This document shows, one piece after another, positions 1 to 64,000 of a stretch of 64,000 nt of DNA. Within the stretch, counting starts at the first letter, position 1. Every line of letters begins with the position of its first letter. The position numbers were made by a program, and so were the translations under genes. Under the pieces are notes generated by a model that saw only the letters and a list, made by a program, of their open reading frames with translations, ran no database searches and was not told the DNA's origin. The DNA comes from Massilia frigida (GTDB taxonomy: Bacteria; Pseudomonadota; Gammaproteobacteria; Burkholderiales; Burkholderiaceae_D), in NCBI RefSeq assembly GCF_011682175.1, contig NZ_WHJG01000015.1, forward strand, positions 62,001-126,000, written 5' to 3'.

Positions 1-522
1 GGTTTTGGCGCGCTGGCCGCCTTTGGTGCGTTTTCCGTGGCCGGGAAAATACTCGATATTCAAAGCGGATTTGGAATCGGCAGTGTATTCGATCCGGTCA
101 CCAGGACCGGGTCGCCGCTGTTTTCGATGATGCTGAACATGCTGGGCGTGACCGTATTTTTCAGCATGGAAGGTCACCACGCCTTAATGCGCGGAATTGC
201 GTTTTCGGTGCAGCAGGTGGCGCCCGGCGCGGGTTTGGCGAATTGGCCGGTCGAGACCGTGATCCGCCAGTTCGGCCTGATGTTTTCGCTGGGCGTGGCG
301 CTGATTGCGCCCGTCATGTTTTGTCTGGTGCTGGTGGAAGTGGGATTTGCGATGACCTCGCGGGTACTGCCCCAGATGAATGTCTTTGTGGTCAGTATTC
401 CGGTGAAAATCGTGGCCGCGCTGGCATTGCTGGCGATGACGATCAGCACCGTTGGTGCATCGATGGGACGGATTTATTCCGCTATTTTCAGTTATTGGGA
501 GCAGGTGTTGTTACATGTCTGA
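1..522 (+). CDS. fliR: Flagellar export gate protein FliR (5' end missing)
   Basis: FliR is an inner-membrane component of the flagellar type III export gate and acts with FliP, FliQ and FlhB at the centre of the basal body. The frame is open from base 1, so the N-terminus lies outside the window; 173 residues are visible, against about 260 in the full family. The visible part holds several hydrophobic segments and the FliR-like stretch around GFGIGSVFDPVTRTGSP. Its last 8 bases overlap flhB, the usual fliR-flhB coupling. fliP lies at the far end of the cluster and no fliQ is visible, so fliQ is probably just upstream. Confidence 0.9.
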   Translation, partial: GFGALAAFGAFSVAGKILDIQSGFGIGSVFDPVTRTGSPLFSMMLNMLGVTVFFSMEGHHALMRGIAFSVQQVAPGAGLANWPVETVIRQFGLMFSLGVALIAPVMFCLVLVEVGFAMTSRVLPQMNVFVVSIPVKIVAALALLAMTISTVGASMGRIYSAIFSYWEQVLLHV

Positions 523-1603
523 GCAGGATTCGAATCGGAGCGAAGACGCAACCCCGCATAAGCTGGAGGAAGCGCGCAAAAAAGGATCGGTGGCCAAGAG
601 TCCCGATTTCACCGCCATGGCCGTGCTCGCCGCAATGACGGCCTGCGTGTACGCGGTCGCCTGGGATGGTTTCAAGCAGACCATGCGCCTTCAGCTCGAC
701 ATGCTGGCCCAGGTAGGGCGCATGAATTGGCAGCTCGACGCGGTGTCGGTGCTGCTGGCGAACCTGGCCATGGGCATGCTGTATGTGCTGGCGCCCCTGT
801 TCCTGGCACTTGCGATCGCCGCCGTGGCCGCCAACGTGGCACAGACCGGTCCCATCTTTACAATGCATCCACTGGTACCCGACCTTAACCGGATCAGCCC
901 GGTGACCGGTATCAAGCGGATTTTTTCGATGCGGACGGTGTACGAGTCGGTCAAAAGCATCATCAAGCTGATCGTGCTTGGCTTGATCACCTGGCTCGTC
1001 ATCGTCGACCTGATTCCCGGCCTGGTGGGCTTGACGGGCCTGAACCCGAAGGCTTACGCGCGCATCATGCTCGACCTGGCGGCCGGGCTGATGGTCAAGC
1101 TGTTGCTGGCCTTGCTCGCGATCGCCCTGATCGACCTGGTATTTTCCCGGTGGGAATTCGCCAAGCGCATGCGCATGAGCAAGCGTGATGTCACCGACGA
1201 ACACAAGAACCGCGAAGGCGACCCGCGCATCCGTAGCCGGATCCGCGAACTGCGCCAGGAAATGCTCAAACGCAGCAAGGCCCTGGGCAGTGTCGCCGAA
1301 GCCGATGTGCTGATCACCAATCCAACCCACCTGGCCGTGGCCTTGAGCTACAAGCACGGTGCCAATAGCGCTCCCCATGTGATCGCCAAGGGCGCCGGCG
1401 AAGTTGCACTGAAGATGCGCCAAGTTGCGCGTCGCCACCATATTCCGATTGTCGAGAACAAATTGTTGGCAAGAACCCTGTACCGTGAAGTCGGGTTCGA
1501 TAAATACGTTCCGGAAAAGCTGTATCCGCAGCTGGCCAAGATCATGGTCTGGGTCCAGGCCATGCGCGCGGCGCGCCTGCGCACCGCGGGAGTGCGCACA
1601 TGA
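515..1603 (+). CDS. flhB: Flagellar export switch protein FlhB
   Basis: FlhB is the membrane protein that switches the export apparatus from rod/hook to filament substrates. The 362-residue product has the typical charged N-terminus, transmembrane segments and a cytoplasmic C-terminal domain. The self-cleavage motif NPTH is present at residues 269-272. The ATG at 515 was chosen because it overlaps the end of fliR and gives the family-like start MSEQDSN...TPHKLEEARKKG; an upstream in-frame ATG at 452 would lie deep inside fliR. The stop overlaps flhA (ATGA). Length and motif indicate a working export switch. Confidence 0.95.
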   Translation: MSEQDSNRSEDATPHKLEEARKKGSVAKSPDFTAMAVLAAMTACVYAVAWDGFKQTMRLQLDMLAQVGRMNWQLDAVSVLLANLAMGMLYVLAPLFLALAIAAVAANVAQTGPIFTMHPLVPDLNRISPVTGIKRIFSMRTVYESVKSIIKLIVLGLITWLVIVDLIPGLVGLTGLNPKAYARIMLDLAAGLMVKLLLALLAIALIDLVFSRWEFAKRMRMSKRDVTDEHKNREGDPRIRSRIRELRQEMLKRSKALGSVAEADVLITNPTHLAVALSYKHGANSAPHVIAKGAGEVALKMRQVARRHHIPIVENKLLARTLYREVGFDKYVPEKLYPQLAKIMVWVQAMRAARLRTAGVRT

Positions 1604-3657
1604 AGGGCTTAAGCAAGTTTTTCGGCAATAACACCGACCTGATCATGGTCGCACTGGTGGTCGGCGTGCTGGCGGTCCTGTTCGCGCCTATCCCCGCTGG
1701 CCTGCTGGACTTTTTGATCATCACCAATTTCAGCTTCGCCCTGCTGATCCTGCTGTTGACCTTTTATATCGCCAAGCCGGCCGAGTTTTCCACCTTTCCC
1801 TCGCTGCTGCTGATCGCCACCCTGTTCCGCCTCTCGCTGAACGTGGCCGCCACCCGCCTGATCCTGACCGACGCCGACGCCGGCCACGTCATCGGCGCCA
1901 TCGGCGCCTTTGTCGTCGGCGGCAATTACGTCATCGGCCTGGTGGTATTCCTGATCCTGGTCGTGGTGCAGTACGTGGTCGTCACCAACGGCGCCCAGCG
2001 CGTGTCGGAAGTGGCCGCCCGCTTTACGCTGGACAGCATGCCCGGTCAACAGATGAGTATCGATGCCGACCTGAACATGGGTTTCATCGACCAGGAAGAA
2101 GCCAAGCGCCGCCGCAAGGCCCTGGAAAAGGAATCGGGCTTTTACGGCGCGATGGATGGCGCCAGCAAATTCGTCAAGGGCGATGCCATCGCCGGCATCA
2201 TCATCATGCTGATCAACCTGGTCGGCGGTTTGATTATTGGCGTGATGCAGCAAGGCATGCCGTGGGGCCAGGCTCTGCAAACGTTTTCCCTGCTGACCGT
2301 GGGTGACGGCATCGTGACCCAGGTCCCGGCGCTGGTGATCGCCGTCAGTACCGGCCTGATCGTCACCCGCTCGGCTTCCGACGGTAACCTCAGCAATGAA
2401 GTGCTGCGCCAGCTGACCTCCTTCCCGAAGACGATCCTGATGGTGGTCGTGGTGTTGGGTGGCATCTTGTTGATGCCCGGCATCCCCATGCTGCCGGTGC
2501 TGGTCATCATGGCCATGCTGATCGGCGTGCTGTTGCTGATCCGCCGCGCCGCCCGCAACGGCGCCGGCGCCGAGGCCGAGGCTGACGAGAAAAAGGATGA
2601 GGAAGAGGAAAGCGCCTACGACATGCTGCAGGTCGACCCGATCGAAGTGATGGTCGGCACCAGCCTGGCGCACCTGTTCAAGGAACAGACCATCTTCACC
2701 GACCGCATCAGCGCCATCCGCAAGCAGTACGCGCTCGAGTCGGGCATGGTGTTGCCGCGCGTGCGTTTCCGCGACTCGTCCCAGCTGGGGCCGAATTCCT
2801 ACGAGCTCAATGTGTTCGGTGTGCAGTCCGGCAAGGGCGAAATCATGATGGAGCGCACCCTGGCGATCCAGGGCGGGGCCGATTCCAAGGGCGTGCAGGG
2901 CATCGAAACGCGTGAACCGACGTATGGCCTGCCGGCCGTGTGGATTGAAGATGGCGAAAAAGAGGCGGCACGCAAGGCGCGCTACACCCTGGTCGATCCG
3001 GCCACCGTCTTCATCACCCATTTGAGCGAAGTGCTCAAGCAGCAATCGGCCATGCTGCTGACCCGCACCGAGACCGAGCGCCTGCTGCAGCGGGTCCGCA
3101 CCGTCCAGCCTGGCCTGGTGGAGGACTTGATTCCAACGGTCATGTCCCTGGGCGATGTCCAGAAAGTCTTGCAAAACTTGTTGCGCGAGAAGGTCTCGAT
3201 CCGCAATCTGGAAGCGATCACCGAAACCCTGGCCGACAATGGACGCAATACCAAGGATTTGGTGTTGCTGACCGAAATCGTGCGCCAAAAGCTGGGGCCC
3301 GCCATCTGCCAGTCGCTGATGGGCGAGGGCAGTGCGCTCAACGTGTTGACCCTCGATCCCACCATCGAGCACAGCCTGATGCAAAGCGTGCGCGCGGCCG
3401 ACGCCAACAGCCGCCTGGTGGTCGAACCCAAATTTGCCGAGCAACTGCTGGCGCGCCTGATGGCGCAGTCGGAACGGATGATGAAGAACAATATGATGCC
3501 TGTGCTGCTGTGCTCGCCTGACCTGCGGCGCCATGTGCGCGCGCTGTCCGAGCGCGTCATTCCGCACATGCGCATTCTGTCGCTGGCGGAAATTCCGAAC
3601 AGCGTCAACCTCAAGTCCTTCGGGTCGATCAACCTGGCCGAGGCCGTGGCGCGATGA
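1600..3657 (+). CDS. flhA: Flagellar export apparatus protein FlhA
   Basis: FlhA is the large export-gate subunit: an N-terminal membrane part followed by a cytoplasmic domain that forms a ring and docks substrates and chaperones. The 685-residue product has the normal family length. The FHIPEP-family signature is visible near residues 65-95 (LFRLSLNVAATRLIL, then DADAG). The linker around residue 320 is acidic (EAEADEKKDEEEE), and the C-terminal domain runs to the end. It overlaps flhB by 4 bases, so the two are probably translationally coupled. Nothing in it looks damaged. Confidence 0.96.
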   Translation: MKGLSKFFGNNTDLIMVALVVGVLAVLFAPIPAGLLDFLIITNFSFALLILLLTFYIAKPAEFSTFPSLLLIATLFRLSLNVAATRLILTDADAGHVIGAIGAFVVGGNYVIGLVVFLILVVVQYVVVTNGAQRVSEVAARFTLDSMPGQQMSIDADLNMGFIDQEEAKRRRKALEKESGFYGAMDGASKFVKGDAIAGIIIMLINLVGGLIIGVMQQGMPWGQALQTFSLLTVGDGIVTQVPALVIAVSTGLIVTRSASDGNLSNEVLRQLTSFPKTILMVVVVLGGILLMPGIPMLPVLVIMAMLIGVLLLIRRAARNGAGAEAEADEKKDEEEESAYDMLQVDPIEVMVGTSLAHLFKEQTIFTDRISAIRKQYALESGMVLPRVRFRDSSQLGPNSYELNVFGVQSGKGEIMMERTLAIQGGADSKGVQGIETREPTYGLPAVWIEDGEKEAARKARYTLVDPATVFITHLSEVLKQQSAMLLTRTETERLLQRVRTVQPGLVEDLIPTVMSLGDVQKVLQNLLREKVSIRNLEAITETLADNGRNTKDLVLLTEIVRQKLGPAICQSLMGEGSALNVLTLDPTIEHSLMQSVRAADANSRLVVEPKFAEQLLARLMAQSERMMKNNMMPVLLCSPDLRRHVRALSERVIPHMRILSLAEIPNSVNLKSFGSINLAEAVAR

Positions 3658-3699
3658 ACCAGATTGCACGAGATAATATAAACCGGGAGGGAGCTTGAC

Positions 3700-4407
3700 A
3701 TGGATGCGCTAACAATTGCCGGTATCGCCATGCAGAACGATCTGCAGCGGATGGATAGCATCAGCCAGAATCTGGCCAACGTGATGACGCCCGGCTACAA
3801 GCGGGCCATCCCGGTGAGCCGTGCGTTCGCCGACCTGATGGGCGGGGCCGCGGCGCCGGCCTACGCCAGCAGTGCAAGCGTGCTCGACACCAGCGCCGGC
3901 ACCTTGCGCGCCACCGCCAATCCGATGGATATCGCGATCGAGGGCAATGGCTATTTCGAGGTCGCCACCGAGCATGGCACCGCCTATTCGCGCCAGGGCA
4001 CCTTGCAGGTCGACCCGCGCGGACGCCTGTGCAATGGCGACGGCCGCGCCCTGGTCGGGCTGGGCGGCGAGATCGTGCTGGCGCCCGGACCGTTTTCGGT
4101 CGAGGCCGACGGCAAGATCAGGCAGGGCGGCCAGACCGTCGGACAGCTTAAATTGGTCCAATTCAATAATGCGCAGGCACTCTTGCCGATGGGTAATGGA
4201 TTGCTGGCCCAGGGCGACGCCAGCGTGGCCGACCAGACCGGCGTGGCGCGGGTGCGCAGCGGCTTTCTTGAAAATTCGAATGTCAGCTCGCCGCAGGAAA
4301 TGATCCGCCTGACCGAAACCCTGCGCCATTTCGAGACCATGATCAAGGTCGCGCAAGGCTATGAAGATGTATTCCAAAAAACAGTCAGCAAACTCGGGGA
4401 GTTCTAA
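3700..4407 (+). CDS. flgF: Flagellar proximal rod protein FlgF
   Basis: FlgF is a rod subunit of the basal body that links MS ring to hook. The 235-residue product has the N-terminal rod signature with QNLANVMTPGYKRA near residues 25-40 and the C-terminal helix (ENSNVSSPQEMI, then LRHFETMIKVAQGYED) used for axial packing. A purine-rich ribosome site (GGGAGGGAG) sits about 8 bases before the ATG. It follows flhA after 42 bases and precedes flgG by 8 bases. FlgF rather than FlgG is assigned because the true FlgG follows and this protein is the shorter of the pair. Confidence 0.9.
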   Translation: MDALTIAGIAMQNDLQRMDSISQNLANVMTPGYKRAIPVSRAFADLMGGAAAPAYASSASVLDTSAGTLRATANPMDIAIEGNGYFEVATEHGTAYSRQGTLQVDPRGRLCNGDGRALVGLGGEIVLAPGPFSVEADGKIRQGGQTVGQLKLVQFNNAQALLPMGNGLLAQGDASVADQTGVARVRSGFLENSNVSSPQEMIRLTETLRHFETMIKVAQGYEDVFQKTVSKLGEF

Positions 4408-4415
4408 GGAGCATC

Positions 4416-5198
4416 ATGAATGATTCACTGTATATCGCTGCCACAGGCATGCAGGCCCAGCAAAAAAATCTGGATACCATCGCCAACAACCTGGCCAATC
4501 TGACCACGCCCGGCTTCAAGACCGGCCGCGTCAATTTCCAGGACATGGTCTACCGCATGGGCCAGCCGGCGGGCGCTGAAGCGCTCAGCCTGGCGCCGTC
4601 CAACGCTGCCCACGGCACCGGCGTGAGCGTGCTGTCGATGTCGCAGCAGTTCAGCATGGGCGAAATGAAAAAGACCGACGGCATGCTCGACGTGGCCATC
4701 AGCGGCGCCGGCTTCTTTGAAGTAAGCCTGCCCGACGGTACCCGCGCGTATTCGCGCGGCGGCGCGCTGCAGGTCAATGCCGACGGTTTTCTCAGTTCCC
4801 CGGAAGGCAATATGCTTAAACCGGGCATCCATATCGGCAGCGACGTCAAGTCGGTATCCATCATGGCCGACGGCAAGGTCATGGTCCGGGCCAATGGCCA
4901 AAACGGCGTTTCCGAGGTCGGCAGCATCGACATGTCCACCTTCGCCGATCCGACCGGCCTGACGCCGCTCGGCCAGAACCTGTACAAGCCGTCGGCCAAG
5001 TCGGGCGAAGCGATTTTCGGGCGTCCGGGCGAAAATGGGGTCGGCACCCTGGCGCAAGGCTTCACCGAAATGTCGAACGTGAACATGATCAACGAGATGG
5101 TCAACCTCATGACGGCCCAGCGCGCCTACGAAATGAGCGTCAAGGTGATCCAGGCGTCCGATGAAATGCTCGCCATGAGCAACAACCTGCGCAAATAA
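4416..5198 (+). CDS. flgG: Flagellar distal rod protein FlgG
   Basis: FlgG forms the distal rod that crosses the periplasm. The 260-residue product has the expected length, the N-terminal motif with NNLANLTTPGFKTG, and a C-terminal axial helix with MSNVNMINEMVNLMTAQRAYE, both diagnostic for this family. A ribosome site (AAGGAG) lies immediately before the ATG. It is in tandem with flgF, and flgA follows after 14 bases. No anomaly is visible. Confidence 0.94.
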   Translation: MNDSLYIAATGMQAQQKNLDTIANNLANLTTPGFKTGRVNFQDMVYRMGQPAGAEALSLAPSNAAHGTGVSVLSMSQQFSMGEMKKTDGMLDVAISGAGFFEVSLPDGTRAYSRGGALQVNADGFLSSPEGNMLKPGIHIGSDVKSVSIMADGKVMVRANGQNGVSEVGSIDMSTFADPTGLTPLGQNLYKPSAKSGEAIFGRPGENGVGTLAQGFTEMSNVNMINEMVNLMTAQRAYEMSVKVIQASDEMLAMSNNLRK

Positions 5199-5212
5199 GC
5201 GAGCGCCCAGCC

Positions 5213-6202
5213 ATGTCGATTCTTTCCCTGCGGCCGCGCCTGCGCGCCTTGACCCTGCTGGCGGCCTGCGCGCTGCCGCTGCTGTCCCGGGCCGCGGCGC
5301 CGGTACAGCTGGTCTTGCGCGCCGACGCCACCGTCAGGGGGGCCGAGATCGTACTGGCCGACCTGCTGACGGTGGCCGCCGCCGACGCCGCCCTCCAGAA
5401 CGCCCTCGAAGCCCTGCGGGTCGGCCCGGCGCCGCGGGTCGGCGCCGTTGAACAGTATGCGCGTGCGGAACTCGAACGCCTGATGCATGCGCGCGCGCTG
5501 CCGGCCGGCGCCACGCTGGCCTGGAGCGGCGCGCGCGCGGTCAAGGTGCGCGCGGCCGAACGCCAGCTCGGCGCCGACGCGCTGCAGCGCGCCGCCAGCG
5601 AAGCCCTGCGCCAGCATCTGGGCGGCAGGTATGCGGACGCCGAACTGCGCGTGGCCGGCAATGTGCCCGACCTGGCCCTGCCGCTGGGCGAGCCGGTGCT
5701 GTCGACCCGCATCGTCGACCCCACGCAGCTGCGCGCGCGCCAGGCGGTGTATGTGGACGTCGCGGTGGGCGGCAAGCCGGTGCGTTCGGTGCTGGTGCCG
5801 TTCACGGTCAAGCTGACCCGCATGGCCTACGTGGCGCGGCGCGATCTGGCGCCCGGCACGGTGCTCGGTCCGAACGATGTGGAACAGCGGCCCGAAGACG
5901 TGGTGCAAGTGGCCGACAGCATGCTGCCGGTAGCCCAGCTGGCGCCGTCGGCGCGCACGGTGAAGGCGGTGGCGCGCGGCCAGGTAGTGCTGCTCGCTCA
6001 TGTGGCGCAGCAAGGCCTGGTGTACCGCGGCGACACGGTCCGGCTGGTCCTGGCCGAGGGCGCCGTGTCGATCGAGACGCGCGCCGTGGCGCAACAGGAT
6101 GGCGGAATGGGACAGCTGGTCCGGGTCAAGCCCGAGGCGGGCATGGAAGCGATCAGCGCGCGCGTGCTTGGTGCCGGCCTGGTACAGGCGGAAGGAAAAT
6201 GA
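5213..6202 (+). CDS. flgA: Flagellar P-ring chaperone FlgA
   Basis: FlgA is a periplasmic protein needed for assembly of the FlgI P-ring around the rod. The 329-residue product starts with a signal peptide (charged SLRPRLRALT, hydrophobic LLAACALPLL, cleavage near SRAAA). The C-terminal half contains an SAF-like domain (YVARRDLAPGTVLGPNDVE) and the FlgA ending with a GMGQLVRVK-type strand. It is longer than many FlgA proteins (about 220-250 residues), with an Ala/Arg-rich N-terminal part. Its end overlaps flgH, and it sits directly upstream of its client flgI's operon partner. Confidence 0.9.
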   Translation: MSILSLRPRLRALTLLAACALPLLSRAAAPVQLVLRADATVRGAEIVLADLLTVAAADAALQNALEALRVGPAPRVGAVEQYARAELERLMHARALPAGATLAWSGARAVKVRAAERQLGADALQRAASEALRQHLGGRYADAELRVAGNVPDLALPLGEPVLSTRIVDPTQLRARQAVYVDVAVGGKPVRSVLVPFTVKLTRMAYVARRDLAPGTVLGPNDVEQRPEDVVQVADSMLPVAQLAPSARTVKAVARGQVVLLAHVAQQGLVYRGDTVRLVLAEGAVSIETRAVAQQDGGMGQLVRVKPEAGMEAISARVLGAGLVQAEGK

Positions 6203-6840
6203 TGGATAGGTATCTTATGAATAAGTATTTAATCAGCAAGTGTATAACGAGCAAATATCTCATGTGGCGGCTCGGCCAGGCCCTGGGATTGCTGTGCGCA
6301 AGTGCCATGTTGAGCGCCACCGTCCAGGCGACCAGCCTGTACAAGGAGGGTAGCTACAAGGCGCTCGCCTCGGACCAGAAGGCGCGGCGCCGCGGCGACC
6401 TGGTGACCATCATGGTCGTCGAAAATGCCAGTGCGACCAGCACCGCCAACACGACGGCGCGGCGCAACGCCAACATCAATGCCGAAGTCGACCTGCCGCA
6501 CAAATCGCGCGGGGTCGGCATCCAGACCAACAACAATATGGATGGCCGCGGCCAGACCGTGCGCGAGGGCAAGGTACTGGCGCAAATCACCGTGATCGTC
6601 AAGGACATCACCGACAACGGCGACTTGCTGGTGGCCGGCGAGCAACTGCTGGAAGTGAATAACGAACGCCAGCAGATCCGGGTCGAGGGACGCATCCGCA
6701 CCCAGGACCTGAGCGACACCAACGTCGTATTTTCGACCCGCATCGCGGATGCCAAGATCAGTTACGTGGGCGCCGGCGACTTGTCGGATAAACAAAGACC
6801 GGGCTGGTGGCAGCAGGTATTGACGTGGTTTGGACTGTGA
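6199..6840 (+). CDS. flgH: Flagellar L-ring protein FlgH, unusual N-terminus
   Basis: FlgH forms the outer-membrane L-ring bushing and is normally a lipoprotein. From about residue 45 the 213-residue product matches the family (SLYKEGSYKALASDQKARR, then RGDLVTIMVVENASATSTANT). The N-terminus is odd. The start follows a good ribosome site (GGAAGGAAA), but the first 22 codons are AT-rich and encode a repetitive KYLISK/SKYLM stretch unlike the GC-rich surroundings. The only early cysteines lie in CITSK and LGLLCASAM, and the residue before the latter cysteine is Leu, which fits the lipobox poorly. Cleavage near VQA-TS is an alternative. The start could be 6199 or 6202. Confidence 0.88.
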   Translation: MMDRYLMNKYLISKCITSKYLMWRLGQALGLLCASAMLSATVQATSLYKEGSYKALASDQKARRRGDLVTIMVVENASATSTANTTARRNANINAEVDLPHKSRGVGIQTNNNMDGRGQTVREGKVLAQITVIVKDITDNGDLLVAGEQLLEVNNERQQIRVEGRIRTQDLSDTNVVFSTRIADAKISYVGAGDLSDKQRPGWWQQVLTWFGL

Positions 6841-7964
6841 TGAAAATGAAGAACACGATGTTTCTGGCCCTGCTGTCGCTCACCTGCGTGTTCAGCGCGA
6901 GCTGCCATGCGCAGGCGATCCGCATCAAGGATATGGGCAAGATCGCCGGCTGGCGCGACAACGCGCTGACCGGCTACGGCCTGGTGACCGGCCTGGCCGG
7001 CACCGGCGACTCGGGGCGCAGCAAGAGCGCGCGCCAGTCGCTGGCGAATATGCTCTCGCGCTTCGACATCGCCGTTTCCGCCGAGGATATCCAGAGCCGC
7101 AACGTGGCCACCGTGATGATCACGGCCAGCCTGCCGCCGTTCGCGCGCGAGGGCGACCAGCTCGACATCAGCGTCAGCTCGGTCGGCGACGCCCGCAGCC
7201 TGGTCGGCGGCACCCTGATGGCGGCCCCGCTCAAGGGGCCGGACGGGCGCGTGTACGCGCTCGGGCAGGGTGCCGTGACGGTCGGCGGCTACCGCTACGA
7301 CATGAACGGCAACGTGGTACAGATGAACCACCCGACCGTCGGCGCGGTGCCGAACGGCGCCACGATCGAGCTGGGCGTGACGAGTAAACTGCTCAGCGCG
7401 CAAAATACCATCACCTTCGTGCTGGCCGAGCCGGACTTCACCACCGCCAGCCGCATCGCCGCGGCCATCAATGCCCAGATGGGCAGCGAGGTGGCCGATG
7501 CCAGCGACCCGGCCGGGGTCGAGATCCACGTGCCGGAAGCGCGCCGCAAGCGCCTGACCGACTTCCTGACCATGGTCGAAAACGTGCGGGTCGAGCCGGA
7601 CCGGCGCGCCAAGGTCGTCATCAACGAACGTACCGGCACCGTGGTCTCGGGCGGCGACGTGCGCATTTCGCGCGTGGCCATCTCTCAGGGCGACCTGAAG
7701 GTGTCGATCGTCACCGACAACGCCGTTTCGCAGCCGGACATGCTGGTGCGTCCGGGCGAAGCGATCCGTACCGCCAGCTTCTCTAACAGCCGGGTCAGCG
7801 TGGAAGAGCGGCGCGAGACCGGTTACGTGGCGCCCAATAATGCCACCGTGGCCGACCTGGTGCAGGCGCTGACCCGCATCAAGACCAATACGCGCGACAT
7901 CATCTCGATCCTGCGCGCGGTCAAGGCCGCCGGCGCGCTGCATGCCGAGCTGATCGTCCAATAA
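6840..7964 (+). CDS. flgI: Flagellar P-ring protein FlgI
   Basis: FlgI forms the periplasmic P-ring that supports rod rotation in the peptidoglycan layer. The 374-residue product has a signal peptide (MKMKNTMFLALLSLTCVFSA, cleavage near HAQ-AIR) and the family start IRIKDMGKIAGWRDN, followed by LTGYGLVTGLAGTGDSG. The C-terminus (NNATVADLVQALTRIKTN) is also typical. The ATG at 6840 overlaps the flgH stop; an in-frame ATG at 6846 is possible. A longer frame opening at 6807 lies inside flgH and is less likely. Confidence 0.94.
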   Translation: MKMKNTMFLALLSLTCVFSASCHAQAIRIKDMGKIAGWRDNALTGYGLVTGLAGTGDSGRSKSARQSLANMLSRFDIAVSAEDIQSRNVATVMITASLPPFAREGDQLDISVSSVGDARSLVGGTLMAAPLKGPDGRVYALGQGAVTVGGYRYDMNGNVVQMNHPTVGAVPNGATIELGVTSKLLSAQNTITFVLAEPDFTTASRIAAAINAQMGSEVADASDPAGVEIHVPEARRKRLTDFLTMVENVRVEPDRRAKVVINERTGTVVSGGDVRISRVAISQGDLKVSIVTDNAVSQPDMLVRPGEAIRTASFSNSRVSVEERRETGYVAPNNATVADLVQALTRIKTNTRDIISILRAVKAAGALHAELIVQ

Positions 7965-8005
7965 CGCTTGCCCAACCCCGAACCGACCCCAGAAAGCCGC
8001 CCAGG

Positions 8006-8374
8006 ATGCCTATCCAATTCGACCAGAACATCAGCGCCATCATCGGCGTCGCGCTCGACGCGACAAGCATGCGCCACCAGGCCATCGCGCACAATATCGC
8101 CAACGTCAACACGCCCGGCTACCAGGCGCTCGGCGTGAGCTTCGAGGGCAGCTTGGCACAGGCGCGCGCCGAAGTCCAGGCCGGGCGCCCGCTCACCCCG
8201 TCCATGCTGGCCGACCTGCAGCCGCGCATGGCAGCGGCCGACAGCGGCGCCGTCTCGCTCGAAATGGAGATTGCGCATTTATCCGAAAACACTTTGCAGC
8301 ATCAGACCTTGCTCAAGATGCTGAGCCGGCACTACGCGAACCTGCGGACCGCCATTACCGACGGGAAATCATAA
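8006..8374 (+). CDS. flgB: Flagellar proximal rod protein FlgB
   Basis: FlgB is the rod subunit next to the MS ring/FliE. The 122-residue product carries the rod motif HNIANVNTPGYQA at about residues 30-42 and the C-terminal helix LQHQTLLKMLSRHYANLRTAI. Its length is within the family range of 110-140. The gene starts a flgB-flgC-fliE block and overlaps flgC by one base. The 41-base gap to flgI shows no evident promoter or terminator. Confidence 0.93.
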   Translation: MPIQFDQNISAIIGVALDATSMRHQAIAHNIANVNTPGYQALGVSFEGSLAQARAEVQAGRPLTPSMLADLQPRMAAADSGAVSLEMEIAHLSENTLQHQTLLKMLSRHYANLRTAITDGKS

Positions 8375-8802
8375 TGGATCAACACAGCCTGTTTCAGATC
8401 AGCGCCAGCGGCATGGCGGTCGAGAAACTGCGCCTCGACGTCAGCACCGCCAACCTGGCCAATATGCACAGCACGGCCGGCGCCGGCAAGGCCTTGTACC
8501 GGCCGCTGCAAGTCATTTCGCGCGCCGTGCCGCTGACGTTTTCGGAGCAGATGGGGCACATCGCCGCCGGCGGCGCCGAAGTGGCCAGCATCGCGCCGCA
8601 AGAGGTGGCGCCGCGCATGGTGTTCGAGCCGGCCCACCCGGACGCCGACGCCAAGGGCTTCGTGGCCTATCCGGGCGTGAACCAGACGTCCGAAATGATG
8701 ACGATGCTGAGCGCCTTGCGCGCCTATGAAGCGAACGTGGTGGCCCTGAAGGCGGCCAAGACGATGGCGTCGCGCGCACTGGAAATCGGAGGCCAGTCAT
8801 GA
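8374..8802 (+). CDS. flgC: Flagellar proximal rod protein FlgC
   Basis: FlgC is a proximal rod subunit. The 142-residue product has the N-terminal axial signature (ISASGMAVEKLRLDVSTANL, then ANMHST) and the C-terminal helix (YPGVNQTSEMMTMLSALRAY). The usual TPG in the first motif is replaced by HSTAG, as seen in many FlgC proteins. It overlaps flgB by one base and fliE by four, indicating one transcript and coupled translation. Confidence 0.92.
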   Translation: MDQHSLFQISASGMAVEKLRLDVSTANLANMHSTAGAGKALYRPLQVISRAVPLTFSEQMGHIAAGGAEVASIAPQEVAPRMVFEPAHPDADAKGFVAYPGVNQTSEMMTMLSALRAYEANVVALKAAKTMASRALEIGGQS

Positions 8803-9143
8803 CGCTTGAGGCCATCACGGCACTGACGGCGCTCCCGGGCGTGGACACCGCCGGGCCGGCCGCGGCCGACGCCCTGTTCGGCAGCACCGGCGCCAGCGGC
8901 CCCAGCGGACCCGAGACGGCGGCAGCACCGTTCCAGACCTGGTTCGCCAGGGAAGTGGGGGCCGTCAACACGATGATGATCGGCGCCGAAAACGAGGTCA
9001 AACAAGTCGCGCTGGGCGGGGAACAAAGTCTGCATGACGTGATGATCCATCTGGAAGAAGCGCGTCTGTCATTCCAGCTGCTGGCCCAGGTACGCAACCG
9101 TTTGCTCGAAGCGTACCAGGACGTCATGCGCATGCAAGTTTAG
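8799..9143 (+). CDS. fliE: Flagellar hook-basal body adapter FliE
   Basis: FliE joins the MS ring to the rod and is exported early. The 114-residue product has the family C-terminus: VNTMMIGAENEVKQVALGG, then LHDVMIHLEEARLSFQLLAQ and VRNRLLEAYQDVMRMQV. The N-terminal 45 residues are Ala/Gly/Pro-rich and variable. It lies between flgC and fliF, the standard context for the rod-ring joint. Confidence 0.93.
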   Translation: MTLEAITALTALPGVDTAGPAAADALFGSTGASGPSGPETAAAPFQTWFAREVGAVNTMMIGAENEVKQVALGGEQSLHDVMIHLEEARLSFQLLAQVRNRLLEAYQDVMRMQV

Positions 9144-9157
9144 GGAGAGAGTGAAAA

Positions 9158-10636
9158 GTGGCATCTGTGACTGAAAATTGGCAAGCCTTGAGCACGCGGG
9201 CAAAAACCGGCCTGGTGGTGGGCGTGACCCTGATCGCCGGCCTGGCCGTGGGGATCGCCGTCTGGGCCTACCGGCCCGACTACCAGGTCTTGTTCTCCGA
9301 CGTCGCCGCACCCGACGCGGCGGCCATGACGGCCGAGCTGGACCGGCTGAAAGTGCCATACCAGCTGGCCGACGGCGGCAACACTATCCTGGTCCCGCGC
9401 GACCTGGTCTACAAGACGCGCCTGAAGGTGATGGGCAAGGACTTGCCGCTGCATGGCGCGGTCGGCTTCGAAGTGTTCAACAATGCCGATTTCGGCATGA
9501 CCGAATTCGTCCAGAAGGTGAACTACCAGCGCGCGATCCAGGGCGAACTGACGCGTACCATCCTGTCGATCGACGGCATCGCCTCGGCGCGCGTGCACCT
9601 GGCCATGCCGGAGCAGGGCCTGTTCAAGAAGACCACCACCAAGCCGAAGGCATCGATCACCGTCGTCACCAAGCCCAACCATGTGCTGGCGGCCGAGCAG
9701 GTCAGCGGCATCCAGCGCCTGGTGGCGGCATCGGTGCCGGATATCCAGGCGGCCGATGTCACCGTGCTCGACCAGCACGGGGTGGCGCTCACGCGCAACG
9801 GCGGTGGCGAAGCGGCCACCGAAAGCGCATCGGCCATGCTCGACGCCAAACGCGGCGCCGACGACTACCTGACGCGCAAACTGGCCAAAGTCCTCGACGC
9901 CACCTTCGGCGCCGGCGAAACCATCGCCACCGTCGATGTCCTGCTCAATCTCGACCAGAGCCGGGTGACGACCGAAGAAGTGTTGCCGGCCCGTTCCGGC
10001 ACCCAGGAAGGCAGCCCGACCGGGGTGGTAGTGCGCTCGCGCCAGAGTGTGCGCGACAACGCGGCCGCCAGCGGCGGCGCCAGCGCCACAGGCGCGCGCA
10101 GCGGCGAGAGCCTCTCGAGCGGCTCGACCGAAGCGGACTACCAGGTCGGACGCCGGGTCGCCCAGTCGGTGACGACGCCGGGCGCCACGCGCCGCCTGAC
10201 GGTGGCGGTGGTGGTCAGGAATCCGCTGAGCGACTACCAGATGGAAAAACTGAAGGAAGTGGTCGCCCTGACGGTGGGCCTGAACAGCGAGCGCGGCGAC
10301 GCGATCATCATTCATTCGATGACGACCCTGGGCAGCGCGGCCGGCGACAAGCATGCCATCGACCGCGCCGCGGCTGCGGCCGCCGCAGCGGACCAGCAAG
10401 CCTTGACGCCGGCCCTCGCGCGCGCACGCCCGGCCGTGCCGCCCGAGCTGGTCTGGGCCGCTGCCGCACTGATCATGCTGGCCCTGCTGGTATGGGCAAT
10501 CCTGCGCCGCGCCCAGCCGCCCGCCACCGCCACGCTGACGGTCGAGGAACGCGAGCGCCTGCTGCTTCAGGTCCGCCAGTGGATCGACACCAAGCATGAG
10601 CCGGCTGTCAATGGCGGCCTGTGGGAGCGGCCATGA
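9158..10636 (+). CDS. fliF: Flagellar MS-ring protein FliF
   Basis: FliF forms the membrane MS ring on which the export gate and C ring assemble. The 492-residue product starts at a GTG preceded by GGGAGAG. A first transmembrane helix is at about residues 20-40 and a second near 430-450 (LVWAAAALIMLALLVWAIL). The ring-building domain is clear (VLFSDV, ADGGNTILVP, FEVFNNADFGMTEFVQKVNY, then RTILSIDGIASARVHLAMPE). It is slightly shorter than the usual 520-570 residues. The C-terminal tail (VEERERLLLQVRQWIDTK) is where FliG normally binds, which matters because the next gene is an abnormal FliG-like protein. Confidence 0.94.
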   Translation: MASVTENWQALSTRAKTGLVVGVTLIAGLAVGIAVWAYRPDYQVLFSDVAAPDAAAMTAELDRLKVPYQLADGGNTILVPRDLVYKTRLKVMGKDLPLHGAVGFEVFNNADFGMTEFVQKVNYQRAIQGELTRTILSIDGIASARVHLAMPEQGLFKKTTTKPKASITVVTKPNHVLAAEQVSGIQRLVAASVPDIQAADVTVLDQHGVALTRNGGGEAATESASAMLDAKRGADDYLTRKLAKVLDATFGAGETIATVDVLLNLDQSRVTTEEVLPARSGTQEGSPTGVVVRSRQSVRDNAAASGGASATGARSGESLSSGSTEADYQVGRRVAQSVTTPGATRRLTVAVVVRNPLSDYQMEKLKEVVALTVGLNSERGDAIIIHSMTTLGSAAGDKHAIDRAAAAAAAADQQALTPALARARPAVPPELVWAAAALIMLALLVWAILRRAQPPATATLTVEERERLLLQVRQWIDTKHEPAVNGGLWERP

Positions 10637-11181
10637 GCGGTTACCGGCGCGCCGCCGTCGCCCTGCATGGCCTGGGCGCGCAGGACCGCGGCTATATTCT
10701 CGATGCGCTGCCCGGATCCGACCGGACCGAGCTGCTTGCCTGCCTGGCCGAGCTGGACGAACTGGGATTTTCCAGCGATCCATCGAGCCTGGAAGATGCG
10801 CTCGGCAGCGCGCCGCCGGCTCCGGGCGGCGCCGGCCTGAACCCGTCCGAACGGATGGCGCGCGCCACCTCGGCCCAGATGTTCGCCCTGCTTGAAGACG
10901 AGCCGAACGCCTTGATTGCCCAGGTGCTGGGGATGCAGCGCTGGGTTTGGGGCGAGCCTTGCCTGGCGCTGTTCGCGCCGGCCAGGCAAGACAAGATCCG
11001 CGCCGCGCTGGCCGCGCCCGTGGCCGCGCCGGCGCGCGCCGCATTCCTGCTCGGGGCCGTGGCCGCCCGCCTGGAACAGGCAGCGCCCACGCCGGCCTCG
11101 TCCGCCAGAAATCCGCGCGGCGGCGGCCTGCGCGCGCTGCTGGCGCGCTTCAGCACTCCTCCGACCATGAGGAGCAACTAA
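10633..11181 (+). CDS. Short FliG-like protein in the fliG position
   Basis: This 182-residue protein lies exactly where fliG normally sits, overlapping fliF by 4 bases and followed by fliH. FliG usually has about 330 residues: an N-terminal FliF-binding domain, a middle FliM-binding domain and a C-terminal torque domain with charged residues. Here the first 45 residues (YRRAAVALHGLGAQDRGYIL) resemble a FliG N-domain helix pattern. Residues 78-120 (MFALLEDEPNALIAQVLGM) recall the middle-domain EHPQ region, with DEPN instead. The rest is Ala-rich and ends near residue 182, so no torque domain can fit. Homology is inferred from position and weak pattern only; an unrelated adapter (for example SctK-like) is possible. 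Confidence 0.55.
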   Translation: MSGYRRAAVALHGLGAQDRGYILDALPGSDRTELLACLAELDELGFSSDPSSLEDALGSAPPAPGGAGLNPSERMARATSAQMFALLEDEPNALIAQVLGMQRWVWGEPCLALFAPARQDKIRAALAAPVAAPARAAFLLGAVAARLEQAAPTPASSARNPRGGGLRALLARFSTPPTMRSN

Positions 11182-12005
11182 TGCCGATCATTCGCACCCC
11201 CACGATTTCCTCGGGCACGCGCCAGTTGCGCCGCGTCAAGGCAGTCAAGGCCGAGGCGGCGCCAGTGCCGGCAGGGCAGGCGGCCGTAGTGCCCAGGGCG
11301 GCCGTGCTGCCGGTGCAGCCGGCGGCGCCGGTCGCCGCGCTCGCCCCGGTGGCGGCGGCCAGCCTCGCGCTTGACCAGGAAGCCGTGCGCGCCGCCGTGG
11401 CCAAGGCCACCGACGAGGCGCTGGCCCTGGTGGCGCAGCGCGAGCAAGCCCACCGCCTGCGCATGGACAAGGAACTTCAAGACGCCCTGGCCGTGGCCGA
11501 GCAGCGCGGCTATGCCGCCGGCCTGGAGCGTGGCGAAGCGCAAGCGCGCAAGGCGATCCATGACCAGCTCGAACGCATCGGCGCACTCGGCCTGGCGCTC
11601 AGCCAGAATCGCGCCAAGGTGCTCGAACAAGCCCAGGACGACAGCGTCGAGATCGTGTACACCGCCCTGTGCCGCATGATCGGCATGGTTGCCACCGGGC
11701 GCGACGCGGTCGCCGGCATGGTGGCGCAGACCCTGGCCAGTTTCAAGCACAAGACCGAGCATCTGGTGGTGCGCCTGCACCCGCAGGATCATGCGCTGCT
11801 GACGCAAGCCGCCGCCGCGCTCGAGGTCGCCAGCCTGGATGCTGGGCTCGACCTGCGCGCCGATGCCTCGGTACGGATCGGCGGCTGCCTGGTTGACGGC
11901 AACGGCGGCACCCTCGATGCGCGCCTCGACACCCAGCTCGGCAGCGTGCGCGACGCCTTGCTGAAAGTGCGCCGCGCGCACGCCCACAAGCAGGAAGCAT
12001 CATGA
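11181..12005 (+). CDS. fliH: Flagellar export ATPase regulator FliH
   Basis: FliH binds the export ATPase FliI and links it to the C ring. The 274-residue product has a variable Ala/Pro/Val-rich N-terminal 75 residues, a long helical middle with the family-type repeats GYAAGLERGEAQARKAI, and a C-terminal domain (VVRLHPQDHALL, then DASVRIGGCLVDGNGGTLDA) that matches the FliH/HrpE fold. GAGGAG precedes the ATG, which overlaps the previous stop. fliI follows with overlap, as expected for interacting partners. Confidence 0.88.
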   Translation: MPIIRTPTISSGTRQLRRVKAVKAEAAPVPAGQAAVVPRAAVLPVQPAAPVAALAPVAAASLALDQEAVRAAVAKATDEALALVAQREQAHRLRMDKELQDALAVAEQRGYAAGLERGEAQARKAIHDQLERIGALGLALSQNRAKVLEQAQDDSVEIVYTALCRMIGMVATGRDAVAGMVAQTLASFKHKTEHLVVRLHPQDHALLTQAAAALEVASLDAGLDLRADASVRIGGCLVDGNGGTLDARLDTQLGSVRDALLKVRRAHAHKQEAS

Positions 12006-13318
12006 TGCGCGCCTACCTCGATGCCGTGAGCAATGTGCCGCTCGCGCGCCGTACCGGCCGCGTGGTCGGCATTTCAGGCCAGAGCATCGAGTCGGCCGGT
12101 CCGGGCGCGACGATCGGCGAAATCTGCGAGATCAGCCAGGGCATGGACCAGGAACCGCTGCTGGCCGAGGTGGTCGGATTGAGATCGGGCCGCGTGATCC
12201 TGATGCCGTACGGCGAGCCGCGCGGCATCGGCGCCGGCAATGAAGTACTGGCCACGGGCAGAGTGGCGCGCACCCCGGTTGGCGACGCGCTGCTGGGACG
12301 CACCGTGGATGCCTTCGGCCTGCCGCTCGACGGCGGCGCGCCGCCCAAGGCGGCGTATCACCGCGAACTGTACGGTGTGCCGATGAATCCGCTGACCCGT
12401 CCGCGCATCGACACCCTGATCGAAACCGGCATCCGCGCCATCGACGGTCTGCTGCCGCTCGGGCGCGGGCAGCGCATGGGTATTTTCGCCGGCAGCGGAG
12501 TCGGCAAGAGTACCTTGCTGGGCATGCTGGCGCGCGACGTCAAGGTCGATGTCAATGTCATCGCCCTGATCGGCGAGCGCGGTCGCGAAGTGCGCGAGTT
12601 CATCGAAAAACACCTCGGCCCGGAAGGCATCAAGCGCAGCGTAGTGGTGGTGGCCACGTCCGACCAGCCGGCGCTGGTGCGCACGCGCGCCGCCTATGCG
12701 GCCACCTCGATCGCCGAGTATTTCCGCGACCAGGGCCGCCAGGTACTGCTGATGATGGATTCGGTAACCCGCTTTGCCATGGCGCGCCGTGAAATCGGCC
12801 TGTCCGCGGGCGAGCCGCCCACCGCGCGCGGCTACACGCCCTCGGTGTTTTCCGACATTCCCGCCCTGTGCGAGCGCTGCGGCACGAGCGACTCGGGCGG
12901 CTCGATCAGCGCGCTGTACACCGTGCTGGTGGAAGGCGACGATTTTAACGAACCGGTGTCCGATATCTTGCGCGCCACCCTGGACGGCCACATCATGCTC
13001 TCGCGCCAGCTGGCCCACGAAGGCCACTTTCCGGCGATCGACGTGCTGCAGAGCATCAGCCGCCTGGCCGGCGACCTGACCACGCGCGACGACCAGAAGT
13101 TGATGTCGGCCGTGGTCGAACTGCTGGCCGTGTACGAACGCAACCGCCAGATGGTCGAGATGGGTGCCTACCGGGCCGGCAGCAATCCGGCGCTGGACCG
13201 GGCCATGGACTTGTTCCCCGCCGTGCGCGACGTGCTGCGCCAGTCGGTGCACGAATCGAGCACGCGCCGTGAAGCCTTGACACTGCTGCGTACCATCATG
13301 GCGGGGGGGGCGGCATGA
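12002..13318 (+). CDS. fliI: Flagellum-specific export ATPase FliI
   Basis: FliI is the F1-beta-like hexameric ATPase that energises type III export at the cytoplasmic face of the gate. The 438-residue product has Walker A GSGVGKST at residues 164-171, the Walker B region VLLMMDSVTRFAMARREIGL, and a GEPPTARGYTPSVFS segment, all typical. It is of normal length. Two ATG codons occur in tandem at the start (12002 and 12005). It overlaps fliH upstream and fliJ downstream. Confidence 0.96.
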   Translation: MMRAYLDAVSNVPLARRTGRVVGISGQSIESAGPGATIGEICEISQGMDQEPLLAEVVGLRSGRVILMPYGEPRGIGAGNEVLATGRVARTPVGDALLGRTVDAFGLPLDGGAPPKAAYHRELYGVPMNPLTRPRIDTLIETGIRAIDGLLPLGRGQRMGIFAGSGVGKSTLLGMLARDVKVDVNVIALIGERGREVREFIEKHLGPEGIKRSVVVVATSDQPALVRTRAAYAATSIAEYFRDQGRQVLLMMDSVTRFAMARREIGLSAGEPPTARGYTPSVFSDIPALCERCGTSDSGGSISALYTVLVEGDDFNEPVSDILRATLDGHIMLSRQLAHEGHFPAIDVLQSISRLAGDLTTRDDQKLMSAVVELLAVYERNRQMVEMGAYRAGSNPALDRAMDLFPAVRDVLRQSVHESSTRREALTLLRTIMAGGAA

Positions 13319-13800
13319 GCAAGCGTTTTCGGTATGCGCTGCAACCGGTGCTGCTCGCGCGTACCTGGGCACTCGACGCCCTCAAGCTGGAGCTGGGCGA
13401 ACGCAATGCCAGCCTGGCCGAGCTGGAGCAGCAACGCCGCGCCATCGAGCACGAAAGCGCGGCGGTCAACCAGGCCTGGCACCAGCAGTCAAAGGTGGCG
13501 GGGAACTTTAACGTCGATGGTTTTGCCACCGTCATTGCCTACCTGGGCCAACTGGGCGGACAGGCCCAACGCAAGGGCGAGGAAATCGCGCTGGCGGCCA
13601 GCGAACGCGACCAGCTAATCGAGCGCATCGTGGCCGAACAGCGCGGGGTGGAGGCGGTCGAGGAGCATCGCGACAAGATGTTCGCCGAGTTTCGCAAAGA
13701 AGAAAATAGCGCGCAGTTCAAGGCTGCGGACGATCACTGGTCCACCTTGCACGGTACCGGTCATGACCACGGAGTAGAAAAACATGAGCAACAGTTTTGA
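13315..13800 (+). CDS. fliJ: Flagellar export chaperone FliJ
   Basis: FliJ is a small coiled-coil protein that inserts into the FliI hexamer and escorts chaperones. The 161-residue product begins with the family pattern (FRYALQPVLLARTWALDALK) and continues as a long charged coiled coil (ELEQQRRAIEHESAAV, ERDQLIERIVAEQRGVEAVEEH). It is slightly longer than typical (about 147). It overlaps fliI by 4 bases and the next gene by 17. Confidence 0.85.
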   Translation: MSKRFRYALQPVLLARTWALDALKLELGERNASLAELEQQRRAIEHESAAVNQAWHQQSKVAGNFNVDGFATVIAYLGQLGGQAQRKGEEIALAASERDQLIERIVAEQRGVEAVEEHRDKMFAEFRKEENSAQFKAADDHWSTLHGTGHDHGVEKHEQQF

Positions 13801-14740
13801 TGCGGTAAGCCGGTTCGGCAGCGTTGCCGGGGCCGGTTTCATGGGCAAGGGCGGCCTGGCCAAGTCCTGCGCCTGGCTGCAGGAGCTGGAACGGGCCGCG
13901 CTGGGCAACCGCCCGCAAGCGGCCGCGAGCGAGGCGCAGCCCGCGCAGGGCGGCGCACCGCAGGCCGCTGGCGACGCAGGCATCGACATGGCGCCGCCCC
14001 ATCCGTCGCGCAAGCAGGCCGACAATGACGCCAGCCACGCGCGCGAAGAGCGGGGCGGCACGGCTGGCGCGGACGCGCTGGCGCCGGCAGTGCCCGGGCA
14101 GTACGCCGGCCCGGCCGTGCAAGGCGGCACGGTGCCGGCAACGACGCCGCCGGCGCCCGTGGCTGGCGGCCAGTGGCGGGTGCAGGCCGCGCCCGCCACT
14201 GCGGAACTGGCCCACGTCGGTCTGCTGACGATGGGGCTGGCGGCGCCGGAGGCGCATGGCATCCACGCCGCGCCGCCCCTGGCGGCCGCTGCGCTGGCGC
14301 CCGCCGCCGCCGGCAGCATGCCAGGCGCCGCCTTGATGGCCAACCCCGCTATGCGCGGCGCCGCCGAGCCGGCGGGCCCGGCTGGCGCGGCGCGCAGCGC
14401 TGCCGTGGCTGCACCACCGCTGGCGCGCCAGGGGGCGCGCTCACCGATGACGCAAGAGCACGCCGAACAGGCCGAGGCGCCGCCCGCAGCAGCGCCGGCC
14501 AGCGGCGGCGAGAGCGCGGCCGACGAGCTGCCGTACGCCTTGCGCAGCATGCATCTGTTTCACGATGGCGAGGGCGTGCAAGCCTGGATCCGCGACGCCG
14601 CACTGTCGCAGTTCCAGGCCAACGCGCTGGCGTACGCCCTGAAAAAAGAAATGCAGGCGGAAGGCTTGACCCTCAATGCGCTGACCTTGAACGGCAAGAA
14701 GACCGCGCTGGCGCCGGCGCCGGCGGTGCACCGGAAGTAG
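13784..14740 (+). CDS. fliK: Hook-length control protein FliK-like
   Basis: FliK is the exported ruler that sets hook length and triggers the FlhB substrate switch. The 318-residue product is mostly a low-complexity Ala/Pro/Gly-rich stretch (residues 40-240), as expected of the poorly conserved ruler part. The last 80 residues (LPYALRSMHLFHDGEGVQAW, then NALAYALKKEMQAEGLTLNA) are the best candidate for the FlhB-binding domain. GGAG lies about 10 bases before the ATG. Assignment rests mainly on position between fliJ and flgD plus this architecture. Confidence 0.7.
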   Translation: MSNSFDAVSRFGSVAGAGFMGKGGLAKSCAWLQELERAALGNRPQAAASEAQPAQGGAPQAAGDAGIDMAPPHPSRKQADNDASHAREERGGTAGADALAPAVPGQYAGPAVQGGTVPATTPPAPVAGGQWRVQAAPATAELAHVGLLTMGLAAPEAHGIHAAPPLAAAALAPAAAGSMPGAALMANPAMRGAAEPAGPAGAARSAAVAAPPLARQGARSPMTQEHAEQAEAPPAAAPASGGESAADELPYALRSMHLFHDGEGVQAWIRDAALSQFQANALAYALKKEMQAEGLTLNALTLNGKKTALAPAPAVHRK

Positions 14741-14856
14741 CCATCGCGGCGGCGGCATACGCGCACCTGAATACCGGCCCATCCGGGCCAGGCGAGCAAG
14801 CGCCTTAGTCCAGATCATCCAGATCAAACACAGCAGTACACCAGAGGAGCAACACC

Positions 14857-15258
14857 ATGGCGATTTCCAGCAGCAGCGGCCCGGGCCAAGTCAACAATCT
14901 GAACTTGCAGGAGTTCTTGAAAATCCTGACCAGCCAGCTGTCCAACCAGGACCCGCTCAAGCCGCTCGACAACCAGGAATTCGTCGCTCAGCTGGCCCAG
15001 TTTTCCACCCTCGAGCAGAGCACCCAGCTCAATGCCAAGATCGACCAGATGCTCGAACAGCAAGCCGTCACCCAGTCGGTGGGCCTGCTCGGCCGAAACG
15101 TCGGGGTCGGCAGCGGCGGTGCCAATGGCGGGCCGAGCGTCACCGGCCGGGTCTCGGCCATCCAGTTCGTGTCCGGCCAGGCGCAGCTGACCATCACCCA
15201 GACCAACGGCGCCGTATTCACCGGCGTTACCCTGGACCAAATCACTTCCGCACAATAA
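14857..15258 (+). CDS. flgD: Hook cap / hook assembly protein FlgD, short form
   Basis: FlgD is the scaffold cap that allows FlgE to polymerise. Residues 10-65 are clearly FlgD (NLQEFLKILTSQLSNQDPLK, then PLDNQEFVAQLAQFSTLEQS). The protein has only 133 residues, against about 220 in classic FlgD, so most of the paired Tudor/FnIII-like C-terminal domains is missing; one small beta domain (VTGRVSAIQFVSGQAQL) remains. AGAGGAG precedes the ATG. A gap of 116 bases separates it from fliK, with only a weak GGCCC/GGGCC hairpin. Short FlgD proteins exist in other lineages, so truncation need not mean loss of function. Confidence 0.88.
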   Translation: MAISSSSGPGQVNNLNLQEFLKILTSQLSNQDPLKPLDNQEFVAQLAQFSTLEQSTQLNAKIDQMLEQQAVTQSVGLLGRNVGVGSGGANGGPSVTGRVSAIQFVSGQAQLTITQTNGAVFTGVTLDQITSAQ

Positions 15259-15270
15259 GAGAGCGCTTTC

Positions 15271-16446
15271 ATGATCAATACTATCAATACCGGGATGTCG
15301 GGCCTGATCGGCTACTCCAAGGGTCTGCAGGTGATCGGCAATAACCTGACCAATATCAACACGCCCGGCTACAAGGGCGTCGACCAGCAATTCGCCAGCT
15401 TGTTCAGCCAGGAAGGTGCGCAAAATGGTACCGGCACCGGTTCCGGCCTGAACACGCTCGACACCCGCGTCAACTTCAGCCAGGGCCAGATCAACCAGAC
15501 CGGCCGTCCGCTCGACCTGGCCATCAACGGCCTCGGCTTTTTCATCCTGCGCGATGGCGATACCACGACCTATACCCGGGCAGGCCAGTTCGAGTTCGAT
15601 GCCGACGGTATCCTGGTGAGCTCGGACGGCAAGTCGCGCGTGGCCGGCCTCGGTCCGGGCGGCATGCTGCAGGATATCTCGCTGTCTGGCTTGCAGAACA
15701 ATGCCGGCAAGGCGACCACCTCGATCAAGTTCGACGGCAATCTGTCGGCCAACGCGACCGCCGATGTCACGGTCGGCCCGGTCAATATCTTCGATGCCGC
15801 CGGCGGCCAGCATACCCTGGCGCTGACGTTCAGCAAGACAGCGTCCGTCCCGCCCGCCACCGGCAACAACTGGACCGTGACGGCGAAGGACGAGACCGGC
15901 ACCGTGGTCGGTACCGGTCCGCTGCAGTTCAGCACGACAGGCAGCCCGCAAATCACCGCCAACGCCGTCCAGCTCAATTTCACGCCGAAGGGCATGGCAC
16001 CGATGTCGGTCAAGCTCGATTTTTCGAGCGGCGTCACCTCGGTTACCAACGGCAGCTCGTCATCGCTCAAGTCGGGCAATGTCGATGGCTTCGCGATCGG
16101 TTCGCTGCGCAGCCAGACCTTCGATGCCGACGGCGTCCTGACGCTGAACTACTCGAACGGCGAAGCGGTCAAGGGGGTGAACATTGCCCTGGCCAATTTC
16201 GACCGCATCGAGTCGCTCGATGAAATCAGCGGCAATAAGTTCACCACCCAAAGCACTGCCCATATCGGCAAGGCGGGCACCAGCCTGTTCGGCACGATCG
16301 GCGCCGGCGTGGTCGAAGGCGCCAACGTCGATCTGTCCCAGCAGTTCAGCAATCTGATCATCATGCAGCGCGGCTATCAAGCTTCATCGCAGATCGTTAG
16401 CGTCAGCAACGAGATGATCCAGACCCTGCTCGACATGAGGAAGTAA
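15271..16446 (+). CDS. flgE: Flagellar hook protein FlgE
   Basis: FlgE polymerises into the flexible hook. The 391-residue product has the axial N-terminus (NTGMSGLIGYSKGLQVIGNN, then LTNINTPGYKG), a central beta-rich insert, and the C-terminal axial helix (GANVDLSQQFSNLIIMQRGY). The length is normal. It follows flgD by 12 bases, as in most flagellar operons. Confidence 0.94.
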   Translation: MINTINTGMSGLIGYSKGLQVIGNNLTNINTPGYKGVDQQFASLFSQEGAQNGTGTGSGLNTLDTRVNFSQGQINQTGRPLDLAINGLGFFILRDGDTTTYTRAGQFEFDADGILVSSDGKSRVAGLGPGGMLQDISLSGLQNNAGKATTSIKFDGNLSANATADVTVGPVNIFDAAGGQHTLALTFSKTASVPPATGNNWTVTAKDETGTVVGTGPLQFSTTGSPQITANAVQLNFTPKGMAPMSVKLDFSSGVTSVTNGSSSSLKSGNVDGFAIGSLRSQTFDADGVLTLNYSNGEAVKGVNIALANFDRIESLDEISGNKFTTQSTAHIGKAGTSLFGTIGAGVVEGANVDLSQQFSNLIIMQRGYQASSQIVSVSNEMIQTLLDMRK

Positions 16447-16448
16447 GC

Positions 16449-17231
16449 ATGCAGGTCAGCCCGTACTCTCTGCTGGGGGCCAGCACCCTGGCCGCGCTCG
16501 AACAGCGCTGCAACGCCATGCTCGATGCCTGGGCCGGCGCCTGGGGCGTCGAGCGCAGCGCCTGCGCGCTCGACTGCGCGCGTGCATGGGACACGACTGC
16601 CTTGCGTCCCGGCCAATGGCAGCGCCATTATGCCCAAGCCGAACAAGCCGTGTGGATCGGCTGGCCGGACCAGCTGGCACGGGCCCTGCAGGCACGGATG
16701 TTCGCCCCGGACCAGCGCCATGCGCCGGACGCACCGGGTGGCGCCTCGCTGGCCGCGCAAAGCGCCGCCGAGGCATGCGCCGCCCTGGCCGATGCCCTGG
16801 CTGCGGCCGCCGCGCCGGGCGTGCGCGCGCCTGCCGACAGCGGCACGGCCGCACCCCCGGCGCGCCTGTTCCGGAGCGCCAGCGGTGCCGTGATGGTGGC
16901 GCTGCGCATCGCCGAGCAATCGATGCTGTGCGTGCTCAATCATGCCTGCCTGGACTTGCCCGCGCCGCAAAAACTGGCGCTGCCGGTGCGTACCGATTTG
17001 CGTGGCGTGCTAGGCTATATGCCGGTGACGCTGTCGGTATCGCTGGGCCAGGTCGAGGTCGATGTCAGCCAGTTGCTGACCCTCGCCGTGGGCGACGTCA
17101 TCCGTCTCGATTCGCATGTGGACCAGCCGGTGACGGTGACCGGTCCGGACGGCCAGGCGCTGTTTGGCGCCCATCTGGGCAGCGCCGACGGCACCATTGT
17201 CGTCGAAGCCGTGCGCCACGCTTCCCATTAA
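16449..17231 (+). CDS. FliM/SctQ-like C-ring protein with one SpoA domain
   Basis: The last 75 residues of this 260-residue protein form a SpoA (surface presentation of antigens) domain: YMPVTLSVSLGQVEVDVSQL, then LTLAVGDVIRLDSHVDQPV and GQALFGAHLG. This fold builds the flagellar C ring and the injectisome sorting platform. The first 180 residues are Ala/Trp-rich. They show neither the CheY-binding peptide seen at the FliM N-terminus nor an evident CheC-like domain, and the protein is shorter than FliM (about 330). The layout recalls SctQ/HrcQ more than FliM. A FliN-like gene follows 38 bases downstream, so the two could form the C ring together. Confidence 0.7.
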   Translation: MQVSPYSLLGASTLAALEQRCNAMLDAWAGAWGVERSACALDCARAWDTTALRPGQWQRHYAQAEQAVWIGWPDQLARALQARMFAPDQRHAPDAPGGASLAAQSAAEACAALADALAAAAAPGVRAPADSGTAAPPARLFRSASGAVMVALRIAEQSMLCVLNHACLDLPAPQKLALPVRTDLRGVLGYMPVTLSVSLGQVEVDVSQLLTLAVGDVIRLDSHVDQPVTVTGPDGQALFGAHLGSADGTIVVEAVRHASH

Positions 17232-17268
17232 CCCGCAGTATTCATTTGCTGTCACTGAAAGAAAAATT

Positions 17269-17613
17269 ATGAGCACCATCAACGCCAATCCAGAGCGCGT
17301 GAATGCCACCCATGTGGTCGAATTGTCCGACATCACGGCGCAGACGCCGGCCGGCCCCGCTCTGCTGAGCCAAAACCTGCGCCTGCTGCAGGGCGTCAAA
17401 GTAACCCTGAGCGTGGTGGTTGGGGCGATCGAGACCACGGTCGACGAAGTCTTGTCGCTGAAAGAGTTTTCCGTGCTCAAGGTCGAACGTCCGGTCGACC
17501 AGCCGGTCGATGTTCTGCTCAACGGCAACCTGGTCGCGCGCGGCCAGCTGGTCGCGGTCGACGACAATTTTGGCGTGCGGGTCACCGAGATCTGCACCAC
17601 GACGGCGGCATGA
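17269..17613 (+). CDS. fliN: Flagellar C-ring protein FliN
   Basis: FliN is the small SpoA-domain protein at the base of the C ring that docks FliH. The 114-residue product contains one SpoA domain at about residues 35-110 (LLQGVKVTLSVVVGAIETTV, then LKEFSVLKVERPVDQPVDVL and GQLVAVDDNFGVRVTEI). The ATG at 17269 was chosen because it follows GAAAGAAAAATT and gives a normal length; an upstream in-frame ATG would overlap the preceding gene. It overlaps fliO by 4 bases. Confidence 0.88.
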   Translation: MSTINANPERVNATHVVELSDITAQTPAGPALLSQNLRLLQGVKVTLSVVVGAIETTVDEVLSLKEFSVLKVERPVDQPVDVLLNGNLVARGQLVAVDDNFGVRVTEICTTTAA

Positions 17614-18077
17614 GCTTGGTCAGGCATGCGCTGCTGACGGCGCTGGCAGGCCTGGCGCTGGCCGCTGCGCCCGCGCCCGCCTGGTCGCAGGATGCCGCAT
17701 CGGCGTCGGCGCGCGCTGCGCCAAGTGCAGCGGCCGCGCCGCACGCCGGCCCCGCAGCTGCGTCCACTGGCGCCCCCATTCCGTTCAAGCAGGACAAGCA
17801 GGGCGGCGCTAGCGATCCCTCGCGCCTGGGCGCGGCCGTGCTGATCGTGTTGCTCGGCCTGGGTGCGAGCGTGTATGCCTTGCGCTACAAGCTGCGCCTG
17901 TCCGGCATCCCGGCCCCGGCCAAGCTGCTGCGGGTGCTCGATTCGCGCCGCCTGACGCCGCGCGCCTCGCTCCATGTGGTCGAATTCGCCGGATCCCAGT
18001 ACCTGCTCGCGCATAGCGAACAGGGTGTCGTTTGTATCGCCGCTGTTGCTGGCCCAACACCATCGGAGCCGACGTGA
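17610..18077 (+). CDS. fliO: Flagellar biosynthesis protein FliO
   Basis: FliO is a small membrane protein that helps assemble the FliP ring of the export gate. The 155-residue product has an N-terminal signal-like segment (ALLTALAGLALAAAPAPAW), an Ala-rich periplasmic linker, a transmembrane helix at about residues 70-90 (LGAAVLIVLLGLGASVYAL), and a cytoplasmic FliO domain (LLRVLDSRRLTPRASLHVVE). Context between fliN and fliP is the standard fliNOP order. Confidence 0.85.
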   Translation: MSLVRHALLTALAGLALAAAPAPAWSQDAASASARAAPSAAAAPHAGPAAASTGAPIPFKQDKQGGASDPSRLGAAVLIVLLGLGASVYALRYKLRLSGIPAPAKLLRVLDSRRLTPRASLHVVEFAGSQYLLAHSEQGVVCIAAVAGPTPSEPT

Positions 18078-18862
18078 ACCGCTTCCTTTCCATGCTCACC
18101 CGAAAAAATGCGCTGAGCGGCATGCTCTTGCTGGGAGCCATGTTCGGCTCGGCCTGCGTGTTTGCCGCCGAACCGGCCCTGTCCGGTCCCGGCTTCCAGT
18201 TCCGCCTGTCGGGCGCGGGCGCTGCCGGGGCCGGCGAACTGTCGTCGGCGCTGAAGATCCTGCTCGGCCTGACGGTGCTCAGCCTGGCTCCGGCCATCCT
18301 CATCTCGATGACCTCCTTCATTCGCATTGTCATCGTCCTGTCGATGCTGCGCCACGCGATGGGCATGCCGGAAACGCCGCCCAATACGGTGATCATCAGC
18401 CTGGCCCTGTTCCTGACCATGTTCAGCATGTCGGCGCCGCTGCAGGAAGCCCACAAGCAAGCGTTCGAGCCCTTCGCCGCCGGCACGATGGCGGCCGACA
18501 AGGCGGCGCGCGAAGGCATCAAGCCGATCCGCGAATTCATGGTGCGCCAGACGCGCGAGCAAGACCTGGCGCTGATGGTCGAACTGTCGAAGGCCGAACA
18601 GCCGTCGACCATCGACGACATCAAGCTGGTGCAGCTGATTCCAGCGTTCATGCTGTCGGAATTGCGCTCGGCGTTCCAGATCGGCTTTGTGATCTTTTTG
18701 CCTTTCCTGCTGATCGACCTGATTGTCTCGAGCGCCCTGATGGCGCTGGGGATGATGATGGTGCCGCCGGCGTCGATTTCGCTGCCGCTGAAAATCCTGA
18801 TGTTCGTGCTGATCGATGGCTGGAACCTGGTGGTGCGTTCCTTGCTGGGCACGTTTTCCTGA
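18074..18862 (+). CDS. fliP: Flagellar export gate protein FliP
   Basis: FliP is the main pore-forming subunit of the export gate. The 262-residue product has a cleaved N-terminal signal (SGMLLLGAMFGSACVFA), the conserved SMTSFIRIVIVLSMLRHAMG segment, and the C-terminal stretch (PAFMLSELRSAFQIGFVIFL, then PFLLIDLIVSSALMALGMMM). The chosen GTG overlaps the fliO stop; a later ATG at 18092 would also keep the signal peptide. No fliQ follows, which is unusual since fliPQR are often together; fliR is at the other end of the cluster. Confidence 0.94.
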   Translation: MNRFLSMLTRKNALSGMLLLGAMFGSACVFAAEPALSGPGFQFRLSGAGAAGAGELSSALKILLGLTVLSLAPAILISMTSFIRIVIVLSMLRHAMGMPETPPNTVIISLALFLTMFSMSAPLQEAHKQAFEPFAAGTMAADKAAREGIKPIREFMVRQTREQDLALMVELSKAEQPSTIDDIKLVQLIPAFMLSELRSAFQIGFVIFLPFLLIDLIVSSALMALGMMMVPPASISLPLKILMFVLIDGWNLVVRSLLGTFS

Positions 18863-18879
18863 CGAGCGCTTATCCGACC

Positions 18880-19635
18880 GTGACGACGATCTCCTTGCCG
18901 CGATCCGCCAGCCCGGGCCAGGGTGCGGACATTGCGGCTTTATGGCGCAGCATGGGCGAGGGCGGCGGCGACGCCGTGCGCGAGCGCATCGTGGCGTTCT
19001 ATCTACCGTTCGCACGCATGCTGACGGCCAAGGCGTTTGCCAGGCGCACCTTCATCGAACTCGAGTTTGTCGATTTTCTGCAATATGCGGCCATCGGCCT
19101 GATCGAAGCGGTCGACCGCTTTGATCCGGCCCGGGCCATCAAGTTCGAAACCTTCGCCACGCCGCGCATCAACGGCGCCATTCTCAACGGCATCGCTACC
19201 TTTACCGAAAAGCAAGAGCAGGTGAGGGCGCGCCAGCGTGTCACCAGCGATCGCGTGGCCTCGGTCAAGGAGCGCGATCCGGGCAGCGCCGACGACCTGT
19301 TCGTGTTCCTGGCCGAGCTGGCGGTCGACCTGGCGCTCGGCTTCATCCTCGACAGCAGCGACGAGATGCCGGAAGACTTGTCGAGCTACCCCGACAATAC
19401 CTACCGCCGCATTGAGATGTCCCAGCTCGGTTCGCGCGTGAAGGCGCTGGTCGACATATTGCCGGACAAGGAAAGAAAAGTGGTCAATTACCACTATATG
19501 CAGCAATTGCCCTTCGATGAAGTGGCCGCGATCATGAACCTGTCCAAGGGGAGGGTGTCGCAATTGCACCGCTCGGCCATTGGGCGCTTGCGAGAGAGCA
19601 TCGATAACGCCGAACAGATCGATCTGAGCTGCTGA
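18880..19635 (+). CDS. fliA: Flagellar sigma factor FliA (sigma-28), divergent
   Basis: FliA directs RNA polymerase to late flagellar promoters. Region 2 is visible (FVDFLQYAAIGLIEAVDRFD, then IKFETFATPRINGAILNGI), as is region 4 with its helix-turn-helix (KALVDILPDKERKVVNYHYM, then LSKGRVSQLHRSAIGRLRES). The start is uncertain because the frame runs open through fliP; the GTG at 18880 gives 251 residues, close to family size, while TTG 18895 or ATG 18952 are alternatives. It ends just before a strong hairpin and closes the flagellar run, so it may feed back on the cluster. No anti-sigma flgM is visible. Confidence 0.88.
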   Translation: MTTISLPRSASPGQGADIAALWRSMGEGGGDAVRERIVAFYLPFARMLTAKAFARRTFIELEFVDFLQYAAIGLIEAVDRFDPARAIKFETFATPRINGAILNGIATFTEKQEQVRARQRVTSDRVASVKERDPGSADDLFVFLAELAVDLALGFILDSSDEMPEDLSSYPDNTYRRIEMSQLGSRVKALVDILPDKERKVVNYHYMQQLPFDEVAAIMNLSKGRVSQLHRSAIGRLRESIDNAEQIDLSC

Positions 19636-19653
19636 GCCAGCGCCCGCTGCGAA

Positions 19654-19690
19654 GCGGCGCCGGTGCAATGCCGGCGGCGCCGCCTTTATT
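19654..19690. terminator. Bidirectional terminator between fliA and the TPR gene
   Basis: GC-rich arms GCGGCGCCGG (19654-19663) and CCGGCGGCGCCGC (19671-19683) flank a short loop and are followed by CTTTATTT. The hairpin lies between convergent genes, 18 bases after the fliA stop and overlapping the end of the TPR gene, so it probably ends transcription from both sides. Confidence 0.7.
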
Positions 19691-20831
19691 TGGGCCGCAT
19701 CGAGAGAAAGGTCGCGAGGTGTTCGAAGAGCGTCGGGGTGCCTTCGAGCGGCGACTGGCGCAGCGCCCGTTCGATCAGGCGGTCCGCCAGCTCGGCGCGG
19801 CCGTCCAGTTTTAGCAGAGCCGCCTGGGTATAGACCGAGCCGAAGTTGGCCGAATCGAGCTTGTTGGCCAGCGTCATGGCCAGCTTGGCCTCCTCGATGC
19901 GCCCTTGCGTGACGAGGGCGGCGGCCAGGCCACCATGCGATTCGGCAAAGTTGCGGTCAGCGTCAACGGCGTCGCGGAAAGCCTGCTCGGCGCCGACGGC
20001 GTCGCCCGCGTTCAGCTTGGCCCAGCCCAGCGCGATCAGGGTTCCCGCGTGCCCTGGCATGCAGACACTGGCCCTGGTCATGGCGGCGATGGCGTCGACA
20101 TTGTTTTGTTTGTGCATCAGGGTCAAGCCCAGGCCCAGCCAGGCGCGGCCGTTATCGGCGCGTTGCGACAAGATCCGTTCGAACGAGGCGCTGGCCGCAT
20201 CGATATCCTGCTTTTCCAGGGCCAGCGCACCGGCCACGGCGTTCGCGTCAACGCTGTCGGGATGCTCGGCCAGCACCTGTTGCGCCAGGGCGCCGGCGCG
20301 CTCGCGCTCACCCATGTCGAAATTGACCAGCGACAGATAGGCGTTGCTGTCGGGGTCGCCGGCAATACTGACCCAGTGTTCGCAGGCCGCGTTCGCCGCG
20401 TCCAGGTCGCCTTCATGGTGCAGGCAGTGGGCCAGGTATCTGGCGTTGTTGGCATTGTCGATGCCGTATTGCTGCGCGCTCGCAAACGCCTTGGCCGCAT
20501 CGGCATAGCGCTCCTGGTAGTACAGTGCCAGGCCGAGGTTGTGAAACAGGGCGGCGTCGTTTTCGCCGCCGTCGATCAAGCCTTGCAAGCTCGCTCCAGC
20601 CTCGCCGAAGCGGTGCAAGGCCAGGTAGACCGTGGCCAGGCGGCCGTGGGCCACGGCCGCGCCGGGCGTGAGAGCGATAACGCGCTGAAATGCCTCGAGT
20701 GCCTGGTCGAGCTTGCCGGCTTGCAGATACAGCTCACCCAGTTGGGTGAGCAGACTGGCATTGTCAGGATCGGAGGAGAGGAAGGATTCGAAGCGCTCGG
20801 TCTGCGCTTGCAATTGATCGGCTTGAGGCAT
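19686..20831 (-). CDS. Tetratricopeptide-repeat protein
   Basis: This 381-residue soluble protein is built almost wholly from TPR helical repeats. Examples are LTQLGELYLQAGKLDQALEA near residue 25 and FHNLGLALYYQERYADAAKA near residue 95. No signal peptide or enzymatic motif is seen. TPR proteins serve as protein-protein scaffolds; some act in glycosylation, secretion or pilus assembly, but nothing here points to one role. It converges on fliA and is transcribed away from the flagellar run, so a link to flagella is only positional. Confidence 0.85.
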   Translation of the reverse strand: MPQADQLQAQTERFESFLSSDPDNASLLTQLGELYLQAGKLDQALEAFQRVIALTPGAAVAHGRLATVYLALHRFGEAGASLQGLIDGGENDAALFHNLGLALYYQERYADAAKAFASAQQYGIDNANNARYLAHCLHHEGDLDAANAACEHWVSIAGDPDSNAYLSLVNFDMGERERAGALAQQVLAEHPDSVDANAVAGALALEKQDIDAASASFERILSQRADNGRAWLGLGLTLMHKQNNVDAIAAMTRASVCMPGHAGTLIALGWAKLNAGDAVGAEQAFRDAVDADRNFAESHGGLAAALVTQGRIEEAKLAMTLANKLDSANFGSVYTQAALLKLDGRAELADRLIERALRQSPLEGTPTLFEHLATFLSMRPK

Positions 20832-21339
20832 TGTCGTTTTTTCCGCGCGTGAATGTGCTTCATTTTACAATGCCATTCTGTTGCTTACTAGATAAAGGCG
20901 AGGTGCTGGCCGCCAGACGGCGTCGACGCTGCCATTGGCCGCTTGACTGGTGAGCGCGGCGGCGGGACAGTGGGCGTGGCGGGCCGGCTGGCCATGGGGG
21001 TTGGCAGAATCGATAGGCTGCGGCGAACTGCCGGCGACCTGAAGTCGTGGCCGGTGAAGCTTCGCCGGGGTTTCAAGTGCGCCAGAGATAATGACCGGAA
21101 AGTGGGCTGCAAGGGCAAGCTTGCAGCCAAGCGGCGTACCAAGGGCCAGCTAGATCGCGGACCATGGAAGATATGCTTAAATCGACATTACCATGAATAT
21201 TGTCGAGTGTGATTGCCGGGTGGGCGGGCCGTTCGCGGGCTCCCTGTTGACGATACCGGCTAGTCGAGACCCCGGCCAAGCGCGTTTTCGAACGACTCGC
21301 CCTGGATGTACCGCTGGGAGATCACATCTTCGAGCCGAA

Positions 21340-21588
21340 TCATCTCCGGTCGAAGATGCTCCCATCCGCTTGCTCCTGATGCATTTCACTGAGCGACATC
21401 GTCGATATGGAACTTCCATTCAGCATGGCCAGCTCTCTTGCCGCAGCCCAGAACACATGCGCCGCGCACACTTCCTTAATGGTGGTGAGCGGCAGCCGAT
21501 AGGTCAAAACGAGATGGCCAATGACGGCAAGTCCGTATCCCTGGCGCCGCAATGCTTCGTCAATCCCGGTGTCAAAGATATAGACCAT
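21340..21588 (-). pseudogene. Possible decayed ORF of unknown family
   Basis: An 82-codon minus-strand frame encodes a plausible globular segment (IGHLVLTYRLPLTTIKEVCA, then HVFWAAARELAML). Upstream on the same strand another protein-like stretch (TIYAKDGARFGYITYAV) ends in a stop just before this frame, so both may be parts of one broken gene. I do not recognise the family, and the frame may not be expressed. Confidence 0.3.
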
Positions 21589-21821
21589 GTCGAACAGTGG
21601 CTAGACCGCGTACGTGATATAGCCGAAGCGCGCACCGTCCTTTGCATAAATGGTGGCCTGCTGATCGTTGCCGGTCTTCTTGCGGCCCGGTTCAGCTACC
21701 CGCGCCGACGGAACGCAATATATTGGATCGCAAACCATCGGATCGCCGGCACATGTGTGGGTGCCTAGTGGTGGAAAAATTGCAATGGGTTACGTAGTAG
21801 TGACACAAAACTGCGTCACAT

Positions 21822-21898
21822 GCATACAGCGCGGCACAAAACGCCAACATTTCTCGCAAAACGGAAAAGTTGGCGTTTTGTGCCGGCGTGCTGTATGC
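21822..21898. repeat. Large imperfect inverted repeat (hairpin)
   Basis: The left arm (21822-21848) and right arm (21869-21898) pair over about 25 positions, broken by one small unequal bulge, around a 20-base loop. The arm cores read GGCACAAAACGCCAAC and its complement. The stem is far longer than a usual terminator and has no T-run after it. It could be a REP- or MITE-like element or a structured RNA; no second copy was seen in the window. Confidence 0.75.
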
Positions 21899-22361
21899 CC
21901 GCGCCTTGCCAAGCTATTCGGACAGTCGAGCCGAAGATAGCGTTTCCATCATCCTTTATTTAACATAATATAGATTATGCGAATTTTAGTGCAATTGGAA
22001 CGGTGTTGCGTTTAAGTCCAACTCGGTCACGTACTAACGGACCACAATGGCTGGCCGCGCTATTGGTCAACGGCATGGAGCCTGCTGGCAGGCGCAGGCT
22101 TGGGGCCGGTCACATTGTTATCTACCGCCGTTACTTTGTTTATCTTCCCGGTAAATGGACGGTTGGCCACGCACTTTCATCCATCCAGTTGCCGGCATGA
22201 ACGCGCGGAATAGTCAATCCGCCCTTCAGGTCGGCGTTTGTATCGGCGCCGTTGTACCCGCACAACCCCAACGCACTAGCGTTGCCATGCGTCATGCATA
22301 CGACTATAGTGAAGAGCAAGCCCGCCCTTCTCTGGCCCGCTCCTTCACCTCACGGAAGGAA

Positions 22362-24132
22362 ATGCCCATGTCACACCGACTCCCTTTCAAGGCAGCCCAG
22401 TTGGCGGCACTGCAGAGCCTGGCCACTTTGGCCGGCGCACAGCAAGTGCAAGACAGCGGGCCGGTCGTCACGATCTTCGGAGCGGGCCAGACCCGCCAGG
22501 TACAAAACATCACGCGCGACGACCTGGCCAATACCCTGCCAGGAACCAACGCCCTGAAGACGCTGGAAAAACTCCCGGGCGTGCACTTCGAGTCGGCCGA
22601 TCCCTTTGGCGCATACGAATGGTCCAGCACGTTCAGCATGCGTGGCTTCGCCCAAAACCAGATCGGCTATACGCTCGACGGCGTGCCGCTGGGGGACATG
22701 GCTTACGCCAATAGCAGCGGACTGCATATCAGCCGCGCCATCACGGCGGAGAACATCGCGCGCGTGACGGTGTCGCAGGGCGCCGGCGACGTCGGCACCG
22801 CATCGATCAGCAATCTCGGCGGCACCGTGCAGTTCTTTTCCGCCGATCCGAACGAGGCCTTCGGCGTGAGCGGCGCGCAGACGTTCGGCAGCAGCCATAC
22901 CTATCGCAGCTTCGCGCGCCTCGACACGGGCGTGATGGCGAGCGGCACCAAGGCCTATGCCAGCCTGATGCGCCAGCGCGCGCACAAATGGAAGGGCGAC
23001 CATGGTCCGCAAAACCTGGACCAGTTCAACACCAAGTTGGTCCACCGTCTCGGAGCGCACCGGCTCAGCGTCTTCTACAACTACTCGGATCGCCTCGAAA
23101 CCGACTACCAGGACATGTCGCTCGAAATGACGCCGCGCCTGGGCTGGGACTGGGACAACTATGCGCCGGACTGGCAACGCGCCATCAAGGCGGCCAACGG
23201 CGTCTTTAGCGGCGCCGTCACCACCTTGGACGACGCCTATTACCTGGGCACCCAAGGTGGCCATCGATACCGTCGCGCCGCTCGGCACCCGTGCGGCCGG
23301 CTCGCTGAGCTCGTCGAAGTCCGTGCTGCCACAGTTCGGCCTGCGATACGATGTCGACAAGGACCAGGAAGTCTTCGCCTCGGTGTCCCACAATATGCGC
23401 GCCTTCAATCCCGGCGCGGGCGGACCGTTTTCACAGAACCAGACGGCGTTCGACCTGAGCGCGCCGGTTCTCAAGCCGGAAACCTCGCGCACGCTCGAGC
23501 TTGGATACCGCTTCAAACAGGGTGCCATCGCCGGCTCGCTCGCGGCCTACGCGATCCGCTTCAAGGACCGTCTTGCCACGGTGGCCAACTGCAGCGGCAT
23601 CCTCGGCTGCCCGAGCAGCTTCCTCAATGTCGGCAAGGTCGACACCAACGGCGTCGAAACGGCCATGGTGTGGACGCTGGCGCGGCACTGGACGTGGTTC
23701 AACGCCTTCACCTACAGCGACTCGACCTACAAGTCCGACTACCTGGACGGCGCCACCCTGGTCGCTGCGAACGGCAAACAGGTGGTCGATACGCCGAAGA
23801 CCATGTTCAATACCGAGCTCTCGTATGGCGCTGGCCCCTGGTCCGCGCACGCCTTGGCCAAACACACCAGCAAACGCTACTACACCTTCCTGAACGACGC
23901 GTTTGTGCCTGCGTACTGGGTGCTGAACCTGTCGGCGGGCTATCGGATGACATCATTGGGCACGTTGAAGGATGTGACACTGCTGGTCAGCGCGACCAAT
24001 GTACTCGATAAGCGCTACTACAGCACGGTCGGCACCAACGGTTTCCTCGCCGCCGACCCGGGCCGCAGTTTCCAGACCTTGCTGGTGGGCGCGCCGCGCC
24101 AACTGTTCGTGACGCTCAGCGCCAAGCTCTGA
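22362..24132 (+). pseudogene. TonB-dependent receptor, broken by internal deletion and frameshift
   Basis: TonB-dependent receptors import siderophores or other ligands across the outer membrane. The first 300 codons (ATG at 22362 after GGAAGGA) contain a plug domain (LKTLEKLPGVHFESADPFGA, then SMRGFAQNQIGYTLDGVPLG) and the first barrel strands. At about 23255-23270 the frame shifts by one. The C-terminal barrel then continues from AIDTVAPLGTRAAGSLSS to the final strands (NVLDKRYYSTVGTNGFLAAD). The two parts total about 590 codons, against 700-800 in the family, so a mid-barrel segment is also missing. The product should be non-functional. Confidence 0.85.
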
Positions 24133-24141
24133 TCGAGCGCC

Positions 24142-24189
24142 GGCACGCCATGTAGCCCATGCCGCATCCCGGCATGGGCCAAGCGTGCC
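24142..24189. terminator. Two-tier hairpin between convergent genes
   Basis: An inner perfect 10-bp stem (GCCCATGCCG, 24155-24164, with its complement at 24170-24179, loop CATCC) sits inside an outer 7-bp stem (GGCACGC at 24142, GCGTGCC at 24183). It lies between the ends of the TonB receptor remnant and the M64 peptidase gene. It lacks a T-run, so factor-independent termination is uncertain. Confidence 0.55.
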
Positions 24190-24199
24190 AGCGCAAGTC

Positions 24200-25801
24200 T
24201 CACTTCGGCGGGACGGAGTATTTCACGGTGTAGCTTCCGGAACCCGAGTACGATTTCACTTCGATGTAGTAATAGCCTGCGGTTCCCACATAGTTGATCG
24301 ATTCGCTGGATGTGTTGCCCCGGCTGACCGCGACCTTGCTCCAGCCGGTGCTCAGCGATTTGTAGAGGGACAAATCGAAGTCGGCGCCGGCCGGTCCGGT
24401 CAATTGCACGTTGAAGGTGCCATTGCCCGCTTGAATGTAACCCGGGCTGGTGTTTGGCGCGTAGGCGATGCCGCCACTGCTCAGCGTTCCGGTTTGGGTA
24501 ACGGCGGTATACTTGCCGAACACCGTCTTCACCAATCCTTCATTGACTGCGTGCCAAGGATAACCGAGGGTGCGCATACGTGAATTTTCGGTTGGGCGGT
24601 AGATACCGTTCGAGCAGTAACGCCCCCCTTGGAAAACCCCTACCGTGCCGTTCGCAACGCTACCGACCGTGGTGGGTACCGGCGTAGCGGCGGCGATCTT
24701 GCTGCCCCATTTGACGCTACGCGTGCGGTTGATCGACACATTGCCTTCGGTTGGCTCGGAACTGATGCCGCATGTGCCGCCTTCGTATTCGTCCGCCAGC
24801 GCAAATGCGGTATGGCCGATTTCGTGCAAAGCCACTTCGACCGACGAGGTGTTCATCGACGCGGTTGCGATCGCCCCGCCCGAACCACCGTAGCGGGTCG
24901 AGTTGGAAATGACGACGATCACGTCGCGCTGGTCCGGACTAAGAACCGAGCCGACAATGTTATACACCTTGGTCTCGTTGACGCACAGAAGGCGCTCGAT
25001 GTTATAGCAGTAGAATTCGCCATCCATGGCGGTGTCGCGATAGATGCCCTTATCGATCTCATCGACCCCGGATTGATTGCTCGCGATATCGACGCGGCGC
25101 ACATTCATGTTGGCGCGATTGGCGGCAAACAAAGGATCGGCCATGAAGCCGTCGATCACTTTCTTCGCATCGGCTTGCCATTTTCCCATTTCGGCTGCGG
25201 TATAGCCATCGCCGATGAACACATAGTCCATGCGCGCATTGGACGGGCCAGTGTTGACGACCGTGGTGACGGTCGCCGCCGGCGCGGCGGCGGCCATGCT
25301 CTGGGTGCGCATCATCTTGCTGGCGCCCACCTTTTTTTCCAGTGACGCGCGGTCGAATTTTGCCAGCGGTGCGGTAACGGCCTTGATGCCCACATTGGTC
25401 GACGCCGGCGCCAGTACGTCGACGCTGGCGATGTCTGCGTTAAACGGCAAGGACACCTCGAACACGCCGTCAGCTTGCTTCACCTGGCGCGACATATCAA
25501 TGGCGCCGGTTTTCGGATTGAATACTTCAATGTGCCTTTGCTGGGTGTTTTTGACCGCCACTTCATGCAGTACCGTACCCGCGGCATCGCGTGCGACGAC
25601 GCGCCACTGTTGGCCTGGGGCGTGGCCGGGCAGGCTCGGGGTCAGCGCAAAATCACCCACTTCGGCGTGAATCGGCGCGAAATTGACGCCGCTTCGTCCT
25701 TCGCTGACGCTCACGCGCAGGGAGATATTTTGCGCCTGTGCCGCGACTGTCAGGCTGGCCATGGCCACCAATGTAAGCGATAAAGATGTGAGTAGTTTCA
25801 T
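24200..25801 (-). CDS. Secreted M64-type zinc metallopeptidase with C-terminal PPC-like domain
   Basis: The 533-residue product starts with a clear signal peptide (LTSLSLTLVAMASLTVAAQA, cleavage before QNIS). Residues 195-440 match the IgA-peptidase-M64 fold: MDYVFIGDGYTAAEMGKW, then the zinc motif HEIGHTAFALADEY with H326, E327, H330 and D337. The last 90 residues (YIQAGNGTFNVQLTGPAGAD, then SGSGSYTVKYSV) resemble a bacterial pre-peptidase C-terminal (PPC) domain, often removed on secretion. It is probably exported and degrades extracellular protein. An inverted repeat lies about 45 bases upstream of the start and the neighbouring AraC gene reads the same way. Confidence 0.88.
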   Translation of the reverse strand: MKLLTSLSLTLVAMASLTVAAQAQNISLRVSVSEGRSGVNFAPIHAEVGDFALTPSLPGHAPGQQWRVVARDAAGTVLHEVAVKNTQQRHIEVFNPKTGAIDMSRQVKQADGVFEVSLPFNADIASVDVLAPASTNVGIKAVTAPLAKFDRASLEKKVGASKMMRTQSMAAAAPAATVTTVVNTGPSNARMDYVFIGDGYTAAEMGKWQADAKKVIDGFMADPLFAANRANMNVRRVDIASNQSGVDEIDKGIYRDTAMDGEFYCYNIERLLCVNETKVYNIVGSVLSPDQRDVIVVISNSTRYGGSGGAIATASMNTSSVEVALHEIGHTAFALADEYEGGTCGISSEPTEGNVSINRTRSVKWGSKIAAATPVPTTVGSVANGTVGVFQGGRYCSNGIYRPTENSRMRTLGYPWHAVNEGLVKTVFGKYTAVTQTGTLSSGGIAYAPNTSPGYIQAGNGTFNVQLTGPAGADFDLSLYKSLSTGWSKVAVSRGNTSSESINYVGTAGYYYIEVKSYSGSGSYTVKYSVPPK

Positions 25802-25843
25802 TGTCGTCCTCGTTCGAGTTTATTGTTTTCGAATCAGGAGTTT

Positions 25844-25860
25844 GTTTCCATTTTGGAAAC
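25844..25860. promoter_or_regulatory. Inverted repeat upstream of the M64 peptidase gene
   Basis: A perfect 7-bp inverted repeat with a 3-base centre (GTTTCCA, TTT, TGGAAAC) lies 43-59 bases upstream of the peptidase start codon. The position suits an operator overlapping the promoter or leader. The cognate regulator is unknown; the AraC-type gene just upstream is one candidate, although AraC sites are usually direct repeats. Confidence 0.4.
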
Positions 25861-25940
25861 GTCGCGCCTTCAATCCTGCTCATATTGCATAAAACTGCTG
25901 CTGTAACGCGCAGCGTGGCCAAGCAACATTATGTAAAGGT

Positions 25941-26843
25941 TTATGTTGCAGTCCGGTGTTGTTGGCGGAAGATCGTGGGCGACATTCCGTACTGCGAGGA
26001 AAATGCACGAGAGAAATGGCTGGCATTGGTAAAGCCGCATTCCTGCGCGATATCCAGAACCCGCGCCTGCTCCGACAGTAGCGCCGCGCAAGCCCGTTCC
26101 AGGCGCAGCTTCATCATGTATTGGTGTGGCGGCAGTCCAACCGCGCGCCGAAACTCGCGTGAAAAGTGCGCCTCGCTCATGCCGCACAGTGCGGCAAGTT
26201 CGGCATTCGATACCGACTCAGCCGAACTTTGCGCAATGTGCCGCAGCACGCTGCGCAGCCTGCTGCCGCCGAGGCCGCTCCTCTCGGGCACGCTGTTTGG
26301 CTGGGTATAGTGCTCAAGCAAATAACACACAAGGACAGTGATCAAGCCGTCGCACGCCTCTTGCGCAAGCTGTCCCGCCATCGCCGCGGTATTGAGCATT
26401 TTATGCACGAGGTCGAGCACGATCCGGTCCTGCACAAACACGTTGGCCACCAACTGATTGCTGGCGGCGTCATCGCGCAGGCCGCCGAGATGATCGACCA
26501 GGTCGACCGGAATGAAGATATTGACGATGTCGCAAGCGCTCATCTGGGTCCACTGGCCAGATTCACCAGGCGGCGAAATCCGAAAACGGTTCGCAGCGAT
26601 CATGCCGCCCCAGACCGGCTTGTTACCGGCCCAGATCCGTGCCTCCATGGGAGAAAGCATGAGGGAAAGCCGATAACTCCCAGGATGCGGACTCATGGAA
26701 CGGACCACGTGTTCGGCATGGCCGCTAGACCAGCGTCCCAACGCGGCTTTCGAACGTGGCAATGGACCAATGCAGAGGTCCAATGGCGAGGCCACCCCGC
26801 TCTGCAGGAACCAGCGCCGCAAATCCTCGGTGCTCTTGATCAT
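25941..26843 (-). CDS. AraC-family transcriptional regulator
   Basis: This is a 300-residue DNA-binding regulator. The C-terminal 100 residues hold two helix-turn-helix units (NAELAALCGMSEAHFSREFR and VLDIAQECGFTNASHFSRAF) with the family ending YGMSPTIFRQQH. The N-terminal 190 residues form the variable sensing domain. The ATG at 26843 was chosen; a TTG at 26873 would add 10 residues. It lies between the M64 peptidase (same strand, 139 bases downstream) and the divergent phospholipase C gene, so either could be its target. Confidence 0.88.
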   Translation of the reverse strand: MIKSTEDLRRWFLQSGVASPLDLCIGPLPRSKAALGRWSSGHAEHVVRSMSPHPGSYRLSLMLSPMEARIWAGNKPVWGGMIAANRFRISPPGESGQWTQMSACDIVNIFIPVDLVDHLGGLRDDAASNQLVANVFVQDRIVLDLVHKMLNTAAMAGQLAQEACDGLITVLVCYLLEHYTQPNSVPERSGLGGSRLRSVLRHIAQSSAESVSNAELAALCGMSEAHFSREFRRAVGLPPHQYMMKLRLERACAALLSEQARVLDIAQECGFTNASHFSRAFSSQYGMSPTIFRQQHRTAT

Positions 26844-27250
26844 CGGCGTGTCGCTTTCGGTGTGAGGGGCCAATTCCAGTAATTGTCATTTTATCATCTA
26901 TTTTAAAGCATCTTTGGCATATTTCCTTATGCAATCTGCATAAATCGGCATGGTCGTTGACCTTGGGCGACGCTTCCCTGCGCCCTACTCCGTCATCAGC
27001 GAGCCCAGCGCCAGCGTGAATTCGTGGGCGCCACTCTTGACCCACTGCTCACGACTGGTGCGCAATCAGGTGCCTGGCTGGTCGTCGCATGCGTTGTCAA
27101 GCGGGTGGACAGGCGCGTCGGCCGGACGGTTCAGTTCCATGATGCTAAACTTGTACAGGCGATCAAACCGACCTGGTGCCTGCTAAAAGAACGCGTCGTA
27201 AACAAGTCGAGTATTTCCGAGCCTCACCGTTAGCCGAGAGGATAAGAACG
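26844..27250. other. Divergent intergenic region with operator-like palindrome
   Basis: This roughly 400-bp region separates the AraC gene from phospholipase C. The part nearest AraC is AT-rich and contains the palindrome at 26927-26943. The middle (about 26960-27130) holds short minus-strand protein-like frames ending in stops (for example HEFTLALGSLMTE), perhaps a decayed gene, but no family is recognisable. The last 20 bases contain the phospholipase ribosome site (GAGAGGATAAG). Confidence 0.5.
26927..26943. promoter_or_regulatory. Palindrome in the AraC / phospholipase intergenic region
   Basis: A perfect 7-bp inverted repeat (TTATGCA, ATC, TGCATAA) lies about 85-100 bases upstream of the AraC start within an AT-rich promoter-like stretch. 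It resembles a dimeric-regulator operator. The regulator is unknown. Confidence 0.45.
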
Positions 27251-29419
27251 ATGAACCAGGAAGGAAGACGGAAATTCTTGAGGTTTGCAGGGGCCTCGGC
27301 CGGCGCCAGCTTGGCCAGTACGGCTTTTCCCGGGCTGATACGCGACGCCTTGGCCATACCAGCCAACAAGGTCAAGGGAACGATTGCCGACGTCGAGCAT
27401 GTGGTGATCTTCATGCAGGAAAATCGCGCCTTCGACCACTATTTCGGCACCCTGCCGGGGGTGCGCGGATTTGACGATCCGCGTGCCATTACGCTACCGA
27501 GCGGCAAACCAGTGTGGTACCAGCCCGATGCGAGCGGCGGCTACGTGTTGCCATTCCACTTAGACACCCGGAACACCAGTGCACTATCGCTCGGAACCGA
27601 GCACGACTGGAAGGGCTCGCAAGTGGCCTGGCAAGGCTGGGATGCCTGGGTCAAACAAAAAACCGCCCAGTCGATGGGCTATTTCGACCGCGGCGACCTG
27701 CCCTTCTATTACGCGCTGGCCGACGCCTTCACCATCTGCGACGCCTACCATTGCTCGGTTTTTGGCGCAACAGATCCGAATCGCCTGTATTCGCTGACCG
27801 GCAGTAACCAGGGCTGGATGGACTCCATGGGCAGTCTCTACAACATCGATAAGGCCGGTTTTTACCACAACGACCCCGCGCTGGACAATGTCTCGGCCAG
27901 CGCAACCAGCGGCGCGCCCAACTGGCGCACCTATGCCGAGGTGCTGGAGTCGAACAATGTCAGCTGGAAGGTGTACCAGGAATGGGATAACTACGGCGAC
28001 AACTACCTTGCCTATTTCCGCAATTTCCGCGTGAATGCCGACGGCAGCCGCTTGTCCCCGACGTCGGCCTTGTACCAAAAGGGGCGCATGATCGCGCCCG
28101 GCTCGACCCAGGCCAACCGCGTCGGCACCAAGGGCGACTGGCTGCTCAACAGCTTCGCCGACGACGTGCTCCACAATCGCCTGCCGCAGGTGGCGTGGAT
28201 TGTCGCGCCGAGCGCGTTTACCGAACATTCGCCGAACTCGCCCAATGCTGGCGAGAACTTGACCGCGCGCTTGCTGGCGGCGCTGGTGGCCAATCCCGCA
28301 CTCTGGTCAAAGACGGTGTTCCTGCTGATGTACGATGAGAACGACGGCTTTTTCGACCACGTCCCATCCGACCTGGCGCCGCTCCAGCCGGCCATGGGCA
28401 AGACCACGCTGGCCGACGTCGGCGCTTTCGAGACCTACAATGCGGTGCCGGTCGGGCTCGGCCCGCGGGTGCCAATGCTGGTGATTTCTCCGTGGAGCAA
28501 GGGCGGACGGGTGTGCTCCCAACTGTTCGACCACACCTCGAAGATCCGATTCCTGGAAGAGTGGCTGGTGGCCGGGCTGGGCAAGGAGCGCGCCGCCGTC
28601 AGCTGCGAGCTGATCTCGCCGTGGCGCCGCGCGGTGTGCGGCGACCTGAGCTCGGCCTTCGAGTTCGCATCCCCGGACAGCCATTGGCCCTCCTCGCTGC
28701 CCAAGTCCACCTCCTATAAATTGGTGACTGGCAAGCCAACGCCAATGCCACCCGACGTGCAAGTGCTGCCCAGGCAGGAGCCGTATCCGGCGGCGAGCGG
28801 CGCCCGCCATGCTTGCGCCTTGCCTTACGCGGTGGAGGTACAGGCGCGCGTGAGCGGCAACAAGCAGCTGGTGCTCGCGTTTGCCAACACCGGTAGCGCG
28901 GGCGTGGCGTTCATCGTGTATTCGCGCGAACGCGCCGGCGGGCCTTGGTATTACACGGTCGAAGCGGGCAAGCGGATCGATCAGGACGCCTGGAGCTGGC
29001 CAACGGGCCGCTATGAACTGAGCGTGAACGGCCCGAACGGCTTCCTGCGCGGCTTCCGGGGCAGCTTGGCGGCAGTCACCGTCAACTCCGCCAAACCCGA
29101 AGTACAGGCGGCCTGCGATACGGTCAACGGCAACGTCAAACTGACCTTGTCGAACCTGGACGGCGCGCGCGCCTGCCTGTTCACGCTGACCGACAATGCC
29201 TACGGCGCCGCGGCGCGCAGCTTCACAGTGGCGGCCGGCCAGGCGACGACGGTCGATTGCGTGCTCGGCGCCAGTTATGGATGGTATGACCTGAGCGTGG
29301 CCAGCGACGCCGATGCGCAATGGCTGCGCCGGCTCGCTGGCCACGTCGAGACCGCCAAACCCAGCCGGACCGATCCAATCATCGGTGCCGTCAGGCCCAC
29401 GTCGCTGAGCGGAGCGTAA
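27251..29419 (+). CDS. Tat-exported phosphocholine-type phospholipase C
   Basis: This enzyme of the non-haemolytic/haemolytic PLC family hydrolyses phospholipid head groups outside the cell. The 722-residue product begins with a twin-arginine signal (RRKFLRFAGASAGASLAS). The catalytic phosphoesterase domain follows (VEHVVIFMQENRAFDHYFGT at residues 50-70; MYDENDGFFDHV near residue 360). Two C-terminal PLC repeat domains close it (AVEVQARVSGNKQLVLAFAN and VNGNVKLTLSNLDGARACLF). The ATG at 27251 after GAGAGGATAAG gives the Tat signal at the N-terminus. It is divergent from the AraC gene. Substrate choice among phosphatidylcholine and sphingomyelin cannot be read from sequence. Confidence 0.93.
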   Translation: MNQEGRRKFLRFAGASAGASLASTAFPGLIRDALAIPANKVKGTIADVEHVVIFMQENRAFDHYFGTLPGVRGFDDPRAITLPSGKPVWYQPDASGGYVLPFHLDTRNTSALSLGTEHDWKGSQVAWQGWDAWVKQKTAQSMGYFDRGDLPFYYALADAFTICDAYHCSVFGATDPNRLYSLTGSNQGWMDSMGSLYNIDKAGFYHNDPALDNVSASATSGAPNWRTYAEVLESNNVSWKVYQEWDNYGDNYLAYFRNFRVNADGSRLSPTSALYQKGRMIAPGSTQANRVGTKGDWLLNSFADDVLHNRLPQVAWIVAPSAFTEHSPNSPNAGENLTARLLAALVANPALWSKTVFLLMYDENDGFFDHVPSDLAPLQPAMGKTTLADVGAFETYNAVPVGLGPRVPMLVISPWSKGGRVCSQLFDHTSKIRFLEEWLVAGLGKERAAVSCELISPWRRAVCGDLSSAFEFASPDSHWPSSLPKSTSYKLVTGKPTPMPPDVQVLPRQEPYPAASGARHACALPYAVEVQARVSGNKQLVLAFANTGSAGVAFIVYSRERAGGPWYYTVEAGKRIDQDAWSWPTGRYELSVNGPNGFLRGFRGSLAAVTVNSAKPEVQAACDTVNGNVKLTLSNLDGARACLFTLTDNAYGAAARSFTVAAGQATTVDCVLGASYGWYDLSVASDADAQWLRRLAGHVETAKPSRTDPIIGAVRPTSLSGA

Positions 29420-29517
29420 AGCGCCCATCGCCGCCCATGCCGCAGTCGACACGTTGATCGCCTATCATGACGAGATGGCATGCAAACGGCCGTCACACGG
29501 CCGTAAACTCGACACAC

Positions 29518-29649
29518 TCACAGGGTTCCGGCCTTGGCACGCCGCAACAAGATCCCCTGGGCGCGCATCCGTGTCCTCGGATGCGCGTGAAAAATACCCA
29601 TCTCACGCAGCGTGCGACGTTCTTCCCCGGACAGTTCCAGATGTTTCAT
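29518..29649 (-). pseudogene. IS630-type transposase, N-terminal remnant
   Basis: A 43-codon minus-strand frame begins at an ATG preceded by AGGAG and encodes HLELSGEERRTLREMGIFHA, then HPRTRMRAQGILLRRA. This is the characteristic helical N-terminus of IS630-family transposases. It then hits a stop, and the rest of the transposase is absent. No flanking inverted repeats or TA duplications were identified, so this is an old insertion scar. Confidence 0.6.
29562..29587. terminator. Perfect 10-bp hairpin downstream of phospholipase C
   Basis: CGCGCATCCG (29562-29571) pairs with CGGATGCGCG (29578-29587) around the loop TGTCCT. It lies 140 bases after the phospholipase stop and inside the IS630 remnant. 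A run of A follows on the plus strand (a T-run on the minus strand side), so it could equally be a chance or protein-coding palindrome. Confidence 0.35.
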
Positions 29650-29844
29650 CGATCCACTCCTGATGCATTGCCAATTCGACGTTGAAGGCAAAAATTGAGC
29701 GACTGCTTAGGGGGCTGTCGGACTTTTCACCGAAAAGCTATCAGCATATTGCTTGTCTGTTCCGAAAACTGATGGATATCAATTGCCCTTCTTGCGTCGG
29801 CGATAACGTTGATCCACAACGCCAATCCGACCAGATGAAGACCC

Positions 29845-31536
29845 ATGCCCTACCTCTTGAAGCACCATGCCTCGGCCAGCGTCTCGGTGCCGGTCGCTGC
29901 CTTTCCGAATGCACTGCAAGGGAGCTTCAGCTTCTTCGCCTACGGCTACCTGCCGATGCAAGACCTGTGCCTTGTTTTTTCCGCGCCCGACGGGACCGAA
30001 GTGCGACGGGTCTCGCCGCGCAGGATGCCGCCGCGCGACAAGAAGCCCGCCTCGCGCCTGCGCTCGTATGCGGGCGTGCTATTGCTTGAGTATGTGGTGC
30101 GGCGGCTGCTGCGGCAAAACTTGGTCTATTACGTCGACCTGGAGCCGGAACAGCTGCGCTATCCCACGCTGTCGGTGCGCGTCACGAACATGGGAAAATC
30201 GGCCATCGTCGTCGGCAGGCTGCGCCTGAGCACCACTGAGCTGGCACGCGACCGCCTGATACCCAACGATCATGCGATCGAAGGCTACGCCGAATGGGTC
30301 AGCGTTGCAGCGGGTGCCTTCCTGCCGCTGTACGTGCACGCGCCCTCGAAGCGCTTTTCGCTTCAGGTGATCCGCTTTGGGGCGCATGAAGAAGTGCTAT
30401 TCCATCAGCCCTGTATCGAGGGCGCCGCGCAAGACTACCGCGCCGATGCTTACGAGAATGGGGCGCGCTGGCATGTCAGCTACATCCTGCTCATCCAGCC
30501 CCACTGGCGAAGCGGCCTGTATGCGGCCCGCCTGGCCGACCAGGAAGGCAGTTTCGACATCACCTTCGTCGTGCGCAACGGCGGCCGCTCGGCGCCGGGC
30601 ACGTTGGCGGTGCTGGCCTCGACCAACACGTGGCAAGCCTACAATCCATGGGGCGGCGCTTCGCTCTACCGCAGCACGCTCGACGATGGCCTGGAGCGCC
30701 AGTTCGCCTTTATCGTGCATAGTCAGCGCCCCAATCCGGCGGCGTCGCCGCTGGGCACGGTGGGGCACCTCGCCAATGCCGAGCGGCACGTGCTCGCCTG
30801 GCTCGACAGGAACAAAGTCGCGTTCGACCTGTTCGCCGACATCGACCTGCATGAGCTGCCCGGCCTGCTGCAACAGTACCAGACCCTGCTGATCAATACC
30901 CACAGCGAATACTGGAGCGCCAATATGTACCGCGCGCTCGAAGCGTTCCAGGCCATGGGCGGGAACCTGATCTATCTTTCGGCCAACGGCCTGTACTGGA
31001 AGACGGCCATCAGCAAGAACCGCATGGAAGTGCGCTTCGACCATAGCTGCCATACGCTGATCAACGATACAGGCGGGCGCTGGCGTGATTTCGGGCGGCC
31101 CGAGTGGCGCACGCTCGGCATTACCTTCACCCGGGCAGGCTACCGAGCGTATTTCCGGCCCTACCGGGTGATCGCGGCGCGCCACTGGATCTTCGACGAT
31201 ACCGACGTCGCGGTGGACGACCTGGTCGGCTGTGAAGGGCTCAATTGCGGCGGCGCGTCCGGCTGGGAGCTCGACAAGCTCGATCCCGCGGGAAGCCCGC
31301 CGGGCCTGGTGCATCTGGCCAAGGGCACCAATCCCTGGCGTGCCGGCGCCGACATGGTTTACTTCCCCCATGCCGGCGGCGGCGCCGTGTTCTCGGTCGG
31401 TTCGATCACTTTCGGCGGCAGCCTAGCGGTCGATCCCGTGCTCTCGCGCATGCTGCTGAACGTGATCGCACGATTTTCCCAAGCCCCCGTCCGTCAATGT
31501 CAGGAAGCGGCTGTAGGTGACCGAAGCCTGGTCTAA
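29845..31536 (+). CDS. N,N-dimethylformamidase large-subunit-like protein
   Basis: The C-terminal 350 residues of this 563-residue protein resemble the dimethylformamidase beta-subunit C-terminal domain (a glutamine-amidotransferase-like fold). Examples are GTLAVLASTNTWQAYNPWGG, then FAFIVHSQRPNPAASPLGTV, and YQTLLINTHSEYWSANMYRA followed by GGNLIYLSANGLYWKT. The N-terminal 200 residues are a beta-rich region. True dimethylformamidase also needs a small subunit, which is not adjacent. Many homologues have unknown substrates, so the enzyme activity is not established here. No signal peptide is seen. Confidence 0.7.
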   Translation: MPYLLKHHASASVSVPVAAFPNALQGSFSFFAYGYLPMQDLCLVFSAPDGTEVRRVSPRRMPPRDKKPASRLRSYAGVLLLEYVVRRLLRQNLVYYVDLEPEQLRYPTLSVRVTNMGKSAIVVGRLRLSTTELARDRLIPNDHAIEGYAEWVSVAAGAFLPLYVHAPSKRFSLQVIRFGAHEEVLFHQPCIEGAAQDYRADAYENGARWHVSYILLIQPHWRSGLYAARLADQEGSFDITFVVRNGGRSAPGTLAVLASTNTWQAYNPWGGASLYRSTLDDGLERQFAFIVHSQRPNPAASPLGTVGHLANAERHVLAWLDRNKVAFDLFADIDLHELPGLLQQYQTLLINTHSEYWSANMYRALEAFQAMGGNLIYLSANGLYWKTAISKNRMEVRFDHSCHTLINDTGGRWRDFGRPEWRTLGITFTRAGYRAYFRPYRVIAARHWIFDDTDVAVDDLVGCEGLNCGGASGWELDKLDPAGSPPGLVHLAKGTNPWRAGADMVYFPHAGGGAVFSVGSITFGGSLAVDPVLSRMLLNVIARFSQAPVRQCQEAAVGDRSLV

Positions 31537-31714
31537 AACGCTGTTGAAAAAACCTCGAAATGAAGCATTCTTGCAACCCAATTTGAGCCCATGAACTTGG
31601 TGGTCAACGTGGCGCCATTACGCCGGGAACAGGTGGCGCCTTCATGCCGGAAATTGACACCTCGCACCGGTCGGTGTCTCAGCAAGCTGGTCAGTGACCC
31701 ACGACTGGAAATGG

Positions 31715-32056
31715 TCAGCTTTCAGGGTCATAGTGGAACTCGCGCAGCTCTTGTGCACAGCGGCAGGCCGTGGCGAGCCTGGCCGCCCATTGAACGGCAA
31801 CGTCCCTTGACGGGAGCTCAAGCACACAAAAACCCCCATCGAACTCGCGCGTCTGGCGGTAGGTCTCGCTGGTGCTGCTGCCGTCCGGCGCAACCAGCAG
31901 CGACCCGATCCCGGCGTTGATGCCGCCACCAAATACATAGACCCCGGCAGCCTTGGCCTCGCGGATCACTGCATGCGACGCCTCGCTGACGGCTGCCATG
32001 TCCGCGGCAGGAACCTCCATCGCACTCGCAGGGAAGGAAATGAGAAATTTTGTCAT
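31715..32056 (-). CDS. YciI-related (YCII-domain) protein
   Basis: The 113-residue product has the ferredoxin-like YCII pattern (KFLISFPASAMEVPAADMAA, then GVYVFGGGINAG and EFDGGFCVLELPSRDVAVQW). Family members are small cytosolic proteins of largely unknown function; a few act in halogenated-aromatic degradation. GGAGAG lies about 10 bases before the ATG. It is divergent from a possible LysR remnant. The 178 bases between it and the previous gene show no clear gene. Confidence 0.75.
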   Translation of the reverse strand: MTKFLISFPASAMEVPAADMAAVSEASHAVIREAKAAGVYVFGGGINAGIGSLLVAPDGSSTSETYRQTREFDGGFCVLELPSRDVAVQWAARLATACRCAQELREFHYDPES

Positions 32057-32091
32057 GTCCAGTTACTCTCCTTTACCCGGTCGTCAGGCCC

Positions 32092-32157
32092 ATGGGTACT
32101 GACGGTGTGAGCAGCGTTTGCGCCTTCATCAAGGTCGCCGAACGTCACAGCCATTCA
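32092..32157 (+). pseudogene. Possible LysR-type regulator N-terminal remnant
   Basis: A short plus-strand frame from an ATG at 32092 reads DGVSSVCAFIKVAERHS, which resembles the first helix of a LysR-type winged helix (a position where such proteins carry a pattern like FVRVAEEGSFS). The similarity stops after about 20 codons at the junction with the PEP-CTERM remnant. It is divergent from the YciI-like gene, a common LysR layout. The evidence is short, so confidence is low. Confidence 0.3.
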
Positions 32158-32160
32158 CGG

Positions 32161-32375
32161 TCATGCGTGCCTGACGCGGCGGCGGCCCCGTGCGGCGGCC
32201 AAATCGGCCAGGCCCAGGCCCAGCAGCGCCAGCGAACCGGGCTCCGGAATGGCGGCGACGGCGGGACCATGGCAAATTCGCTGGACCCTATGTATAGATC
32301 CCCGACATCCTTGACGAGATCGCGCACAAGGCCGATCCGTGAAACCAGCTTCACATCGGCGCCTGTGCACTTCAA
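32161..32375 (-). pseudogene. PEP-CTERM sorting-signal protein, 3' remnant with frameshift
   Basis: The minus strand encodes AVAAIPEPGSLALLGLGLAD followed by LAAARGRRR, a textbook PEP-CTERM tail (PEP motif, hydrophobic helix, Arg cluster) that exosortase systems recognise. Upstream on the same strand a different frame (DVGDLYIGSSEFAMV) seems to belong to the same protein, with a shift near 32262. Most of the protein is missing. The tail supports an exosortase-bearing host lineage. Confidence 0.6.
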
Positions 32376-32410
32376 TATCTAAGCAGCTACGAATATGGAA
32401 GCAAGAATCT

Positions 32411-34612
32411 TCACGATTTAGCCGCAGCATTGGCCCGTGCGGCGTGCACTTTCCTGTAGCTGTCAATCAAACGTTCGTGCTTATCGAGCCCTTCCAGTTT
32501 CATGCTCGTCGGCGTCAAACCGAAGAAACGCACACTGCCGTCCACCGACCCCATGACGGCATCCATGCGAGGGTTGCCAAACATGCGGCGGAAGTTGACC
32601 TCGTAATCGGCCAGTTCCAGGTCGTCATCGAGCTGCACCTCAAGCACGGCGTTCAAGGCTTGGTAAAACAATCCTCGCTCGACCGTGTTGTCGTTGTACT
32701 GCAGGAAGGCTTCCACCAGCTCCTGCGTCTCCTCGAATTGCTGTAAGGCGAGATGGATCAGCAGCTTCAACTCCAGCGTTGTCAGCTGCCCCCAGACCGT
32801 ATTCTCGTCAAATTCGATGCCGATCAAGGTGGCGATGTCGGCGTATTCGTCCAGCTCGCTGTTCTCCAAACGCTCGAGGAGTGCTTCGAGGCTGGCATCG
32901 TCCAGGCGATGCAAGTTCAAAATATCGGCGCGGAACAACAGCGCCTTGTTCGTGTTATCCCAGATCAAATCCTCCACCGGATACACTTCCGAATAACCCG
33001 GTACCAAAATGCGGCAGGCGGCGGCGCCTAAATTATCGTACGCCGCCATGTACACCTCTTTTCCCATGCCTTCGAGAATGCCGAACAAGGTCGCGGCCTC
33101 CTCGGCATTAGCGTTCTCACCCTGGCTGCAAAAATCCCATTCGACAAAATCATGATCGGCTTTGGCGCTGAAAAAGCGCCACGACACGATACCGCTGGAA
33201 TCGATGAAGTGTTCAACAAAATTATTCGGCTCAGTGACGGCGTTACTGACGAAGGTAGGCCGAGGCAAATCGTTCAACCCTTCAAAACTGCGCCCCTGCA
33301 GCAACTCCGTAAGACTGCGTTCCAGCGCCACCTCGAAGCTTGGATGCGCTCCGAACGAGGCAAACACACCGCCCGTCCGTGGATTCATCAAGGTAACGCA
33401 CATCACCGGGTAAGCCCCGCCCAGCGACGCATCCTTCACCAGCACCGGAAAGCCCTGCTCTTCCAATGCCTCAATGCCGGCCAGAATGCCAGGGTATTTC
33501 GCCAGCACGTCCTGCGGCACGTCCGGCAATGCGATCTCGCCTTCCAGGATTTCGCGTTTGACCGCCCGTTCGAAAATCTCCGACAGGCATTGCACCTGCC
33601 CTTCGGCCAGCGTATTCCCGGCGCTCATGCCATTGCTGACGTAGAGGTTTTCGATCAGGTTGGACGGAAAATACACCACCGCGCCGTCCGACTTGCGCAC
33701 GTACGGCAGCGAACAGATACCGCGCTGCACATTGCCGGAATTGGTGTCGATCAGATGCGAGCCGCGTAACTCGCCATCGGGATTGTAAATTTCCAGACAG
33801 TACTCGTCCAGAATTCCAGCCGGCAGCGCATCTTTGCGGCCTGGCTTGAACCAGCGCTCGTCGGGGTAATGGACGAAGGCCGCGTTGGCGATGTCCTCGC
33901 CCCAGAACGTACCGCCATAGAAATGATTGAAATTGAGCCGCTCGATAAACTCGCCCAAGGCCGACGCCAACGCACTTTCCTTGGTCGAGCCCTTGCCATT
34001 GGTAAAACACATCGGCGAGTGCGCGTCGCGGATATGCAGCGACCACACATTGGGAACGATATTGCGCCATGAAGCGATTTCAATCTTCATGCCCAAACCC
34101 GCCAGCACGCCGGACATATTGGCGATGGTTTCTTCCAACGGCAGATCCTTGCCCGCAATATACGTGCTGGCCCCGGACACCGGTTTCAACGTCAGCAATG
34201 CCTGCGCATCGGCGTCCAGATTCTCCACCTCGTTGATCACGAACTCGGGCCCGGCCTGCACCACTTTTTTCACTGTACAACGCTCGATGGAGCGAAGAAT
34301 GCCTTGCCGGTCTTTATCGGAGATATCCGCCGGCAACTCGACGTCAATCTTGAAAATCTGCTGGTAGCGGTTTTCCGGATCTACAATATTGTTTTGCGAT
34401 AGGCGGATATTTTCGGTAGGAATATTGCGAGTTACGCAATACAACTTCACGAAGTAAGCTGCGCACAAAGCCGATGAGGCCAGGAAGTAATCGAAGGGAC
34501 CAGGCGCGGAGCCATCGCCCTTGTAGCGCACAGGCTGGTCGGCGACCACTGTGAAATCATCGAACTTGGCTTCAAGACGAAGCTTATCGAGAAAGTTGAC
34601 CTTAATTTCCAT
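32411..34612 (-). CDS. OsmC-YcaO fusion protein
   Basis: The first 140 residues of this 733-residue protein look like an OsmC/peroxiredoxin-like domain (FLASSALCAAYFVKLYCVTR, with the cysteines expected of that fold). Residues 190-580 match YcaO (FTNGKGSTKESALASALGEF, then IERLNFNHFYGGTFW and EGQVQCLSEIFERAVKREIL). E. coli YcaO helps methylthiolation of ribosomal protein S12; YcaO enzymes in general activate amide backbones with ATP. A helical C-terminal part (residues 600-733) follows. No azoline-peptide precursor or dehydrogenase lies nearby, so a ribosome- or redox-linked role fits better than a RiPP role. The ribosome site is weak. Confidence 0.85.
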   Translation of the reverse strand: MEIKVNFLDKLRLEAKFDDFTVVADQPVRYKGDGSAPGPFDYFLASSALCAAYFVKLYCVTRNIPTENIRLSQNNIVDPENRYQQIFKIDVELPADISDKDRQGILRSIERCTVKKVVQAGPEFVINEVENLDADAQALLTLKPVSGASTYIAGKDLPLEETIANMSGVLAGLGMKIEIASWRNIVPNVWSLHIRDAHSPMCFTNGKGSTKESALASALGEFIERLNFNHFYGGTFWGEDIANAAFVHYPDERWFKPGRKDALPAGILDEYCLEIYNPDGELRGSHLIDTNSGNVQRGICSLPYVRKSDGAVVYFPSNLIENLYVSNGMSAGNTLAEGQVQCLSEIFERAVKREILEGEIALPDVPQDVLAKYPGILAGIEALEEQGFPVLVKDASLGGAYPVMCVTLMNPRTGGVFASFGAHPSFEVALERSLTELLQGRSFEGLNDLPRPTFVSNAVTEPNNFVEHFIDSSGIVSWRFFSAKADHDFVEWDFCSQGENANAEEAATLFGILEGMGKEVYMAAYDNLGAAACRILVPGYSEVYPVEDLIWDNTNKALLFRADILNLHRLDDASLEALLERLENSELDEYADIATLIGIEFDENTVWGQLTTLELKLLIHLALQQFEETQELVEAFLQYNDNTVERGLFYQALNAVLEVQLDDDLELADYEVNFRRMFGNPRMDAVMGSVDGSVRFFGLTPTSMKLEGLDKHERLIDSYRKVHAARANAAAKS

Positions 34613-34934
34613 GGGGAATTCTAATGAGTGTGCAAAATGACGGAGTCGACATTATCGTCGCTTTTGCCCTCCCAGCATAGCTGTGGGCGGGAGTAATCAA
34701 GGCAGTCGCGCGAACACCCGGGCAAGCCCCTTGCGTCGACGAACACGTCTGTACGACGCCAAGCTCATTGCCGTCTCGGAGTACGGCATTCACGCCCTGC
34801 CGGCGCGCTCCCGCTTTGCCACCGGAACGATCGAGTTCGTGGCCCGACATAAGCGCACACATCCTTTTGGAAGGCCGCGTCAGGCAGTTGCCAAGGCCGG
34901 TGCTGAGAGCGCTGTGCTCCGCTCCAGACACCGT
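34613..34934. other. Intergenic gap before the eCIS cargo section
   Basis: This 322-bp gap lies between the OsmC-YcaO start and the 3' end of the deaminase-like cargo gene. I see a weak hairpin near 34669-34693 (CTCCC...GGGAG) and no convincing gene. It should contain the promoter of the OsmC-YcaO gene and the terminator of the cargo gene; neither has a clear consensus. Confidence 0.45.
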
Positions 34935-37439
34935 TCAGCGCAAAAACTTGCTGCGGTCTGCGTTGTCGGCTGCATCACGCAAGCGCTTCATTTCCTGCAC
35001 CCCCAGCCACTCGGCGCTGCCCTTGGACGTGTATGCCGCGATCGCCTGGTCGAGGGCTGCGACATACACGCCCACATCCTTTCGGAAGCGCGCGACCTTT
35101 TCTGACGGAAAATGTTCTGACGCCAGGCGCGCGGCGTTGTCAAGTAGCGTATCGCGCACACGGCCAAAATACGTGCTTCGCAGTTCCGCCGACTCGAACG
35201 TGATACCTGCAAAGGATGGTGTCGCAGGCTGCGAAAGGAAAGGCCCAAGGTCTGCCGCCTGAGCGCCGTGCGTTGCGAAGCCCGGCATCGGCAGCAGCGG
35301 CACAGACGCCTGTACCTGCATCGCCGTCTGTGCCGCCTTCACCGGCGACACTGTGCGCTCCCGGGCCTGCGCGCGCAGCGCCTGGTCGAGCCGCGCCTGG
35401 CGCGCCTTCGCGTTGGCAGCATCCCGCTCGGCCGCCGCATGGTCGTTCTCCGCGGCCGCCTGCCGCTCCAGCGCGGCGAGCAGGCGGCCGAGCTTGTCGC
35501 GCTCGACGACCAGCTCCTGCGGGGCTTGCCGGGAATTTGCTCCTCCTTTCGCTTCGATTTCCGTGATCAGCGCGCGCACCCGCCCCGCAAGCTCGGCGGT
35601 GGTCAGCGGGACCGGGGTCGTGGCGCGGCGCACGTCGCTTTCGAGGAGCATGATATCCTCGTCGTCCAAGCCAAATTCCACCAGCTTCGCGTGTGACGGC
35701 AATTGGTTGTTGTGTTCCCGGATGTAGCGGCTTAGTTCGGCCGAGCGCGCGGCGACGCGCGCCGCTTCCCAGCCCATTTGCATCGCTGCGGTCCAGCCCT
35801 GGATGGTCCACGCAAGCACCGTCCCGCCGCCGCCCGTAAACTCATCCGTAAAGTGCAGCCCCTGCGCCGCGATGTCGACCAGCGCAACGCCGACGGTGCC
35901 CACACCCATGACGATGTCGCCGTGCCCGATGTCCTTGACGCCCGTGATGACGTCGGGCACGGAGAAGGCGGCGCCGAGCACCGGGATCGCGGCATTGGCA
36001 AGGCGTCTGCCCGTCGCCCTCATCGCCATCGCCGAGAACGCCTCCGCTGCCGCCTTCCACGCCTGCTTGCCTTCGACGCGCACCAGTTGCGTCGCCACGC
36101 CCTCCCCCAAGCCGTCGAGCATCGCCTTCGCGGCACTGGCCTCCTCCCGCGCCGCGAGCGCCTTTGCCGCAGCTGCCTCCAGGCCAGGGGCGACGTTCGC
36201 AGTGGGCGTGACGCCCGCTGGCGCAGGGCCCTGGTTCGGCGCCAGAGGAAGCCGCACGCGCGTGTGCTCGCCGCGCGTCATGAGCGACGCCATGTGGTCC
36301 GGCGGCGGCGTGCGCGGTTCGAACGGTACTTCGGACTGCAGCAGCGCATCCTTGTAGGCGGTCTTGGCGGCGACCGGCAGGTCGGGATTGACCTTGCTCA
36401 TGCGCATGGGCGTGACCGTCCTCAGGCTGCCGGCGGCGGTGAAATCCTTCCATTCTTTCAGCAGCGGTGAGCAGGTGCCGGGGCATGGATCCTGGTCGAT
36501 CATCAGCACGGTGTAGTTGACCTGCGCGCCGGAGGCGATCATCGAGCGGATCTCCGCCTCGACCAGCTGTTCGGCATGGGCGGCGCCGCGCGCATTCATC
36601 CTCTCGATGGTGGCGATGCGCTTGCCCGCGCGGTCAAACACCGCCGCGACCGCGCCGACGCGCGTGCGAAAACCACTGGCGCTCATCGCCTCTTCGGCGG
36701 TCCGCTGAGCGTTCAAACGGGTGAACAGTTCCCGCGCAAGTTCTTCGTTGTAGGGCGAGACATAAGGCGTGTCCTGACGCGCGATCGAGGGCGTGCCACC
36801 CGCCCCCTGCTGAATGACGTGCGCCAATTCGTGCGCGAGCAGCCGTTTGCCATCGTCTGTCGCCGGCGCATATTCGCCCCCGCCGAACACGATATCACTG
36901 CCGAAGGTGTAGGCGCGCGCCTGTACGCCGCGCGCAGCGCGCGCGGCCTCGCTGCCGGCGTGTATCCGAACCTGGCCGAAATCGTGCCCGAAGCGTGGCT
37001 CGAAAAAGGAGCGCACCTCCTGCGGCAGCGGTGCGCCGCCTCTGGAAGCGGCGTCCACGGCACCGCCGGTATCGAGCCCGGCAGTTGACTGTGCGGACCG
37101 AGCTTGCCTTGTCTGGATCGTCTTTCCTTGCTCCTGGCCGGCGGCTGCCGGTGCCGCACCATCCATCACCTTGTGCGCGAGCTCGTCTGCCTCGCGCTCG
37201 GAGGCATCTCCCGGGGAACTGACCGTTGACTTTCGTTGCATCGGCCGCGCTGTGAAGGAAGAAACAGCGGACGTGCAGCGCGGGCAAGCACCGCCGCAGG
37301 CGCACGCTGGCGTAGGTCGAACGGCGCCAGCCAGTGCGTGCGATCGCCCTGTTCGAGCTCGCGGCTGATGCCGTAAACCGTACGCGCCGGCCTGATGTCG
37401 GCTGCCGGGCGGAATCTTGACGGACTGGACGGCTCTCAC
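34935..37439 (-). CDS. eCIS-core (DUF4157) cargo protein with deaminase-like domain
   Basis: This 834-residue protein has a modular toxin-like layout. Residues 46-55 carry CACGGACPRC. Residues 130-215 form the eCIS-core domain (SFFEPRFGHDFGQVRIHAGS, then LLAHELAHVIQQG with H203, E204, H207). Residues 235-340 contain a deaminase-type pair: HAE at 288-290 (ARGAAHAEQLVEAEIRSM) and PCPGTC with C319 and C323 (VLMIDQDPCPGTCSPLLKEW). A hydrophobic Gly/Ala segment near 480-560 and a charged coiled coil near 650-740 follow. The GTG start follows AAAGGAG. It is divergent from the SARP-like regulator. A zinc nucleotide/nucleic-acid deaminase effector is inferred, not shown. Confidence 0.8.
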   Translation of the reverse strand: MRAVQSVKIPPGSRHQAGAYGLRHQPRARTGRSHALAGAVRPTPACACGGACPRCTSAVSSFTARPMQRKSTVSSPGDASEREADELAHKVMDGAAPAAAGQEQGKTIQTRQARSAQSTAGLDTGGAVDAASRGGAPLPQEVRSFFEPRFGHDFGQVRIHAGSEAARAARGVQARAYTFGSDIVFGGGEYAPATDDGKRLLAHELAHVIQQGAGGTPSIARQDTPYVSPYNEELARELFTRLNAQRTAEEAMSASGFRTRVGAVAAVFDRAGKRIATIERMNARGAAHAEQLVEAEIRSMIASGAQVNYTVLMIDQDPCPGTCSPLLKEWKDFTAAGSLRTVTPMRMSKVNPDLPVAAKTAYKDALLQSEVPFEPRTPPPDHMASLMTRGEHTRVRLPLAPNQGPAPAGVTPTANVAPGLEAAAAKALAAREEASAAKAMLDGLGEGVATQLVRVEGKQAWKAAAEAFSAMAMRATGRRLANAAIPVLGAAFSVPDVITGVKDIGHGDIVMGVGTVGVALVDIAAQGLHFTDEFTGGGGTVLAWTIQGWTAAMQMGWEAARVAARSAELSRYIREHNNQLPSHAKLVEFGLDDEDIMLLESDVRRATTPVPLTTAELAGRVRALITEIEAKGGANSRQAPQELVVERDKLGRLLAALERQAAAENDHAAAERDAANAKARQARLDQALRAQARERTVSPVKAAQTAMQVQASVPLLPMPGFATHGAQAADLGPFLSQPATPSFAGITFESAELRSTYFGRVRDTLLDNAARLASEHFPSEKVARFRKDVGVYVAALDQAIAAYTSKGSAEWLGVQEMKRLRDAADNADRSKFLR

Positions 37440-37983
37440 GGGCGGCTCCTTTCAAGGTTGACATCTCAGCGGTGGCTGGCCTGTTTTTTTGCCCGCCCGA
37501 AATGTGGTACCGATGGCTCCGGACGGCAGCGCGCTGCCTGCCGCTGTGAGCAACCGTGCCATCGTTTCCATCTCCATCCCAATCCGTCCAGCGGGAATTG
37601 GCAATTTTAGTTCACAACTTTCGGAATGACCGGATTTGCTTCAAATGTCGATGGACACATCGGCCAATGACCAAAAACGCAACACTATCCAATCAAAGAG
37701 TGGCGATGCTCGTCCAGTGTTGGTCGGCGCCTGCTGGTACGGTGCCGCCGGATAGTGGGCCGCAGGCAGGGAGCCGCCCCTGTCTTGCTGTCATTGCCGC
37801 CTGCTCGGGATAGCCATTCAATCCAGATGGCGATTTTTGCAGCGTTGCTCGTGCAATAACTTAGCACCGGTGTTACGATCTGTACATGGGTAATTGCTGC
37901 GCTGCGCCTGCTACAGACGATCGCAATAAGTCGGTATGCATGGCGGCTTCACCACAATGCAATCGACTGCGAAAGGAAGGTGC
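37440..37983. other. Divergent control region between cargo gene and SARP-like regulator
   Basis: This 544-bp region holds the promoters of two divergent genes. Visible are the ribosome site of the minus-strand cargo gene (AAAGGAG), a 14-bp perfect palindrome (37525-37538), an AT-rich stretch at 37590-37690, and the regulator ribosome site (AAGGAAGG). I did not find a copy of the three-heptamer operator seen at 39471 and 43131. Confidence 0.5.
37525..37538. promoter_or_regulatory. 14-bp palindrome in the divergent control region
   Basis: GGCAGCGCGCTGCC is a perfect palindrome located about 86 bases upstream of the deaminase-like cargo start. It could be a dimeric-regulator site. GC-rich palindromes arise by chance in this genome, so support is weak. 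Confidence 0.25.
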
Positions 37984-38928
37984 ATGGTTGCTTTGACGGT
38001 CCGTCTGTTTGGCCGCTTCGGCATTTTTTGTGGAGATCAGGCGAAACCTACCTTGAACAATCGGGCAGCGCGCGAACTGCTCTGCTATCTGGTTCTGCAT
38101 CGCAACCATCCGCAGCGGCGCGAGACGCTCGCCGACTTGCTCTGGCAAGACTCCTCCCCTGAGCAGGCGCGAAAGTACCTGCGTCAGGCCTTATGGCGAA
38201 TTCAATCCGCATTGCGTCCCGTCGCCGATGGCGGTGGCATGCAAGCCCTTGAGGTCGACCCGGAATGGATCCAGTTGAACAGCTGCGACCAGTTGCAGGT
38301 GGACGTGGCCCAGTTCGAGGAGGCGATGCGCTGCTGTCACGGCATACCTGGTGCTCAACTCGACGATATCGCCCGGCGTCGCCTGGAGGATGCGGTGGGC
38401 TTATACCGCGGCGACCTGCTGGAAGGCTGGTACCAGGACTGGTGCCTGGCCGAACGCGAGCGCTTCCAGAACGAATTGCTCGACGCACTCGAAAAGCTGG
38501 TTTGCTGGTGCGAGTCGCGCCACGACAGCGAGCGTGGACTGGCTTATGCCAAACGCATGCTTGCGCTCGATCCCGCTCGCGAGCAGGTGTACCGCCACAT
38601 GATGCAACTGCACGTGCTGGCAGGCAATCGAACCCAGGCGCTGCGGGAGTTCCAGCGCTGCGAACGCGTGCTCATGCAGGAGCTGGGAGTGGAACCGTCG
38701 CAGCAGACCCGCGCACTGCACGAGTCGATCCGGGACGGCAGCGTTGCCAGCCCCTGGCGCGATTCGGGCGTGAGCGGGACGCCCGGCAGCGCATCTGGAT
38801 TTGCGCTCGAGCCGCTGCCGGCGCTGGACGAACTGCTCAAGCGTGCGCAGCACCTGTTCGCCGGGATCGAGACCCGCTTCCGGCAAGATATCGCGGCCGC
38901 CGCCGGCCGTCCTATCGAACCCGACTGA
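37984..38928 (+). CDS. SARP/BTAD-type transcriptional activator
   Basis: The 314-residue regulator has an OmpR-like winged helix at residues 1-95 (VRLFGRFGIFCGDQAKPTLN, then RQALWRIQSAL) and a bacterial transcriptional activation domain at about 100-245 (DDIARRRLEDAVGLYRGDLL, then YRHMMQLHVLAGNRTQALRE and LMQELGVEPSQQTRALHE). This is the SARP/AfsR layout; such proteins bind 11-bp-spaced direct repeats next to the -10 element. The ATG at 37984 follows AAGGAAGG and places the winged helix at the N-terminus; ATGs at 37936 and 37957 are possible. It is the only regulator inside the eCIS region and probably controls it. Confidence 0.88.
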   Translation: MVALTVRLFGRFGIFCGDQAKPTLNNRAARELLCYLVLHRNHPQRRETLADLLWQDSSPEQARKYLRQALWRIQSALRPVADGGGMQALEVDPEWIQLNSCDQLQVDVAQFEEAMRCCHGIPGAQLDDIARRRLEDAVGLYRGDLLEGWYQDWCLAERERFQNELLDALEKLVCWCESRHDSERGLAYAKRMLALDPAREQVYRHMMQLHVLAGNRTQALREFQRCERVLMQELGVEPSQQTRALHESIRDGSVASPWRDSGVSGTPGSASGFALEPLPALDELLKRAQHLFAGIETRFRQDIAAAAGRPIEPD

Positions 38929-38982
38929 AGGAGACGGCGACAGGTCGATCTCGCAGCGGCCGCGCTTGGCACACGCGCAGCC

Positions 38983-39412
38983 ATGCCGATCCAGCGCAAG
39001 GCGCGCATCAGCGCGCCGGGCGACCGCTTCGAGCGCGAAGCCGACGACGTCGCCGACCGGGTGACGCGCATGGCGCAGCCGAGCGCACTCGACAGCACCA
39101 GCCGCGCGCGGACCGTCGCCGGGCACGCGCAAGCGCTTGATCTCGTCCAGTGCGCCGCCGCTGAAAACAGCGACACAGCGCCCGACACCGGGCTGGCCAT
39201 GCGGGTGGCTTCGCAGGGAGGCTCGCCGCTTCCCGTCGGCCTGCGCGCCTACTTGGCAGCCGCTTCGGCCGCAACGTCGATGACGTGCGCATCCACACAG
39301 GCTCCCAGGCCGACGCGGCAGCGGCCAGCGTCCAGCTCACGGTGATGGGTTGAGTCCATGCACGCAGGCAACGCTCTTGGACACCCCGTCTCGACCATCA
39401 GTCCCGCCTCCT
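38983..39412 (+). pseudogene. Broken eCIS-core (DUF4157) cargo gene with nuclease-tail remnant
   Basis: From 38983 the frame encodes MPIQRKARISAPGDRFEREA and continues to PLPVGLRAY, closely matching the intact cargo protein downstream. At about 39253 the frame shifts; the eCIS-core continues in another frame as FGRNVDDVRIHTGSQADAAA and stops at 39349. HELxH is lost. At 39376-39412 the DNA again resembles the 3' end of the nuclease-type cargo gene (42902-42939; shared block CTCGAC, ATCAGTCC). This looks like the wreck of a duplicated core-plus-nuclease gene. Confidence 0.75.
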
Positions 39413-39420
39413 GCCTCCAC

Positions 39421-39530
39421 GCGATGCCGATGCAGGCCCGCCCTGCCCCAAGCCGCGCACGACAGCGCGGCAGACGCGGCCGAGACGTTGATGCGACGCA
39501 CCCCGGATAGATTGGCAACATGATCCGCGT
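39421..39530 (+). repeat. Promoter repeat, copy 1
   Basis: About 110 bp are nearly the same as 43086-43190, including GCAGGCCCGCCC, GCGCACGACA, the three heptamers and ACATGATCCGCGT. Copy 1 precedes the cysteine-rich cargo gene. The match ends shortly after the -10 region, so the repeat is essentially a mobile or duplicated promoter unit. Confidence 0.85.
39471..39513 (+). promoter_or_regulatory. Putative SARP-type promoter of the cysteine-rich cargo gene
   Basis: Three similar heptamers lie at an exact 11-bp period: CAGACGC (39471-39477), GAGACGT (39482-39488) and GCGACGC (39493-39499). Exactly 8 bases later comes the -10-like TAGATT (39508-39513). SARP activators are known to bind such repeats with the last one 8 bp before the -10. 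Transcription should begin near 39520, which favours the cargo start at 39580 over the ATG at 39520. Confidence 0.65.
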
Positions 39531-39579
39531 ATCCGCTTCAGTTTTTGACATCGCAAGACCGTTTGGAGCAGTGCCCGAT

Positions 39580-40680
39580 ATGCAAGCGACATCGTTCGAA
39601 CCGCGCCAACGCAGCGCCAGGACGGCCCGTCCAGTGCCGTCGCCGGCCACCGGCCGCACGCCCGGCGGGCCGGTCGCCCTGCGCGCCGGCGGCGCCTGCG
39701 CGTGCGGTGGCGGATGCCCGCGCTGCACTGCAGCCATTGCTCCGGGCGCAGCCATGCCGATCCAGCGCAAGCCGGACATCAGCGTTCCGGGCGATGCCGC
39801 AGAACGCGAAGCGGACCAGGTAGCCGACCACATCATGACCAGCGGCCCCGCCAGCGCGGCATCCGGGCCAGGGGCCATCGGCACCGGTCCTGTCGCGCTT
39901 GAACGCAAGTGCGCAGCCTGTGACGACGATTACGACAACACCACGCTGGCCAGGCAAGCGGCTTTTGACGGTCCGGAAAACGACATCGATACCGGCGCGG
40001 CTGTGCGGACGGCCGCCAGCGGCGGCGCACCGCTATCGTCGGCGTTGCGCGCCTATTTCGAACCGCGCTTCGGGCACGACTTCAGCGCTGTGCGGGTGCA
40101 CGCGGACCGCGAGGCGGCCGCCGCCGCGCGCTCGGTGCAGGCGCGGGCCTACACTTACCGCAGCCATGTCGTGTTTGCTGCCGGCGAATATGCGCCCGCC
40201 ACGGAGCAAGGCAAGCGACTGCTCGCGCATGAATTGACCCATGTGGTTCAGCAGGGCGCGGCGCGCAGCGCGACAGGCACGCGCATCGACCGCCAAGCAG
40301 CGCCGCCGGCAAACGTGTGCGGCATGCGCGAGCCCTTGTACGGCTGGGACAATATTCGGAACATCTCCCGGGAACGGCTGCGCGCCGCCGGGTTCGTGTT
40401 TTGCGGCCCTGACTATTGGCACGACCCGGCGCGATGGGAGAAATGGGTGCACCCGACGAGAGGCATACTGCACTTTCAGGTGGCATGGCGGGACGACCCT
40501 GCGCCAGCGCCTGCGCCCGAACCCGACCCGCCCGATGACCGGCAGCAACGTTGCGCGGATCCCTGCCTTGAACAATCGGATGACGAAGATTCATGTAAAG
40601 CGTGTTGCGAAGAGACCATTCCCGAAGACGATACGCGGTGCCGGGCCACGTGCGATGTCGCCTGTTCATTGATGCTTTGA
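39580..40680 (+). CDS. eCIS-core (DUF4157) cargo protein with cysteine-rich C-terminus
   Basis: The 366-residue product carries CACGGGCPRC at 40-49, a MPIQRKPDISVPGD linker, and the eCIS-core domain at about 150-235 (AYFEPRFGHDFSAVRVHADR, then LLAHELTHVVQQG with H217, E218, H221). A unique 60-residue block follows (VCGMREPLYGWDNIRNISRE). A Pro/Asp-rich linker then leads to a terminal segment with ten cysteines (CADPC, CKACC, CRATCDVAC). The ATG at 39580 was preferred over 39520 because the predicted transcript start is at about 39520. The C-terminal function is unknown; a disulfide- or metal-stabilised toxin or adhesin is possible. Confidence 0.75.
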   Translation: MQATSFEPRQRSARTARPVPSPATGRTPGGPVALRAGGACACGGGCPRCTAAIAPGAAMPIQRKPDISVPGDAAEREADQVADHIMTSGPASAASGPGAIGTGPVALERKCAACDDDYDNTTLARQAAFDGPENDIDTGAAVRTAASGGAPLSSALRAYFEPRFGHDFSAVRVHADREAAAAARSVQARAYTYRSHVVFAAGEYAPATEQGKRLLAHELTHVVQQGAARSATGTRIDRQAAPPANVCGMREPLYGWDNIRNISRERLRAAGFVFCGPDYWHDPARWEKWVHPTRGILHFQVAWRDDPAPAPAPEPDPPDDRQQRCADPCLEQSDDEDSCKACCEETIPEDDTRCRATCDVACSLML

Positions 40681-40723
40681 ATGCGGACACCATGACCATC
40701 TGACGCTACCCCAGCCACTCAAC

Positions 40724-43030
40724 ATGCAACGTGCCCACGCGACAACGGCCTCCACGGTCACACGCCCCTCCGCCCACGAGCAGCGGCCGGGCTTACGCCC
40801 TGCGCTGTCCACGGCACCACCCGCAGCCATTGGACGTGTTTCAAACTGTGCCTGTGGCGGAGCTTGCCCGCGTTGCGCTTCCGCCGCATCGGCCAGCGCG
40901 GCCGCGTCAACGAGCGTGCCAAGCGTTCGCCCGGCGGGAAGCACGGCTACAGGCGAGGAGGAAGCCCCGCCCATCGTCCACGAGGTCTTGCGCGCGCCCG
41001 GCCAGGCGCTCGATCCCGCCGCGCGCACGGTCATGGAACGCCACTTCGCCTACGACTTCAGCCAGGTCCGGATTCATGCCGACGCGAGGGCGGCGCAATC
41101 CGCACGGGCCGTCGATGCCGCAGCGTACACCGTGGGACGTCATCTGGTATTTAATGCCGGGGCGTACGCACCGCACTCACGCCCAGGCCAGGAGCTGATT
41201 GCGCACGAACTCACCCATGTCATTGAGCAGGCGAACGGCCCCGTGTCGGGCCGGCCAGGCGCGGCCGGCCTGACCGTGAGCCAAGCGGGCGATGCGCATG
41301 AGCGCCAGGCCGACGGCGTCGCCTCCAGGCTCTTCAACGATCCAGCGTCAGGCCAGCCCGCGGCGCGGCGCAGTACCGGCCTGACGCCGCTCGGACCGGC
41401 TGTGAATCGCACGATTCAACGCCAGCACCGGTCGGGCGCATCGACACGACCCGTATCACGCGGCCCCGCTGTCGTCGAGGACGGGCAGCATCTCGCGGCC
41501 GGGCAGATGCCGCGCTCGGCGTTTCTGGCGGCCTTGCGTGCCGCCTTGCTCGACGCAAGCGACGCCGAATTGCGGCGCTTCGGCCGGACGGCGAGGAACT
41601 GCCCTTTTATCCTGCGCACCATCGAGCGCTATGCGACGCGCCCCCTGTCTTCCATGATGCGTCTGATCCAGGCGTTTGCGCGGCCGCCCGCGGGGGCCGA
41701 CGCGCACGGGCTCATCGCCGCGGTGAGCGAGCGCGCTCGCATTGTGGCTCGCCGGATCGGGCAACGACAAGGCCCCCTGGCGCAAGCCATGACCGAGAGC
41801 CGGGATGCAACGCTGCCTTCGCATGAGCCGTCGGTCATCCGCGCGCAGCTCGGGAGCGGGCGTACGCTGGACCGCTCCACGCGCGCGAACATGGAAGGCT
41901 CGTTCGGGACCAGCTTCGGGTCCGTCCGCGTACACGACGACTCGCCCGCTGCCCGCTTCAACAGCGTGCTCGGAGCGCGCGCCTTCACCGTTGGCCAGGA
42001 TATTGCGTTTGCCGCAGGCCAGTACCGTCCGGGCACCACAACGGGCGACCTGTTGATTGCGCATGAACTGGCCCACACCGTCCAGCAGGGCTCAGGCAGG
42101 CCCCAACAGTCAATGGGGGCCGCCGCTCAGGAAGAACTGGAACGGCAGGCCGACCGCGCCGCTCAATCCGCAGTCCTGGGGCATGACGCAGACGCACCGG
42201 CGCCCCGCCTTGACAAAAGCGCAATGCAAGTCCAGCGTGCGCCAGCCCTCGTGGCAGCCGGCCTGCTCATCGCGGAGGCAACGCCCGAGGCCATCATTCT
42301 CGCCGAAGTTGTCGCCGTGAGCACGACCGAGGTGGTTGTGGCGGACGGCGCGCTGGTTGTGGCGGCAGAACTGGCAGCCCCGGCAATCCTTGAGGTTGCG
42401 GCGCCCGTGGCAATTGAGACCCTGGCTCCGGTGGCAGTCGAAGCCCTGGCGCCAGCGGCAGTTGAGGCCAGCTCGTCCGTTCTCGCGGCCGCGACCGCAA
42501 CCGTTGGCATCGGAGTCGCCGCCACAACGCTACCGACCGATAGTCCGACCCGGGAGCGACGGCGCCGCAGCTGCCGTTCCGACCCGTGTCCGGAGCCTTT
42601 GCCGGTCCTGTGGCCGAGCGAATTGCCGCTCCCCCCCGATTTCGCACTGATCCGGACGCCATCGGACGTTCGCGAGGCCGAAGGATTGGGCGACCGCGGT
42701 CCCGCCCAGGCGCGCTTTTCAGCGGAGATCGCGTACGCGAGGACAAGGCACGTCCCGCCGCCAGATCCGTGCGATCCGATGGTCTTGCACGACGAATCGA
42801 GGTGGAATGCGCCCTATGATGCGCACCACATACATCCCCTGTACCTGGGTGGATTTGACGTGCGGGCCAATCTCTGCGCACTCGAAACGCATCTTCACCA
42901 GTTGGGGCACCCCCGGCTCGACAATCAGTCCAGCTTCCTCGACGTGTACATGGAATGCGGCATTTGTTCAGCCTCGTTAAAACATCATCCGGCCTACCAG
43001 ACGTACTACATTGCTGGAACGAGAAGGTGA
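40724..43030 (+). CDS. Double eCIS-core (DUF4157) cargo protein with HNH nuclease-like tail
   Basis: The 768-residue protein has CACGGACPRC at 42-51, a first eCIS-core domain (MERHFAYDFSQVRIHADARA; HELTH at 161-165), a helical linker (LAALRAALLDASDAELRRFG), and a second eCIS-core domain (MEGSFGTSFGSVRVHDDSPA; HELAH at 447-451). A hydrophobic Ala/Val-rich segment at about 507-605 comes next. The C-terminal domain (residues 650-768) holds AHHIHPLYLGGFDVRANLCA with H701, H702, H704, then THLHQLGHPRLDNQ, the pattern of HNH/LHH nucleases. A DNase-type effector is inferred. No adjacent immunity gene is seen. It follows the cysteine-rich cargo gene by 43 bases. Confidence 0.82.
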   Translation: MQRAHATTASTVTRPSAHEQRPGLRPALSTAPPAAIGRVSNCACGGACPRCASAASASAAASTSVPSVRPAGSTATGEEEAPPIVHEVLRAPGQALDPAARTVMERHFAYDFSQVRIHADARAAQSARAVDAAAYTVGRHLVFNAGAYAPHSRPGQELIAHELTHVIEQANGPVSGRPGAAGLTVSQAGDAHERQADGVASRLFNDPASGQPAARRSTGLTPLGPAVNRTIQRQHRSGASTRPVSRGPAVVEDGQHLAAGQMPRSAFLAALRAALLDASDAELRRFGRTARNCPFILRTIERYATRPLSSMMRLIQAFARPPAGADAHGLIAAVSERARIVARRIGQRQGPLAQAMTESRDATLPSHEPSVIRAQLGSGRTLDRSTRANMEGSFGTSFGSVRVHDDSPAARFNSVLGARAFTVGQDIAFAAGQYRPGTTTGDLLIAHELAHTVQQGSGRPQQSMGAAAQEELERQADRAAQSAVLGHDADAPAPRLDKSAMQVQRAPALVAAGLLIAEATPEAIILAEVVAVSTTEVVVADGALVVAAELAAPAILEVAAPVAIETLAPVAVEALAPAAVEASSSVLAAATATVGIGVAATTLPTDSPTRERRRRSCRSDPCPEPLPVLWPSELPLPPDFALIRTPSDVREAEGLGDRGPAQARFSAEIAYARTRHVPPPDPCDPMVLHDESRWNAPYDAHHIHPLYLGGFDVRANLCALETHLHQLGHPRLDNQSSFLDVYMECGICSASLKHHPAYQTYYIAGTRR

Positions 43031-43085
43031 GCTGGCGCGCAGGGTCAGTCGCTTGCTGCGGACCGCATGAAGCGCACACCTCCAG

Positions 43086-43190
43086 GCGATTCCGACGCAG
43101 GCCCGCCCCAACCCGCGCACGACACCACGGCAGACGGCGGCGAGACGTTGATGCGACGCGCCCCAGTTAAATTGACAACATGATCCGCGT
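43086..43190 (+). repeat. Promoter repeat, copy 2
   Basis: This copy of the 39421-39530 block lies in the 231-bp gap between the nuclease-type cargo gene and the sheath gene. The heptamers are almost unchanged (CAGACGG, GAGACGT, GCGACGC), while the sequence just before the -10 differs (CCAGT versus CCGGA). Confidence 0.85.
43131..43173 (+). promoter_or_regulatory. Putative SARP-type promoter of the eCIS structural operon
   Basis: Heptamers CAGACGG (43131-43137), GAGACGT (43142-43148) and GCGACGC (43153-43159) repeat every 11 bp. The -10-like TAAATT (43168-43173) follows after exactly 8 bases. The predicted start lies near 43180, giving a leader of about 80 bases before the sheath ATG at 43262. 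The layout equals the copy at 39471. Confidence 0.65.
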
Positions 43191-43261
43191 GTCCGGAACC
43201 GGCGTGAATGAACGTCCTGGGGGCGCCGGAAAAAGGTGAATCCTCTCGAACAGGAGACTGT

Positions 43262-45181
43262 ATGGTCCAGGTGAGCTATCCAGGTGTCTACATCGTCGAA
43301 AAGAGCAGCGGCGTACGCACCATCACTGGCGTGGCGACGTCGGTTGCGGCATTCGTCGGGTTCACGCGCAAAGGCCCGGTCGACAAAGCGGTGGCGATCA
43401 CCAGCTTCGCCGACTTCGAACGCAGCCACGGCGGCCTCGATCGTGACAGTCCGGTGTCGTATGCGGTGCGCCAGTTTTTCCTCAATGGCGGCACCCAGGC
43501 CCTGATCGTGCGGGTAGCCAGCGGTCACGGTACGGCGGGATGGGTACTCCTCGATGGCACGACGCCTGTGCCTTTGCCAGTGCTCGATGTCTCCGCGGCC
43601 AGCCCCGGAGCCTGGGGCAATGCGCTGCGCGTTTCCGTCGAACTGACCGAGGTGCGCAACCCGGCCAGCGATTTCAATCTCGTCATTTCACAAGTGCCCG
43701 CACTGGGTGGCGATCCGGTGGTGATCGAAACCCACCGCAATCTCAGCCTCGACACGAAGTCAGCACAGTACGTCGAGTCGGTCGTCAACCACGCATCGGC
43801 AGCGGTGCGTGTGACTCGCCACTCGCCCCTGACGTTCACGCAAGCCGGCTTTGCGGTCAGCGGCCCCCTCGCTGGTGCGCCGCTGAACGTACCGGCCAAT
43901 ACGATCATCAGCGGCATCGTCAATGGCACGACGCCGTTCGTGCTGAACGTGCTCGCGCCGCCCCTTCCCGCCACGGCCTGGCCCTCGATTGCGGCCTTCG
44001 TCACCGCTGTCACGAACGCGATCGGCGCCGGCGGCTACGGCGCGGCCCTGGCGGCCAGCGAATCGGACGTCAACGGGGCCGCAGGCGCTGGCCACCTGAA
44101 GCTCACGTCAGCACTGCCGGTGGATGAATCATCAAGCGTCGTCATCAGCGGCGGGCCATTCGGCAGCCTCGCCGCCAACATCAAGATGGGCCTTGCCAAT
44201 GGCGGTATCGAACGCAGCGGTGCTGCACAGCATCGCCCAGTAGCGCTCGACAAGGCCGTGCCCTCGACCAAAGGAGCGGACGGCGCGCCCGGCGGCGAAG
44301 CTCTCCTGATCGGCAACGAACTTGCCAAGACCGGCATCCATGCGCTGCTTGACGTCGACATGTTCAATCTGCTGGTGATTCCCGAGACGTTCGACATGAC
44401 GGCGCCCCCGGCAGGCAGCGCGTTGATCGCCGCAGCGACCGACCTGTGCGAAAAACGGCGCGCTTTCTATATCGTCGATGCGCCGTCCAACAGGAAGCTC
44501 AGCGACATCGTCACCTGGGCCGGCGTCTCGCACTCGCGCAACGCGGCAAGCTATTTCCCACCAGTGCGCATCATCGATCCGCTTGACGGCATGCGCCCAA
44601 GGGCGATGGCGCCATCGGGCACCCTGGCCGGGGTGTATGCGCGCACCGACGCCACGCGCGGGGTCTGGAAGGCGCCGGCCGGCACCGACGCCGTGCTCAA
44701 CGGCGTGCTCGAACTGGCGCTCCCGCTCAGCGATCTCGAGAACGCGCAAATCAATCCCAAGGGGATCAACGCCTTGCGCAGCTTCCCCGCGTACGGCCGG
44801 GTTGCCTGGGGCGCGCGCACCATGAAGGGCGACGACAGCCAGGCCGACGAATACAAGTATGTCCCGATCCGCCGCCTCGCGCTGTTTCTCGAGGAAAGCC
44901 TGTACCGCGGCACGCAGTGGGTCGTGTTCGAGCCGAACGATGAGCCCTTGTGGGCCCAGATCAGGCTGAACCTCGGCGTTTTCATGAACGGCTTGTTCCG
45001 CCAGGGTGCGTTCCAGGGCAAGACGCCGCAGGAGGCTTACTTCGTCAAGTGCGACAAGGAGACCACCACCCAGGCTGACCGCAACCTTGGCATCGTCAAC
45101 GTCCTGGTCGGCTTTGCGCCGCTCAAACCTGCCGAATTCGTCGTCCTCACCATTCAGCAGATCGCCGGCGATCTGCAATAA
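43262..45181 (+). CDS. eCIS contractile sheath protein
   Basis: The sheath surrounds the inner tube and contracts to drive it into the target. The 639-residue product begins with the diagnostic sheath start (VSYPGVYIVEKSSGVRTITG, then VATSVAAFVGFTRKGPVDKA) and ends with the conserved C-terminal domain (VPIRRLALFLEESLYRGTQW, then VFEPNDEPLWAQIRLNLGVF and GFAPLKPAEFVVLTIQQIAG). The central region is a variable surface domain. AGGAG lies before the ATG at 43262; an earlier ATG at 43208 lacks one. It is the first gene of the structural operon. Confidence 0.96.
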   Translation: MVQVSYPGVYIVEKSSGVRTITGVATSVAAFVGFTRKGPVDKAVAITSFADFERSHGGLDRDSPVSYAVRQFFLNGGTQALIVRVASGHGTAGWVLLDGTTPVPLPVLDVSAASPGAWGNALRVSVELTEVRNPASDFNLVISQVPALGGDPVVIETHRNLSLDTKSAQYVESVVNHASAAVRVTRHSPLTFTQAGFAVSGPLAGAPLNVPANTIISGIVNGTTPFVLNVLAPPLPATAWPSIAAFVTAVTNAIGAGGYGAALAASESDVNGAAGAGHLKLTSALPVDESSSVVISGGPFGSLAANIKMGLANGGIERSGAAQHRPVALDKAVPSTKGADGAPGGEALLIGNELAKTGIHALLDVDMFNLLVIPETFDMTAPPAGSALIAAATDLCEKRRAFYIVDAPSNRKLSDIVTWAGVSHSRNAASYFPPVRIIDPLDGMRPRAMAPSGTLAGVYARTDATRGVWKAPAGTDAVLNGVLELALPLSDLENAQINPKGINALRSFPAYGRVAWGARTMKGDDSQADEYKYVPIRRLALFLEESLYRGTQWVVFEPNDEPLWAQIRLNLGVFMNGLFRQGAFQGKTPQEAYFVKCDKETTTQADRNLGIVNVLVGFAPLKPAEFVVLTIQQIAGDLQ

Positions 45182-45192
45182 GGAGTCCGGTC

Positions 45193-45711
45193 ATGCCCAG
45201 CTTTGCCGTCAACGCGCACCGCTTCGATCCGTACAAGAACTTCAAATTCCGCATCAAATGGGACGGCCGCTACGTGGCGGGAATCAGCAAGGTCGGCTCG
45301 CTCAAGCGCACCACCGAAGTGGTCGAACACCGTGAGGGCGGCGATCCTTCCACCGGACGCAAGTCGCCGGGCCGCACCAAGTACGAGGCGATTACCCTCG
45401 AGCGCGGCGTCACGCACGACCTCGAGTTCGAAGCCTGGGCCAACAAGGTGTGGCACGTGAACGCGGGGCTGGGCGCCGAGGTCAGCCTGAAGGACTTCCG
45501 CAAGGACCTGATCCTCGAAATCTACAACGAGACGGGCCAGGTCGTCCTCGCCTACAAGATCTTTCGCTGCTGGGTTTCGGAGTACCAGGCCATGCCCGAC
45601 CTCGACGCCAACGCCAACGCCATCGCCATCCAGCACATCAAGCTCGAGAACGAGGGCTGGGAACGCGACCCCGAGGTCACCGAACCGACCGAACCGGTGC
45701 TGGCCGGGTGA
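45193..45711 (+). CDS. eCIS inner tube protein
   Basis: Tube subunits stack into the hollow needle that carries cargo. The 172-residue product matches the T4 gp19-like tail-tube family of phage-tail-like particles (FDPYKNFKFRIKWDGRYVAG, then KRTTEVVEHREGGDP and FRCWVSEYQAMPDLDANANA). It follows the sheath by 11 bases. Only one tube gene is seen here, whereas some eCIS loci have several. Confidence 0.93.
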   Translation: MPSFAVNAHRFDPYKNFKFRIKWDGRYVAGISKVGSLKRTTEVVEHREGGDPSTGRKSPGRTKYEAITLERGVTHDLEFEAWANKVWHVNAGLGAEVSLKDFRKDLILEIYNETGQVVLAYKIFRCWVSEYQAMPDLDANANAIAIQHIKLENEGWERDPEVTEPTEPVLAG

Positions 45712-46460
45712 CGGCCGTGGAGCGCGTCCCGCTCGACAACCCGATCCGGCGTTTCGGCCAGGCCGTGGACCTCGACCTCGACTTCGACCAGTCCGACCGC
45801 CCCAGCCTCGTGACGGCGCTGCTCGCGCAATGCAGCCTGCATGGCGACGCCGGCTACTGGTGGTCGCAGCCAGTGGGCGCACGCAGCGCGGCCCTGCTGC
45901 GCCTGCTGATCGAGACGGAAGGCACACGCCAGCTCGACCTGTCCGCGCGCTGCAGCCATCCACCCTGTGCCGCGGCCTTCGAATTCGAACTGTCGCTGCA
46001 GGCGCTTGCCGCTTGCGGCGGCGATGGCGGGCCGCTCCATATCGTGTTTGACGATGCGCGTTGCGTCTCGCTGCGCCGCCCTACCGGCGCCGACTTGCGT
46101 GACTGGCGCGGCAAACCGGCCGCCACGCGCGACGAGGCACTCGGCATGATGCTGGCCACCTTGCTGCTCGACGGCGAGGTGCGCTTGCAGGACGAGGCCA
46201 GGCTGTCGGCGGCGATCGCCGAGCTCGACCCGCTGATCGACTTTACCGTCGACTGCGCTTGCCCGGTCTGCGCCACGCCGAACCAGGTGGCGCTCGACCT
46301 TGAAGCGCTGGCGCTGTCCCGCCTCGCCGCGCGCCAGCGTTTGTTGCTGCGCGAGGTGCATGAGCTGGCCTCGCACTACGGCTGGACCGAGCAGGAAGCC
46401 TTGGCTGTACCGGCGCCAAGGCGCGCACAATACCTCGCCCTTTGCGAGGCGGCACGATGA
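45708..46460 (+). CDS. Probable baseplate accessory protein (gp26/gp51-like), Cys-bearing
   Basis: The 250-residue product starts at a GTG overlapping the tube stop (GTGA). The middle has Cys-rich spots (CSHPPC near residue 80 and CACPVC near residue 185). The last 60 residues (LLREVHELASHYGWTEQEAL followed by PAPRRAQYLALCE) match the ending common to small T4 gp26-type baseplate proteins (YGWSE and RR.YL patterns). It may help initiate the baseplate or the tube. The assignment rests on this C-terminal pattern and position. The cysteine pairs suggest a zinc site. Confidence 0.6.
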   Translation: MTAVERVPLDNPIRRFGQAVDLDLDFDQSDRPSLVTALLAQCSLHGDAGYWWSQPVGARSAALLRLLIETEGTRQLDLSARCSHPPCAAAFEFELSLQALAACGGDGGPLHIVFDDARCVSLRRPTGADLRDWRGKPAATRDEALGMMLATLLLDGEVRLQDEARLSAAIAELDPLIDFTVDCACPVCATPNQVALDLEALALSRLAARQRLLLREVHELASHYGWTEQEALAVPAPRRAQYLALCEAAR

Positions 46461-47311
46461 GCGGCTACTTCGGCGCCTTGATGCGCGCGAGCGCGATCAC
46501 GTTTGGAGGGCCAGCTCCCGCGCACGCGGCGCCGGTCCCCACCGTGGAAGCGCTAGCCGTCGACGGCGCCATCGCGCCGGCGGTCGTGGCCACACCCGCG
46601 CCCGCTGCCGAACCGGCAGGCTACGGCGCGGGCGCCGCGCCCGTTCCGGCAAGGGATCGGGCCGAGCCGGTGCGCCAGCCGCACGCCGCCGCGGCGACGG
46701 ACGCGCGCGCGGGCCAGGCAAGCGCAGTGCCGGACGTTGCGCGCCAGTCCAGTGCCGCTGCCGACAGCGTCGCGCCGGTCGCTGTGGCGCCCCATGCAGC
46801 GCCCGTGCTTGCGACGCCGACCCTGCTGCCAGACCTGGCGCCGGATCCGCGCGTACCGCAGCCGGGGCCGGATCGGGCTGCCCCGGCCGTCGCCACGGAG
46901 CCGCAAGGCCAGGATCTCATGCGCAAGGTGTTGCAGTGGGTGGCGGCCGGCCCGCAGCAGGCGCCAACGCAGGGCGAGCCACTGCCTCACGTTCATCACG
47001 CTCAGGCATCGGAAACCCCGGCGCCCGCGAGGGCGAGCGTCGCACAGACGCCGCAGCCGGACAGTCCCGCGCCGGTGCACCTGGCAATCGCGCCCGCCCG
47101 GCCAGACGCGCCGTTGCCAGATGCGGCGCAATCGAACGCAGTGGCGCCAGATGCAGCCGGCGAACAGGTGCTGGTATCGATCGGCGCCATCCACCTGCGG
47201 GTGTCGCCCCCGGCCGCCCAGGTCATCGAACGCGCGCCGCCGCCACCGGCCGCACCGGCCGCCCCCGTTGCGCGCAGCGCCCTGTCGCGGCGCGCGCTGC
47301 GCGGACTCTGA
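46457..47311 (+). CDS. Ala/Pro-rich eCIS protein of unknown function
   Basis: The 284-residue product is low-complexity (Ala, Pro, Val, Gln) and predicted disordered except for a short C-terminal beta segment (VLVSIGAIHLRVSPPAAQVI) and a helix near residue 155 (LMRKVLQWVAA). Similar IGxIxxR motifs occur in Ala/Pro-rich proteins of other eCIS loci, from my general knowledge. It overlaps the previous gene (ATGA) and precedes the Pvc16-like gene by 2 bases. A tape-measure or tube-tip adapter role is possible but unproven. It is too short for a standard tape measure. Confidence 0.5.
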   Translation: MSGYFGALMRASAITFGGPAPAHAAPVPTVEALAVDGAIAPAVVATPAPAAEPAGYGAGAAPVPARDRAEPVRQPHAAAATDARAGQASAVPDVARQSSAAADSVAPVAVAPHAAPVLATPTLLPDLAPDPRVPQPGPDRAAPAVATEPQGQDLMRKVLQWVAAGPQQAPTQGEPLPHVHHAQASETPAPARASVAQTPQPDSPAPVHLAIAPARPDAPLPDAAQSNAVAPDAAGEQVLVSIGAIHLRVSPPAAQVIERAPPPPAAPAAPVARSALSRRALRGL

Positions 47312-47313
47312 TC

Positions 47314-48480
47314 ATGGCGCGCGCAGACTCGGGAATGGCCATCGGCGCGGTGACGCGGCTGCTTCAGGATCACTTGCTCCGGGCCGCCTTCGAGGTCTCG
47401 GTCGGCAAACCCGAAGACGCCCCTGGAAGCGGCAACAACCCCAAACTGAACCTGTTCCTCTACGAGACCGCGCTCGACCCCCACCTGCGCAATCAGTCCT
47501 TGCGTGACGGCGAGGCGCCGCCGCTGTGGCTCGTGCTCAAGTACCTGCTGACCGCCTTCGACGTCGACAAGCGCAGCGACACGGCCAGCGCCCACGAGCT
47601 GCTCGGGCGCGCCATGTCGGCGTTGCAGCAACTGAGCTTCCTGCGCCTGGACCCCCTGGTCGCGCCCGCGGTGCGGCGCGCGCTCGAAGACAACCCCGAA
47701 CCGCTCAAGCTCACCTTCGACGACGCCAATGTCGAGCTACTGTCGAAGATCATGCAAGGCACGGATGAACGCTATCGCCTCTCGGTGGCCTTCCAGGTGC
47801 GGCCGGTAATGATCGTGCCGGACAGCCTGCCGCGCGGATCGCAGCTGGTCGGGGTCGACTACCACACGACGCCGGAAACCATCATTGGACGCGACGGCGT
47901 GCAAGTGAGCGTGATCCCGTCGATGGGGGCGCGCCTCGACCGTATCGAACCGGACCGCTTCGAGGCCGGCGCCGCGCTGACCCTGTACGGCGACGACCTG
48001 TCCGCCAGCAGCATGGAAGTCGTGCTCGGCGACGTGATCCTGGACGTCATCGAGCGTCACCTCGACCGCCTCGTGGTTCGCGCCGAAGGCAGCCCTGGAA
48101 CCCCGGTTGCCGGCGGCACCACGCTGTCACCCGGCGACATGCCGATCGTGGTGCGGCGCCGCTTGTCGCCCACCCGTACGCGGTCGAGCAATCTGCTGGC
48201 CGCGCGCCTGCTGCCCACCTTGAACAGCGCGGCGCTGATTGGCGCGGACCTGCAGTTAACCGGGCTGCTGCTGGGCACGGACGGCGACGATATCATGCTG
48301 CTGTTTTGCCGCGCGTCCGACGGCGTCACGGTCCATCTTGTCGACACCTTCGTCACCACCGCCAACCAGAACAGCCTCACCGTGCCCGGCGTCGCGGCGG
48401 CAGTCGCGCCCGGGACCTACTGGCTGATCCTGCGCGTGAACAACCAGCAGGCCAAGGCCAGCCCGAGCGTGACCATATGA
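47314..48480 (+). CDS. Pvc16/DUF4255-like tail cap (terminator) protein
   Basis: The first 190 residues of this 388-residue product match the DUF4255/Pvc16 N-terminal domain (AIGAVTRLLQDHLLRAAFEV, then NLFLYETALDPHLRNQSLRD and LVLKYLLTAFD). In eCIS this protein caps the end of the tail and fixes its length. The C-terminal half contains an IPT/TIG-like beta domain (FEAGAALTLYGDDLSASSME) and another beta domain. It overlaps the AAA+ ATPase gene by 4 bases. Confidence 0.88.
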   Translation: MARADSGMAIGAVTRLLQDHLLRAAFEVSVGKPEDAPGSGNNPKLNLFLYETALDPHLRNQSLRDGEAPPLWLVLKYLLTAFDVDKRSDTASAHELLGRAMSALQQLSFLRLDPLVAPAVRRALEDNPEPLKLTFDDANVELLSKIMQGTDERYRLSVAFQVRPVMIVPDSLPRGSQLVGVDYHTTPETIIGRDGVQVSVIPSMGARLDRIEPDRFEAGAALTLYGDDLSASSMEVVLGDVILDVIERHLDRLVVRAEGSPGTPVAGGTTLSPGDMPIVVRRRLSPTRTRSSNLLAARLLPTLNSAALIGADLQLTGLLLGTDGDDIMLLFCRASDGVTVHLVDTFVTTANQNSLTVPGVAAAVAPGTYWLILRVNNQQAKASPSVTI

Positions 48481-50609
48481 AGACCGCCCTGCGTCCCGCC
48501 CCCCGATTGCCCACCCCGCTCACTTTCACGCCCGGGGTGCGCGCTCACGATGCCCTGGCGCAATACTGGCTGGGCCAGGCCACCTTGCGCCTGCGGCGCG
48601 AAGTGTGCTGGCTGTGGCGCGAGCGCGGCCAGCAAGGCGCACCCGGCACGGGCGCGCTGCCGCCCTCGGTCGATGCCGCGCTGGCGGCACTGGACCTGGC
48701 CCGCTACCAGGGCGACAAGCAAGCCTTCTTCGCCGACGACGTCACGGCGCGCTACCTGAGCGAACAGATTGCATCGGGCGTCGCGCCGGACAGCGCCGAC
48801 GCGCCGCGCGGATCGTTCGGCTGGGTGGCGCAGCAACTGGACCTGGAACCGGTGGAGTGCTTCGTGCTGGCGGTCGCGCTGCTGCCCATGGTCGACAGCG
48901 CCGCCGGCCCGGTGATCGCAAGCTGCCAGAACGACCCCACCCGCGTCGCGCCCACGTTCGCCCTGGCCCAGCGTCTGTGGGACACACCCGACGAACTGTT
49001 GCGTTGCATGGTGCCGGCGCACGCACTGCTCACCCACGGCCTGCTGACCCTGGCGCCCGACAGCGGCGCGCATCTCTGGCATACCCCGCTGGCGGTGCCT
49101 ACCCTGGTCACCCGCGAATTGTTGCTGGGGACGGGGGAGCTGCCGGCCTGCCTCGAGGCCGTCGATGCGGCTGCCCTGCCCCATGCCATGGACCGCGCGC
49201 TCATCCGGCGCGTGGCAGCGGCGCTGGCCTCGCCAGCCGTGCAGGGCATGCGCATGGTGCCCGTCATCGGTGGCGCCGACGCCGGGCTGGCTGGCGTGGC
49301 GGCGGCCTGCGCCGCCGAGGCTGGGGTGCGTACGGTGCGCATCAGCGCCGCGCTGCCACGCTCCCAGCTTGAGCAGGCGCTCAGCGCCGCCTGGCTTGGC
49401 GGCTGCGCGGTCTACCTCGACGTCAGCGCCGTGCTCGACCAGCATGCCCACGACACGACCATCGCGCTGCCCCTCCCCGGACTGCCGCTGACCGTCTTTG
49501 TGGGCATGCAAGACCGCGCGCCATTGCGCAGACTGGGCGGTTCGCTGGCGCCGATCGCCGTGCCTTCGCTCAGCCACGCCGAACGGCTGGCCTGCTGGCG
49601 CCGCGCGGTGCCCGGCCACGCCGATGGCGCCGTGTTGACCGAGCTGGCGCGCCGCTTTCGCTACGAAGGCACGGCCATCGCGCGCGTCGGCGCCGAACTC
49701 GCCGCGCTTGGGCGCGCGCCCACGCACGCCGAGCTGCTCGCGGCCGCGCGCGCCGACCTCGACCTGGGCAGCCTGGCGCAGGCGGTGGCGCCGCGCTTTG
49801 GCCTGTCGGAACTGATGCTGCCCCCGATCCAGGCCGAGCAGGTCGCCGAGATCGTCGCGGCCATGGACAACCTGACCCGCGTGCACTACGACTGGGGCAC
49901 GGCGCGGGCCTGGAACGAAGGCGGCTTGTCGGCCCTGTTCGCCGGGCCGCCGGGGACCGGCAAGACCATGGCGGCCGAAGCGATCGCCGCCGAGCTTGGG
50001 CTGCCCATGTACCGGATCGACCTGTCGCAGGTGGTCAACAAGTACATCGGCGAGACTGAAAAGAACCTGCGCCGCCTGTTCGATGCCGCCGACGCGTCCG
50101 ACCTGATCCTGTTCTTTGACGAGGCCGACGCGCTGTTCGGCAAGCGCAGCGAGGTGAAGGATGCCCACGACCGCTACGCCAACCTGGAAATCAGCTACCT
50201 GCTCGAGCGCATGGAACGTTTCAAGGGCCTGGCGATCCTTGCCACCAATCGCCGCAAGGACCTCGATGAAGCCTTCCTGCGGCGTCTGCGCTTCGCGGTG
50301 GAATTCCCGCTGCCGGGTGTTGCCGAGCGCGCGCGCATCTGGCGCAGCGTGATTCCCGCCGGGGTCGACGCGAGCGAACTCGACTTTGAGTTCCTGGCCC
50401 AGCGTTTCACCCTGGCCGGTGGACACATCCGCGGCATCGTATTCCAGGCCTGCCTGCAAAGCGCCGCCGCCGGCGCCGCGCCGAGGCTGACCATGGCAGC
50501 GGTGTTGCGCGCGCTGCAGCGTGAATACGACAAACTCGAACGAGTCAACAGCCTCGACCAATTCGGCCAATATGCCGCCTTGGTCGCCCCGCAAAGGAAC
50601 CAGCGATGA
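48477..50609 (+). CDS. eCIS AAA+ ATPase
   Basis: This 710-residue AAA+ protein is a hallmark of eCIS loci and is thought to assist assembly or cargo handling; phage tails and T6SS lack this type. The C-terminal half holds Walker A GPPGTGKT at residues 490-497, Walker B LILFFDEADALFG from residue 543, and the arginine-finger region (LDEAFLRRLRFAVEFPLP). The long N-terminal 450 residues form helical domains seen in the family (LDLEPVECFVLAVALLPMVD). It overlaps both neighbours by 4 bases. Confidence 0.93.
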   Translation: MKTALRPAPRLPTPLTFTPGVRAHDALAQYWLGQATLRLRREVCWLWRERGQQGAPGTGALPPSVDAALAALDLARYQGDKQAFFADDVTARYLSEQIASGVAPDSADAPRGSFGWVAQQLDLEPVECFVLAVALLPMVDSAAGPVIASCQNDPTRVAPTFALAQRLWDTPDELLRCMVPAHALLTHGLLTLAPDSGAHLWHTPLAVPTLVTRELLLGTGELPACLEAVDAAALPHAMDRALIRRVAAALASPAVQGMRMVPVIGGADAGLAGVAAACAAEAGVRTVRISAALPRSQLEQALSAAWLGGCAVYLDVSAVLDQHAHDTTIALPLPGLPLTVFVGMQDRAPLRRLGGSLAPIAVPSLSHAERLACWRRAVPGHADGAVLTELARRFRYEGTAIARVGAELAALGRAPTHAELLAAARADLDLGSLAQAVAPRFGLSELMLPPIQAEQVAEIVAAMDNLTRVHYDWGTARAWNEGGLSALFAGPPGTGKTMAAEAIAAELGLPMYRIDLSQVVNKYIGETEKNLRRLFDAADASDLILFFDEADALFGKRSEVKDAHDRYANLEISYLLERMERFKGLAILATNRRKDLDEAFLRRLRFAVEFPLPGVAERARIWRSVIPAGVDASELDFEFLAQRFTLAGGHIRGIVFQACLQSAAAGAAPRLTMAAVLRALQREYDKLERVNSLDQFGQYAALVAPQRNQR

Positions 50610-50869
50610 CACCCAAGCAACCACGCCACTTGCACATCGACCGGCTCGACCTGGACTTGCGCGGGATCGATCCCCTGACCGCGCAGGCAGCCGTGCGCGC
50701 ACTGGGGCCGGCGCTGGCCCGCACCCTGGGCGCCGGTCCGGGCCCGCGCGCGCCGGGAATGAACGTCGACGCCGGCCAACTGGCAACTGCGGCAGCGCCG
50801 GCGCCGCACGATCTGGCGGCGGCCATGGCGCAACGCATCGCCACCAGCCTGAAGGTGAACAAGCCATGA
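50606..50869 (+). CDS. Small eCIS protein of unknown function
   Basis: The 87-residue product (HLHIDRLDLDLRGIDPLTAQ, then HDLAAAMAQRIATSLKV) overlaps the ATPase upstream and the next gene by 4 bases, so it is surely a gene. Small proteins of this shape, with a beta-start and an Ala-rich helix, occur at this position in other eCIS loci as far as I recall. It has no signal peptide or enzyme motif. A baseplate or spike chaperone is a reasonable guess. Confidence 0.6.
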   Translation: MTPKQPRHLHIDRLDLDLRGIDPLTAQAAVRALGPALARTLGAGPGPRAPGMNVDAGQLATAAAPAPHDLAAAMAQRIATSLKVNKP

Positions 50870-51534
50870 GCCTCCTGCGTGGCGCACTGATCGAATACGG
50901 AACCAGCCTGATCGGGCCGATCCCGAATGTCGTCATTTTCCAGTTCAATCCCGAGTCGCTGTCGCGCACCTTGCAGATCCCGCCGCGTCCGACCGGTGCC
51001 AGCCAGCGCGAGACCACGCAGGCCGGAGAAAAGACCTTCGAGAAGATCAGCTTCAAGGCGCACTTCAGCGCGGCCAACATGCTCGATGAAGGCAAGGTGC
51101 TGGCCACCCTGTTCGGCATCGGACCGCAGCTCGCCGCCCTCGAGAAAATGGTGTTGCCCAGCGCCAAGATCGCCGGCCTGGTCGGCGCGGCGATCGACGC
51201 CATCGGTGGCGCCCTTGGGGGCGGCGACAGCGCGCCCCCGGCGCAACCGATCCCGCGCGAAAAATACCCGCGCATCCTGTTCATTTGGGGCCTGACCCGC
51301 GTGCTGCCGGTGACCATCGATTCGATGAGCATCTCCGAACTCGAGTACGACACCATCCTGAACCCGACCCGCGCCGAAGTCGATATCACACTGAGCGTCA
51401 TCGCCGTCGACGACTGCTCCGACGACATGCTGGCCCAAGGCGCCCTCGAGTACTCGACCATCGCCAAGGAAGCGCAGGCGATCGCCAACCTCGCCAACAC
51501 GGCCGAGCAAATCGTCGACCTGATCCCCTTATAG
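50866..51534 (+). CDS. Contractile injection system tube-initiation/baseplate protein (Pvc7-like)
   Basis: The 222-residue product has the conserved N-terminus VIFQFNPESLSRTLQIPPRP, the CIS tube-protein family signature, and a C-terminal domain (YPRILFIWGLTRVLPVTIDS, then LEYDTILNPTRAEVDITLSV). Such proteins bridge the tube and the hub and are often called LysM-fused; here the LysM part is a separate downstream gene. It contains a Gly/Ala-rich insert near residues 105-130. Confidence 0.85.
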   Translation: MSLLRGALIEYGTSLIGPIPNVVIFQFNPESLSRTLQIPPRPTGASQRETTQAGEKTFEKISFKAHFSAANMLDEGKVLATLFGIGPQLAALEKMVLPSAKIAGLVGAAIDAIGGALGGGDSAPPAQPIPREKYPRILFIWGLTRVLPVTIDSMSISELEYDTILNPTRAEVDITLSVIAVDDCSDDMLAQGALEYSTIAKEAQAIANLANTAEQIVDLIPL

Positions 51535-51545
51535 GAGCCGCCACG

Positions 51546-51818
51546 ATGTTTCTGCCCAACTCACGCTACGCAAAAGTGGCCATCGTCGACACCAGCGCCG
51601 ATGGCGGCAGGCAGGTGCAAGCCCTGAAGCTGCGCCGCCTGACGCCGGCCAGCGGCGCGCCGGCCACCGTGCAGGCCGGCGACCGGCTCGACCTGTTGGC
51701 GCACGCCGTCAACGGCGACGCCACCCAGTTCTGGCATGTGGCCGATGCCAACACCGCGCTCGACGGGCGCACGCTGGTCGCCACGCCCGGCGACAGCCTG
51801 CTCGTCCCGGTGGCCTGA
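51546..51818 (+). CDS. LysM-like baseplate protein
   Basis: The 90-residue product contains one LysM-type fold (VQAGDRLDLLAHAVNGDATQ, then FWHVADANTALDGRTLVATP and GDSLLVPVA). Phage and eCIS baseplates use this domain (gp53-like) as a structural glue near the hub rather than for peptidoglycan hydrolysis. GGAG lies 7 bases before the ATG. It sits between the tube-initiation and hub genes, as expected. Confidence 0.85.
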   Translation: MFLPNSRYAKVAIVDTSADGGRQVQALKLRRLTPASGAPATVQAGDRLDLLAHAVNGDATQFWHVADANTALDGRTLVATPGDSLLVPVA

Positions 51819-51821
51819 AGC

Positions 51822-52967
51822 ATGGCCGGGCAACACTTCCGGGTCTGGTTCGGCGAGCGCGCCGCCACCAGCGACGAACTCAGACGGATCGAGGACATCG
51901 AGGTCACGCAGGAGATGGACGCTTTCTGGGAAGCGCGCCTGCGCATGGTCCTGTGCCTGGACGCCCAGGGCGCCTGGCTGCACTGGCCGGGCGCTACCAG
52001 CGCGCCGTTCTCGCGCGTGCGGATCGAACTTGACAACGGCAGCGGGACCTTCACGCCGCTGATCGATGGACCGCTGACCAGCGTCGACGCCGCGCTCGAT
52101 TCCCAGCCTGGCCGCAGCAGCGCAACCATGGTGGTGCGCGACGACAGCGCCTTCATGCACCGCGACGAGGAGACCGAGCCACCGTTCCAGCGGCGCCGCG
52201 CCAGCGAGATCGCGCGCGAACTCTTCGGCCGCTTCGCGCAAATCGGCGAGACCCGGATCGAAGAGACCCCGGCCAGCCCGGCATCGACGACCAGGCGCGG
52301 GACGGCCCTGCAATTCCTGCGCGAGCTCGGACGCACCTGCGACCGCCATGCCTATGTGCTGCCGGGCGAGCAGCCCGGAGCGAGCATCGGATGCTTCCTG
52401 CCCGACCCGGAAGGCCCGTCCGCCCTGCCGCCGCTGGTGTTGATCGGCGACCGGCGCAGCCTGGCCAGTGCCAGCGTGTTCCAGGATCCGGACGGCGGCG
52501 CGCGCACCCAGGCGCGCGTGCTGCGCGTAAACGACCAGGGCGAGACCACGTTCGACACCAGCGCCGCCGACCTCGGCCTGATGCGCGACCTGCCGGCCCT
52601 GCCGGCCGATCTGACTCCGCGCCGCCTGCTGCACCCGGCGGACAACACGCGCGAAGACCCGGCCGGCGCGGCAAGCGCACAGGCGCGCCGCGACGGCTAT
52701 GTCTACCATCTCAGCAGCCAGGTGATCCCCGGCTGCTATGCCGCGGTGCTCACGCCTTACCAGAAGGTGCGCATCGATGCCGGCGCCACGCCGTACAGCG
52801 GCGACTACCTGATCACCAAGGTGGTCCACCACATCACGCCGTCGCTGTACACGCAGCAGTTCGACGCCAAGGCCAATTCGCAGACCGAGATCGCAGGCGC
52901 CGCGGTGGCCGAAGCGCTCGGCGGCGGCGTGCAGATATCGGTCTCCGTCAGTGGGGGAATCTTCTGA
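51822..52967 (+). CDS. Baseplate hub protein (gp27/VgrG N-terminal-like)
   Basis: The 381-residue product resembles the gp27-like hub part of VgrG/Pvc8 (phage late-control D family): IEDIEVTQEMDAFWEARLRM near residue 20 and a C-terminal domain with YQKVRIDAGATPYSGDYLIT. In many eCIS and T6SS loci gp27 and gp5 parts are one protein; here they are split, as in phage T4. The gp5-like gene overlaps by one base. It forms the trimeric hub at the tube tip. Confidence 0.85.
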   Translation: MAGQHFRVWFGERAATSDELRRIEDIEVTQEMDAFWEARLRMVLCLDAQGAWLHWPGATSAPFSRVRIELDNGSGTFTPLIDGPLTSVDAALDSQPGRSSATMVVRDDSAFMHRDEETEPPFQRRRASEIARELFGRFAQIGETRIEETPASPASTTRRGTALQFLRELGRTCDRHAYVLPGEQPGASIGCFLPDPEGPSALPPLVLIGDRRSLASASVFQDPDGGARTQARVLRVNDQGETTFDTSAADLGLMRDLPALPADLTPRRLLHPADNTREDPAGAASAQARRDGYVYHLSSQVIPGCYAAVLTPYQKVRIDAGATPYSGDYLITKVVHHITPSLYTQQFDAKANSQTEIAGAAVAEALGGGVQISVSVSGGIF

Positions 52968-53536
52968 TGAACGACATGGAGCACCTCGGGCGGCTGGTCG
53001 AGCGCACCGCGACCAGCTACTTCGGAAAATACCGTGGCCAGGTCACCGACGTCGACGACCCGCTCGGCCAGGGCCGTATCCGCGCCACCGTGCCGGCCGT
53101 AATGCACGAGCATGAATGCGACTGGGCGCTGCCGGCGGTGCCGTTCGCCGGTGCCCAACATGGCATGCTGATGCTGCCCGCGATCGGCGCGGGCGTATGG
53201 ATCGAGTTCGAGGCAGGCAATATCAACACCCCGATCTGGTCCGGAACCTGGTGGGCCGAACACGAGAAGCCCGACGACGCCGAGGCCCAGGTGCGCGTGA
53301 TCGTCTCCGAGAATGGCCACAAGGTGGTCCTCAACGACAAAAATGACGAGCTGACGCTGACCCATGGCAGCGGCCCGGAAATCAAACTCACCGCCACCGA
53401 GATCATTCTCAGCTGTGGCCAGTGCGAGCTGCGCATCAGCGGCGACAACATCTCGCTGAACAACGGCGTGATCAAGGTCGGCATTGCGGGGGTCAGCCTG
53501 GTCAATGGCGCGATGGCGTTCGGAGTACCGCCATGA
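52967..53536 (+). CDS. Baseplate spike protein (gp5/VgrG C-terminal-like)
   Basis: The 189-residue product has an OB-fold (YFGKYRGQVTDVDDPLGQGR, then WALPAVPFAGAQHGMLMLPA and GAGVWIEFEAGNINTPIWSG) followed by a short beta-prism part with repeated polar strands (NDELTLTHGSGPEIKLTATE). This is the gp5-type spike base. The beta-prism is shorter than in most VgrG proteins. It overlaps the hub gene and the PAAR-like gene. Confidence 0.88.
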   Translation: MNDMEHLGRLVERTATSYFGKYRGQVTDVDDPLGQGRIRATVPAVMHEHECDWALPAVPFAGAQHGMLMLPAIGAGVWIEFEAGNINTPIWSGTWWAEHEKPDDAEAQVRVIVSENGHKVVLNDKNDELTLTHGSGPEIKLTATEIILSCGQCELRISGDNISLNNGVIKVGIAGVSLVNGAMAFGVPP

Positions 53537-53859
53537 TCCCGATCCTGACCACCAGCAGCAGCGTCATGTGCCCGCACGGCGGCCAGGCGATCCTCGTCAC
53601 CAGCAATGCCGAGATGATACTCGACGGTGCGCCGGCGCTGCTGCAGACCGACAGCCACCTGATCGTCGGCTGCGCCTTCGTGCCTGCCGCGCCGTCGCCC
53701 TGCACCAGCATCCGCTGGATCACGGGTGCGGCCCAGGCCACGGTGCATGGCGTGCCGGTGCTGCTGCAGAACAGTATCGGCCTGTGCCTGAACGCACTCC
53801 AGGCGCCGCAGGGAATCGCCATCGTGGTGCAAGTGCAGCAGAACGCAAAGGGGCTCTGA
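53533..53859 (+). CDS. PAAR-like spike tip protein
   Basis: The 108-residue product begins MIPILTTSSSVMCPHGGQA and contains cysteines spread in a cone-like beta pattern (VGCAFV, SPCTSI, GLCLNA). It overlaps the spike gene. These features match the small PAAR-like tip proteins that sharpen contractile spikes and bind a metal ion. No effector domain is fused to it. Confidence 0.8.
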   Translation: MIPILTTSSSVMCPHGGQAILVTSNAEMILDGAPALLQTDSHLIVGCAFVPAAPSPCTSIRWITGAAQATVHGVPVLLQNSIGLCLNALQAPQGIAIVVQVQQNAKGL

Positions 53860-54246
53860 ATGACGCTCTCGAACGGCCGCCACCTGGCCTTTCCCTTCCG
53901 GATCGGTGGCGATGGACGCACCGCCGCGCCGCTCGATGACGGCGCGCAGGTGCGCGATGAATTGCTGCAGCTCTTGCTGACCAGCCCAGGCGAGCGCCTG
54001 TTCCTGCCCGAATTCGGCGGCGGCGTGCGCAAGCTGGTGTTCGAACCGGCGTCGGAAGCCCTGCGCGGCGTGGTCAAGGCGCGCATTACCAATGGGCTGT
54101 CGCGCTGGCTGGGCCACCGGCTTACCGTCGACATGATCGACGTGACCTGGGACGACGCCGCCGCCACGCTCGAAGTGAGCGTCAAGTACCGTCCCGCCGG
54201 CAGCGCCGATTCGCGCGTCGTCAAGTTCCAGCGCCGTTCCAACTAA
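53860..54246 (+). CDS. Baseplate wedge protein gp25
   Basis: The 128-residue product matches the GPW/gp25 family (LAFPFRIGGDGRTAAPLDDG, then LTSPGERLFLPEFGGGVRKL). gp25 nucleates sheath polymerisation on the baseplate. It directly follows the tip gene with no gap, and the order tip-gp25-gp6 is standard for eCIS. Confidence 0.92.
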   Translation: MTLSNGRHLAFPFRIGGDGRTAAPLDDGAQVRDELLQLLLTSPGERLFLPEFGGGVRKLVFEPASEALRGVVKARITNGLSRWLGHRLTVDMIDVTWDDAAATLEVSVKYRPAGSADSRVVKFQRRSN

Positions 54247-54258
54247 GCCGCCACTTTC

Positions 54259-56823
54259 ATGACCGCCATCACCTTCCCCGACCTGCTAGACGACCGCGCC
54301 GACGTACTCAAGAGCCACGGGCTGGATGGACTCGGGCTGGCCCTGGTGTCCTTGCCGCCGGGGCCGGGACCCGGCCATGCCGACCTCGAACTGCGCTTCA
54401 TCAACGGCCTGCACGTCGCTGCAATCCTGGCCTACATCGGCGCCGACCCGGTGCGCGCACGCCAGGTGCTGCGCATACGCGGCGGCACGCGCATCATCGC
54501 CGGCAGCGCGCGCGGCCAGGTGCAGGTGACGGCGGTGAGCGCCATCGACGCGACGCGCGTGTCGTTGCGCATCGCGCCGGTCGGCGACTACTCGACCTAC
54601 ACGCTCGAACTGGTCTGGGATGCGCACCTGATCGATCCCCTGTTCAGCGCGATCGGGTTCAAGTTCCGCCCGGGGTGCTTCACCAATGACTGCGCACCAC
54701 GCCAGGGCGGCCGTGCCCTGGCCCCCGCCCCGCACATCGACTACCTGGCCAAGGACTATGACTCGTTCCGCCATACGCTGATGGTGGCGATGGCCGAACG
54801 CGTCCCAGGCTGGGCCAGCACCAGCGAAGCCGATCACGACCAGGTGCTGATCGACCTGTTCGCCGCCGCCGCCGACGAATTGAGCGACTACCAGGACCGG
54901 GTCGCCGCCGAAGCCTACCTGGCGACTACCCGCAAGCGTGTCTCGCTGGCCCGCCACGCGCGGCTGGTGGACTACCATCTCGGCGAGGGCAACCAGGCCA
55001 GCACCTGGCTGGCACTCGAGGTCGCCGCCGGCAAAGTGCCGTTCACGCTCGACGACCAGGAGCTCGTTGTGTGGAGCGGCGCCAACCCGGCGACGGCCGG
55101 CGCCGTGTATTTCGCCAGCCGCCAGCAACCGATTGCGCCGCCCAGGCTGCGCCAGCGGCTCGACCCCTTGCTGAATCGCCTGCGCCTGCATACCTGGGGC
55201 GACGCCAGGCCGGCGCTCGCAGGCGGCAGCACGGGCGCCGACATTGCGCCGCTGCCGGGGCTGGCCACGCAGGCCGCGGCCGATGCGCTGCGCGACCTGG
55301 TTCGCAACGGCCTGTGGCGTGAAATGCTGATCGCCGAGGTGCTGAACCCCTTGAGCGGGGCGCTTCCCGGGCGCAACCGCGCCAAGCGGCAAATACTGCG
55401 CCTGCTGGCAGGCGGCGACCTTGAGCGCGGTGCCGCCGTATCGATCTTCGATCCGGTCGCTTCCACCTGGCTCGTGCGCGTGAACTGGCGCGAAGAAGAC
55501 GCGCTCGCCTTCGACTACAGCTTCAGTACCTTTTGCCCCGGTCCGCCACCGACGACGATCCAAGACGTGTCCCTGTTCTTCGGCAATCTCCTGCCGGTGT
55601 ACGAAGGCCGCCCGCTGCAGGTCGATTTCCACGAGCCGGGCGCCGTCCTGGCGTCGGACACCGACAGCGTAAAGCAGCGCCACTACACCCGCATGGACCG
55701 CAACAAGGATGGGCGCGACTGGGTGCTCGCGCAGCTGCCCGACGCCGGGCCGCTGGCCTACCGGCCAAGCGGACGCGGCTTGGCGCCGAGCGGCGAAGAG
55801 CCGGCGCGCTCGACCCTGGTGCTGCAGGTCGAACTGCCCGGCGGGCACGTCGATCCCTGGGATGAAGTCGAAAGCCTGGTGCACAGCGACGATTCGGCCG
55901 AAAACGGCGATCACTACATGGTCGAGACCGACGAGCGGCAGCGCAGCCTGCTGCGCTTCGGGAATGGCATCAATGGCCGCCTGCTGGCGCCGAACGCCAT
56001 CGTGCATGCGGCCTACCAGGTCGGCGGCGGGCACGCCGGCAACGTCGGCGCCGAGCAGCTGGTCAATCTCCAGCCCCTGCTCGGGACCAAAAGCGGCGCC
56101 CTGACCGGCGCGACCAATCCACTCGACGTGACCGATGGCCGCGACCCGGAACCGGCCGAGCGGATCCGCCGCAACGCGCCCGAAGCCTTCCGCGCCCGCC
56201 AGCTGCGCGCCGTCACGCCGGCCGATTACGTCCGGCGTGCCGAAGAGGTCAGCGGCGTCGCGCGCGCGGTGGCGCGCTATGCATGGACCGGTAGCTGGCG
56301 CACCGTGCGCGTCGCGGTCGACCCGGCCGGATTCGTGGCCGTGGGTGACGCCCGTTCCGACGCACTATGGGACGAGCTGCGCCCGCGCGTGGCCGCCCAC
56401 CTCGAAGCGGTGCGCCTGATCGGCGAAGACATCGAGCTGCGCCCGCCTCGCTACGTGCCGTTGGAGATACACGTCAAGCTCTGCGCCAGGCCGGATACCT
56501 GGCGCGAAGACTTGCGCTTCGTGCTGGAGCAGGAATTCTCCGATGGCTGGACCGCCGACGGCCGACGCGCTTTTTTTCATCCGGACGAGTGGACCTTCGG
56601 CCAGGCGCTGCACCGCAGCGCGATCGAAGGCCGCATCGTCCGGATCGCCGGCGTCGAGCACGTGGTCAGCATCGGCATGAAGCGCTTCTCGGCGCCGCAA
56701 CCGGGCGTGCCGGGCGCCGACATGCTATCGATCGGTGTCGACGAGGTGGTGCTGCTTGCCAACGACCCCGACCATCTTGAGCGCGGCCTGATCCGTTTCG
56801 ATATCCAGGGCGGGAGACGCTAA
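54259..56823 (+). CDS. Baseplate wedge protein (gp6/gpJ-like), first copy
   Basis: The 854-residue product shows baseplate J-like features: an N-terminal wedge region with YLAKDYDSFRHTLMVAMAER and LIDLFAAAADELSDYQDRVA, and a C-terminal gpJ-type domain (RAVTPADYVRRAEEVSGVAR, then RPPRYVPLEIHVKL). It is much larger than phage gpJ (about 300) but similar to eCIS Pvc11-type proteins. It ends on the same bases where the second copy starts. Confidence 0.85.
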   Translation: MTAITFPDLLDDRADVLKSHGLDGLGLALVSLPPGPGPGHADLELRFINGLHVAAILAYIGADPVRARQVLRIRGGTRIIAGSARGQVQVTAVSAIDATRVSLRIAPVGDYSTYTLELVWDAHLIDPLFSAIGFKFRPGCFTNDCAPRQGGRALAPAPHIDYLAKDYDSFRHTLMVAMAERVPGWASTSEADHDQVLIDLFAAAADELSDYQDRVAAEAYLATTRKRVSLARHARLVDYHLGEGNQASTWLALEVAAGKVPFTLDDQELVVWSGANPATAGAVYFASRQQPIAPPRLRQRLDPLLNRLRLHTWGDARPALAGGSTGADIAPLPGLATQAAADALRDLVRNGLWREMLIAEVLNPLSGALPGRNRAKRQILRLLAGGDLERGAAVSIFDPVASTWLVRVNWREEDALAFDYSFSTFCPGPPPTTIQDVSLFFGNLLPVYEGRPLQVDFHEPGAVLASDTDSVKQRHYTRMDRNKDGRDWVLAQLPDAGPLAYRPSGRGLAPSGEEPARSTLVLQVELPGGHVDPWDEVESLVHSDDSAENGDHYMVETDERQRSLLRFGNGINGRLLAPNAIVHAAYQVGGGHAGNVGAEQLVNLQPLLGTKSGALTGATNPLDVTDGRDPEPAERIRRNAPEAFRARQLRAVTPADYVRRAEEVSGVARAVARYAWTGSWRTVRVAVDPAGFVAVGDARSDALWDELRPRVAAHLEAVRLIGEDIELRPPRYVPLEIHVKLCARPDTWREDLRFVLEQEFSDGWTADGRRAFFHPDEWTFGQALHRSAIEGRIVRIAGVEHVVSIGMKRFSAPQPGVPGADMLSIGVDEVVLLANDPDHLERGLIRFDIQGGRR

Positions 56824-59492
56824 TGGCCTGCAATCCCTTGATCACCGACGCGTTCGATTTCCCGCGCCGCGCCAGCAACCGTCCCGGCCTGGCGCGCATC
56901 GCCTACCGCATCGGGCGCTATCCGGATTTCGTCGAAGCGATGATGCGCAATATCGACGCCGCCCCCGAACTGGCCGCATGGACCCACCGCGACCCCGACG
57001 ATCCGGGTATCGCCCTGCTCCAGGGGGCCGCGATCCTGGGCGACATCCTCGCTTTCTACCAGGAGCACTACGCCAACGAAGCGTTCCTGCGCACCGCGGC
57101 GTGGCGCGAGAGCGTGGCGGAGCTGGTGCGCCTGACCGGCTACCGGCTCGCTCCCGGCATCGGCGGGCGCGCCACCCTGGCGATCGAGGCGCGCGGCAGC
57201 CTGCCGGTCACGATACACAAGGGTTTCCCGGTCAAGGCCGAGCTGAAGGACCTGCCTGTCCCGGCCGATTTCCAGACCGACGCCGAATTGATCGCGTGGC
57301 CGCACCTTGGCCGCTTCAACCTGTATCGCGCGCGGCGCTACCCGCCCCGCCTCGGGGTTGGCGCGACATCGTTCGACGTGGCCGGGATCGACGGCGCCGC
57401 CGATTCGGCCAGTCTGGCCGCCTTCGAACTGAAGGCCGGTGAACGATTGCTGCTGCTCCCGCCCGAACCGGCGTGGACCTCGGTCGCAGGGGCGATCGAG
57501 GACACGCAGGCGCCACAGGTCGTGAAGGTGAAGAATGTGACGCGGCTGCTCGGCCGCGTGATCGTCGAGATCGAGGGCGCACTTCAAAGTGAGTGGAACC
57601 AGCCGGTGCGGGCGTATCGCATCAACCGCAGTTTCCGCCATTTTGGCCATAACGCACCGCCGAAAACCGTCGCCACCATCAAGGACAACAGCGGCAAGAT
57701 CACCGGTTCGTCGGAAAGCGACACCGCCTTCTACCGCCATGTGGATGCGGGCCACGACTGCGTCGCCAGCAGTGCATCGACGGCGCTGACGCCTGTCTCC
57801 ATACCGCTCGACACCGAAGTGGGCGACCTGCATGAAGGTATGCGGGTAGTGGTGCAGGTGCGCCTGAGGCTCAATACTGTCAAGTTCGTGGCGCTGAGCG
57901 TGGTGCGCACGGTGGTGGCCCAGCGCGGCCAGTCGATCGGATTCGGCAACCTCCATGCAGCGAGCACGCTGCTCACGCTCGACCAGCCGCTGATCAAGTA
58001 CGTACGGTCGCCCTCCTCGGGCACCTTGCAGGCCGACGTGCGGGACTACCGGATTTTCGAGGTCACCAGTGCGCCGCTGGCCTTGCAGCCGGTATCGTCG
58101 CCCGAGGCGAGCGGCTTTGCGGACGGTACCGACGCCCTGGCCTTCTATGGCAAGGCGGTGGAAGCGCAGGCGCTCGCCGGCCGGCGCCTGTGGCTGTCAC
58201 GCGATGACGACGCCGTCGAACTGGTCTGCAACAACCAGCTGGCCGACTTCGCCGCTGCCACGCCCGACGTGGCACGGATGTGGCTGTTGAGCTTCAATCG
58301 GGCACCCGCGCCCTTTGTGCACGCCGACTTCGACGAGGCTGCCCCCACCGTCACCGTGTTCGGCAACCTGGTCGACGCCTCGCAGGGCAAGGTCGAGCGC
58401 GACGCGGTACTCGGCAATGGCGACCAGCGGCAGCGCTGGCAGACCTTCGCGCTGCCCAAGGCGCCGCTGACCTATTTCCTGTCCGCCGCCACATTCCCGC
58501 CACACGCTCCGGCACTGGAAATCTGGGTCAACGCCCGGCTGTGGCGCCGTGTAGACGCATTCTACGGTCACGGACCGGCCGACACCATCTACATCGTGCG
58601 CGAAGATGGCGACGACCGCAGCTTCGTGCAGTTCGGCGACGGCGAGACCGGGGCCCGCCTGCCTTCGGGACTGAATAACGTGGTCGCGCAGTACCGCAGC
58701 GGCAGCGGCGCCCATGGGCCGATCAAGCCGGGCGCGACGCCGACCGCCAGCGAGCGGCCGCCGGGATTCGACAAGCTGTCCCTGGCCGGCATCGTGTCGG
58801 GCGGCGCCGCGCCCGAAGACGCGGAAAAGGCGCGCGAGGCCGCCCCCGGCAAGGTGCAAAGCCTGGGACGCCTGGTCAGCATCGCCGATTACGAAACCGA
58901 GACCCTGGCCGTGCCCGGCGTGGTCGCCGCCAGCGCGGCCTGGGACCTGGCCGACGGCGTGCCGGCCGTGATCTTGCGCGTGCTGCTCGCGGCTGGCCGC
59001 GAAACCGAGTTCGAGGCGGTACGCAAGGCGCTGGTCCATGCACAGCGCTGCCGCGGCCCCGACCGGTTTGCGCTGGTGATCGAACAAGCCTGGTTGCGTT
59101 ACGCCTTCGTCGACGTGGTGTACGCACGCGACCCGCGCTACCGGCAAGCGGATATCGAGGCCGATATCTTTCGCCAACTGGGGCTTTCCGGGGTTGGCGC
59201 CGACGAGCGCAAGGGCATGTTCGGCCTGCATGCGCGCCGTCTCGGCCAGCCTGAATACGCGAGCGGCATCGAAGGCCGGCTGCAGAACGTGGCCGGCGTG
59301 GTGTGGTGCAAAGTGAGCGCACTGGGCTTGTTCGGCACCACCCTGACCGACCCGGCGGCCCAGCCCTTGCCCGCCGCGCCGCGCACCAATGCGGCGGTGC
59401 TGCCCTGCGCACCGCGCGAGCTGCTCCAGCTAGCAAAGCAGCACCTGAGCATCTCGTGCGTCGACGAACCATCAGCGGGAGAATGCGCATGA
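56823..59492 (+). CDS. Baseplate wedge protein (gp6/gpJ-like), second copy
   Basis: The 889-residue product has the same general layout as the preceding one: an N-terminal wedge region (WTHRDPDDPGIALLQGAAIL, then GDILAFYQEHYANEAFLRTA) and a C-terminal gpJ-type domain (GRLVSIADYETETLAVPGVV, then YARDPRYRQADIEADIFRQL). In contractile systems two such proteins can heterodimerise in the wedge (Pvc11/Pvc12). It overlaps the next gene by 4 bases. Confidence 0.85.
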   Translation: MACNPLITDAFDFPRRASNRPGLARIAYRIGRYPDFVEAMMRNIDAAPELAAWTHRDPDDPGIALLQGAAILGDILAFYQEHYANEAFLRTAAWRESVAELVRLTGYRLAPGIGGRATLAIEARGSLPVTIHKGFPVKAELKDLPVPADFQTDAELIAWPHLGRFNLYRARRYPPRLGVGATSFDVAGIDGAADSASLAAFELKAGERLLLLPPEPAWTSVAGAIEDTQAPQVVKVKNVTRLLGRVIVEIEGALQSEWNQPVRAYRINRSFRHFGHNAPPKTVATIKDNSGKITGSSESDTAFYRHVDAGHDCVASSASTALTPVSIPLDTEVGDLHEGMRVVVQVRLRLNTVKFVALSVVRTVVAQRGQSIGFGNLHAASTLLTLDQPLIKYVRSPSSGTLQADVRDYRIFEVTSAPLALQPVSSPEASGFADGTDALAFYGKAVEAQALAGRRLWLSRDDDAVELVCNNQLADFAAATPDVARMWLLSFNRAPAPFVHADFDEAAPTVTVFGNLVDASQGKVERDAVLGNGDQRQRWQTFALPKAPLTYFLSAATFPPHAPALEIWVNARLWRRVDAFYGHGPADTIYIVREDGDDRSFVQFGDGETGARLPSGLNNVVAQYRSGSGAHGPIKPGATPTASERPPGFDKLSLAGIVSGGAAPEDAEKAREAAPGKVQSLGRLVSIADYETETLAVPGVVAASAAWDLADGVPAVILRVLLAAGRETEFEAVRKALVHAQRCRGPDRFALVIEQAWLRYAFVDVVYARDPRYRQADIEADIFRQLGLSGVGADERKGMFGLHARRLGQPEYASGIEGRLQNVAGVVWCKVSALGLFGTTLTDPAAQPLPAAPRTNAAVLPCAPRELLQLAKQHLSISCVDEPSAGECA

Positions 59493-61861
59493 AGCCACCA
59501 CCGAGCGTGCCGCTGTTCGAGCGCCTGCCCGAGATCTACCGCACGCGCGACGTCGAGCAGACGCCGCCAAACCCCTTGCGCGCCTACCTGGCTGCGGCCG
59601 AGGGGCCGTTCAGCGCCCTGCACCAGAACATCGGCCAGTTCTATGAAGACCTGTTCATCGACACCTGCGACGACTGGGTCATCCCCTACATCGCCGACCT
59701 GCTCGGCGCCACCCACCTGAAGGGCGATCCGCGCACGCTGCGGGCCGACGTGGCGGACACGATCGCGCTGCGCCGGCGCAAGGGAACGCTGGGCGCGATC
59801 GAACGGCTGGCCGTCAATCTCACAGGATGGGCCTGCCGTGGCGTGGAACTGCGCGTCAACCTTGGCTGGTCGCAGCACCTGAACCACCAGCGCCCCGACG
59901 CCGGCGGGTCGCCGCCTTATGGCGACCCGCTGCGCACGCGCTTCGACGTTCCGCGCGGCGGCAGCGCCCCGCTGCGCGACCCGGCCGCCCTGGCCCTGCT
60001 CGGCACGCCGTTCGACAACTTCGCCTGCACGGCCGACGTCAAGCCGGCGCAGGGCGATGCGCGCCACGTCAACCTGCCCAACCTGGCGATCTTCGTGTGG
60101 CGCCTGGCTGCCTACCGGCTGGCGCGCGTGCTGCCGCTGGCCAAGGGCAGCGTCGATCTCGGTCCGCAGCCCGCCGGCCTGGCGCGCTTTGCGCTGCGCT
60201 TCGACCTGCATCCGCTCGACCTGCCGGTGCGCCTGTTCAACACCAGCCGCCCCGGCTTCCTGCGCCCGGACACCTCGGGCGGCGTGGTCTCGCCGCTGAC
60301 CGAGCCCGACGCGGTGCCCGGCCCCATGCTCGCGGCCAGGCTCACCAGCGGGACAAAGGCAGGGCGTCCCGGCGATTACGTGGGTGTCGACTTCTACGAT
60401 GCCGCCGCCACGCCGCCGCATGGTTTCGATCTTGGCGACACCGGCCTTCAGCTTTGGCTGCCGCACACGCTGGCCCCCTTGCTGGTGCCCCAGGCGCCAG
60501 CCACCGAATGGCAATGGCGCTTCCGGGGCGACACCCTGTGCGCCTGGGAGAGCGGCCTGCGCCGGCCGCTGGGGAGCGGCGAGATCGTCATCGACCCCGC
60601 CATCGGGCGCGTGCTGATCGGCCTGGACAGCGCGGCCCAGGCGGCCGAACTCATCGTGCCCGACGGTAGCGGCCTGCGTTCGCGCATGTTCGCCAGCTTT
60701 ACCTACGGCGCCGCCGGGCCGGTCGGCGCGCATCCGCTCACCCGCCGCTTCGAAGCACACACCAGCGGCACCGACCTGCGCCTGGTGGGCGACATCCCGG
60801 GCGGGGTCACGCTGCAGGCGGCGCTCGCCGGCCTGGCTACGGCGAGCAAACCGGTGGTGATCGAGATTCACGACAGCCTGGTGCACCGGATCGACTTGTC
60901 GTTACTGCCCGGCACCACGATCGACGGCACCCTGTCGCTGCGGCTGGCCGAGGGGCTGACCATCCGCGCCGCCGGTGAACACCGCCCGCTCGTGCTGCTG
61001 GCCCAGCCGCTGTCGCTGCGCCCGCTCACAGCGGCCGCGGCCGCGCCCTTCACGCCGCAGGTGCGGCTCGAGGGCCTGTACCTCGCGCCCGACCCGTCCG
61101 CGCCATTCCCGGCTGGCCACGCGCTGATCGATCGGGTTGCCGTGGCGCGCCTCGAGATTATCGGCTGCACGCTCGCACCGGGCGGGCACAGCTTGCGCGA
61201 CGGCACCCGCGCACCGATGCAGCCGGCGCTGCGCCTGGTCGACGGCTACGGCTTTGCCGCCGCGGCCGATGCCGAGGCCTTCGTGCCCACCCCCGACATC
61301 GTCATCTCGCGCTCGATCACCGGGTCGATCGGCGTGGACCCGCGCTACCGGCTCGAGATCCAGGAGAGCATCGTCGATGCCGGCCTCGGCTTGCGCGATG
61401 CGCCCTCCGGCGTGCTGGCGATCGGGGCGGCCACCAGTCCCGCCACGAACTGGGGCGCCGACCTGCACTTCGACGGGCTGACCTGCTTCGGCGCGCTGCG
61501 CGTGGCATCCGTCGGCGGGCTGGGCGGGATCTTCACGCAGCCCTTCGAGGTGCTGGACAACCAGCACGGCTGCATCAAGTGGAGCGCTTTCAGCGGCGCC
61601 GGCGACCGGCTTCCGCCCAACCATTTTTGCGTCTTCGCGGGCGCGGCCCGCATCGTCTTCAGTTCCGAGCGGTTCAACGATCCGGGCTACGCGCAATTGG
61701 CCCGCGAATCGAGCCGCGCGGTGCGCGAACTTGGGCCGGGCGACGATGCGATGGGCGCCTTCGGTTTCACGCTGGAAGCGCACAAGTGGACCAATCTTCA
61801 GGTGCGCTTGCGCGAATTCATACCGGTCGGCGTGCGTCCGCTGCTGATGCCGGTAACTTAA
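59489..61861 (+). CDS. Tail protein I-like baseplate protein with long C-terminal extension
   Basis: The first 130 residues resemble phage tail protein I (LFERLPEIYRTRDVEQTPPN, then LFIDTCDDWVIPYIADLLGA and ALRRRKGTLGAIERLAVNLT), which connects the baseplate to fibres. The other 660 residues are beta-rich and unlike gpI, with repeated strands such as VVIEIHDSLVHRIDLSLLPG and RLEIQESIVDAGLGLRDAPS that suggest a parallel beta-helix. The ATG at 59489 overlaps the upstream stop. The extension could act as receptor-binding or fibre-anchor part. Confidence 0.75.
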   Translation: MKPPPSVPLFERLPEIYRTRDVEQTPPNPLRAYLAAAEGPFSALHQNIGQFYEDLFIDTCDDWVIPYIADLLGATHLKGDPRTLRADVADTIALRRRKGTLGAIERLAVNLTGWACRGVELRVNLGWSQHLNHQRPDAGGSPPYGDPLRTRFDVPRGGSAPLRDPAALALLGTPFDNFACTADVKPAQGDARHVNLPNLAIFVWRLAAYRLARVLPLAKGSVDLGPQPAGLARFALRFDLHPLDLPVRLFNTSRPGFLRPDTSGGVVSPLTEPDAVPGPMLAARLTSGTKAGRPGDYVGVDFYDAAATPPHGFDLGDTGLQLWLPHTLAPLLVPQAPATEWQWRFRGDTLCAWESGLRRPLGSGEIVIDPAIGRVLIGLDSAAQAAELIVPDGSGLRSRMFASFTYGAAGPVGAHPLTRRFEAHTSGTDLRLVGDIPGGVTLQAALAGLATASKPVVIEIHDSLVHRIDLSLLPGTTIDGTLSLRLAEGLTIRAAGEHRPLVLLAQPLSLRPLTAAAAAPFTPQVRLEGLYLAPDPSAPFPAGHALIDRVAVARLEIIGCTLAPGGHSLRDGTRAPMQPALRLVDGYGFAAAADAEAFVPTPDIVISRSITGSIGVDPRYRLEIQESIVDAGLGLRDAPSGVLAIGAATSPATNWGADLHFDGLTCFGALRVASVGGLGGIFTQPFEVLDNQHGCIKWSAFSGAGDRLPPNHFCVFAGAARIVFSSERFNDPGYAQLARESSRAVRELGPGDDAMGAFGFTLEAHKWTNLQVRLREFIPVGVRPLLMPVT

Positions 61862-61870
61862 AGGGACTAT

Positions 61871-64000
61871 ATGCAAGGCGACTTTTCCATACTCAATTTC
61901 GATCCCCGCCGCAACGAACGCCCGGTAGCGACGCCGGCCGACGGCGTGCTGCGCAACGTCAACGGCGTGCTGCACCAGCAGGGCCGCGTCACCCTGGACG
62001 CCGACCTCACCGAGGGCGAGCTGCTCGAACTCGGCTGGAATGGCCAGGCCGGGCGCGACATCATCGGCCCAGACGTGTGCGCGGTGCCCGCGGCCGAGCC
62101 TCAGGCCTTCCGCGTCGACGCGGCGTTTGTCAGCGGCGGCGCAGTCCATGTGACTCTGCGCCCGGGCCGTGCCTGGGCCGACGGCATCCTGACACGGCTG
62201 GCCGGCGTCGGGCCCGATCCGCTGGCCGCCGTGGAGCGGCTGGCGACCTGGTACGGTCCGCCGCTGTCGACGCCGCCCTTCCCGATCGGCGACAAGGTGC
62301 GCGACGCGGTGATCCTCGAGGTATCCGAAGAGGCCATGCACGCCTTCCAATATCCGCAGCAGCTGGTCGAACCGGCGCTCGGCGGGCCCGACACCTCGGA
62401 GCGCGCGTTCGTCAATTTTCGTATCAGGCTGCTGCGCCTTGCCGATGGCGAGGATTGCCGCAGCATCATCCCGAAGCTGCGCGACGAGGCAACATCGAGC
62501 GGCCGCCTCAGCGTCACGCTGGCGCCGGTGGTGGCGATCGGCGGCGACTGTCCCGTGGTCGGCGGCGGCGGCTACACCGGCTTCGAGCACTGTTTATACC
62601 GCATCGAGATCGCCGACGCGGCGGCAGGGGCTCCGGCCCGCTTCAAGTGGAGCCAATGGAACGGCGGCCTGGTGGGACGCGGCCGCTTCATCGTCAGCAC
62701 CGACCCGGACACCGTGGTGATCGATGCCGGCCGCGCCGCGATCATCAACTCGGGACTGACCGACTTCTACCTTGAAGCGCTGCGCTACGATGCCTTGCTG
62801 GGCACATGGGCGGTGGTCTACGGCAGCAGCGCCACCCTCAACACCGACCACGACCTCGAACTCGCCGCGCCGGCCACCTTCGGCACGCTGCCCGCGACCG
62901 CCGACCCGGTCTTCTTCCGGCTATGGAACGGCAGCGGCGAGATTGCCGATTTCACCAACGCGGCCAACCCGGTGGAACTGGGCGACGGCATCCGGCTCGC
63001 CTTCGATTCACCGCTAGCCGCCAACTACCGCCCGGGCGACTACTGGACCTTCACGGTGCGTGCCGGCGACGTCGCCAATCCGCAGATCCTGATCGATAAG
63101 GCGCCGCCCGCCGGCATCGTCTACCACCGGGTGGCGCTGGCCGAAATCAACTGGACCGGGCGCCACGACACCAGGATTTCCGGCTCCATCGAGGACTGCC
63201 GCCAGCGTTTTCGCCCGCTCACCAACCAGAAGGTGTGCTGCACCTTCCTGGTTGGTGACGGGATAGCGAGCTTCGGCGACTTCAATTCGCTTGAAGAGGC
63301 GGCCGCCCACCTTCCGCACACAGGCGGTGAGCTGTGCCTGCTGCCAGGAGTGCACCGCGCTAACCTGCGACTCGAGAAGCGCCGCAATGTCAAGATCCAC
63401 GGCTGTACCTGGCGCACGCTTGTGCTGCCGCGCAGCGACACCCGCGCGCTGCCCTTGCTGCACTTTGTCGATTGCGTCGGCATCGAGGTGTGCGACCTCG
63501 ACCTGCTGACCTACGACGGCATCGCAGTGCGGATCGATGGCGGCAGCGAGGGCACGTGCAAGGACCTGCGCATCCACGATACCCGGATGATCGCCCGCAC
63601 CAACGCCATCCGCGCCAGCAACGCCCAAGGCCTGGTAATCGCCAACAACCGCTTGCATTTGCTCGACACGACAGACGGCGGTGCGACCATTTCGAGCGCC
63701 GCCGATGATGTGCTTATCGAGCGCAACACGCTGCTCTTGCTGCCCTTCGTCGACAACCCCGACAAGCCGTCCGCTCCGGACGACGATCCGACCCGCGACC
63801 CGGCCGATCCCTGCGCGCGCCCGCACATCCTGTACCTGTATCCTTTCCTGGTATTGAATTACGCGCACCTGACGTGGACCTACGCGCTGGCGCTGCTCCA
63901 GCCGGTGCAGCCATATCGCGCCATCGGCGGCATCCACGTGCGCGCCGGCTCGGAGCGGGTTCGCATGCGCGAGAACCGGATCGCCGGCGGGGCCGGCAAC
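61871..64000 (+). CDS. DUF6519 / beta-helix protein (3' end beyond window)
   Basis: The frame opens at an ATG preceded by AAAGGGAC and runs for 710 codons to the window end without a stop. The first 110 residues resemble DUF6519 of eCIS and phage-tail loci (GDFSILNFDPRRNERPVATP, then HQQGRVTLDADLTEGELLEL). Residues 470-640 form repeats like a right-handed beta-helix (VKIHGCTWRTLVLPRSDTRA, then IEVCDLDLLTYDGIAVRI and LVIANNRLHLLDTTDGGATI). Such folds occur in tailspikes and pectate-lyase-like enzymes. It may be a surface-exposed fibre or spike component. Confidence 0.75.
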   Translation, partial: MQGDFSILNFDPRRNERPVATPADGVLRNVNGVLHQQGRVTLDADLTEGELLELGWNGQAGRDIIGPDVCAVPAAEPQAFRVDAAFVSGGAVHVTLRPGRAWADGILTRLAGVGPDPLAAVERLATWYGPPLSTPPFPIGDKVRDAVILEVSEEAMHAFQYPQQLVEPALGGPDTSERAFVNFRIRLLRLADGEDCRSIIPKLRDEATSSGRLSVTLAPVVAIGGDCPVVGGGGYTGFEHCLYRIEIADAAAGAPARFKWSQWNGGLVGRGRFIVSTDPDTVVIDAGRAAIINSGLTDFYLEALRYDALLGTWAVVYGSSATLNTDHDLELAAPATFGTLPATADPVFFRLWNGSGEIADFTNAANPVELGDGIRLAFDSPLAANYRPGDYWTFTVRAGDVANPQILIDKAPPAGIVYHRVALAEINWTGRHDTRISGSIEDCRQRFRPLTNQKVCCTFLVGDGIASFGDFNSLEEAAAHLPHTGGELCLLPGVHRANLRLEKRRNVKIHGCTWRTLVLPRSDTRALPLLHFVDCVGIEVCDLDLLTYDGIAVRIDGGSEGTCKDLRIHDTRMIARTNAIRASNAQGLVIANNRLHLLDTTDGGATISSAADDVLIERNTLLLLPFVDNPDKPSAPDDDPTRDPADPCARPHILYLYPFLVLNYAHLTWTYALALLQPVQPYRAIGGIHVRAGSERVRMRENRIAGGAGN

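Follow-up and report, generated by a model that had tools for sequence, protein, structure and literature searches.

Candidate SARP operators before the cargo-like genes and the injector operon of a Massilia frigida eCIS locus

AfsR is a SARP regulator of Streptomyces, and ActII-ORF4 is another. In these Streptomyces systems a wHTH is followed by a BTA domain, and the operator (the afs box of AfsR) consists of 11-bp direct repeats lying over the -35 position, the published rule for SARPs being that repeats are spaced at 11 or 22 bp and that the 3' repeat lies 8 bp from the -10 element (PMC10936776). Genes encoding BTAD proteins next to eCIS are likewise already in print: Geller et al. (2021) placed BTAD among the 'shell' domains, those of eCIS from 4 to 10 phyla, and the legend to their model figure names BTAD as a regulator and has eCIS regulators answering to yet unknown signals (PMC8213781), the association being repeated in PMC12961389. 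The passages of Geller et al. that concern these BTAD genes (PMC8213781) give no operator, promoter or regulon, whereas a candidate operator is described here. No operator for eCIS-adjacent BTAD genes was found in the literature searched, most subscription journals lying outside it. The design of SARP operators is already known; an operator for an eCIS, its placement ahead of two groups of genes, and a link between a regulator residue and an operator base appear to be new within that literature.

The DNA analysed (the window) is a stretch of 64,000 nucleotides from Massilia frigida. On its forward strand, 5' of the operator sites described below, it encodes a protein of 314 aa (37984 to 38928) that has the predicted make-up of a small SARP, with an N-terminal wHTH region and then a BTAD. 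The start at 37984 was set by alignment to the homologue in an Anaerolineales locus, L079, with which the protein shares 42% identity over the alignment; the list of open reading frames has 37936. In a Pfam scan, BTAD (PF03704; residues 122-266 of the 330-aa ORF, 3.2e-23) was the sole hit, with no separate hit to a DNA-binding domain and none to a receiver domain. Using phmmer, residues 28/29-249 aligned to EmbR (2fez, 2.8e-8) and AfsR (8hvr, 1.2e-5), an alignment that takes in the recognition helix (segment KYLRQALW, which contains Q68), and the protein would accordingly combine an OmpR-type DNA-binding domain with the BTAD that follows it, as SARPs do. The DNA before the regulator's own gene has neither a pair nor a triple of GACG at 11 bp, so that the regulator is not obviously self-controlled.

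Two candidate operator/promoter sites lie further 3' on the same strand, both of them intergenic. The main element, at 43131 to 43173 and 5' of the eCIS sheath gene, reads CAGACGG-cggc-GAGACGT-tgat-GCGACGC-gccccagt-TAAATT; the second copy, at 39471 to 39513 and 5' of the eCIS_core genes, reads CAGACGC-ggcc-GAGACGT-tgat-GCGACGC-accccgga-TAGATT. Each has three direct-repeat heptamers nnGACGn at an 11-bp period, and the 3' repeat is exactly 8 bp from a -10-like hexamer (TAAATT at 43131, TAGATT at 39471), as would be expected of a SARP operator. Operators of this design have three or four heptamers of consensus (A/G)AGACGC, unlike the afs box with its two repeats. The first-pass annotation had claimed that the sheath gene is preceded by the same operator geometry as the other copy, and this proved correct. 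Its description of the copies held in part: GAGACGT and GCGACGC are common to both, but the first heptamer, said to be kept as CAGACGG, is CAGACGC in the 39471 copy; the 4-bp spacers and the 8-bp distance are kept, with a different hexamer; and the bases between, said to differ, do so in the first spacer, whereas the second spacer is identical, as is 86% of the surrounding 94-nt repeat.

The three-heptamer pattern, with up to three mismatches, had two occurrences in the window, whereas 100 dinucleotide shuffles produced none. When the 350 bp upstream were scanned for repeats, the sites exceeded the shuffles when TANNNT at 8 bp was required (0/200 each) and, without that requirement, were not significant on their own (P 0.13 and 0.09). 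Throughout the organism's own genome (7,792,306 bases), the full pattern with TANNNT at 8 bp and at most one mismatch was found at these two sites only, against one match for the reversed-pattern control; GACG triples at 11 bp numbered six, and two with the reversed control.

The first gene 3' of the 39471 site encodes an eCIS_core (DUF4157) protein (39520 to 40680; Pfam 3.7e-31); its ATG at 39520 falls 6 nt past the -10 hexamer, and an in-frame ATG at 39580 is preceded by GGAG. The same ATG-ATC-CGC-GT stands 6 nt past the hexamer in both copies (39520 and 43180), giving a possible leaderless start in the first and a 19-codon ORF in the second. A second eCIS_core gene follows (40724 to 43030; Pfam 3.5e-58, two stretches), in which a Peptidase_M91-like part scored 22.1 bits, under the Pfam cutoff of 25; the label 'cargo-like' is used because of the eCIS_core (DUF4157) domains and this sub-threshold match. 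The 43131 site is followed by the sheath gene (43262 to 45181; Pfam Phage_sheath_1C 1.4e-8 and Phage_sheath_1 1.7e-7, scored on the listed ORF from 43208), for which 43262 is the likely start: AGGAG precedes it, and the nearest relatives match by tblastn from the first residue of the protein read from there. Next come the gp19-like inner tube gene (45193 to 45711; Pfam 6.3e-44; at most 91% identical to Pseudomonas eCIS tubes) and, from 46300 to 61861, the rest of the structural region, encoding a Pvc16_N protein, an AAA ATPase, VgrG-like, gp25, baseplate J, TIGR02243-like and Tail_P2_I proteins (Pfam, NCBIfam), the VgrG and TIGR02243 matches being under their NCBIfam cutoffs. With sheath, tube, AAA ATPase, gp25 and baseplate J genes along with eCIS_core, the locus is an eCIS. 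On the opposite strand, 32411 to 37439 holds a third eCIS_core gene and an OsmC-YcaO protein gene, with no GACG triple at 11 bp. Elsewhere in the window, beside flagellar genes, a 553-aa ORF (17974 to 19635) has sigma-70 regions 2 and 4 in its C-terminal part only.

A search with the tube protein provided 80 eCIS loci (the best 80 of 568), and a relative of the regulator was present in two of them (tblastn 1e-4): L079, with a regulator match of 45% (tblastn), and L092, from Anaerolineae, with one of 31%. Between its regulator and sheath genes, L079 carries the array AAGACGC-cagc-AAGACGC-cagc-AAGACGT; apart from those of the window, no other GACG triple at 11 bp was present in the 1.59 Mb made up of L004-L099 and the window. 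In L092, the DNA that separates a divergent BTAD gene from the sheath gene showed, on inspection by eye, a perfect 11-bp repeat, CGACACGCTGG, twice at about 7934-7967 and then TATACT. The L079 regulator was then compared with 396 genomes of its class, 182 of which had a match at 1e-30, and 50 regions were fetched around matches at 1e-50 or better, L079's own being left out. At least one eCIS protein was encoded near the regulator in 29 of the 50, with an AAA ATPase alone in three of these.

Triples of GACG at 11 bp were found in 9/52 Chloroflexota SARP loci (0.68 Mb) versus 0/78 non-SARP eCIS loci (1.42 Mb). Both sets yielded few loci at the remaining periods between 5 and 24, with a maximum at 12 (GACG 6/52 versus 5/78; AGACG 4 versus 0), and among all 256 4-mers at 11 bp, AGAC (10 loci) and GACG (9) led together with their complements, GCGC coming next with 4. 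A PWM trained on nine Chloroflexota arrays, with the window held out, reached 15 or more at 11 bp in 11/52 SARP loci (nine being training rows) and in 0/78 non-SARP loci, and gave the held-out window sites scores of 23.5 and 22.1. At the same threshold, the period-12 signal was weaker against controls (6/52 versus 4/78), and SARP and non-SARP loci numbered 0 and 0 at 10 bp, 0 and 1 at 13 bp, and 1 and 4 at 9 bp; L082, one of the 78 non-SARP loci scored whole, reached 12.0 at 11 bp. With the threshold at 12, an array at 11 or 12 bp was present near the regulator in 19/52 SARP loci, of which 16 have it 8 to 477 bp 3' of the regulator stop; that of L168 overlaps the end of the regulator gene, and those of L176 and L177 lie 2.3 kb 3'. 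Absence of the heptamers from relatives had been named beforehand as grounds for dropping the claim; of the loci with a related regulator, about half at most had them, and loci without one did not. The heptamers step by 12 bp instead of 11 in the Chloroflexota loci L135, L145, L155, L162 and L169, with TANNNT at 8, 19 or 20 bp, and this step in some relatives of the window regulator is unlike Streptomyces SARP operators.

The 19 arrays had been picked regardless of any -10 element. The hexamer TANNNT lay 3' of them at +8 in seven, at +19 in four and at +20 in five, with 0.24 expected per offset, and at most once at any other offset from 0 to 44. Fifteen of the 19 have it at 8, 19 or 20 bp, those without being L079, L160, L171 and L174; in L079, TATACA was seen by eye at 7 bp. 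As offsets 19 and 20 equal 8 plus another slot of 11 or 12, the spacing in the Chloroflexota arrays fits the SARP rule as published (PMC10936776).

A stricter rule, framed after first inspection of the arrays, required an nnXACGn array with TANNNT at 8, 19 or 20 bp, between -60 and +800 bp of the regulator stop. It was met by 24/50 Chloroflexota loci and by the window (two further loci were too short), compared with about 0.01 per locus in shuffles, and no such array was present in the other 26, several of which lie near contig ends. Expressed as 860-bp stretches, 24/50 Chloroflexota regions 3' of a SARP gene qualified versus 4/3024 in non-SARP eCIS loci and, inside SARP loci, 3/403 far away on the same strand and 3/663 on the other strand, these control stretches not being matched for coding content. 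An eCIS gene lay in the fetched stretch of 18 of the 24 array loci, and none was seen in L132, L148, L149, L155, L165 and L172; the operator is therefore tied to the regulator more surely than to the eCIS.

The third heptamer base (X) varied with residue 68 of the regulator. Where this residue is Q, X was mostly G in 17/17 arrays, the window included, and where it is K or R, X was A or T in 7/8, the exception being L164 (K, mostly G); the association gave a Fisher value of 1.7e-5, which counts loci and not events, since supported branches of the tree hold just one independent pair. Arrays were present by the rule in 17/30 Q loci, 8/15 K/R loci and 0/6 loci where the residue is H, N or T. Within the first 110 residues, no scored column had higher mutual information with X than column 68 (20 G loci versus 7 A/T loci, L164 and the window left out). 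In a held-out test with the prediction fixed beforehand, six new loci yielded five arrays, all five as predicted, and none in L201. A phylogenetic test of the link was not significant, with one independent pair on supported branches and five on the best tree (34 rows, without L092, L179, L187 and the helix), on which at least five changes of residue 68 and at least six of base 3 were counted. Window residue Q68 aligns with AfsR T88 (phmmer alignment, residue numbering of the paper), one of the two base-contacting residues (PMC10936776), and, on the assumption that the afsS -10 spans -12 to -7, the base touched by T88 corresponds to heptamer base 3. Near 10333 of L179, GTGATGT-4-GTGACGT-4-GAGACAT-8-TATACT directly follows a SARP gene whose product has T68, as in AfsR.

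Repeats of 7 bp with 4-bp spacers, and thus an 11-bp period, are also characteristic of the Pho boxes recognised by PhoB/OmpR-type regulators, and on geometry alone the sites might serve a response regulator of that type encoded elsewhere. The heptamer is, however, unlike the Pho box, the linked regulator lacks the receiver domain, and the arrays go with the SARP gene just as base 3 goes with the SARP helix residue, which makes such an operator improbable. A chance or codon-periodic repeat is hardly credible: control loci do also score for period-12 and period-9 arrays, but 11 is not a multiple of 3, both sites fall between genes, no control locus reached 15 at 11 bp, and 7.79 Mb of genome held only the two full sites.

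The two copies belong to one 94-nt direct repeat (39442 to 39535 and 43102 to 43195) that extends beyond the -10 hexamer into ATGATCCGCGT, common to both. Identity between the copies was 20/21 in the heptamers and 56/67 in the other columns except the -10 hexamer (Fisher p=0.28). The argument of the first-pass annotation, that spacing conserved despite base changes speaks for function, was therefore rejected as stated: duplication without selection can explain the likeness of the copies, and comparison within the window alone is no proof of selection on the heptamers. The site could then be a non-functional by-product, copied along with eCIS_core sequences, and a piece of eCIS_core is likewise duplicated, 38975-39058 being 81% identical to 39746-39829 within the intact eCIS_core gene. 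A by-product is nevertheless a little less probable even than the PhoB-type operator, because Chloroflexota loci share these heptamers, this period and these -10 distances although their flanks are unlike. The stretch from 38975 to 39345, between the regulator and the 39471 site, is an eCIS_core-like fragment of decayed appearance.

The reading preferred here, to which a probability of about 0.88 is given on sequence grounds, is that 43131 to 43173 is the activator-binding site and -10 element of a SARP-dependent promoter, that the 39471 site is the same, and that one activator serves both gene groups. Expression of the cargo-like genes and of the injector operon is very probably switched on by this single activator, since the switch stands before both groups and one of the same kind stands beside related regulators in distant bacteria. 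The claim, which had been made at the outset on other grounds, is supported by the SARP-type regulator in the locus, by the two full genome sites placed one before each group, and by the recurrence of the heptamer/11-bp design, with a -10-like hexamer at the SARP distance, beside related Chloroflexota regulators, many of which belong to eCIS loci, and its absence from eCIS loci that lack the regulator. Mechanistically, the linked small SARP would bind the three heptamers on one helix face, at the -35 position, and by analogy with AfsR might contact RNA polymerase and sigma region 4, so that the promoter would fire from the -10 element 8 bp 3' of the heptamers, with a start site predicted downstream of it. 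The 39471 site would put the eCIS_core and cargo-like genes under the same SARP, and activation through the same arrangement at both sites would have payload and injector made together. The target would thus be an injection system, unlike the antibiotic genes of Streptomyces SARPs, in a host outside Actinomycetota. One eCIS thereby gains a defined candidate operator and a single candidate activator, as does, by extension, a set of Chloroflexota systems; eCIS control becomes directly testable by reporter and co-regulated genes findable from DNA alone, and the SARP promoter rule of 11-bp repeats and 8 bp to the -10 would be carried outside Streptomyces.

A wider account, for and against which the odds seem evenly balanced, is that a small-SARP lineage outside Actinomycetota is dedicated to eCIS, residue 68 (the AfsR T88 position) setting heptamer base 3, as G for Q and as A/T for K/R; that regulator and operator moved as a unit between phyla and were fitted here onto a Pseudomonas-like eCIS whose same-family relatives are without it; and that copying of the promoter gave cargo and injector a joint response. 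Among the named genomes, the nearest tube and sheath relatives were Pseudomonas and Tahibacter loci without the regulator (L020-L024), in which tblastn (1e-4) detected no SARP and the DNA before the sheath gene contained no significant array followed by TANNNT at 8 bp. The tube was present in 9/392 genomes of the window's family, itself included, two of the other eight being of the same genus, and neither a regulator hit nor an array was seen in the stretch fetched for any of these eight eCIS loci (about 8 kb upstream of the sheath gene, or about 0.5 kb only for L213). A regulator match at 1e-15 was found in 8/294 family genomes, itself included, the seven others lying in frames of more than 1000 residues, and one at 1e-30 in 5/398 genomes of the phylum, again including itself. 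In the tree, the window regulator stood among Chloroflexota rows (94/93), the nearest row being 50% identical over 260 columns; since rows entered the tree for their similarity to a Chloroflexota protein, no donor or direction is claimed. Given this grouping, and the lack of the regulator in the nearest eCIS relatives and the eight family loci, the window's eCIS seems to have acquired regulator and operator as a module.

No relatives were found of the window regulator in genome_contigs or of the L079 regulator in viral_contigs. An exact 18-mer had one match in viral contigs, taken as chance because tblastn gave no eCIS or SARP there, and the AAGACGC triple had five, around which, in the DNA fetched, tblastn showed neither SARP nor eCIS. 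Against plasmids, the promoter DNA gave two short matches and the L079 regulator nine records at 29-30% identity, and the best matches of a flagellar protein were in Undibacterium and Variovorax, which points to a host in Burkholderiales. The phylum sample contained one further small SARP, encoded immediately before an eCIS sheath gene in L187, where the repeat CTCGTGA, seen twice by eye, is not claimed as an operator because no -10 lies at 8 bp; this SARP is 36% identical to that of the window and 31% to the L079 regulator.
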